DNA from: a virus
DNA length: 30,513 bases
Virus record (IMG/VR): IMGVR_UViG_3300008267_000231
Coordinates: 1-30,513 of that record
Strand: one strand, 5' to 3'
Shown: positions 1-30,513 of the stretch, one piece after another
How positions within the stretch are numbered: position 1 is the stretch's first letter
Layout of the letters: each line of letters opens with the position of its first letter
The notes under the pieces: model-generated
Told to the model about the DNA's origin: nothing
Seen by the model: the letters and a program-made list of their open reading frames with translations, nothing else
Databases searched by the model: none
Program-made: the position numbers and the translations under genes

Positions 1-123
1 GAGCGGTTGCGGGGAATGTTAATATCTGCGCTCGATGGTCTTGATGAGTATTGGGTTACGTTCCCAGAAGGTGTTGAACTGGTTAATCAAATTAAAGCCC
101 TTCAACAAAAGGAAAAAGAGTGA
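1..123 (+). CDS. 3' end of an unrecognised phage gene (partial)
   Basis: Frame 1 is open from the left edge to a TGA at 121-123 and reads as the last 40 residues of a protein that starts outside the window. The segment is charged and helical, ending in a Lys/Gln/Glu-rich tail (KALQQKEKE). I do not recognise the family. Support for it being real is positional: its stop overlaps the start of the next small gene by one base (TGATG), the tight coupling seen throughout this block, and the purine-rich end of its coding sequence would serve as the ribosome binding site for that gene. It belongs to the same transcription unit as the DNA polymerase. Confidence 0.6.
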   Translation, partial: ERLRGMLISALDGLDEYWVTFPEGVELVNQIKALQQKEKE

Positions 124-254
124 TGGACGAACAATCACTAACTTACTTAGGGATGGCACTCGTTACTATCGGCACTCTGTACACTGCATGGCTATCAATA
201 ATTATAATGGTAAGGGAAGAACGGTTACATGGACATCGTAACAATAGACTTTGA
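123..254 (+). CDS. 43-residue single-pass membrane microprotein
   Basis: The ATG at 123 overlaps the preceding TGA (TGATG) and has AAGGA about eight bases upstream. The product has a short polar N-terminus (MDEQSLTY), one hydrophobic segment at about residues 8-30 (LGMALVTIG...WLSIIIMV) and a strongly basic C-terminus (REERLHGHRNNR). By the positive-inside rule the C-terminus should stay in the cytoplasm. Its last 26 bases overlap the start of the DNA polymerase, so it may couple translation into that gene. No family is recognised. It could be an early host-modulating membrane peptide or simply a translational coupler; the start signal and overlaps are the evidence that it is expressed. Confidence 0.55.
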   Translation: MDEQSLTYLGMALVTIGTLYTAWLSIIIMVREERLHGHRNNRL

Positions 255-2103
255 AACGTACTACGACAGGGACTATTCCCTGTCCAAGATAACAACAGAA
301 GCCTACATCCGCGATATGTTATTTGAAGTTATCGGTGTGGGCGTCAAGGTGAACGACTATCCTACTGACTGGTATAGTGGGAAGGATGTAGGGAAGTTTC
401 TTAGAAGCCTAGACTATAGAGACAAGGCTATCTTGTGCCATAACACGGCGTTCGATGGGGCTATCTTATCGTGGATGTTTGATATCAAACCTATGTTCTG
501 GCTTGATACTCTGAGCATGGCTAGGCCGTTGCATAATGTCACTGTCGGGGGTTCACTCAAGGCACTGACAACTTACTATGCTTTGGGTGAGAAGGGTGAT
601 GAGGTAGTCAATGCACTAGGCAAACGCCGTGAGGACTTCACACCAGAGGAACTCAATCGGTACGCTTCCTACTGTGTCAATGACGTAGAACTAACGTACA
701 AGTTATTCCAGAAGATGAAGGTCGGCTTCCCTGCATCCGAGTTGATGATCATCGATCAGACTTTGCGTATGTACACTGAGCCTAAAGTTATTCTGGATTG
801 CCGTGTATTAAATAACCATCTCGCCGATGTATTGGAAAAGAAAGGTCAACTTGTTGATAGTCTTGGGCTGACTGGCATGACCGAGGAACAGGTCAAGAAG
901 GTACTATCAAGCAACGATATCTTCTCGAAGTATCTACAGAACTTAGGCATCGATCCACCGACTAAGGTAAGCCCCACTACTAACAAGACAACGTGGGCTT
1001 TCAGCAAAACAGATCAAGCGTTTGTGGATTTGTTGGAGCATGGTGATGAACGGGTTCATCTTGCCGTAGCTGCTAGGCTTGGCGTTAAGTCTACGATTGA
1101 GGAGTCAAGAACCAAAAACTTATTGCAGGTTGCTTACCGTGGTACGCTTCCGATCATGCTCAACTATTACGGGGCGCATACAGGTAGGTTTAGTGGCGGG
1201 GACAAACTTAATCTCCAGAACCTGCCAAGGAACGGGGCTATTCGTAGAGCCATCTGTGCGCCAGACGGTATGTCATTCATATCATGTGACTCAGCGCAGA
1301 TTGAAGCCCGTGTTCTTGCATGGGCGGCAGGACAGGATGATCTGGTGCAAGCGTTCCGTGAGGGGCGCGATGTATATAGTGAGTTCGCTAGTGAGGTGTA
1401 CGGCAGGAAGATAACCAAGGCCGACAAGATTGAACGGTTCGTTGGTAAGACCTGCATCCTTGGACTTGGTTACGGTATGGGAGCCGAGAAGTTTCAGCGC
1501 ACACTTGAGTTAGGTCAAGGCGGCATCTCTGTTAAACTTACACTGAAAGAAGCCAAGCGCATCGTCATGCTCTACCGCGTAAAGAACCACAAGATCGTTT
1601 CGTTCTGGAACAGATGCAGTGTTGCCCTACAACATATGTTGGCAGGTAAGGACGGTGAGATCACTCCTATACTCAGGTACAACCGCGACGGCATAACACT
1701 CCCCAATAAGTTTAAGATTAAGTACCCTGCACTCAGGGCTGTGGATAACAATTTCGAATACATAAGTGACGCTCGTTCCTATCGCGCAGAAATAAAGTCC
1801 CGTGTGTTAGATGGTACTTCTACCGGGGTAACATGGACCAAGATTTACGGGGGTAAAGTTACTGAGAACATTGTACAAGCACTGGCTCGTATCGTAGTAT
1901 CAGAACAGATGGCAAAGGTTGGGCAGACTTACCGCGTAGCGTTTCAGGTACACGATGAAGTCGTGATCATCTGCTCAGATGAGTTCATTGACGCCGCCAA
2001 GCAGGTCATCACCGATATAATGTCAACGCCTCCTAAGTGGGCGGCTGATCTTCCTGTCTCATGTGAGGCAGGGCATGGAAAGAATTATGGAGACGCACAT
2101 TGA
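229..2103 (+). CDS. Family A DNA polymerase with 3'-5' exonuclease domain (Leu762 type)
   Basis: This is the replicative DNA polymerase of the phage. The N-terminal DnaQ-like proofreading exonuclease has Exo I D7-x-E9, Exo II N72...D76 and Exo III Y148xxxD152. The polymerase domain has motif A (CDSAQIEAR, catalytic D354), motif B (R403, K407, Y415) and motif C (QVHDE, H575-D576-E577). At 624 residues it is compact and lacks a 5'-3' exonuclease domain, as in T7-like and other phage enzymes. The residue aligned with E. coli Pol I Phe762 is Leu411. The ATG at 229 lies within the end of the upstream microprotein; its stop overlaps the TTG start of the next gene. It should work with the downstream primase-helicase and SSB-like protein. 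Assignment to family A is certain; the Leu762 call rests on my manual alignment of motif B. Confidence 0.96.
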   Translation: MDIVTIDFETYYDRDYSLSKITTEAYIRDMLFEVIGVGVKVNDYPTDWYSGKDVGKFLRSLDYRDKAILCHNTAFDGAILSWMFDIKPMFWLDTLSMARPLHNVTVGGSLKALTTYYALGEKGDEVVNALGKRREDFTPEELNRYASYCVNDVELTYKLFQKMKVGFPASELMIIDQTLRMYTEPKVILDCRVLNNHLADVLEKKGQLVDSLGLTGMTEEQVKKVLSSNDIFSKYLQNLGIDPPTKVSPTTNKTTWAFSKTDQAFVDLLEHGDERVHLAVAARLGVKSTIEESRTKNLLQVAYRGTLPIMLNYYGAHTGRFSGGDKLNLQNLPRNGAIRRAICAPDGMSFISCDSAQIEARVLAWAAGQDDLVQAFREGRDVYSEFASEVYGRKITKADKIERFVGKTCILGLGYGMGAEKFQRTLELGQGGISVKLTLKEAKRIVMLYRVKNHKIVSFWNRCSVALQHMLAGKDGEITPILRYNRDGITLPNKFKIKYPALRAVDNNFEYISDARSYRAEIKSRVLDGTSTGVTWTKIYGGKVTENIVQALARIVVSEQMAKVGQTYRVAFQVHDEVVIICSDEFIDAAKQVITDIMSTPPKWAADLPVSCEAGHGKNYGDAH

Positions 2104-2762
2104 CACGCCTTTCTCACTCTCACTCGGCTCTTGTTCTCTATGATAACTGCCCGTTGCGGTACTATTACCAACGGGTGGCTAAGGCTGTTGTCGATAAGGG
2201 TGGAGAAGCCAGCCTCTACGGCGAACGTGTACATAAGTTTCTGGAAGATAGGCTCAGGGAAAAGCACCAACTCCCCCAAGAAGTGGAGGGGTATGACGAC
2301 ATGGCTCAGGCCATCGAAGAGATATCCAGAGGTGGTGAGCTGCTGGTCGAGAAGGAACTGACACTCACAGATAAGTTTACACCAACCGGATGGTTTGAAC
2401 CAGACGCATGGTTCCGTTCTAAACTTGACGTTCTTGTTATACGTCCTGAGTGTGCATACGTTTTGGATTGGAAAACAGGGAAGCGCAAGCCTGACTTTGC
2501 TCAGTTGGAACTGTTCGCCATGCAGGTGTTCATGCACTATCCAGAGGTGGATACTGTTAAGACTTGCTTTGTCTGGCTCAAAGAAACCAAGATGGACTCA
2601 GAGACATTCACTAGGAGTCAACTACCTGATATCACTAGCAAATTACTGAAGCGAGTGGTGCGAATCGAGAAGTCTCTTGAGTCTGAAAACTGGCCCGCAA
2701 AGCCTAGCGGTCTATGCAGGTTCTGCCCTGCTAGAAATATGTGCGATTATGCACTAACATAG
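2100..2762 (+). CDS. RecB/Cas4-like PD-(D/E)XK nuclease with 4Fe-4S cluster
   Basis: This 220-residue stand-alone nuclease has the RecB-nuclease motifs in order: H45 in the helix GERVHKFLE, D110 (KLDVL), D123-W-K125 (DWKTGK) and Q136 (QLELF). Cysteines C17 (NCPLRYYY) and C206, C209, C215 (CX2CX5C) match the split 4Fe-4S ligands of Cas4 and AddB. Such enzymes cut or resect DNA ends. The start is TTG at 2100, overlapping the polymerase stop, with GGAG seven bases upstream; the protein begins just before the conserved first cysteine, so this start gives a full-length family member and no in-frame ATG precedes C17. With the neighbouring VRR-NUC and SNF2 helicase it suggests end processing, recombination or degradation of host DNA. 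No CRISPR context exists, so Cas4 is a fold label and not a role. Confidence 0.88.
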   Translation: MTRLSHSHSALVLYDNCPLRYYYQRVAKAVVDKGGEASLYGERVHKFLEDRLREKHQLPQEVEGYDDMAQAIEEISRGGELLVEKELTLTDKFTPTGWFEPDAWFRSKLDVLVIRPECAYVLDWKTGKRKPDFAQLELFAMQVFMHYPEVDTVKTCFVWLKETKMDSETFTRSQLPDITSKLLKRVVRIEKSLESENWPAKPSGLCRFCPARNMCDYALT

Positions 2763-2772
2763 AACTTGACAT

Positions 2773-3147
2773 ATGAGTAAATGGGATTACATTATGGCTA
2801 CTACACCAGAAGGTCGTATCAAGGCTAAGGTGAAGGCATTATTTCATAGGTACAACGTGTGGTATTTTATGCCTGCGAATAATGGCTATGGAAGATCAGG
2901 GGTTCCTGACTTTGTAGCGTGTGCTAACGGTAGGTTTATAGGTATTGAAACCAAGGCGGACGGTACGAAGAAAGCTACCGCACTACAGGAGTTGTGCGGT
3001 CGGGCGATACTAAGCAGTGGCGCTTACTATGCTGTTGTTTTTGATGATGTCACACTGCTTAATTTAGAGACGTATCTAAAAGTTGGTTTAGGGATGGTAG
3101 ATGTTAGTAGTAGAGAGCGCAAAGGCACTGGCACTGAAGCTGAATAA
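2773..3147 (+). CDS. VRR-NUC domain nuclease
   Basis: This 124-residue protein is a single VRR-NUC module, a PD-(D/E)XK superfamily fold common beside phage helicases. It shows E13 in TPEGRIKAKVKAL, the signature GRSGVPDFV with D46, and GIETKAD with E59-x-K61, followed by a helix containing LQE. The reaction is expected to be metal-dependent DNA cleavage, probably structure-specific as in FAN1-type VRR-NUC proteins, but substrate choice is not visible. The ATG at 2773 has no clear ribosome binding site; an internal ATG at 2794 (MATTPEG) matches where many family members begin and is a fair alternative. The last 47 bases overlap the helicase, so nuclease and helicase are probably translated together. 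Confidence 0.88.
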   Translation: MSKWDYIMATTPEGRIKAKVKALFHRYNVWYFMPANNGYGRSGVPDFVACANGRFIGIETKADGTKKATALQELCGRAILSSGAYYAVVFDDVTLLNLETYLKVGLGMVDVSSRERKGTGTEAE

Positions 3148-4666
3148 CCCAGCGCGAGTACTTGCTAGTATACCAACTGCAAAGTTATTGAGGGTACAAG
3201 GTTCTGATCTTGTTATTGCACCGCACAAACTTGATGAGGTTCGGGTTCTCAGAAACCTTGGGATAAACGCGCCATCTCCTATCATGCACTACTACGATTG
3301 GTGTGGAAGATACACTCCATACAATCACCAACGGGAGACAGCGGCGTTCCTGACCTTGAATAACAAGGCTCTGGTTCTCAATGAGATTGGTACTGGTAAG
3401 ACACAGAGCGCACTATGGGCGGCTGACTATATGATTAAGCGGAGACAGGTACGCAAGGTACTTATCCTGTCTCCACTATCAACACTCGAACGAGTGTGGG
3501 CTGATGCTATATTCACAGACTTCATTCACCGCAAGTCTGTTGTCCTGCACGGTTCATCGGAGCGTAGGTTGAAGCACCTAAAGAAGGATGTGGATTTCTA
3601 CATCATTAACCATGACGGGTTCCCTATCATTGCCGACGAGTGCATCGGTATGTTTGATCTTGTGATTGTGGATGAGGCTGCGGTCTTGCGTAACCCATCG
3701 ACCCAGAGGTTCAAGGTATTCAGGAAGTGGATGGAGAAGAATCCACAAACACGTTTATGGATGATGACTGGAACGCCTACTCCTAATGACCCGACAGACG
3801 CATGGGCCTTAGCTAAGTTGGTTGGTAGTCCGTTCTGTACCCAGACATTCACCGCGTTCAGAGAACAGGTTATGATGAAGATTAGCCAGTTCAAGTATGT
3901 GCCAAGGCCAGAGTCGGTTGAGATCGTCAAACATATTCTACAACCATCTATCCGCTATACCAGAGATGAGTGCTTTGATCTTCCTGATACCGTGTTCCAG
4001 ACACGCAAGGTAGAACTTACTGCTGATCAGAAGAAGCACTACACTCAGATGACTCGACACTACGTTACCGAGATGCTGAAGGAACGTATATTAGAAGGGA
4101 CTATCTCTGCTGTTAACGAGGCAGTTAAGTTACAGAAACTTATTCAGATAGCCTGTGGCGTAGCGTATGGCGACGAAGGTGAGAATATCGAAATTGATTG
4201 TTCACCCCGTGTGAATGCGGTCAAGGAAATCATTGACGAGGTAGGTGAAAAGGTTATTCTCTTTGTCCCTCTGACGGGTACGCTTCATATGTTGGAGCGT
4301 GAGTTATCAAAGCATTGGTCATGCGCTGTAGTTAATGGACAGGTTACTGCCGGAAAACGTAACCAGATATTCCACGACTTCCAGAATGGCGCAGACCCAA
4401 AGATTTTAATCGCCCATCCTGCAACGATGGCACATGGACTAACACTGACCGCCGCATCCACTGTGATCTGGTACGGCCCAGTGACAAGCAACGAGCAATA
4501 TGTTCAGGCAAATGGACGTGTTGAACGTATCGGTAAGAAGCACGTCTCTAACGTAATCCACATCGAAGCTACCGACTTGGAGCATAAGATGTATGAGCGT
4601 TTGAAAAATAAACAGAAACTACAGGGGCTGCTTCTTGATCTTATACAACAAGCTACGGAGAAATAG
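3101..4666 (+). CDS. SNF2-type superfamily 2 helicase/translocase
   Basis: This 521-residue ATPase contains a Q-motif-like segment (YTPYNHQ, Q77), Walker A (NEIGTGKT, K100-T101), motif II DEAA at 191-194, motif III TGTPTPND at 223-230, and a C-terminal lobe ending in the motif VI-like QANGRVERIGK. The layout is a minimal SNF2/Rad54-like two-lobe motor with no accessory domain. Such phage enzymes move on double-stranded DNA or drive branch migration and annealing, somewhat like T4 UvsW; here the exact role is inferred. The start at 3101 lies inside the VRR-NUC gene and is preceded by GGGATGG. No DnaB-type helicase is seen in the window, so unwinding at the fork probably falls to this protein or to the helicase domain of the primase. 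Confidence 0.92.
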   Translation: MLVVESAKALALKLNNPARVLASIPTAKLLRVQGSDLVIAPHKLDEVRVLRNLGINAPSPIMHYYDWCGRYTPYNHQRETAAFLTLNNKALVLNEIGTGKTQSALWAADYMIKRRQVRKVLILSPLSTLERVWADAIFTDFIHRKSVVLHGSSERRLKHLKKDVDFYIINHDGFPIIADECIGMFDLVIVDEAAVLRNPSTQRFKVFRKWMEKNPQTRLWMMTGTPTPNDPTDAWALAKLVGSPFCTQTFTAFREQVMMKISQFKYVPRPESVEIVKHILQPSIRYTRDECFDLPDTVFQTRKVELTADQKKHYTQMTRHYVTEMLKERILEGTISAVNEAVKLQKLIQIACGVAYGDEGENIEIDCSPRVNAVKEIIDEVGEKVILFVPLTGTLHMLERELSKHWSCAVVNGQVTAGKRNQIFHDFQNGADPKILIAHPATMAHGLTLTAASTVIWYGPVTSNEQYVQANGRVERIGKKHVSNVIHIEATDLEHKMYERLKNKQKLQGLLLDLIQQATEK

Positions 4667-4668
4667 GT

Positions 4669-5067
4669 ATGACAGTTGATGAAGTGATTGCTGCATACCT
4701 CAGGTTCAGGACCAAGAAGTCCCAGATAACCGCTGAACTTGAGGCAAAGGTATCAGAACTAGATGCCAAGATGGAGAAGTTAGAGAACTGGATTAGGGAG
4801 CAAGCTGATGCACAGGGAGTGACATCATTCAAGGGTAACAGTGGTACTGCCTTCATAACCACTACCGACTACGCACAAGTTGCTGATTGGGATGCAATGT
4901 TGGATTTCATAAAGACCAATAACGCATACGATATGCTTGAGAAACGTGTCAGCAAGACTGCTGTACGTGGATATATTGAGATGAATAAAGCCGTACCTGC
5001 CGGTGTTAACTATGGCACTAAGCTATCTGTTAATGTCCGTAAACCTACCAAAAAAGTGTCTGATTAA
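4669..5067 (+). CDS. Coiled-coil phage protein of the replication block, function unknown
   Basis: This 132-residue protein has a charged helical N-terminus predicted to form a coiled coil (about residues 15-48, KKSQITAELEAKVSELDAK...), then a compact domain with GNSGTAFITTTDYAQVADWD, a helical LEKRVSKTAVRGY segment and a conserved-looking end (PAGVNYGTKLSVNVRKP). Proteins of this shape are frequent beside SSB-like genes in phage genomes and usually carry no function. The coiled coil followed by a small alpha/beta domain is reminiscent of Mu Gam-like host-nuclease inhibitors, but I cannot confirm homology. It starts two bases after the helicase stop and is 21 bases from the SSB-like gene, so a DNA-metabolism role is likely. 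Confidence 0.82.
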   Translation: MTVDEVIAAYLRFRTKKSQITAELEAKVSELDAKMEKLENWIREQADAQGVTSFKGNSGTAFITTTDYAQVADWDAMLDFIKTNNAYDMLEKRVSKTAVRGYIEMNKAVPAGVNYGTKLSVNVRKPTKKVSD

Positions 5068-5088
5068 CTGCTCACATAGGAGAAACTT

Positions 5089-6057
5089 ATGAGCGATCTC
5101 GTACCAATGAACGTCCAGATTCCTGCCCATCTTGCCAACCGCATCGGACAACCATCCGCACTAGCCCAGTCTATTATGGGCGGTATCACTAGCGGTGACT
5201 CATACCCACGCATCAGCATCAAGGGTAGCCGCTTCCGTATCGTGGAAGGTGGAACTGAAACCGTTATGGATACCACGGCACTAAAGGTTGTGATCGTCGG
5301 TTCTAATCCACGCCTGTCTAAGACATGGTATGCTGCTGCATGGTCAAAGGACGCAGAACCTACTGCTCCTGATTGCTACTCGCTTGATGGTGTCGGCCCT
5401 CATCCTGATAGCACGAAGCCGCAGAATGATCTGTGTGCATCATGCCCTCAGAACGCTTGGGGTTCCAAGACTAGCCAAGAGGGTAAGCAGATCAAGGCGT
5501 GTGCCGATCAGAAGCGTCTCGCTGTTGTGGCTGCTGATGACCCGACCGGTCCTGTATACTTGTTGCAGGTTACTCCTGCTGCATTGAAGGGACTGAACGC
5601 ATACCAGAAAGAACTTGCTATTCGTGGCATCGCACCGGAACTTATCCAGACGAAGATTTCTTTTGATACTGATGCCTCGTTCCCGAAACTTGTCTTCAGT
5701 TTCGGTGGGTTCAACGATGGTGAAACACAAGAAGCTGTAGATAAACTGTTTGGCTCACGGGAAGTCATTGAGATTACAGGTGAAAAGGCAGACGTAGTGA
5801 GAGCAATCCCGCAGTCTGCCCCTAAGCCTGTATTAGTCGCACCGAAACCTACTCCAGTTGTAGAGGCTCCTGCTCCCACTCCTGCCCCTGTGGTAGAAGA
5901 AGCTGCTGCTCCTAAGAGAGGTTTCGGTGCTGCTACCACTGAAGTTAAGGCAGCGCCTAAAGTTGTGGATAAACCTGCTCAGACAACCGCTGCTTCAACA
6001 TTAGCTAGTGAAATCCTCGCACTAGTTGGAGAGGACATGGACGCAGATGACGCCTAA
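5089..6057 (+). CDS. SSB-like protein with four-Cys zinc site and acidic tail
   Basis: This 322-residue protein has three parts. The first 240 residues form a beta-rich domain (PRISIKGSRFRIVEGG, then ALKVVIVG) interrupted by C96, C116, C119 and C138, a spacing that fits a structural zinc site. Next is a Pro/Ala/Val-rich linker at about 240-300 with repeated KPTPVV and APAPTPAP. The end is acidic (GEDMDADDA). An OB-like core, zinc site, flexible linker and acidic tip together resemble phage single-stranded DNA-binding proteins (T4 gp32 has zinc; gp32, T7 gp2.5 and bacterial SSB have acidic tails that dock partners). AGGAG lies seven bases before ATG 5089. The role is inferred from architecture and position between helicase and primase. 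Its end overlaps the HTH gene. Confidence 0.8.
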   Translation: MSDLVPMNVQIPAHLANRIGQPSALAQSIMGGITSGDSYPRISIKGSRFRIVEGGTETVMDTTALKVVIVGSNPRLSKTWYAAAWSKDAEPTAPDCYSLDGVGPHPDSTKPQNDLCASCPQNAWGSKTSQEGKQIKACADQKRLAVVAADDPTGPVYLLQVTPAALKGLNAYQKELAIRGIAPELIQTKISFDTDASFPKLVFSFGGFNDGETQEAVDKLFGSREVIEITGEKADVVRAIPQSAPKPVLVAPKPTPVVEAPAPTPAPVVEEAAAPKRGFGAATTEVKAAPKVVDKPAQTTAASTLASEILALVGEDMDADDA

Positions 6058-6334
6058 TAAGACGCCAATAGACTTCCTGAAAGTCGATCAGCTACGCAAA
6101 CATATGTTGTTGACTGCATCTGATATGTCGAAGATATTCGGATGTTCTCGCATGACCTACTACTCATGGATAAGAGGGCAGCCACTCCGTAAAACAAACG
6201 ACGATATAGTCAGGCGTAAGATACGTGTGCTCCTAGCTATTATGACGGAACACAACTGGCCCACACCAGAAGTTATCGGGATGGAACAGGCTAACCGTAA
6301 GAAGTATCTTGATGAGTTAATAAAGCAGTACTGA
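6047..6334 (+). CDS. Small helix-turn-helix DNA-binding protein
   Basis: This 95-residue basic protein contains an HTH at about residues 13-50: TASDMSKIFGC as the support helix and SRMTYYSWIRGQ as the recognition helix, the Cro/XRE pattern of short phage regulators. The rest (RRKIRVLLAIMTEHNWPTP and a Lys-rich end) is helical and may dimerise. I chose ATG 6047, which lies inside the last codons of the SSB-like gene (11-base overlap); a TTG at 6026 would add seven residues without similarity to known N-termini. It sits just before the GC hairpin and the primase gene, so it may regulate early transcription or bind an origin. Neither target nor polarity can be read from the sequence. Confidence 0.8.
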   Translation: MTPNKTPIDFLKVDQLRKHMLLTASDMSKIFGCSRMTYYSWIRGQPLRKTNDDIVRRKIRVLLAIMTEHNWPTPEVIGMEQANRKKYLDELIKQY

Positions 6335-6340
6335 CATACA

Positions 6341-6363
6341 GGGGAGGGGTATCCCCCCTCCCC
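6341..6363 (+). promoter_or_regulatory. Perfect 9-bp GC hairpin before the primase gene
   Basis: GGGGAGGGG at 6341-6349 pairs perfectly with CCCCTCCCC at 6355-6363 around the loop TATCC. It lies in the only clear gap of the + strand block, between the HTH stop (6334) and the primase ATG (6383). No T-run follows, so it is not a standard intrinsic terminator. It could be an attenuator, an RNA processing or stability element, or a pause site. The primase ribosome binding site (AAGGGG) lies just downstream and outside the stem. Confidence 0.6.
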
Positions 6364-6382
6364 AAACCACTAAGGGGCAGAT

Positions 6383-9265
6383 ATGAATACGTTGGAATTT
6401 CTCCAGCGAGTCTTGCCGTCAGATGGATTTTATGCAACCGCCGTCATAAGTGATGTCGTAAAGCATGGATTCTTCTCGACCGTAGAAGAACTCGCACAAG
6501 CAATAGACCGATCAGAACGCCGCAATGAGAATGTGTATTACGCGGTGGCATCATTCAAATCCAAGGGCGCTAGGAAGCAGGACAATGTTCATGCTATCAA
6601 GTCGTTCTACCTTGATATCGATTGCGGTGAGGGTAAACCATATCCACACTGGCACGATGGGCTGAAAGCCCTGCTCAAATTTATGGGCGAGACAAACCTG
6701 CCCAAGCCTATGGTAGTTTTCTCAGGCAACGGGCTTCATGTTTATTGGACATTAACCAGAAGTTTATCCCCAGACGAATGGCTACCTATTGCTCGTGCTC
6801 TCAAGGACACGGCTATCAAGAGTGGACTTCATATAGACCCTGCTGTCACAGCGGACAGCGCACGAATTTTACGCCCCATTGGAACTCATAATCCAAAGGG
6901 TGGGCTGCTTGTTGATCTGAAGATCGATGCTCCGGCTATTGACCCTGAAGATATTTTTGAGTGCTTAAAAATATCCGCGATGAAGTCACGGATTATAAAT
7001 GGTGGAGCCATAGATAGCCCTCTTACTGGTCTAACATTAACAAAACCTGTTCAGTCTAATCTTTTAAGTAGCCTCGCTGTTAAGCAGGATTATCCCCCTG
7101 CTATGCCAGCCGTAGTTGCATCCAAGTGCAAGCAGATTGATTGGGCCACAAAGAACCAGAGCGAAGTACCCGAACCATTATGGTACAGCCTCATGGGGAT
7201 TGCGGCGTTCTGCGTAGACCCAGAAGCTACCGCTGTGGAGTGGAGCCAGAACCATCCATCATTCGATTACAACTCGACAATCAGAAAAGTTAACCATTGG
7301 CGCAATGCAGCAACAGGCCCAACAACCTGCAACAAGTTTAACGAACTTAGACCAGAGGGCTGCAAGGGATGTAAGTTCAAGGACAAGATAGGTAGCCCTG
7401 CCCGACTTGGATTGCAGTACCAAGAAGTTGCTGTTGCCCAGACTGCACCAGACAAAGCCGCATCTATCATACCGATTCCTAAACCATTCAAGCGCACTGC
7501 CACTGGTATCAAGATGACCCTCGACGAGTCGGATATCGATATATGCAAGTTCGACATATATCCAGTCAGCTATGGTAGAGATGAGTCACTTGGCTATGAA
7601 GTAGTGCGCTACCACTGGAACCGTCCGCATATTGGGTGGCAAGAACTTGTCCTTAGACAAGCGCATCTCAACGAAGAGAACAACCGTGAGTTCGCTTCTC
7701 ACACTGCTGATCAAGGGATTGTCCTGAGTACTAAAACCCAAACAAGGTACTTCCAAAATATGCTTAGATCATACATGGACGAACTGCGGAACATTCGCAC
7801 GATGACAAACCTATATAATACAATGGGTTGGAAAGAAAACTTCTCAGAGTTTATTTTAGGTGATGTGATGTACCGCCGGAATCCAGACGGCACAGTGTCC
7901 GCTGAAGACATAACCCTATCACAAACCTCTAACAGAGTTACTGACGAACTGTATGGTAGCAGGGGAACTGTCGAAGAGTGGAGAGACTTCACCGCCATAC
8001 TAGATAAAGCGGACATGCCTATACATATGTTTGCACTTGGCATTGCGTTCTCTTCTCCGCTGTATGCGTTCACTGGTCTGAAGGGTATGGTCGTATCGCT
8101 ATATGGTTCCACGGGTGGTGGTAAAACCCTTGCCCAGTACTGGATGCAGTCTGTCTATGGTAATCCAGATCGTTTGCATTTTGCAGCTAAGTTCACACAG
8201 AATACCCTGTTCTCTAGGATGGGCCTCTACTCCAACATGCCGTTCACTATCGACGAAGTAACTATGATGGCTGACAAAGAGGTCGGTGACTTCCTCTATC
8301 TGGTATCTCAGGGACAAGAGAAGGCCCGACTCAATCGCAATGCCGAGGAACGCTCAACTAAATCATGGTGCTTGCCAGTTGTTGTATCCACAAATAAGTC
8401 TATGCAATCTAAACTGATATCATCTGGACTGGATACCGATGCCCAGATGGCCCGACTCCTAGAAATAACTGTGTACCCACATAAGCTGTTCACCAAAGAC
8501 AGCACGGTAGGCCGGAAGATATACCAGTTTCTCATGTCGAACTATGGGACTGTTGGCCCTGTACTGATCAGGAAGTACCTTGAGATTGGTGAGGTCGGTA
8601 TCAAGGCTATGATTGCTGAAGCCACGTCATCATTCCACAAGGAGTATGGAGCAAGGTTCTCAGGTGAAGAGCGGTATTGGGAGCAGTGCATCATCCTAGC
8701 GAGTGTCGGAAACAAGATTGCTGCTGAGTGCGGACTGATAGCCTACGACCCGAAAAGGGCAACCGAGTACGTGCTACAACAAATTGGTGCTATCCGTAAG
8801 GCCGCTGTCGATAACAAGATGGATGCGTTCGATACGCTGGCTGAGTACATGAACGATACTGCTGATGCTGCTGTGACTATCATGCACACTGTTGGTCAGA
8901 AACCTGCACTAGATTATGCCCGTGTACCAAGAGCAGATATCCGTGTCCGCTTTGATGTGTACAGGTCAGCCGCAACAAGTACGTTTGATCGTGGAACCAT
9001 GATGATTGACCGCATCCACTTCAGGAAATGGATGTCAGCCAAGGGCGTTGACTGGAAGTCATTCTTGTCTGAACTTGTTCTGGAGAACGTAGTGGCTACG
9101 CCGAAGTCAGAGAAGATGAACCTTGGCAAAGACACACCAACAAAGTTAGGGCAGTCATACGTAATCGGTATCAACCTGAATCATCCACGGTTGAGCGGCA
9201 TCCTAGATGCAGCCGATGGCACAATGGATGATCTTACACTAGGCAAGTTGTCGGTGGTGCAGTGA
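6383..9265 (+). CDS. Primase-helicase: AEP-like primase fused to a DUF927-like ATPase
   Basis: This 960-residue protein should prime and unwind DNA at the phage fork. The N-terminal half looks like an archaeo-eukaryotic-type primase: D78-x-D80 in FYLDIDCG, SGNGLHVYW at 114-122, D152, and the RILRPIGTHNPK segment at 161-172. A Cys cluster (C316, C327, C330 in CNKFNELRPEGCKGC) suggests a zinc knuckle. The C-terminal half is a hexameric-type ATPase with Walker A YGSTGGGKT (K581-T582) and Walker B FTIDE (D624-E625), as in DUF927 and phage primase-helicase proteins. The ATG at 6383 has AAGGGG upstream. Its stop at 9263-9265 touches the stop of the convergent giant gene. Primase-helicase is a confident call; assignment of the N-terminal catalytic residues is by pattern. 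Confidence 0.9.
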   Translation: MNTLEFLQRVLPSDGFYATAVISDVVKHGFFSTVEELAQAIDRSERRNENVYYAVASFKSKGARKQDNVHAIKSFYLDIDCGEGKPYPHWHDGLKALLKFMGETNLPKPMVVFSGNGLHVYWTLTRSLSPDEWLPIARALKDTAIKSGLHIDPAVTADSARILRPIGTHNPKGGLLVDLKIDAPAIDPEDIFECLKISAMKSRIINGGAIDSPLTGLTLTKPVQSNLLSSLAVKQDYPPAMPAVVASKCKQIDWATKNQSEVPEPLWYSLMGIAAFCVDPEATAVEWSQNHPSFDYNSTIRKVNHWRNAATGPTTCNKFNELRPEGCKGCKFKDKIGSPARLGLQYQEVAVAQTAPDKAASIIPIPKPFKRTATGIKMTLDESDIDICKFDIYPVSYGRDESLGYEVVRYHWNRPHIGWQELVLRQAHLNEENNREFASHTADQGIVLSTKTQTRYFQNMLRSYMDELRNIRTMTNLYNTMGWKENFSEFILGDVMYRRNPDGTVSAEDITLSQTSNRVTDELYGSRGTVEEWRDFTAILDKADMPIHMFALGIAFSSPLYAFTGLKGMVVSLYGSTGGGKTLAQYWMQSVYGNPDRLHFAAKFTQNTLFSRMGLYSNMPFTIDEVTMMADKEVGDFLYLVSQGQEKARLNRNAEERSTKSWCLPVVVSTNKSMQSKLISSGLDTDAQMARLLEITVYPHKLFTKDSTVGRKIYQFLMSNYGTVGPVLIRKYLEIGEVGIKAMIAEATSSFHKEYGARFSGEERYWEQCIILASVGNKIAAECGLIAYDPKRATEYVLQQIGAIRKAAVDNKMDAFDTLAEYMNDTADAAVTIMHTVGQKPALDYARVPRADIRVRFDVYRSAATSTFDRGTMMIDRIHFRKWMSAKGVDWKSFLSELVLENVVATPKSEKMNLGKDTPTKLGQSYVIGINLNHPRLSGILDAADGTMDDLTLGKLSVVQ

Positions 9266-9280
9266 TTACTGCACTGCACC
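9256..9280. terminator. Inverted repeat at the convergent gene junction, possible bidirectional terminator
   Basis: GTGCAGT (9257-9263) pairs with ACTGCAC (9268-9274) around the loop GATT. Because ACTGC is repeated, GGTGCAGT (9256-9263) can instead pair with ACTGCACC (9273-9280). The stop codons of both convergent genes lie in this element (TGA 9263-9265 on +, TAA at 9266-9268 on -). No U-tract is present on either side, so termination strength is uncertain. Confidence 0.45.
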
Positions 9281-12200
9281 ATCCTTCACATCAAGCCCGT
9301 ATATATTCAGGTAATCGATAACGTCTTGCTTCAAACCCTTTGGAGCAGTGCGTAGATATCTGACAGACGATGAACTCATCGCCTCTTTAGCTGCTTTCTT
9401 GATAGCCAGATCAAAGTCTTTTATCTCAAAGCCTGTGCCTTTTGCGTCGATATTATGCTGCTTAACCTGCTGTTTGATTCTGGTCATATCAGCCCTGTTG
9501 TTAGAGACAGCAGCCCTACGGTAGGCATCCACAAATTCTTTTTTGACTGCGGCTACATACGCACCGCCGCCCTTGGATATGCGAATGACATCATTAGTCT
9601 TTGTTGTATCTGCTGGCATGAAGCCAAGTAGACGAAAACCTAGAACCATAGGGCCGACAGTTTGGAGCGCGACCTTGCCATCAGACGTAGTGACCTTGCC
9701 ATCTTGGTAGTACACAAGCGTGTCACTAAGCGCACGAACCCCAGCAAACGGAGACTTCCGCATAATATCGTTTATCGTTGTGGTATCAGGCTTTAGCCCA
9801 ACGACTTCAGCGGCATAAGATACAATATCTTTTGCGTTGGTTGCTATACTTGTTATACCGCCAACGATAGGTCCGGCAAAGTTTGCGATTTCTCTAATAG
9901 GGTCAGAACCATAGTTGAGCGCCCCCGTCAGCGGAATGATATCACCAAACCCTGAGCGGGACGATACTGTAGCACCGGTCATCTCGTCAACAAGTCCACG
10001 CATGATATACGGTGTGAGTCCCGGTACAATGGAGTTCAGGAACAGCATGACTTCACCTTCAGCAGACTTCTTTTTGATGTTGAGTGACTGCATCAGGAAG
10101 TCAGCAAGGTCGAGCAAGTCATCTGCGAATGGAACACCCTTCAGTCCGCTCAATAGAAGGATTGTCCCGATCATTGCCGCTTGACCACTCGGTGACAGAT
10201 TTCTCATCATGCCCAAAGTCAGCACAACAAACTGCTTGTACATAAACAACAGGCTGCCGATCCCATCGTAAGCAATTCTTGGGCGGTTGTACATGGCGTA
10301 CTGGCCCTGTGTCATGTCAATGGTGCGGCTTGTAACAACCCGTGATCTTGCCTGTGCTTCCGACTCAGTAAGACCTTCAGCCAGTGCGCGTTCCTTCTCA
10401 AGCCGATAGGTAGCAAGCGCAGTGACTCTACGATTGTAGGCTTCTGTGTACGAAAACATAAACATGTAGCCGCGTATTCCAGCCTGTACGTTACCGCTGC
10501 GGATGCCGCCGCGCTTTGTTCCGAGAAGAGTATTGGCTTCCGATGGCTGTAGAGAACCGGTAAGTGTTTCACTCAGAAGATACTTGGCCTCATCCTCAGT
10601 CATACCGTTGCGGCGTTCACCCGCTGTCCAAGGCTTCTCAACTAGCTTGGTCAGGTAGTCAGAGTCAGCCAGTTTATAATTACCAACATCCTTACCTGCG
10701 ATGGACAAGGCTTTGAACGCTTTCGAATACCCATAGCCAAGTCCGTATGAACGAGCCGGATTGTAGGTAGCCAGATAGTTCAAGCTATGCGTACCAAGGG
10801 ACAACAAGTTGACCATTGCTGTGGCAACCGAACCGCCTAGTTGCATGGTAACAACTGCTGTTTTGATGCGCGATACGACAGGTCCACTTAGAGCGTCCTC
10901 GACAGCATTCGCCGTATCAAGCTGTTGACCATGCCATTCAATGAGCGCACTGGCTTCGTTAAAGTAGCTATTGCCCTCACCTTTTGTAGCTACTGTCTTG
11001 GCTACCGAACCATCTTCCTTGAGCATATCTACTGCTGGCCTACGCTTAGGAGCCGAGTAAACATATTTATATGCGTAATCATTGTACTCGCGTACTGCCT
11101 GTGCCTTCCGAGATGGGTCTTTCTCTGCATCGACTGCGAGTCTTAGGGCTTTCAACTTGCTTGGCTCACCTTGCCACGCAGATTTATTAAGCATGACAGC
11201 ATCTGTCTGCCTTCTGTATCTGATCTTTGCCGATACGTGTGAACTTGTTTCTATGTGGTCTGCAATGGAGCCAACAACATCAGCGTTAAAACCGGGGTTA
11301 CCGCTGAACCGTAACCGAGAACGACGTGAATCACCCTGCTTGGTCATAGAAACAACAAGGCGCTCACGTTCCTGAGGGGTTATGCTGACGTTGTTTCTAG
11401 CCAAGTAGTTCACAAAGTTGCTGAAATCTCCTGACTCACCAACGGACCGATTCACAGCAGCCTTACCAGACTCTACCCTAAACCTGACCGAAACAGTTTT
11501 ACCGTCAGAGTTAACGACATCAAAGTCCTTGCCTTCCCATATAGCAGCAAGTCCGTTTTCTTTCTGCCCAGTCTCTTTGTTTTTGAAACCGTCTATAATC
11601 CCGTCAACTTCATCAATAGAGTCAGCCCGTGGAGTTGGCATGACATCCTTGAATGCCTCAGCAAGTTGTACAGGGTTACCACTTTTATCGTATGCCACAA
11701 GGCGAACCTCATACTTCCCCCTATGGATAAGCGGAGCATACGACGTTCTGATTGTTGTCTTGGCATCTATCTCAGCGTTACGTGCATCGACTTCCGAGAA
11801 GACGCTGTTAGCAATATGTTGTTGAATATCGCCAAGCGCCTTGTCACCCGAAATATTCATACGCTGTAGAGTGGTTAGAGCAGCACGTACCTTGTCGTAC
11901 TCAGGAACAGCGAAGATGGTTGCAGCCTTCTCTGTACTACCAGCCTGCGGAGACAACCAATCTTTCATCTTATCGGTTTTGTAGAAGGCACGGGTTACCT
12001 CATACAGGAAATCCTTAGCCAGTGCCGTACTTGCTTCACTAGGTTCTACCTTGTCTGTACCGATAGATGATACGATATCGGACTCCAGAATAGACCTGTA
12101 CTGCTTTATGATGGCTTTAAGTGCAGAGACTTCAGCCTGAGTAGCTGAGGTATCCTCCGGTAAAAGAGCCTTCACTACGTCGCTGACAAGCTCCGTCTGT

Positions 12201-15200
12201 TGGTACTGTGCGCTAAGATATGTTTGCTCAAGTTTGTCGAGAGCGGCTTTGTTAACCACTGCCCTCTGCTCAAGGTAGATTTTCCAAGCCTTACTGCTCT
12301 CGTCTATATTCTCTTGAACTTTTTCCTGAAGTTCACCGAGTGCGTTCTTGATCTCAAAACCTTTTCTAAACTGGTCGGCAGTCACCAACCCATCAGCCAT
12401 TACCTGATCAGCAACAGCCTTGTTGAGCGTCGGATACCCGGAACCATTAAGGACAAACAAGCTACCATATCCTGTTATGTCACTGTCTTTAGTAGACTGC
12501 AGCATATACATACGCGCTTGGGCTAGGTACTGACCTGCCTTAGTAAGATCATCTTGGGATGGGCCACCGAACACAGACCCCATACCGGTAAACTTGTTCA
12601 TGTCCTCAAGCTGGCTGATGAGACTACGAGCAAGATTGTTCTGTGCCTTGAACAGGTTATAGATTGTAGTTAGACCCTCGCTATGCCGAGCCTTTTGATC
12701 CAAGGTTGAGAATATATCCGCAGTGATTTTAACTGCCTGCTGCAATTTGTCGGGGCTTGTGAAGAAGCTACGCATGTTATCAAGTACAGTAAGATTGTCT
12801 CCTACCCGATTAAGACCGCCTGATGCAGCCGATGCAAAAGTAACATCAGAACGGGAGAACATACCGTCCATCGCGGTTTGGGTCATATCAGATATCGTGT
12901 CGGTAATGCTGTCATTGCTGAAGAAGTTACCTGTGATGCCCCTACGAACATACATACGAGACTGATGGATGAGCATACGAGCAGCATCATCGTCGAACTC
13001 AAAGCCCATACGGTTCAGTGCATTCTTGATGAAGTTCCACACTCTACGGATTGTAGAGGTATCCAGTTCAGCGGCCCGCTGTGCCAGTACTTCCTCAATA
13101 GCTTCAAGCTTGCTCATACCGTGGAGGTCGATGAGTTCATCAGCCGCGTTACGGACTTCACTGTCCTGATTATATGCTTGGTTAAGCATGGACTTCAGGT
13201 TCGCATCAGACATGATGGACTTAAATCCGAAGTGACCGAGTGCTTCATGGGCCAAGACAAACTTAAGCTGCTGCTCAGTCTGTACGAAGTCACTGAAGAT
13301 AATGATATCCTTGCCGAAGGAATATCCAACAGCCTTAGTTGTAGCAAAGTCCCCTGCTTCACGCGCAGCGTTAGCACGTTCATACAGCTTAGGGTTAGTA
13401 GCCTTGAGATCAGCCACGTTCTTAGCCACATGGACAGTAGGGGCGTTAACGAACTTTCTCACCATACCAGCAACGAGCATCTTGACTCGTCCGATTACCA
13501 TAGGCTCAGGGATTGGCGTCCCGTCAAGGCGAAGATACAAACCGCCGCTTTTGTCTTGCCTAGCTTTAGATGCAGCCCTCAACTGACTAAGGCGGGCTTC
13601 TTTGATTTGCTGTTCGCGTGATATAGGATCGGGTTTATTGACAGATTCCTGAACATCCGCCGGTAGGTCTGTGGCCTTAGCCAGTAGTCCCTTCAGTTCT
13701 GGAACAAGGTTGTATGTCTTAGCAAACTGAATCCACTCTTTGACGGACGCAGTTGGGTCTGCTTTCAGGATACTAGTGATCTTATCTTTAAGAGAAGAGC
13801 GAAGCGCCTGTCCTATTGTCTTACCGATACCAGAGTTAGGAGCAGTAGCAGCAATGATATAGCCGACTGCATCCTCGTCCCCAGAGAAAGCGAGATCAAC
13901 CATATTAGCCGTAGGTTTCTTGGCTTCAGCAAGACTCGTTGCTTCTGCTAGATCATTTACTACGGAGCGGGTTGTTACGTTTGTTGCCCGTTTTGGAGCT
14001 TCTGTCTGAAGGTTTTCTGAGGGAACGCTTCCCTCTTCCGGTTTTCCCACGGGAGACACCGCCCCCTGCGGTGTCACTGGAGTTTCTTTGGCCTTAACTT
14101 TTTCTAGTGCGGCTTTATTTAGCGCAGCTATATTCTCAGATGTATTTTGTGGGTTTAGGTTTAGTCTAAATGTAGAGCGCGGTGCCACGCTCTCAATCGC
14201 AGCTTTGTTTATAACAACAAACTCGGTCCGCCCTCTAACATCAGTGCCGGAAACAACGCCATAACCATCTGCCACGTACTGGTCGATGGTTTCTTTAGAC
14301 AGACGCGTAATGTCTCTATTGTGTTGTACAATGCGTACTCCGGGGGCTATACGGATATCATATACAGCCCCATCTTTGCCAGCATACTCAGTTGCCTGAT
14401 TATCATTTTCTTCACTGGTGGTATACAAACCCCCATACACGCGCCCTTTTTTACCCTGCTTCATCTGGTCTGCTGGTCGGATAATTTGGATGTTGTCCAG
14501 AGTAAGGCCCGGTTTACCGCCGTGAACAAGCGTGAGCCCTTCTGGACCAACGACAGTCTCACTTTTTGCAGCAGGAGTTTCCTTAGTAGGCGCAACAGGC
14601 TGCGTCGTAAAATCAAATGCCATTTGAGCAGAAGGATCGTAAGTCTCCTGTTGTACTTGCGGTACAGCAAATGCGCGTTCACGATCAGCCATTGCCCTCT
14701 GAGACGCAAACTGCTCAGATGTCTGCATAGGTAAGGCAACTTGCCCTTGCCCACGCCGAAGTAACTGAGAACCCGGTCGCTGAAACAGTGGGAGCTGTTG
14801 AGCAGGGAATGGTTGTGCCTCTGGAATAGCCGTAGGCTCTGGCATAGCCGGAGCGTTATACTGATTAATATCCTGCTGCATCTGTTGCTGACGTACTTGT
14901 TGCTGAAAGTTGCCAGCCGACTGCAGTCCTGCATTAAAATCTTGCCTAGCGGCTTCCCTAGCGGCAATAACTGGACCTAATCGTGCAGCCATCAACGGAT
15001 TAGTAGGAGGAGCGACCTGCTGAGGGATCAGGTTCTGTAACTGCTGCAACATCATATTGCCCTGAGGCGGTAGGGCAGTCTGAACAGGTTGAGCAGGTAA
15101 TCTTGGTTGGGTAAGCAGGTTCGGTTGGGCAATACTCTGCGGTGCAGCCTGTGGTACAGGTCCAGAAGATATATCCCTAAGATTCTGCATCAAGTTTGCT

Positions 15201-16729
15201 TGACCTTGAGGGATGATAACTGCAGGTTCACCAAGGAAAGCCCTGCGACGATCAGCAAATGGGTCCAATGTCGGCAGTGGAGCAGGTGTAGCTGCTTCAT
15301 TCACAGTTGGCGCAAACATCTGCTCACGACGAGCCTGCATGAATGGGTCAGTTTCACCTTCGTTGTATCCAGCGTCACCCGGTTGTGGAGGTGAAGGAAG
15401 GGCAGGAGTAGCAGTTGGGTCTGGATTACCGCCTGCAAGAACATCGGTAGCCTTACCTGCTTTCAAACTACCCGGTGTATATATCTGCGCTCCACCACCG
15501 GCAACACCACCAATGCCAAAGCCTGCGGCAAAGGCGTTAAGAACACGTAGCTTACCGCTATCGGAACCGAAGTCCTCATTGGGATTGGCAGCAAGCAGAA
15601 GAAGTTCCTGAGCAGCTTCAGTACTACCTTCAAGCAGACCACCGGCAGTACCGCCGACAGCACCGCGCTTAAGGAGTTCTCCTGCCTTACCGCGTGTCGT
15701 TGGTATACCCGCAAAAGCTTTGTTACCTAGTTTTAGAGTACCACCAAAAATCTTATTGGCAAGTACAGCCTCGGGAAACAGATCAAGTGCAGCGTATGGA
15801 AGACCCCCAAGGATGGCCTTCATTCGATCAGGCTCTCCAGATTCTACTGTCTCGCCATAGATATCTGATGCACCCATTGCGTAACTATTAGCAATTCGAG
15901 CTGCTGCACCCCCAGCGATACCGGCTGCAGTCTTGAGAACTTTAGTTTCATCTAGGGTAAGTGGGACGATAGCCTTACCAGCAGCCTTGAGTTCGTTGTT
16001 GGTTATGACCTTTGCAGTAATTTCAGCAAGAGACTTCTTAATAGTACCCTTACCAACAAGGCCAGCGATAACACCGGCTGCACCAGTGGCAGGGTTAATA
16101 CCGCCACCTGCTGCTGAACCACCAGCATAGCCAATGGCAATAGTAGCCAGATTCTCTAGAAGAGTTGGGCCAAACTGTGCTAAATTTGCAACAAACCAGT
16201 CAGTCACACCGCGCTCAGGAGAAGAACCGATTTCACTGAACGACCTCTGGTATGGCTCAACCTTAGCTAAGTCCTGTGCCTGTTGTTCTACAATGCTCTT
16301 ACCCAGTGTTTCAGCACCGGCAAGCTGCAGACCATAACCAGCAAGTTGTTGTAGGTTGTCTACGCCAATGCCGAAGTTTCGAGTGAGCAAACGCCACGTA
16401 CTGGGATCAGTAATCTCGCGCACATGACCAAGATATCCAGCAGAATCAAGAGAAACCCAGTCGCCCTGTGGGGCAGGTCTAGGGGTCGGGTCGTTGAAGT
16501 ACTCAAGCGACTTAACCTTTTGAGTTTCGTCATCAGCCTTGAACGTGCGCCCGTTCACATAGAACGAGTCCAGCGATGGGCTGTACTTAACAGTCGCACT
16601 GCCAGTATCCAGAGGCGCATACTCAGGCTGACTAGGCTGAGTAAATTGTGGCATCTGCATATCAGGTAGCGGCAGCGGTTGGATCGAACCGTAAAGATTT
16701 GGGGGAGCAATCAGCGGTTGTTCAGCCAT
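9266..16729 (-). CDS. Giant polyvalent virion protein (ART-like, HExxGH zincin-like and PLxRFG-like segments)
   Basis: The protein has 2487 residues and is the last gene of the virion operon. Residues 170-430 are Gly/Ala-rich and membrane-seeking; 433-720 is a Pro/Gln-rich linker. Residues 732-840 resemble an ADP-ribosyltransferase: LVHGG (H736), GGLYTTSEEN (Y769), AVYDIRI and GRTEFVV (E836), an H-Y-E pattern. H1161-E-A-L-G-H1166 plus E1212/E1213 form an HExxGH zincin-like site. A PLxRFG-like motif (PLIHRGKY) starts at 1666. Long helical stretches follow, then hydrophobic helices at about 2150-2197. Such giant proteins in podoviruses are packaged and ejected with DNA and may carry effector domains. 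The ATG has AAGGT upstream and lies nine bases after the transglycosylase gene. The reading frame is certain, the domain calls moderate. Confidence 0.85.
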   Translation of the reverse strand: MAEQPLIAPPNLYGSIQPLPLPDMQMPQFTQPSQPEYAPLDTGSATVKYSPSLDSFYVNGRTFKADDETQKVKSLEYFNDPTPRPAPQGDWVSLDSAGYLGHVREITDPSTWRLLTRNFGIGVDNLQQLAGYGLQLAGAETLGKSIVEQQAQDLAKVEPYQRSFSEIGSSPERGVTDWFVANLAQFGPTLLENLATIAIGYAGGSAAGGGINPATGAAGVIAGLVGKGTIKKSLAEITAKVITNNELKAAGKAIVPLTLDETKVLKTAAGIAGGAAARIANSYAMGASDIYGETVESGEPDRMKAILGGLPYAALDLFPEAVLANKIFGGTLKLGNKAFAGIPTTRGKAGELLKRGAVGGTAGGLLEGSTEAAQELLLLAANPNEDFGSDSGKLRVLNAFAAGFGIGGVAGGGAQIYTPGSLKAGKATDVLAGGNPDPTATPALPSPPQPGDAGYNEGETDPFMQARREQMFAPTVNEAATPAPLPTLDPFADRRRAFLGEPAVIIPQGQANLMQNLRDISSGPVPQAAPQSIAQPNLLTQPRLPAQPVQTALPPQGNMMLQQLQNLIPQQVAPPTNPLMAARLGPVIAAREAARQDFNAGLQSAGNFQQQVRQQQMQQDINQYNAPAMPEPTAIPEAQPFPAQQLPLFQRPGSQLLRRGQGQVALPMQTSEQFASQRAMADRERAFAVPQVQQETYDPSAQMAFDFTTQPVAPTKETPAAKSETVVGPEGLTLVHGGKPGLTLDNIQIIRPADQMKQGKKGRVYGGLYTTSEENDNQATEYAGKDGAVYDIRIAPGVRIVQHNRDITRLSKETIDQYVADGYGVVSGTDVRGRTEFVVINKAAIESVAPRSTFRLNLNPQNTSENIAALNKAALEKVKAKETPVTPQGAVSPVGKPEEGSVPSENLQTEAPKRATNVTTRSVVNDLAEATSLAEAKKPTANMVDLAFSGDEDAVGYIIAATAPNSGIGKTIGQALRSSLKDKITSILKADPTASVKEWIQFAKTYNLVPELKGLLAKATDLPADVQESVNKPDPISREQQIKEARLSQLRAASKARQDKSGGLYLRLDGTPIPEPMVIGRVKMLVAGMVRKFVNAPTVHVAKNVADLKATNPKLYERANAAREAGDFATTKAVGYSFGKDIIIFSDFVQTEQQLKFVLAHEALGHFGFKSIMSDANLKSMLNQAYNQDSEVRNAADELIDLHGMSKLEAIEEVLAQRAAELDTSTIRRVWNFIKNALNRMGFEFDDDAARMLIHQSRMYVRRGITGNFFSNDSITDTISDMTQTAMDGMFSRSDVTFASAASGGLNRVGDNLTVLDNMRSFFTSPDKLQQAVKITADIFSTLDQKARHSEGLTTIYNLFKAQNNLARSLISQLEDMNKFTGMGSVFGGPSQDDLTKAGQYLAQARMYMLQSTKDSDITGYGSLFVLNGSGYPTLNKAVADQVMADGLVTADQFRKGFEIKNALGELQEKVQENIDESSKAWKIYLEQRAVVNKAALDKLEQTYLSAQYQQTELVSDVVKALLPEDTSATQAEVSALKAIIKQYRSILESDIVSSIGTDKVEPSEASTALAKDFLYEVTRAFYKTDKMKDWLSPQAGSTEKAATIFAVPEYDKVRAALTTLQRMNISGDKALGDIQQHIANSVFSEVDARNAEIDAKTTIRTSYAPLIHRGKYEVRLVAYDKSGNPVQLAEAFKDVMPTPRADSIDEVDGIIDGFKNKETGQKENGLAAIWEGKDFDVVNSDGKTVSVRFRVESGKAAVNRSVGESGDFSNFVNYLARNNVSITPQERERLVVSMTKQGDSRRSRLRFSGNPGFNADVVGSIADHIETSSHVSAKIRYRRQTDAVMLNKSAWQGEPSKLKALRLAVDAEKDPSRKAQAVREYNDYAYKYVYSAPKRRPAVDMLKEDGSVAKTVATKGEGNSYFNEASALIEWHGQQLDTANAVEDALSGPVVSRIKTAVVTMQLGGSVATAMVNLLSLGTHSLNYLATYNPARSYGLGYGYSKAFKALSIAGKDVGNYKLADSDYLTKLVEKPWTAGERRNGMTEDEAKYLLSETLTGSLQPSEANTLLGTKRGGIRSGNVQAGIRGYMFMFSYTEAYNRRVTALATYRLEKERALAEGLTESEAQARSRVVTSRTIDMTQGQYAMYNRPRIAYDGIGSLLFMYKQFVVLTLGMMRNLSPSGQAAMIGTILLLSGLKGVPFADDLLDLADFLMQSLNIKKKSAEGEVMLFLNSIVPGLTPYIMRGLVDEMTGATVSSRSGFGDIIPLTGALNYGSDPIREIANFAGPIVGGITSIATNAKDIVSYAAEVVGLKPDTTTINDIMRKSPFAGVRALSDTLVYYQDGKVTTSDGKVALQTVGPMVLGFRLLGFMPADTTKTNDVIRISKGGGAYVAAVKKEFVDAYRRAAVSNNRADMTRIKQQVKQHNIDAKGTGFEIKDFDLAIKKAAKEAMSSSSVRYLRTAPKGLKQDVIDYLNIYGLDVKDGAVQ

Positions 16730-16738
16730 TGTGATACC

Positions 16739-19186
16739 TTATTGAATTCTTAATCCAGCGGAGCCTGGAATTGCAACTGATACGAGTTTAGGACTAGTCG
16801 GCATAACACTACCGTCAGCCGCAATAATTTCACCTGCCGGTTCAAGCATAAATAAGTTTTCAGGATTACCTTTTCTATAGAACACAGATGTATCCCCGAC
16901 CTTAGCTGCTACAAGTTCTCCGCTAGCAACTTTGGCATCGATTTGAGCCTGCGTTACTTTTTCAGAGATCGTATTAAAAAGTGTGCGAGATAGCTGATCG
17001 GCTGTTTCAAGTCGTTTAAGATTACTCTTAAGTGTTTCTTCACCGATAAGTTTGTCACGCGCAGCGGTAGCAGCGGTTACTTCAGCAGCATACTTCGGAT
17101 CAACGATCTGCCTAAACAAGCTAGCGGCTTCGCCTTTAGAATACATCTTTACCCCACCATTAGCGTCGAGTTCAGGGTTATACTCATTTGTCCCCTGTCT
17201 CCTGTTAAGCATGGCGTAGCTACCATTAGCAAGTTGTTGGATTACCATATCTGTGCCAGCAAACCGGTTAAGTGTATCATTAAGATCAGTCACGTTACCG
17301 CTTGACGAGAAATCTCGTATGCTATTTTGGATTTTAATATTCCAAAGCCCAAGATCATGTACACGAAGATTGGCACTGATTGCTTCGTTTGCGCCTTTTA
17401 TTTTTAGATCGTAGTTTTGAGCAAGAGCGTTTATTTCTGCATTTGTGCTTTGATTCAACGCAACAAGTTCGCGCTGAAGCTGATTAACCAGATTGCCATT
17501 GCGACTGGCTCGGGCAACCTCAATATCTTGACCTATCTGCTCTGCTTTAATGAGGTAGGCTTCTCTAATTCTAGCATCTTCTTGTGCTGTGTACTTCTGA
17601 AACAACTCAACATCGCCTGTAGCTTTAGAAACATAATCACTTCTAGCAGCCCCGGCATCCCTGAGAGAAGCTTCAATTTCAGCCTGCGGCCTATTCAAAA
17701 TTTGGGTTACCGGATCAACCTTAGTAGGTGCTTTAACCCCAGCTTCAAGAGCAGTACTCTGAGTAGTAGGAGAGGCGATACTAACGGCAGTACCCTGAGC
17801 AGGACCCTGAGCAGTACCCTGAGCAGGAGCGGCAGCGGAAGTATTAGTATTTAATCCAGCCGCACCGATGTCTTTGAACCCGCCCTGTGCAAGCTGGTTA
17901 AATAGGCCAATACCTACAGTGTTGTAGTCCCTAGTATACATACCATATGGCTTGCTAGTTTTAGGGTCTGTACCAAAATCTGAAAGACCCCCGGGGATTT
18001 CACCTCGGTCAAATGCGTCGTAGCCCGGACCGGCGTGGTACATAGCAAAGATAATATTTGCTGCGCGATTAGGGTAAGACTGCTGCAAATCTTTAAGATA
18101 TAGGACGCCAGCAGTAGCCTGCTGGTCAGCAGTCAAAGCTACTTTAGTATCCCATGAGTACGTAATTGTGCCGTCTGCATTTTTAGTACCGCGAGCAGCC
18201 ATAGGTAGTGAAGCAGCCAACGCCCTTAAAGCAGGGTCAGATGACTTCATAAACTTCTGCCGAGTGGCTTCATAAGTTCCGGGGATTACTTGCATAACAC
18301 CCTTAGCCCCTTTTGGGCTGTCTCCAGTCTCAGTATTAAGATTAGATTCCATAACACCGACGGCTAGCGCAATCTTAGGATCAACACCCGCCTTTCTAGC
18401 GGCCTCAATAATAGCTTTTGCCCCCGGAGGCATTTGTGCTGGGTCAGTAATACTTAAAATCTTAGCCATAGTCTGCGATGCGCCAGCAAGTCTCTCATAA
18501 GCAGATTGGGAAATAGGTTCCCCATTAACAAGAACTGTATTTTCTGGAGGGGCTGATTGGAATGTACTAAACATTCCGCTTTTGTTACCGGTTGTAACTT
18601 TTTTACCAAAAACAATCCCGCGATAGGCTTCCGCCGCCTCGTTTGTTCCCGAGGTAGGGTATGCATATCCGGCAGCCTCAAGTGCAGCCTGTTTCTCAAC
18701 CTGTGCTTTAAGTAGGGCCGCTTCTGTTGCTTGTTGGTCTGTTACAAGTTGATTTTTAAGACCGGCAGTTTGAGAATATGGTGACGCCACATAAGAACCC
18801 TGAGGGCCGGGTACATTTGTATAGACAAGAGGTTCTTGAGGGTTATTTATTTCAGACTGCGTTACAGCGAGAATAGGCGCTGCTGCAGGCGTTTGAAAAG
18901 GTACGTTATTATACGAAGGATTTTCCAGAGATAGACCGGCAGGTGTAGGCCGCCCAAGCAAAATAGCATTCTTTGCTGCGTTTGCTCTAGCTGTTTCTCT
19001 AGCCTCTCCCAACGACCGTTGGCTTTGTTCAAAAGTTGTTAGATTAGTTAGGTTGGTCGCAAGGTCCACAGGAAAGCTACCGACCTTCGGTGCGTTCGGG
19101 TCAACCGGTTGGCGATTAGTAAAAGCAGCCGACGACCCTTGGTTCGCAGCCCCATATAGATACCCAAAATCTGCAAGACCAGCCAT
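16739..19186 (-). CDS. Virion-associated lytic transglycosylase (SLT domain)
   Basis: This 815-residue protein carries a soluble lytic transglycosylase domain at about 250-430. Visible signs are catalytic E280 in GVMESNLN, GAKGVMQVIPGTY at 293-305, GVLYLKDLQQSYPN and AMYHAGPG at 381-388. The first 245 residues are low-complexity and helical. After a QGT/QGP repeat at about 460 the C-terminal half is long and helical (coiled coil about 500-610). In T7 the SLT domain sits on ejected gp16; by position this protein probably opens peptidoglycan during DNA entry and is distinct from the lysis muramidase. AAGGAG precedes the ATG by eight bases. The repeat in the linker is encoded by a 12-bp tandem DNA repeat. 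Confidence 0.9.
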   Translation of the reverse strand: MAGLADFGYLYGAANQGSSAAFTNRQPVDPNAPKVGSFPVDLATNLTNLTTFEQSQRSLGEARETARANAAKNAILLGRPTPAGLSLENPSYNNVPFQTPAAAPILAVTQSEINNPQEPLVYTNVPGPQGSYVASPYSQTAGLKNQLVTDQQATEAALLKAQVEKQAALEAAGYAYPTSGTNEAAEAYRGIVFGKKVTTGNKSGMFSTFQSAPPENTVLVNGEPISQSAYERLAGASQTMAKILSITDPAQMPPGAKAIIEAARKAGVDPKIALAVGVMESNLNTETGDSPKGAKGVMQVIPGTYEATRQKFMKSSDPALRALAASLPMAARGTKNADGTITYSWDTKVALTADQQATAGVLYLKDLQQSYPNRAANIIFAMYHAGPGYDAFDRGEIPGGLSDFGTDPKTSKPYGMYTRDYNTVGIGLFNQLAQGGFKDIGAAGLNTNTSAAAPAQGTAQGPAQGTAVSIASPTTQSTALEAGVKAPTKVDPVTQILNRPQAEIEASLRDAGAARSDYVSKATGDVELFQKYTAQEDARIREAYLIKAEQIGQDIEVARASRNGNLVNQLQRELVALNQSTNAEINALAQNYDLKIKGANEAISANLRVHDLGLWNIKIQNSIRDFSSSGNVTDLNDTLNRFAGTDMVIQQLANGSYAMLNRRQGTNEYNPELDANGGVKMYSKGEAASLFRQIVDPKYAAEVTAATAARDKLIGEETLKSNLKRLETADQLSRTLFNTISEKVTQAQIDAKVASGELVAAKVGDTSVFYRKGNPENLFMLEPAGEIIAADGSVMPTSPKLVSVAIPGSAGLRIQ
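17791..17826. repeat. Three tandem 12-bp repeats in the transglycosylase gene
   Basis: TACCCTGAGCAG, GACCCTGAGCAG and TACCCTGAGCAG follow each other without gaps. On the coding strand they give alternating AQGT and AQGP units in a flexible linker after the SLT domain. The unit length keeps the frame, so copy number could change by slippage without breaking the gene. Confidence 0.8.
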
Positions 19187-19196
19187 CTACTGCTCC

Positions 19197-20660
19197 TTAA
19201 ACCTGTGATGTCAGAAAGGGTCTGGCGAGTGTGCCAAACATATTAGAGTATCCTTGAGCCGACTGAGAGCCATACAGACTTGCATTGCCCTGCATACCAG
19301 CCATAGACCTAAGACCTTCAAGATACCTTGATGGAGAGTTCGGCATTTGGTTGATTGCCGATGATAGTGCGCTCTGGCGGGCAGTAAGCCCAGTACCATA
19401 ACCCTGATCGTATGCTGTACCAACATTTTGACCGATGCCAATGCTGGCACGACGCCCTTCAGCAGAAGTAAACTCAGGGCTACGAAGACCGATGAGGGGT
19501 GCTTCACGGAACGATTCCATCAAGCCACGAGTTCCAGAAATCTTGGCAGCGTTTGCTGCCTGCTGACCGAAGTACGCAGGGTCCATTGCCTTTGCACTGG
19601 CGATAAGACCTTCAACCTCTTTCTTCTTAACCTCGTATGCAGCCTGATCTGTCTTCTTAAGTTCCGCCAATTCCTTGGCATACCTATCAGCGATCTGTTG
19701 TTGCGGGTTTGGTGCAGCTTGGCTCAATGCCATGCCAGCTAAGTTCACGCCGCCTTTAATAAGCGCGTCAGTAAAGCCGCCTGATGTTGCTGCTGCTTTC
19801 GCTGCTGCCTGTTGCCATCCCGGGTTAAGGTATACGTTATTCGCGCCATCAGTGATAAATTTAGGAATGCTTGGATCGACGCCGCCAAACCCGAGGAAAC
19901 CTTTAGGGTCTGGTGCGTAAAAACCATCCCCCAAAAACGGTGAAAGCTTAGATGTGTCAAAATTTATCGGGGCTTGTAATACATTTCCCGCCCCTACGGA
20001 ATAGCCCGGTGGAAGCGAGGCAGTAAACCCAGTGTTAACTGGGCCTATACTTGTAGTCACTGTACTTAGATTATTTGGTGAAACCATAACAGTTCCGTCG
20101 GGGAGGGTAAACGACGGTTGTGCTGCATTTGCAACTGCTCCGGGTTCATATCCTACATTGAAAGATGACGCCGGACTTGCATTAACCGCAGCCAAGTCAG
20201 CCATAGGTGTAGTCAAGTCAGCACCGGTTGTGCTAAGGTATGGATTAGGTGGTGGCAGTGGAGAACCAGCGGCGGTGTAAGCCTGACTTGCAGCGATACC
20301 GCCCGCATCAGGGACTGGAGCGTTACCAAATCCAAACGGGTTCCCACTCATATAAGACGAGAACCCAGCGCCAACGCCGCCCAACAATGCGCCAGTAAGC
20401 GGATTACCACCGGTAAGAGCAGAAGTACCTGCACCTAGAGCAGCACCTGTAAGAGCAGAACCTAGGACGCTAGCTCCTCCAAAGACCGCAGTTGCAATCA
20501 TAGGAGCAAAAAACGGAACTGCAATCGATGCAACAATACCGAGGACAGACCCGATGCCCCCCTTTTTATGCTCAGTCTGAAGAACCGGAGTCCACATCGT
20601 AGACTCCATCAGGGGGGAGCCGACATACTCAATGTTGATGAACGATGGCTGGGTAGTCAT
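19197..20660 (-). CDS. Glycine-zipper internal virion protein, putative membrane-active ejection protein
   Basis: This 487-residue protein has no recognised enzyme domain. After a short N-terminus (to about residue 33, ending HKKGG) comes a long Gly/Ala hydrophobic stretch at 34-110 (GSVLGIVASIAVPFFAPMIA, ALTGAALGAG, GALLGGVGAG) with GxxxG spacing typical of pore- or membrane-inserting phage proteins. The middle is Pro/Asn/Gly-rich; residues 310-400 are helical (AKELAELKKTDQAAYEVKKKEVE); the end is Gln/Ser/Tyr-rich. It lies between the GNAT-like protein and the transglycosylase, the place of gp14 in the T7 ejection module, so an outer-membrane channel role in DNA delivery is inferred. GGAG lies eight bases before the ATG. 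Alternatively it could be a structural tail component. Confidence 0.82.
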   Translation of the reverse strand: MTTQPSFINIEYVGSPLMESTMWTPVLQTEHKKGGIGSVLGIVASIAVPFFAPMIATAVFGGASVLGSALTGAALGAGTSALTGGNPLTGALLGGVGAGFSSYMSGNPFGFGNAPVPDAGGIAASQAYTAAGSPLPPPNPYLSTTGADLTTPMADLAAVNASPASSFNVGYEPGAVANAAQPSFTLPDGTVMVSPNNLSTVTTSIGPVNTGFTASLPPGYSVGAGNVLQAPINFDTSKLSPFLGDGFYAPDPKGFLGFGGVDPSIPKFITDGANNVYLNPGWQQAAAKAAATSGGFTDALIKGGVNLAGMALSQAAPNPQQQIADRYAKELAELKKTDQAAYEVKKKEVEGLIASAKAMDPAYFGQQAANAAKISGTRGLMESFREAPLIGLRSPEFTSAEGRRASIGIGQNVGTAYDQGYGTGLTARQSALSSAINQMPNSPSRYLEGLRSMAGMQGNASLYGSQSAQGYSNMFGTLARPFLTSQV

Positions 20661-20662
20661 AT

Positions 20663-21133
20663 CTAAATCTCCGTTAGTTCAAATCTCATATGAGAGTATA
20701 TCTGCTTGAATCCGAAACGCTCCAGTAATCTTTGCATACCGGGACTTACCCAGCCTTCTATAGTACGTACACCATTCATATAAGCCCAACCACAAAACTG
20801 TTTCCAGAATTTCCTATGTGCCATCCCGAGATTATTACCGCCTAATGCAATAATATTCAATGCAGGAAATTTTGGGTACACTACAAGTTCTGCCGCTAAA
20901 GCTAAGGATACACTACGGTCTGGATTTGTACCTGTCTTATCGTTTGTCAAGACAAAGATATGAGCCTTGCCCGCAAGTGCGAGAGCTTTTAAGTCCGCGA
21001 TATCGAACTCTCCGTGCATGGCTTCTCTCGTACTCCGGTCTAGCAGTGGTTCTATTAGATACCAGTACAACTCTATGTGCGCTGGGGCAGCCAACATTAA
21101 CGGTTCGTATTCGCCTAGCGGTGATACTTGCAT
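20663..21133 (-). CDS. GNAT-fold-like protein of the virion module (T7 gp13 position)
   Basis: This 156-residue protein has an acetyltransferase-like outline: helices near the N-terminus, strands HIFVLTN and ALAAELVVYP, a central helix (GMAHRKFWKQFCGWAYMNG), the strand TIEGWVS and the C-terminal MQRLLERFGFKQIYSHMRFEL, which matches the last helix-strand of GNAT enzymes. The acetyl-CoA-binding RxxGxG/A loop is not evident, so catalysis is doubtful. Similar small proteins occupy this slot in many podoviruses between nozzle and internal core genes and may assist assembly or entry. Its ATG overlaps the preceding stop by one base (TAATG), indicating coupled translation. Confidence 0.78.
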   Translation of the reverse strand: MQVSPLGEYEPLMLAAPAHIELYWYLIEPLLDRSTREAMHGEFDIADLKALALAGKAHIFVLTNDKTGTNPDRSVSLALAAELVVYPKFPALNIIALGGNNLGMAHRKFWKQFCGWAYMNGVRTIEGWVSPGMQRLLERFGFKQIYSHMRFELTEI

Positions 21134-22059
21134 TAGGCAGTCTTGCTCGACATGTTGTACTGATCCAGCATCTTCTGGAAGAACTCTGTCCCCTTAGCGT
21201 CTACAACATGTTTAGGAATGACAAACTCTCCGCCGGATACGCGAATGGGGATATCATCTGCACGACCCGTGCGATCACCGGACGGACTTCCTGTAGCAAT
21301 ACCACCGCCTGCGGCGTACATACCCGGACGGACGCGACCACCATTTGCCATCTGCTGAACTGGACCGCTAGACTGACCGCCCATCTGCTGCTGGACTGCA
21401 GCACCTGCGAGTAGAAGCGCCATAACAATGCTTTGATCGTACTGCTGCGGCAATTCATCTTCGTCAGCAAGGCCACGTTGAATAGCCAGTGCTCTTAGTC
21501 GCGGATACAACTCTGGGTTCTGTGCCGCTGCCTTAGCTAACTGAACAGCGGTGTTAAGTTGTTCAAGTGTAAGCTGCCCAGACTGAACAGCCTGCATAAG
21601 CGTCTGCTGAATCCTCTGAATAACCTCAGGATTCTGGGACATAAGCCGTTGAATTTCACCTTCCATATCAGCAGAACTGATTGGGGTGGCAGGAGCTGAC
21701 GGCATCTGCGGCATTGGCTGTGGGCTAGGAGGAGCCATACCGGCAGGAGGAACCATACCGCCATCCGCGTAGGTAGGCTGCATACGGAAATCCAAGACCG
21801 GATAGTTCGGATTGCTAGCGACAGTACCAGTCGGCTGTGTCTGCAAAGCCTGCATATTAATTGCCATCGGTGCGCCAGCGCCGGGCTGCTGAACAGCAGG
21901 TAGAGTCATCATCGGGGCAGCAGAAGCGGGAGCCATCGGGGCAGGAGCAGCAGGAGCGCGACCAAACATACTTGCAAGCGCAGGAGGCAATGCAGTGTTA
22001 GCTGTAGACGGTGCAGAAGATGAAAACCCCTGCGATCTCATACCACCATAGAAACTCAT
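21133..22059 (-). CDS. Pro/Met-rich virion protein with C-terminal GEFVIPKxVV motif
   Basis: This 308-residue protein starts with a Pro/Ala/Met-rich disordered region (to about residue 130), has a helical centre (EGEIQRLMSQNPEVIQRIQQ to about 230), then a Gly-rich stretch and the C-terminal block DDIPIRVSGGEFVIPKHVV at 268-287 followed by GTEFFQKMLDQYN. That last block recurs in many phage structural proteins, often beside tail tip or internal virion proteins; its function is not established. AGGAGA lies six bases before the ATG. The next gene overlaps its stop. A virion component is likely from motif and context; no enzymatic role is seen. Confidence 0.82.
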   Translation of the reverse strand: MSFYGGMRSQGFSSSAPSTANTALPPALASMFGRAPAAPAPMAPASAAPMMTLPAVQQPGAGAPMAINMQALQTQPTGTVASNPNYPVLDFRMQPTYADGGMVPPAGMAPPSPQPMPQMPSAPATPISSADMEGEIQRLMSQNPEVIQRIQQTLMQAVQSGQLTLEQLNTAVQLAKAAAQNPELYPRLRALAIQRGLADEDELPQQYDQSIVMALLLAGAAVQQQMGGQSSGPVQQMANGGRVRPGMYAAGGGIATGSPSGDRTGRADDIPIRVSGGEFVIPKHVVDAKGTEFFQKMLDQYNMSSKTA

Positions 22060-22068
22060 ATCTATCTC

Positions 22069-22407
22069 CTAGTTTTGTAATTGCCCGATTAAGACGTTCA
22101 GCACCGCTTTGATATATGCAACGTCACCAATAAGCGTATTCACGTCAGTTAGCAACTTTCCATAGTCCTCTAAAGACGGTACATCACTCCCCGATATTGT
22201 AAAGCCTGAACCTTGTGCGCTTGTCTGTTGGATAGACAGTTCACCTATCGGCTGTACAGTAACCTGCCCGCTAATAACAGCTTCAAATCCGGTAACACCG
22301 CGCTGTCCAGTAAGCAATTCAACATTCTGCTTCACCCCATTGAGGAACTGAAACTGCCATTCCGGTACACCGACCTGCGGCACTGGTGGTAAAGCTGCGT
22401 AAGTCAT
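22069..22407 (-). CDS. Small conserved virion-module protein, function unknown
   Basis: This 112-residue protein follows the nozzle gene with an ATGA stop/start overlap and GAGGA just upstream. It shows a Pro-rich start, then WQFQFLNGVKQNVELLTGQRG, a beta-like segment (AVISGQVTVQPIG) and a helical C-terminus (YGKLLTDVNTLIGDVAYIKAV) that could trimerise. Short proteins with the FLNxxKxNVELLTGQRG pattern often follow nozzle genes in aquatic podoviruses. The combination suggests a small trimeric tail or adaptor component, but nothing in the sequence defines the partner. Confidence 0.78.
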   Translation of the reverse strand: MTYAALPPVPQVGVPEWQFQFLNGVKQNVELLTGQRGVTGFEAVISGQVTVQPIGELSIQQTSAQGSGFTISGSDVPSLEDYGKLLTDVNTLIGDVAYIKAVLNVLIGQLQN

Positions 22408-24824
22408 GTCGTCCTCAAGCCAAACGGTGTCTCACCAACGTGAATTGCCCTGATACGCGCAGAACCGGTCACAGCAAACTCGAATGTATCTGACCGATAT
22501 CCCGGTGGCAGGCGGAATATGTCGGAGTTAGACACAGTGACATTGCAGACAAGCTGCTTATTAGCCCACAACCTGAAGGACACAGGGTACGATCCCGTTA
22601 CTTCTTTAAGAGCAGTCGTATTTATCGGTGTGTTAGCCGTTATGTTTTGAGCATAGGCAGCAGTAATATCGGGTGTAAAGAATGGATCACCGTTTACCTG
22701 CATAGTGTTAAGAGCACCTGAGGTTGTTAGGGTGGCGCTTGTTGGACCATTCAATGTACCGAGTTCCGTAACCAGTGCGAACAGAGCCGTGTTAATGGTC
22801 GGGACCAATAGATTATTAGCAACGATAATTTCAGTATCTTCACTTGGCGTTGAGTAGTCGCCAACAACACGCGCAGCACCGAGGTTTATATAGTCCTTGG
22901 TGACGATCACCTTAGACTTCCACTCAAGTGGCTGGAGTTCTGTGCCTAGTTTATCCCATTCAGACAACGTGCCGGACTCGTCTGAGATGTAGTAGAACCT
23001 GTTGTACTTACTATCATAATAGGCAGTGGAAAACTCTATCGGGGTATCGATAAAAAACCCACCGACCTTATCCTCGCGTTCAAAGATAAATGATCCGGCG
23101 GAATGGGATGCAAAGTACTTACCCGCATAGAACGACGCAGTTATGGTAGTAGAATCTAACTCACTACCCCATGCTTCCCAATCATAAACAAGTTTAGTTA
23201 CGATATCGATACCGGCGGACGGGTTGTAGATGCCAAGTCCGCCATAGGTAGGGAACACAACGCCATACCCTACGTTTACAACTCCACGCTTAGATGTGCA
23301 TGGGAACGGAGCATCAATACGCGCAGACGCCATGTTAGCTGGTGTACTACCACTGACAAGATATGGATAGTTGTCTGTCAGGACGATAATAGACCCGGCT
23401 ATGGGGGATATGGCAACAATAGGCGAATCAAAGATAAGACGGTATTTAATAGGCCAAGCCCAAGGTTTCCCGGGTTCAGAGAAGCACAACTCGTTACCGA
23501 CAAAGCCAGCTAGGATATTGTTCTGGGCAGTAATAAGCCCCTTCATATCTGCGTCTGGGGCGTCGTAGTACAAAGATGATAATAGGGTTGTCAGACCATT
23601 CACATCGTAATCATCTGTGAACGAGGAACCTTCATAGTATCTGGAATCGGTAGTCTCTGGTTCCGAAACATCCCAGTAAAGAGTACCTGCGGTACAAGCT
23701 GTGGTAGCTTTAGTTGATCCAGCAGCGATATAGGTAAACGTATACTCATCCACTACAGACTGCACGGTTACATCAGTTACATCAAAAGTTGCGTCAGCAC
23801 CCGTACTAAAAGTAGTCCCGGATATCTTGATCTTGTCGCCAACGAGAAGGTTGTGATGTTCGGATACCTTCATCGTTACAGTGTTGGATGTACGTGATGC
23901 CTGTACCAAACTAAGCGGGAACCAGACTGTCCTCACACGGAAGTAATCTGTGCCTGAACTAGAGGTGATAGTGCGATACAACCTGAACCCAGTTATGAAA
24001 TTGTCACCGGCAGGGGCTGCTGTTGGTAGGTTAGTTACAGTTATAGTCTGCCCTTCTTTCACATACAGCGTCTCGGACAGATCACTAGGTACAGATTCTT
24101 CACCCCAAGGCGTTACCCACGTATAGATATAGTTACGTGTGTTTGTATTACCGGCGAGGTTTGCAGTTCCGTCTGATTCAGAAGTCGTCCCTACTGCCGT
24201 GCCGACGCTGTAGTATGTAAAGGTGGTATCATCTATAACAGTAACTTGGGCATTTGTTATATTGAACAACTTACCAACGGCGGATGTAAACCCTGCTATG
24301 GTAACTTTCTGCCCAGTATTTAGATCATGGTTACCGGAAGTGACGATTGTAGCAGTATTACCGGAGTCTCTAGCATACGACACAATAGTCTGTGAGCTAT
24401 AAGATGTAGCCGTTGTCACTGGTATCGTAGTCGGTAGTGGGAGTCCAAGATCATAGTACGCCGCTGGATATACGCCGCTACCATCGACAGCCAGTGCGTA
24501 GTTTGTTACCTTCGGAACTCCGTCACCGGTATAATAGATTCGCTGTTCTTCGTCATTTAGGGTGGTTGTGATAGCAACATCAACATCAGTAGTCCACGAC
24601 AGCCAACGGTTAATCGTAGGGTCACTCGTATCCCGCATAGGGTAAATAGTTTTGATATTGCCGTTCCTATTAACGCTACCTACGACTGTTGGTATGCGAT
24701 ACGGAATCAAGTCACCGGAGGATACTTTAGCATTGGACGCAATTTGAGCAGCAGCATCTGGTAGCAACTCAGGACTAATCCTAGGTGCTTTCCCTAAAAA
24801 CTTACTGACTTTAAATGCTGTCAC
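22404..24824 (-). CDS. Tail nozzle protein (T7 gp12-like tail tubular protein B)
   Basis: This 806-residue protein is close in size to T7 gp12 (about 790). The N-terminus (FLGKAPRISPELLPDAAAQIASN...GDLIPYRIP) and the block ND-EEQRIYYTGDGVPKV at about 90-106 are typical of podovirus nozzle proteins, which form the hexameric beta-propeller tip through which DNA leaves. Two related beta insertions lie at 156-224 and 312-384. The end (RLPPGYRSDTFEFAVTGSARIRAIHVG) is also typical. The start codon is GTG at 24822-24824, following the endolysin stop by four bases with GGGGT upstream; no in-frame ATG gives the conserved N-terminus. It heads the group of entry genes that includes the transglycosylase and giant protein. 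Confidence 0.9.
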   Translation of the reverse strand: MTAFKVSKFLGKAPRISPELLPDAAAQIASNAKVSSGDLIPYRIPTVVGSVNRNGNIKTIYPMRDTSDPTINRWLSWTTDVDVAITTTLNDEEQRIYYTGDGVPKVTNYALAVDGSGVYPAAYYDLGLPLPTTIPVTTATSYSSQTIVSYARDSGNTATIVTSGNHDLNTGQKVTIAGFTSAVGKLFNITNAQVTVIDDTTFTYYSVGTAVGTTSESDGTANLAGNTNTRNYIYTWVTPWGEESVPSDLSETLYVKEGQTITVTNLPTAAPAGDNFITGFRLYRTITSSSGTDYFRVRTVWFPLSLVQASRTSNTVTMKVSEHHNLLVGDKIKISGTTFSTGADATFDVTDVTVQSVVDEYTFTYIAAGSTKATTACTAGTLYWDVSEPETTDSRYYEGSSFTDDYDVNGLTTLLSSLYYDAPDADMKGLITAQNNILAGFVGNELCFSEPGKPWAWPIKYRLIFDSPIVAISPIAGSIIVLTDNYPYLVSGSTPANMASARIDAPFPCTSKRGVVNVGYGVVFPTYGGLGIYNPSAGIDIVTKLVYDWEAWGSELDSTTITASFYAGKYFASHSAGSFIFEREDKVGGFFIDTPIEFSTAYYDSKYNRFYYISDESGTLSEWDKLGTELQPLEWKSKVIVTKDYINLGAARVVGDYSTPSEDTEIIVANNLLVPTINTALFALVTELGTLNGPTSATLTTSGALNTMQVNGDPFFTPDITAAYAQNITANTPINTTALKEVTGSYPVSFRLWANKQLVCNVTVSNSDIFRLPPGYRSDTFEFAVTGSARIRAIHVGETPFGLRTT
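23673..23891 (-). repeat. Beta-domain repeat 2 within the nozzle protein
   Basis: Residues 312-384 contain EHHNLLVGDKIKISG...FDVTDVTVQSVVDEYTFTYIAAG, which align by eye with residues 156-224. Both copies end in a Thr/Ala-rich segment before returning to the nozzle core. Confidence 0.7.
24153..24359 (-). repeat. Beta-domain repeat 1 within the nozzle protein
   Basis: Residues 156-224 of the nozzle protein contain NHDLNTGQKVTIAG...FNITNAQVTVIDDTTFTYYSVG. The pattern (H-L-G-K-V-T-I-x-G, then TVxxVxDDTxFTY) recurs at 312-384, indicating an internal duplication of a beta-sandwich-like insertion. Confidence 0.7.
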
Positions 24825-24828
24825 TTTA

Positions 24829-25434
24829 CTACCCCGTAAACTTAGTGTAGGCGGCTGCTAGCTTAACATCATATTGGTTCTTTGCATAGCCGGGACCATT
24901 ATAACCTTTAGCAAATCCCGCCCAATCCAGTGCTTGCATTTTTGGTAGAAGACCAGATGTTTTGATGAATCCCGCCATATGACGCAACTGGCTTACCTCA
25001 GCATCCATAGCTTGCTTAACCATTTGATCGACTGAAGCGCATCCTACCATCTTAAAGTTAGAACCCATGACTTGGCCTAACCCCCAAGATGTTGACAGGA
25101 GTGCTGCGTCCGCGTCGATATCATAAGCCGCAGCAATCTCCGCATACACAGCGTCTGACCCCTTTGGGTATGGCTTCTCCCCCCACTTAGGGTATGCAAG
25201 TCCCATAGCGACGGCCTGATCCAACTCAACAGGTTTTGCCTTGAGGTGCTTGAAGAAGTGATGGCGCTCAAACAAAGCTTTAGGACGCCCAGCTTTGTCA
25301 AACCCAGAACCGGCAGACTCCACAGAGAGGACAGCACGAAGAGCGGCCTCCTCAACACCGATCTCTGCTGCTACGGTAGCGACATCTTCTGGCTGCATAG
25401 GTAGTGCAGCGCCCTTAAAACCATCCATCGTCAT
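24829..25434 (-). CDS. Endolysin, N-acetylmuramidase (DUF3380-like)
   Basis: This 201-residue lysis enzyme should hydrolyse the glycan strand of peptidoglycan. It shows ALRAVLSVESAGSGF with the probable catalytic E39, GRPKALFERHHFF at 49-61, the TSWGLGQVMGSN segment at 115-126, a helix MDAEVSQLRHMAGFI, and FAKGYNGPGYAKNQYDVKLA near the end, all typical of the N-acetylmuramidase family. It has no signal peptide and so depends on the holin encoded just upstream. The first ATG forms an ATGA overlap with the holin stop; a second ATG two codons on (25428) is better spaced from AAAGGA, so the start is uncertain by two residues. Confidence 0.93.
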   Translation of the reverse strand: MTMDGFKGAALPMQPEDVATVAAEIGVEEAALRAVLSVESAGSGFDKAGRPKALFERHHFFKHLKAKPVELDQAVAMGLAYPKWGEKPYPKGSDAVYAEIAAAYDIDADAALLSTSWGLGQVMGSNFKMVGCASVDQMVKQAMDAEVSQLRHMAGFIKTSGLLPKMQALDWAGFAKGYNGPGYAKNQYDVKLAAAYTKFTG

Positions 25435-25958
25435 TCCTTTGGTGTCGAGTTATAAATCATCTGGTCTTTCTTCTGAGAGCCGGACGAAGAGCCGAAGTAG
25501 AAAGCAATGATGCCGCCCCAAGCTGTTTGTAGTGCGCCGAGGAGTAGCAGCAATGCCTCATTCCCTGTTGTCGGTAGTCCATAGATCAGTATGTAAATCA
25601 TAATAGAGAAAAATCCAACTGTAACTCCGATAGCCAAAGCCCGTGGAATCCAGTCTTTTGTTTCTTTCTGCATATCGCGGGCAGAAGCACGATCATCAGC
25701 AGCGATGCGTTCTAAATCAATGTCGAGGCTTTTCATTCTGACTTTGAAATCGGCGTCAATTTTCTTGACTACCGAAAGCTGCTCAGGGGAAGCCGATGAT
25801 AGAGCCGCAGAGAGTTCTTCCGCAGTTCCATTTTCATTACCCAGCAACGCTTGAGATAAAGCCTTCACACCCATACCAGCAAGCGGACCGCCGAGCGCGG
25901 TAGCAATACTAGGTGCAATAGAGCCGAGTAGCGGCCCGAATGTTTTAAGTAGGTCCAT
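25431..25958 (-). CDS. Holin of the GTA 3TM type
   Basis: This 175-residue membrane protein matches the 3TM holin family found in phages and gene transfer agents: a Gly/Ala-rich amphipathic N-terminus (residues 5-38), a charged helical middle with the family-like DDRASARDMQKE segment at 88-99, DWIPRALA, then two clear membrane spans at about 106-127 and 134-156 and a polar tail. It should permeabilise the inner membrane and release the muramidase, whose start overlaps its stop. I chose ATG 25958 because GGAGGT lies five bases upstream; an ATG at 25985 would add nine residues without a ribosome binding site. Its start overlaps the preceding gene by 14 bases. Confidence 0.88.
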   Translation of the reverse strand: MDLLKTFGPLLGSIAPSIATALGGPLAGMGVKALSQALLGNENGTAEELSAALSSASPEQLSVVKKIDADFKVRMKSLDIDLERIAADDRASARDMQKETKDWIPRALAIGVTVGFFSIMIYILIYGLPTTGNEALLLLLGALQTAWGGIIAFYFGSSSGSQKKDQMIYNSTPKE

Positions 25959-26199
25959 CTTTACCTCCGGTTGATTTGGAACCAAGCATGATTCCAGATA
26001 GTGTTCCTGTCAGGAATGTTGCGATTGGGGCGATTAACTTGAAAAATTCTTGGTCGTTTGGAGCCTGCCCATCAATCGGCTGTACAACAAATATCAGGCT
26101 GTAGAGCACTGCAAAGACGGTTCCAGTTAAGGTCAAGCACAGGCTGATGCCAATGACGAACTGGAGAAGGGCGTGGAGTTCATCCTCTTTAATTCTCAT
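25945..26199 (-). CDS. Two-TM small membrane protein, candidate second holin or antiholin
   Basis: This 84-residue protein starts at ATG 26199, which overlaps the lipoprotein stop (ATGA) and has GGTGG upstream; an upstream in-frame ATG at 26217 lacks a ribosome binding site. Two hydrophobic segments lie at about residues 11-38 and 53-73, joined by a polar loop (PIDGQAPNDQEFF), with a short charged N-terminus (MRIKEDELHA) and a Lys/Gly tail. The hairpin topology and position directly before the 3TM holin suggest a class II-like holin, antiholin or lysis-timing factor. No named family is recognised. Confidence 0.82.
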   Translation of the reverse strand: MRIKEDELHALLQFVIGISLCLTLTGTVFAVLYSLIFVVQPIDGQAPNDQEFFKLIAPIATFLTGTLSGIMLGSKSTGGKDGPT

Positions 26200-26378
26200 C
26201 TTGCCACCGATCCGCATGGATTTCGTTTTAACGTATCAGCAGTACACGTTCCAGATGCGGTGCAGATAGGTGGATTGCACTCGGCACTGTCCCAGTTAGC
26301 AGGGTCTTGACACGGGTATCGGTAGCGGTCTTCGCACCCTGCCAAAGCAATTAGCGTGATGATAAGAAAGTATTTCAT
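26196..26378 (-). CDS. Small Cys-rich lipoprotein, possible lysis accessory protein
   Basis: This 60-residue protein begins MKYFLIITLIALAGC, a type II signal with lipobox LAGC and lipidated C15. The mature part is short and rich in Cys (C23, C34, C39, C45, C55) and Pro, including RYRYPCQDPANWD. The ATG overlaps the stop of the preceding gene (ATGA) without its own ribosome binding site, and its stop overlaps the next start in the same way. Lipoproteins beside holin and endolysin genes are often outer-membrane spanins, but spanin o-subunits are usually Pro-rich and not Cys-rich, and no clear i-spanin partner is visible. Five extra cysteines suggest a disulfide-bonded periplasmic domain. Confidence 0.82.
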   Translation of the reverse strand: MKYFLIITLIALAGCEDRYRYPCQDPANWDSAECNPPICTASGTCTADTLKRNPCGSVAR

Positions 26379-26845
26379 TTTTGGGTAAACACCACCATCC
26401 CGATACCGACACATACAGAGAACAATATAACTGCACCGATTAACCAAAGACCCATAATCAAGTCTTTGCGGTTTTCCTCAGCTTCTTTCATTGCTGCTGC
26501 GGCTTGACGAGCCGCCTCTTTCCTCATTTCGGTAACCTCTTTTTGGATAGAGGTCCACGCAGCGATGCCATATGCACCTACAAATAAGTTGCGGGTATCC
26601 AACTGAAGCTGCTGTGCTTTAGCCTTAAGCGTATATAACTTTATGGCTTCGGCTTCATACTCAGCTTGAGATTGGAATAGTTTTTTCTTTCGCTTACCTG
26701 ATGTAAGTTGAGTGATCTGGGCGATACGCCCAAATAAACTACCAACCTTTTCGGCAACATCCAACATCTCATGGCCGGAATCTACAGCACCTTTAATGCC
26801 GTTATACAACGCCGTAGCTCCAGCAATGAGAGTGAATGGGTCCAT
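26375..26845 (-). CDS. Coiled-coil protein with C-terminal membrane anchor
   Basis: This 156-residue protein has a Gly/Ala-containing N-terminus (FTLIAGATALYNGIKGAV), a basic patch KRKKK at 51-55, long Ala/Glu/Lys-rich helices (about 57-125) and one hydrophobic span at about 129-152 (MGLWLIGAVILFSVCVGIGM), ending FTQK. This is a C-tail-anchored topology with a cytoplasmic coiled coil, opposite to a classic i-spanin. Its ATG follows the Lys/Met-rich gene after a one-base gap, and its stop overlaps the lipoprotein start, so the pair is translated together. The role is unknown; lysis control or membrane attachment during assembly are both possible. Confidence 0.8.
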   Translation of the reverse strand: MDPFTLIAGATALYNGIKGAVDSGHEMLDVAEKVGSLFGRIAQITQLTSGKRKKKLFQSQAEYEAEAIKLYTLKAKAQQLQLDTRNLFVGAYGIAAWTSIQKEVTEMRKEAARQAAAAMKEAEENRKDLIMGLWLIGAVILFSVCVGIGMVVFTQK

Positions 26846-26846
26846 A

Positions 26847-27005
26847 TCACATCTTCTTCTTCATCTTTGGCTTAACCATGCCGCCTTTTTTCATACCGTA
26901 TTCCATCTTCTCTTTCATAGGCGTCTCTTTGCCTTCATGCTTTTTCATCATACCTTTAGATGAGTACTTCTCTTTACCGCCGTATTCCATGATCATCTTA
27001 GCCAT
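26847..27005 (-). CDS. 52-residue Lys/Met-rich basic microprotein
   Basis: The frame from ATG 27005 to TGA 26847-26849 encodes a protein made largely of Lys, Met, Gly and Glu, with two related blocks: MIMEYGGKEKYSSKGMMKKH and MKEKMEYGMKKGGMVKPK. AGGGG lies eight bases before the ATG, and the stop is one base from the next ATG, so it fits the operon exactly. There are no hydrophobic spans or cysteines. I have the impression that similar short KxEYGGKExYxSK proteins occur among tail and lysis genes of other phages, but no function is known to me. The high charge suggests nucleic-acid or membrane-surface binding. Confidence 0.75.
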   Translation of the reverse strand: MAKMIMEYGGKEKYSSKGMMKKHEGKETPMKEKMEYGMKKGGMVKPKMKKKM

Positions 27006-27008
27006 AGT

Positions 27009-27194
27009 TCAAACCCCTTTCATAATTATAGTAGCGAGTATGCCAGCCATACCTAGGATCAATGCTGCGGCTGCGTTAAGCATGATCTTCTCTAACCTAT
27101 CCACACGCGTTATAAACGTATTGTAACGTTCTGCACAGACCGCTTCATGTGTAAGGAGCTGCTTTTCAATTTCTGCTGAGGTAGCCACCATCAT
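27009..27194 (-). CDS. XhlA-like coiled-coil protein with C-terminal TM segment
   Basis: From ATG 27194 this is 61 residues: a helical amphipathic part (SAEIEKQLLTHEAVCAERYN, then RVDRLEKIM) followed by a single membrane span at about 38-58 (AAAALILGMAGILATII). The layout matches XhlA/hemolysin-like holin partners. AAGGAG directly abuts this ATG, so initiation may instead use the next ATG (27191) or a GTG (27188), which are better spaced. The preceding fibre gene ends four bases upstream. An XhlA-like role in lysis or in anchoring is inferred from topology only. Confidence 0.72.
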   Translation of the reverse strand: MMVATSAEIEKQLLTHEAVCAERYNTFITRVDRLEKIMLNAAAALILGMAGILATIIMKGV

Positions 27195-27198
27195 CTCC

Positions 27199-28536
27199 TT
27201 ATACATAGACTGTAACAATTACACGACCGTTGCCGCCAGCGCCGCCGTTGCCAAGTTCTGAACCTCCCCCGCCACCGGCAGGAGTTGTCCCGTTGGAACC
27301 AGTACCTGAATCTGTAGCGCCGTCCCCGCCGCTTCCGCCGTATAGACTAGTACCGCGAACAGAACCGTTGTTGGCTTGTGAACCGTTGTACCCTCCGCCG
27401 CCTCCGCCGCCACCAAAAACAGCAAAGCCGCCTGTACTTTCAGTACCGGATACAGCACCGCCATTTCCGCCGCCTCCGCCTCCGCCTCCAAATACGCTAC
27501 GGGCATCATTGCCAAAGCCCCAAGGAATATTACCGACTGCGGCTGCGGCTGTTGCTGGGAAGTCTGTATATGCTGTGTTGAGAACACCGCGTTGAGTAGA
27601 AGTAGCCACAGCACTTCCTGAACTATTAAACGCCCCATGCCCTCCGCCAATAGCACCGCCAGCTCCGGGAGAAGTTGAAGTCCCGCTAACTCCGGCAGAC
27701 ATCTCTCCGCCGCCTCCGCCTCCGCCGCCTCCAACAGCACCGCCTCCGCCGCCCCCAGCGTAAGCGGTTACGTAAGCACCGAATGTAGTATTCTCTCCGG
27801 CGGTTCCGGCTGTATTAGATGCTGCTGAACCCGCTCCGCCTCCTCCTACAACGACAGATACAGTTGATGTCACGTCAGCCAAACTCATCCAGCGTTCAAG
27901 ATACCCACCACCGCCACCGCCGCTTCCGCCTCCACCTGAAGCTGCTCTACCTCCGCCGCCACCGCCGCCCCAGCATTGGATACGTATAAGAGACCCGGCA
28001 CTTGTGGGTTTAGTCCAAGTCTGGGTAGCGCCTGAAGTTGTGAACGCAAAAGTATCTGTCTGGACGATACCGTTTGTCTCGGTGAGTGCTGTGATTCTAC
28101 CTTTAGAATTTATAGTGGCTGTGAGGAACTTACCTAAACCACCGACTGGACCGATTGCACTAACGATATTATCCAGCTTACCATTTGTTACAGACAGGTC
28201 TGTATAGTCCGCAGTGATAAGAAGCCGGTTTGGTAGTTCGTTAAATAGTGCAGCCACTGGGCGGAGTTCTACTCTGTCACCTGCAGTAAACGTAGTTGCT
28301 GTCGTACCATCTTGACTACGAACGATTGTGAATACGTCAGTCGATCTATCAGTAACTTTTACAATCTCGGTAACGCCGCTGGACTTGATAAGAGTAACAT
28401 AAAAGTAATTACCGGAAGCAACAGACGCAGATGGAAACCTAGCTCCATGACCAGAAGCCACGGTCATGGTTGTGGCTACAGAGGTTAACGCGCTGAAGAG
28501 CGTACTAAAAGCATTATTGGCTACTTGGACGCCCAT
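27199..28536 (-). CDS. Glycine-rich tail fibre/adhesin
   Basis: This 445-residue protein has an N-terminal module (residues 1-105) shared with the other fibre gene, a short linker (GLGKFLTATINSKGRIT), and a C-terminal region from about residue 190 made of poly-Gly runs (up to nine in a row) separated by short loops. This resembles polyglycine-II sandwich adhesins such as those at the tips of S16-type long fibres, where the loops between Gly helices contact the receptor. It ends RVIVTVYV. GGAG about seven bases upstream of the ATG lies in the end of the small XkdW-like gene. The shared N-terminus probably attaches it to the tail; the tip is the host-range determinant. Poly-Gly DNA could slip during replication. 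Confidence 0.88.
   Translation of the reverse strand: MGVQVANNAFSTLFSALTSVATTMTVASGHGARFPSASVASGNYFYVTLIKSSGVTEIVKVTDRSTDVFTIVRSQDGTTATTFTAGDRVELRPVAALFNELPNRLLITADYTDLSVTNGKLDNIVSAIGPVGGLGKFLTATINSKGRITALTETNGIVQTDTFAFTTSGATQTWTKPTSAGSLIRIQCWGGGGGGGRAASGGGGSGGGGGGYLERWMSLADVTSTVSVVVGGGGAGSAASNTAGTAGENTTFGAYVTAYAGGGGGGAVGGGGGGGGGEMSAGVSGTSTSPGAGGAIGGGHGAFNSSGSAVATSTQRGVLNTAYTDFPATAAAAVGNIPWGFGNDARSVFGGGGGGGGNGGAVSGTESTGGFAVFGGGGGGGGYNGSQANNGSVRGTSLYGGSGGDGATDSGTGSNGTTPAGGGGGSELGNGGAGGNGRVIVTVYV
27230..27975. repeat. Low-complexity GGN/CCN-rich tract in the fibre gene
   Basis: The + strand shows repeated CCGCCTCCGCC-like runs, the complement of poly-Gly codons. They are irregular and interrupted by loop-coding sequence, so this is a coding low-complexity tract and not a satellite. 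It creates long false open frames rich in Pro on the + strand and Ala/Leu/Glu on the - strand. Confidence 0.8.
28222..28536 (-). repeat. Fibre N-terminal module, copy 1
   Basis: Residues 1-105 of the Gly-rich fibre align almost without gaps with the second fibre: NNAFSTL, MTVASGHGARFP, GNYFYVTLI, TDVFTIVRSQDGT, TAGDRVELRPVAALF. This is probably the domain that attaches to the tail or to a base fibre. Confidence 0.85.
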
Positions 28537-28540
28537 TAGA

Positions 28541-28852
28541 TCACTCCGGCTTTGGGTACTTAGCTTTTACGGTAAGGCAGTCAGATATGTACTGGTTCAT
28601 CTGACCCTGATCATTCTTAACAACGGCATCAAGATAGTCAAATATTGGCGGGTACTCAGCAGCGCGTTTACGTGAGTATTCATTCCGGTCCCATGCAGCC
28701 TGAAGGCGATCAACTTCTGCTAGGAGCGCCGCTTCTTCAGGTTTATCAATCTGAATATCAAGCCAGACAAGACCGGAATAATCCGACCCGTGCAACCGCC
28801 AAGTTGCGTTGGGACAAAGAGACTGAATCGCATGAGTAATATCGTACCTCAT
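28541..28852 (-). CDS. XkdW-like small tail protein, possible fibre assembly factor
   Basis: This 103-residue protein has an N-terminal alpha/beta part (MRYDITHAIQSLCPNATWRL, LVWLDIQ) and a helical C-terminus with RAAEYPPIFDYLDAVVKNDQ and YISDCLTVKAKYPKP, a pattern I associate with XkdW-like and fibre-associated phage proteins. It sits between two fibre genes and starts within an ATGA overlap of the upstream fibre stop; four bases separate it from the Gly-rich fibre. A role in fibre folding or attachment is inferred from this placement. It has no signal peptide or membrane span. Confidence 0.8.
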   Translation of the reverse strand: MRYDITHAIQSLCPNATWRLHGSDYSGLVWLDIQIDKPEEAALLAEVDRLQAAWDRNEYSRKRAAEYPPIFDYLDAVVKNDQGQMNQYISDCLTVKAKYPKPE

Positions 28853-29865
28853 TGCGTGATCTCCTGAATGATTAGATAGCTTGTGACAAGTTCATAGTCT
28901 GCCGCCCCAGCATTAGTATTGTTCACCGCACGATTTTGATAGAAAGTTCTAGCGGCTGTACCGGATGTTCTAAACCAAAACGTATAGGAGATTGCAGACG
29001 TTGTAGCAGGAGAGTCAACATATGCCATATACCTATGTTGAGGTGTGGAAGCAGCATTGGCGTCGTAAAAATCTGGCATCCAACCGGACCAGTAGTCAGA
29101 ACTTGTAGAGTTAATACCTATTTTAGTCCCGTTTCGTTTTATATGGAAGGTATTACCGTCGCTAGTTTCACCTGATAACCCCCACCCTATGAGTACTTTA
29201 CTAGTAGAAAATTTTGGGGTGAAACTAGAAGCAAAACTTGAAATCTCGGCTTCTCCGCCTGCCCCTGCGGCTGAATAGGTCGTAACGGCATCAACAAACA
29301 ATGTCTGGGTTTGGATGATCATACCCGGTGCCACGATTGAACCTACTGTTGCTCCGGTTACAGAACCTAACCCCGTAGTAGTAATCTTATGTCCTGTCGG
29401 AACATTGATAACATTGGATGGCCCGCGCAGTTCAGGCACAATGAGAGTACCCGACATCGTATCGCCGGTTTTCTTAACGACTTCCTGAACCTGTGGAACT
29501 TGAGTAGTTATTGCTCCAGATGGGACAGCGAGTGCGCCAGTAAGAGTGCCTCCGCCTAAAGATAGCTTATCGTCAAACAATGCGGCAGTGGGACGTAGCT
29601 CAATTCGATCACCGGCAGTGTAGGCACTGGCTGCAGTCCCATCTTGACCACGGAGAATTGTAAAAACATCCGTAGCCCTAGCTGTTACTTTAACAACTTC
29701 ATATTGATTGGAGCTATTGATAAGGGTGGCATAGAAGAAATTACCGCTTGAGATAGTTGGAAACCGAGCACCCTCTCCGCTAGCCACGGTAAGGCTAGTG
29801 GCCCCCGAAGCAATACTTGAGAGCAGCGTACTGAAAGCATTGTTCTTAACAAGTGCGATTCCCAT
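28849..29865 (-). CDS. Tail fibre protein with shared N-terminal module
   Basis: This 338-residue protein begins with the same module as the Gly-rich fibre (residues 1-103), followed by LSLGGGTLTGAL and VVKKTGDTMSGTLIVP, both standard shaft segments of phage fibres, and a C-terminal beta-rich domain at about 195-338 (FTPKFSTSKVLIGWGLSG, HIKRNGTKIG, YELVTSYLIIQEI) resembling receptor-binding tips of aquatic phages. AAGGA lies six bases before the ATG. Its stop overlaps the XkdW-like gene. It probably forms a second, different receptor-binding fibre on the same attachment module. Confidence 0.88.
   Translation of the reverse strand: MGIALVKNNAFSTLLSSIASGATSLTVASGEGARFPTISSGNFFYATLINSSNQYEVVKVTARATDVFTILRGQDGTAASAYTAGDRIELRPTAALFDDKLSLGGGTLTGALAVPSGAITTQVPQVQEVVKKTGDTMSGTLIVPELRGPSNVINVPTGHKITTTGLGSVTGATVGSIVAPGMIIQTQTLFVDAVTTYSAAGAGGEAEISSFASSFTPKFSTSKVLIGWGLSGETSDGNTFHIKRNGTKIGINSTSSDYWSGWMPDFYDANAASTPQHRYMAYVDSPATTSAISYTFWFRTSGTAARTFYQNRAVNNTNAGAADYELVTSYLIIQEITQ
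29557..29865 (-). repeat. Fibre N-terminal module, copy 2
   Basis: Residues 1-103 of this fibre match copy 1: NNAFSTL, LTVASGEGARFP, GNFFYATLI, TDVFTILRGQDGT, TAGDRIELRPTAALF. Protein identity looks high while the DNA has drifted, so the duplication is not recent. Confidence 0.85.
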
Positions 29866-29929
29866 AGTGATTCCTTATCACAGATAGACAGTAAGGCTAA
29901 TAGTTTTTAGTTTGTTAAGTTCCATCAGA

Positions 29930-30463
29930 TCACTCGTACATAATGTTGATAGTGCCAGCGTCAAAGGCTCCGGTAGAGGTTAGCGTTACTTGTGCCCGGT
30001 CAAGAACCCCAGAAGTAGTTTTTGAAGCCGCAACCATAAACGCCGCATCAGTAGTCCCAGAATCTCTAAAAAATGTGCCTTGAGCAACCCATAAATTGCC
30101 AGAGACATTGGTTATGATTAACGCACCGTTCAGGGTATCAGCAGCAGCGGAAATACTCCCAAGTATTATATATTGATCAGATGCAGCAGCGTTTGCGGCA
30201 GGGACGGTAGTAGTAACACCATACCCACCAACATAACCAGTTGCTTCAAAACTACCTGAACCAATTCTAACGCCTATGTTTGACGCTGTTGTAGTCAAAC
30301 TAACACCACCAAGCATCACAGTAATACGCTTTACCCATGACGGTATGTCCGTAAAGTTAATGCTAGTACCTGACGTAGATGCCTGAGCCGTAGCAGAGGT
30401 AAGCCCCAGTACCGCGCCTGAGTTAATCGTAACGCTTGCGCTGCCATCAATTGTTACGGTCAT
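29930..30463 (-). CDS. Tail fibre-like beta-rich protein
   Basis: This 177-residue Ser/Thr/Ala/Gly-rich protein has no charged enzyme motifs. Segments such as WVKRITVMLGGVSL, GVRIGSGSFEATGYVGG and ADTLNGALIITNVSGN resemble C-terminal beta domains of phage fibre proteins. The ATG at 30463 overlaps the upstream gene's stop (ATGA) and has AGGAG seven bases before it; an in-frame TTG two codons upstream is less likely. It is 64 bases from the next fibre gene. It may be a separate fibre tip subunit or a capsid or tail decoration; context favours the fibre cluster. Confidence 0.82.
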   Translation of the reverse strand: MTVTIDGSASVTINSGAVLGLTSATAQASTSGTSINFTDIPSWVKRITVMLGGVSLTTTASNIGVRIGSGSFEATGYVGGYGVTTTVPAANAAASDQYIILGSISAAADTLNGALIITNVSGNLWVAQGTFFRDSGTTDAAFMVAASKTTSGVLDRAQVTLTSTGAFDAGTINIMYE

Positions 30464-30513
30464 GCCCAAGCTCCTACGGAAATGTTAGCGCCGGACGCGC
30501 CGATTGGGTAGAT
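30460..30513 (-). CDS. 3' end of an upstream virion gene (partial)
   Basis: The - strand frame entering from the right edge is open for 17 codons (IYPIGASGANISVGAWA) and ends at TGA 30460-30462, which overlaps the next ATG as ATGA. The visible tail is small and Gly/Ala-rich and resembles the end of a fibre or structural protein. Too little is present to identify it. Confidence 0.65.
   Translation of the reverse strand: MYPIGASGANISVGAWA

Follow-up and report, generated by a model that had tools for sequence, protein, structure and literature searches.

The exonuclease, VRR-Nuc and SNF2 genes at positions 2100-4666 of the window (the whole 30,513-nt stretch of viral DNA analyzed here) are best explained as part of one phage replication-recombination operon, which we regard as the probable reading. 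This operon would comprise a polymerase, the exonuclease, the VRR-Nuc, the SNF2 protein, a tentatively Gp157/Gam-like protein, a possible ssDNA-binding protein (SSB), a helix-turn-helix (HTH) protein and a primase-helicase. We favor this explanation because the genes co-occur, their catalytic residues are invariant, the VRR-Nuc profile matches junction resolvases, and published precedents exist. Open reading frame (ORF) calls on the window place the trio on the forward strand behind a family A polymerase, in a cluster with the following members:

229-2103, forward strand: family A DNA polymerase with a 3'-5' exonuclease domain (PF00476 2.6e-34; DNA_pol_A_exo1 9e-6; phrog_17 4.6e-88)
2100-2762, forward strand: Cas4/AddB-type PD-(D/E)XK exonuclease (PDDEXK_1 1.2e-17; phrog_69 exonuclease 3.3e-25)
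2773-3147, forward strand: stand-alone VRR-Nuc, predicted Holliday-junction-type nuclease (phrog_93; profile matches to solved VRR-Nucs)
3101-4666, forward strand: SNF2-family SF2 ATPase/translocase (SNF2-rel_dom 3.4e-19; Helicase_C 5.5e-16; phrog_62 1.7e-103)
4669-5067, forward strand: small protein, tentatively Siphovirus Gp157/Mu Gam-like (weak family matches; predicted model)
5089-6057, forward strand: possible ssDNA-binding protein (four invariant cysteines, acidic C-terminal tip)
6026-6334, forward strand: small protein with a weak helix-turn-helix match (HTH_17 6e-4, below cut-off)
6383-9265, forward strand: DUF927 primase/helicase, the final forward gene of the cluster (PF06048 3.2e-29; phrog_8841 DNA primase/helicase 4e-28)

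A preliminary description of the sequence had placed a Cas4-like nuclease, a VRR-NUC and an SNF2 helicase directly after the polymerase, coupled by overlaps; the ORF coordinates agree with this placement, and the profiles and conserved residues described below bear out the three identities. The exonuclease start codon is the TTG within a TTGA that overlaps the polymerase stop codon, with a GGAG located 7 bases 5' of it. The exonuclease and VRR-Nuc genes do not overlap and are separated by a gap of 10 bases, while the VRR-Nuc and SNF2 genes share 47 bases, placing the C-terminal VRR-Nuc codons inside the SNF2 gene. Short gene overlaps are in themselves nothing unusual in phage operons.

The 220-residue exonuclease matches Pfam PDDEXK_1 with 65.2 bits (cut-off 22), and C17, C206, C209, C215, H45, D110, D123 and K125 are invariant in an alignment of 62 rows. 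The iron-staple signature of Cas4/AddB-type nucleases consists of a nuclease core flanked by one cysteine on its N-terminal side and three on its C-terminal side, and both this arrangement and the PD-(D/E)XK core are present here. Profile matches include 9iac (7.1e-8) and the Cas4 structure 8d3l (0.0014). A PHROGs scan of 18 window ORFs gave no match named cas1 or cas2, the neighbors expected of a Cas4 proper of CRISPR adaptation.

The VRR-Nuc protein alone matched no Pfam family at E-values up to 0.1 and reached phrog_93 'endonuclease' in PHROGs (3e-12); as a database query, the single protein found three loci of 94-97% identity. Against the PDB it returned only glutamate receptors at E-values of 0.03 or worse, which are chance matches, so a profile was needed. 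The resulting 66-row profile matched the solved VRR-Nucs 4qbo (5.6e-16), 4qbn (2.7e-13) and 4qbl (8.7e-5), followed by archaeal Hjc and RecU. Its E...PD...ExK...Q active site is intact, with E13, D46, E59, K61 and Q72 invariant and P45 kept in at least 90% of the rows. When the 66 members were scanned against Pfam at 0.01, Hjc was found in 21 and VRR_NUC in 5. The 4qbo and 4qbn profile alignments contain gaps of at most 3 residues, indicating that the FAN1-type helical insertion between beta1 and beta2 is absent. According to the 2014 structural paper, stand-alone VRR-Nucs of viral and bacterial origin are dimeric and cleave Holliday junctions, and their role in phages was called unknown (PMC4103454). 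The psNUC, stNUC and saNUC enzymes described there share the E-PD-ExK-Q residues and the lack of a FAN1-size insertion with the window protein, which differs from them in being too divergent for a single-sequence Pfam match and in the overlap of its C-terminal codons with the SNF2 gene. Since the same text reports intermediate cutting of replication forks by psNUC and cutting of flaps by stNUC, four-way junctions need not be the sole substrate of the VRR-Nuc.

The SNF2 protein lies above the Pfam cut-offs for both SNF2-rel_dom (69.5 bits) and Helicase_C (59.2 bits), and its helicase motifs contain G97, K100, T101, D191, E192, T223, G224, P226, Q469, R473 and R476 as invariant residues (66 rows). 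Its predicted structure (pLDDT 86) superimposes on INO80 with a VIA Z of 28.2 and an rmsd of 4.1 over 396 aligned residues. The structural alignments cover residues 43-506 and barely sample the conserved N-terminal extension, about 70 residues long (3 of 50 rows start before residue 40), for which a profile search of the PDB gave no match (best E 0.95) and a HARP-like domain was considered as a candidate. Enzymes of the SF2/SNF2 class translocate on duplex DNA without processive unwinding.

Selection on the genes was assessed against contigs L008, L162 and L163, each about 96% identical over the trio region. Third codon positions hold 22/27, 19/23 and 18/22 of the differences in the exonuclease gene, and 51/67, 50/66 and 50/66 of those in the SNF2 gene, where counting began at base 3148, outside the VRR-Nuc overlap. 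In the non-overlapping part of the VRR-Nuc gene this bias is weak (7/12, 5/9 and 4/10, respectively), and the case for that gene therefore rests on its conserved catalytic residues. The exonuclease start, the SNF2 start and the TTGA show zero differences in all three comparisons.

To the authors of the preliminary description, rarity of the trio elsewhere would have spoken against a functional set; a neighborhood survey found instead that it recurs, and the idea is not refuted. Among the matches listed, the close-relative set comprised 150 IMG/VR contigs after removal of six that had been fetched twice. All marker genes found lie on the same strand in 150/150 contigs, and polymerase, exonuclease, VRR-Nuc and SNF2 are present together in all 66 contigs with more than 6 kb upstream of SNF2. 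The relatives entering the scans were the best 80 of 578, 391 and 402, respectively, and shared descent thus explains part of this co-occurrence. Given its conservation, a chance origin of the arrangement would be implausible. A DNA-level search of phages using positions 2773-4666 as the query gave no match.

Beyond the close relatives, 82 more distant loci, some of which share one genome, carry the VRR-Nuc upstream of SNF2 in every case and within 100 bases in 78; these counts were made in the same loci on which the profiles had been iterated. The two genes overlap in 70 of them, a number inflated by taking the first possible codon as the start. The link is looser in whole phage records: of 23 that encode an SNF2 relative, 15 contain a VRR-Nuc, 20 a PDDEXK_1 nuclease and 14 both. 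Escherichia phage vB_EcoS_PS2 is one in which the exonuclease, the VRR-Nuc and SNF2 were all detected. Eighteen of these records were hand-picked for variety from a 60-row spread list (2525 records matched) and yield 10, 15 and 9, respectively; three (L002, L005, L006) stem from the same list, and two (L003, L004) were chosen via exonuclease and VRR-Nuc matches and are trio-biased. As PDDEXK_1 also matches 12 of 14 control genomes, its presence in the phage records is non-specific. Against our preferred explanation, the VRR-Nuc was not found in 8 of the 23 records, and it lies upstream of the polymerase, not adjoining SNF2, in 20 of the 112 close-relative contigs with all three trio genes; nor did Pfam and PHROGs scans of the eight operon ORFs identify a recombinase. 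A replacement resolvase in the records without a VRR-Nuc is unsupported: RusA matched in one of these 8 and in 1/23 overall. The endonuclease VII count of 0/23 is uninformative, as the controls gave zero matches as well.

These distributions bear on the earlier suggestion that the trio could be a split functional analogue of AddAB/RecBCD. In such a reading, the three proteins would form a single helicase-nuclease for processive resection of double-strand ends. The exonuclease shares the four-cysteine signature of Cas4/AddB-type nucleases and an operon with the motor, accompanies it in 132 of the 150 contigs, precedes SNF2 among the marker genes in place of the VRR-Nuc in 20, and in the phage records its generic model is found more often than the VRR-Nuc. 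However, the motor of AddAB/RecBCD belongs to SF1, specifically SF1A (UvrD-type), and carries the nuclease domain on its own chain. Here, the motor matches SNF2/SF2 models and folds rather than SF1A, nuclease and motor are encoded by separate ORFs (2100-2762 and 3101-4666), and the VRR-Nuc sits between them in 92 of the 112 contigs and close to the motor in the distant loci. We therefore consider the analogy very unlikely and reinterpret this part of the window as a standard replication operon instead of a split RecBCD.

The replication-recombination operon may itself consist of two separable units, one made up of exonuclease, SSB and polymerase and the other of VRR-Nuc and SNF2 for junctions, a refinement compatible with the preferred explanation and one to which we give close to an even chance. 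A duf2800-gp2.5-polA module is described in PMC8093625; the distant loci keep VRR-Nuc and SNF2 together, with the exonuclease model in at least 7 of the 82; and in RHph_TM3_14A other genes are interposed between parts of the set. On the other hand, every part is present together in the 66 well-flanked contigs, and the 7/82 is a lower bound, as the flanks extend no further than 6 kb and the model captures the divergent DUF2800 branch poorly. A stronger version, in which VRR-Nuc and SNF2 would form a dedicated two-subunit translocase-resolvase while the Gp157/Gam-like protein guards ends against the neighboring exonuclease, is rather doubtful. It is motivated by the pairing of the two genes from such phages to genome loci of Firmicutes, Bacteroidota and Actinobacteria, and would, if true, represent a phage counterpart of fork-reversal motors paired with a structure-specific nuclease. 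The frequent pairing leads to the testable claim that SNF2 creates or shifts the junction at which the VRR-Nuc cuts.

The gene set is widespread and already described, and the window is an ordinary example of it; one literature search for a combined module had no result. In Candidatus Heliusviridae, the nine shared genes include DUF2800, DUF2815, DNA polymerase I, a VRR-NUC nuclease and an SNF2-like helicase (PMC9226167). Terminase, portal, Clp protease and major capsid genes also belong to that core. PolA, VRR-Nuc, SNF2 and a PD-(D/E)XK nuclease thus occur together both in this phage group and in the window, whereas the eight window operon ORFs show no DUF2815 match in Pfam at E-values up to 0.1 and the exonuclease only a sub-threshold DUF2800 match (17.3 bits, cut-off 21). 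Similarly, the duf2800-gp2.5-polA module shares a PD-(D/E)XK nuclease near polA with the window, in which the possible SSB has no Gp2.5/DUF2815 match. The window primase is of the DUF927 type, in contrast to the VapE/VirE-type genes at that place in Bloomfield and phiFL4A. T4 UvsW and T5 D10 belong to other SF2 groups, with other resolvase families, than the window pair. These phage enzymes branch-migrate and, with a phage resolvase, offer a functional precedent for an SF2 motor on branched DNA in phage replication or recombination (PMC5180179).

Two further roles were weighed. As a host-genome degradation set, supplying nucleotides or shutting down the host, the trio would bring together a motor and two nucleases encoded by a single operon, and the Xp15 version of the cluster has genes for thymidylate synthase and deoxycytidylate deaminase no more than 5 kb further downstream. 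This role, also raised in the preliminary description, lacks specific support and is highly improbable: the genes are grouped with a polymerase and a primase, relatives turn up in contigs of bacterial genomes, where they presumably represent prophages, and in integrase-bearing phage records, and Pfam and PHROGs scans of the eight operon ORFs gave no nucleotide-metabolism match. A defense or counter-defense cassette, for which the Swi2/Snf2-domain helicase of ARMADA systems provides a parallel (PMC12458937), can hardly be credited for genes placed within a replication operon. What stands of the earlier functional interpretation is the phage end-processing or recombination set, which draws support from the profile matches, the conservation of gene order and published precedent (PMC9226167 and PMC4103454).

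Within the replication-recombination operon, the Cas4/AddB-like nuclease would resect or trim linear ends and flaps, while SNF2 would translocate on duplex DNA and remodel stalled forks and branch points by annealing or branch migration, not by processive unwinding. Four-way junctions so formed may be cut by a VRR-Nuc dimer, allowing replication restart and packaging of branched concatemers. The hand-over from SNF2 to VRR-Nuc, the polarity of resection and any physical complex belong to the putative part of this scheme.

The proteins downstream of the trio were characterized as well. Among 51 relatives of the 4669-5067 protein (E-values up to 0.1), DUF7307 'Pam3 gp33-like' matches 39, Mu_Gam-Sipho_Gp157-TOTE 29, Phage_Mu_Gam 28 and Sipho_Gp157 17, the latter with a best E-value of 1.2e-6. 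In ten relatives the Gam and Gp157 matches are below cut-off, with a possible coiled-coil bias, and the name remains tentative because some of the Gam matches are confined to the coiled coil. The model (pLDDT 91) combines a long helix with a beta-alpha domain. In the BFVD its top four matches are unnamed or uncharacterized, the fifth is Siphovirus Gp157 (2.2e-5, rmsd 6.3), and rank 39 is a 'Host-nuclease inhibitor' (1.4e-2). Neither the model (best E 0.98, with Mu Gam absent among the matches listed) nor the relatives' profile (best E 0.034) gave a convincing match in the PDB. The 5089-6057 protein matches phrog_27714 (9e-26), a family with no assigned function. Its C96, C116, C119 and C138, invariant in 43 rows, and its acidic C-terminus, LVGEDMDADDA, suggest a possible ssDNA-binding protein; against this reading, Pfam Gp3-like (recombination directionality factor) matches 3 of the 43 rows (best 0.001). 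Its profile found one PDB chain, P14 (0.00044), through a low-complexity C-terminal part, which we take as chance. The window contig may be a fragment, and a PHROGs scan of ten of its late ORFs gave internal virion, tail-fiber, tape-measure, transglycosylase and endolysin matches.

Directly behind a family A polymerase gene, the virus record of 30,513 bases carries a trio of exonuclease, VRR-Nuc and SNF2 genes. ORF calls bore out the preliminary description, which had placed three ORFs here with overlaps of TTGA and 47 bases. More specifically, TTGA is common to the polymerase stop and the nuclease start, and the VRR-Nuc and SNF2 genes overlap by 47 bases.

Genes of the polymerase–primase-helicase region
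229-2103, + strand: family A polymerase, upstream of the trio (ORF call)
2100-2762, + strand: exonuclease (ORF call)
2773-3147, + strand: VRR-Nuc (ORF call)
3101-4666, + strand: SNF2 (ORF call)
4669-5067, + strand: small protein, same direction, downstream of SNF2
5089-6057, + strand: protein whose tip is acidic (sequence) and which has four cysteines that do not vary (alignment)
downstream of 5089-6057, + strand: possible HTH protein (weak match)
downstream of the possible HTH protein, + strand: DUF927 primase-helicase (Pfam, PHROGs)

Compared with three ~96%-identical contigs, the exonuclease and SNF2 frames differ mostly at third positions, and both start codons and the TTGA are unaltered. 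The third-position bias of VRR-Nuc is weak (7/12, 5/9 and 4/10 differences). Among the ten late ORFs scanned, internal virion, tail-fibre, tape-measure, endolysin and transglycosylase (SLT) matches were found; judged by sequence, the source is probably a podovirus-like phage. A minus-strand ORF of 2487 residues (9266-16729) has no Pfam match at 0.01.

For the trio, family membership, key residues and linkage are established. The exonuclease matches PDDEXK_1 in Pfam well above the cut-off and phrog_69 exonuclease in PHROGs. All 62 aligned sequences keep its PD-(D/E)XK residues and a set of four cysteines, the layout of Cas4/AddB-type iron-staple nucleases, and its profile weakly matches Cas4 in the PDB (0.0014). 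In Pseudomonas phage Rollin (L002, 5057-6802, annotated only as hypothetical), an insert that resembles an intein and matches LAGLIDADG_3 breaks this gene at its DxK motif.

The single VRR-Nuc protein is too divergent for a Pfam match. E13, D46, E59, K61 and Q72 are invariant across 66 sequences, and the profile retrieves solved phage and bacterial VRR-Nucs first, archaeal Hjc and RecU next. An unannotated VRR-Nuc ORF is present in Rollin (7049-7414). Another, in Xanthomonas phage Xp15 (L004, 7010-7363, other frame), is hidden by a helicase call (7005-8768) whose start is probably ~375 bases too early. The phrog_93 'endonuclease' profile also matches within long polymerase ORFs of PV637039.1 (30421-31539; L251) and LR794150.1 (L249); polymerase-VRR-Nuc fusions among phrog_93 members may be the source.

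Both SNF2 halves are matched by Pfam in the third protein. Its predicted model (pLDDT 86) aligns best with remodeller ATPases (INO80, Z 28.2, rmsd 4.1, 396 residues). The 27 sequences aligned for this protein share a conserved N-terminal extension of ~70 residues, for which a PDB profile search found no match.

Scans with SNF2 (best 80 of 578), exonuclease (best 80 of 391) and VRR-Nuc (all 3) gave 150 distinct contigs, many short, after six duplicates were removed. The marker genes found were co-oriented in all 150. Polymerase, exonuclease and VRR-Nuc were all present in 66/66 contigs with >6 kb upstream of SNF2; overall, the four-gene set was found in 109/150. The trio was found in 112, ordered POL-EXO-VRR-SNF2 in 89, EXO-VRR-SNF2 in 3 and VRR-POL-EXO-SNF2 in 20. 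This 20-contig lineage (e.g. L038, L051, L053) has VRR-Nuc upstream of polymerase and retains the order polymerase, exonuclease, SNF2.

Bacterial genomes were also scanned with distant SNF2 relatives, and the best 80 of 402 loci plus two seed phages were analyzed. VRR-Nuc lies upstream of SNF2 in 82/82, overlaps it in 70 and is ≤100 bases away in 78. Within flanks of at most 6 kb, polymerase was found in at least 54 loci and an exonuclease model match in at least 7.

Co-occurrence across phage genomes, which the preliminary description had put forward as a check, proved common but not obligatory. Among 23 whole records of phages that carry an SNF2 relative, VRR-Nuc was found in 15, PDDEXK_1 in 20 and both in 14 (10, 15 and 9 in the 18 not picked for other reasons). 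The Cas4/RecB-type nuclease is the commoner in this 23-record sample, a comparison calling for caution since the PDDEXK_1 model is generic and also matches 12 of 14 control genomes.

In AddAB and RecBCD, an SF1 motor shares its chain with a nuclease. In contrast, the motor here belongs to SNF2, occupies a separate chain and in most cases abuts VRR-Nuc, which argues against the split AddAB/RecBCD analogue first suggested. The other suggestion, a set degrading the host genome, would suit the nucleotide-metabolism genes nearby in Xp15; it drew no specific support.

Published work describes stand-alone VRR-Nucs as dimers that cleave four-way junctions, calling their phage role unknown (PMC4103454), and reports branch migration by T5 D10 and, in recombination-dependent replication, by T4 UvsW (PMC5180179). 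From this cleavage and branch migration we therefore propose a division of labour: SNF2 would remodel forks and branch points, VRR-Nuc would cut four-way junctions and the Cas4/AddB-like nuclease would trim ends, all within the replication operon, presumably with a hand-over between them.

The gene set itself is not new; the window contributes a divergent, compact version. A duf2800-gp2.5-polA module is described (PMC8093625), Gardnerella (PMC7996455) and Faecalibacterium (PMC13432834) phage gene tables list DUF2800, DUF2815, polymerase, VRR-NUC, then 'DEAD/DEAH box helicase', and genes for VRR-NUC, an SNF2 helicase and polymerase I are reported from phages phiEap-2 and ZP6 (PMC4913238, PMC8515928). 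The Gardnerella phage vB_Gva_AB1 table has VRR-NUC as two short adjoining ORFs ahead of the helicase (PMC7996455), and the gene may be split there. A literature search with little coverage of subscription journals listed no functional study of the VRR-SNF2 pair.

Downstream, the 5089-6057 product could be an SSB. PHROGs labels 4669-5067 'minor head protein', which looks doubtful given its position after SNF2 in a replication operon and relatives matching Gp157 and Mu Gam. The models hit by these relatives are DUF7307, Siphovirus Gp157 and Mu Gam; where given, the Gam and Gp157 scores lie under the cut-off. Structure search with the predicted model (pLDDT 91) found no PDB match; in BFVD the top four matches are unnamed, the fifth is Siphovirus Gp157 (2.2e-5) and 'host-nuclease inhibitor' ranks 39 (1.4e-2). 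The product is tentatively read as a Gp157/Gam-like accessory. The fold also weakly matches A0A0K0N697 (5e-3) and A0A140G6F7 (6.5e-2) in BFVD, phage proteins named PD-(D/E)XK or RecB-like exonuclease, hinting at fusions of this fold with an exonuclease.
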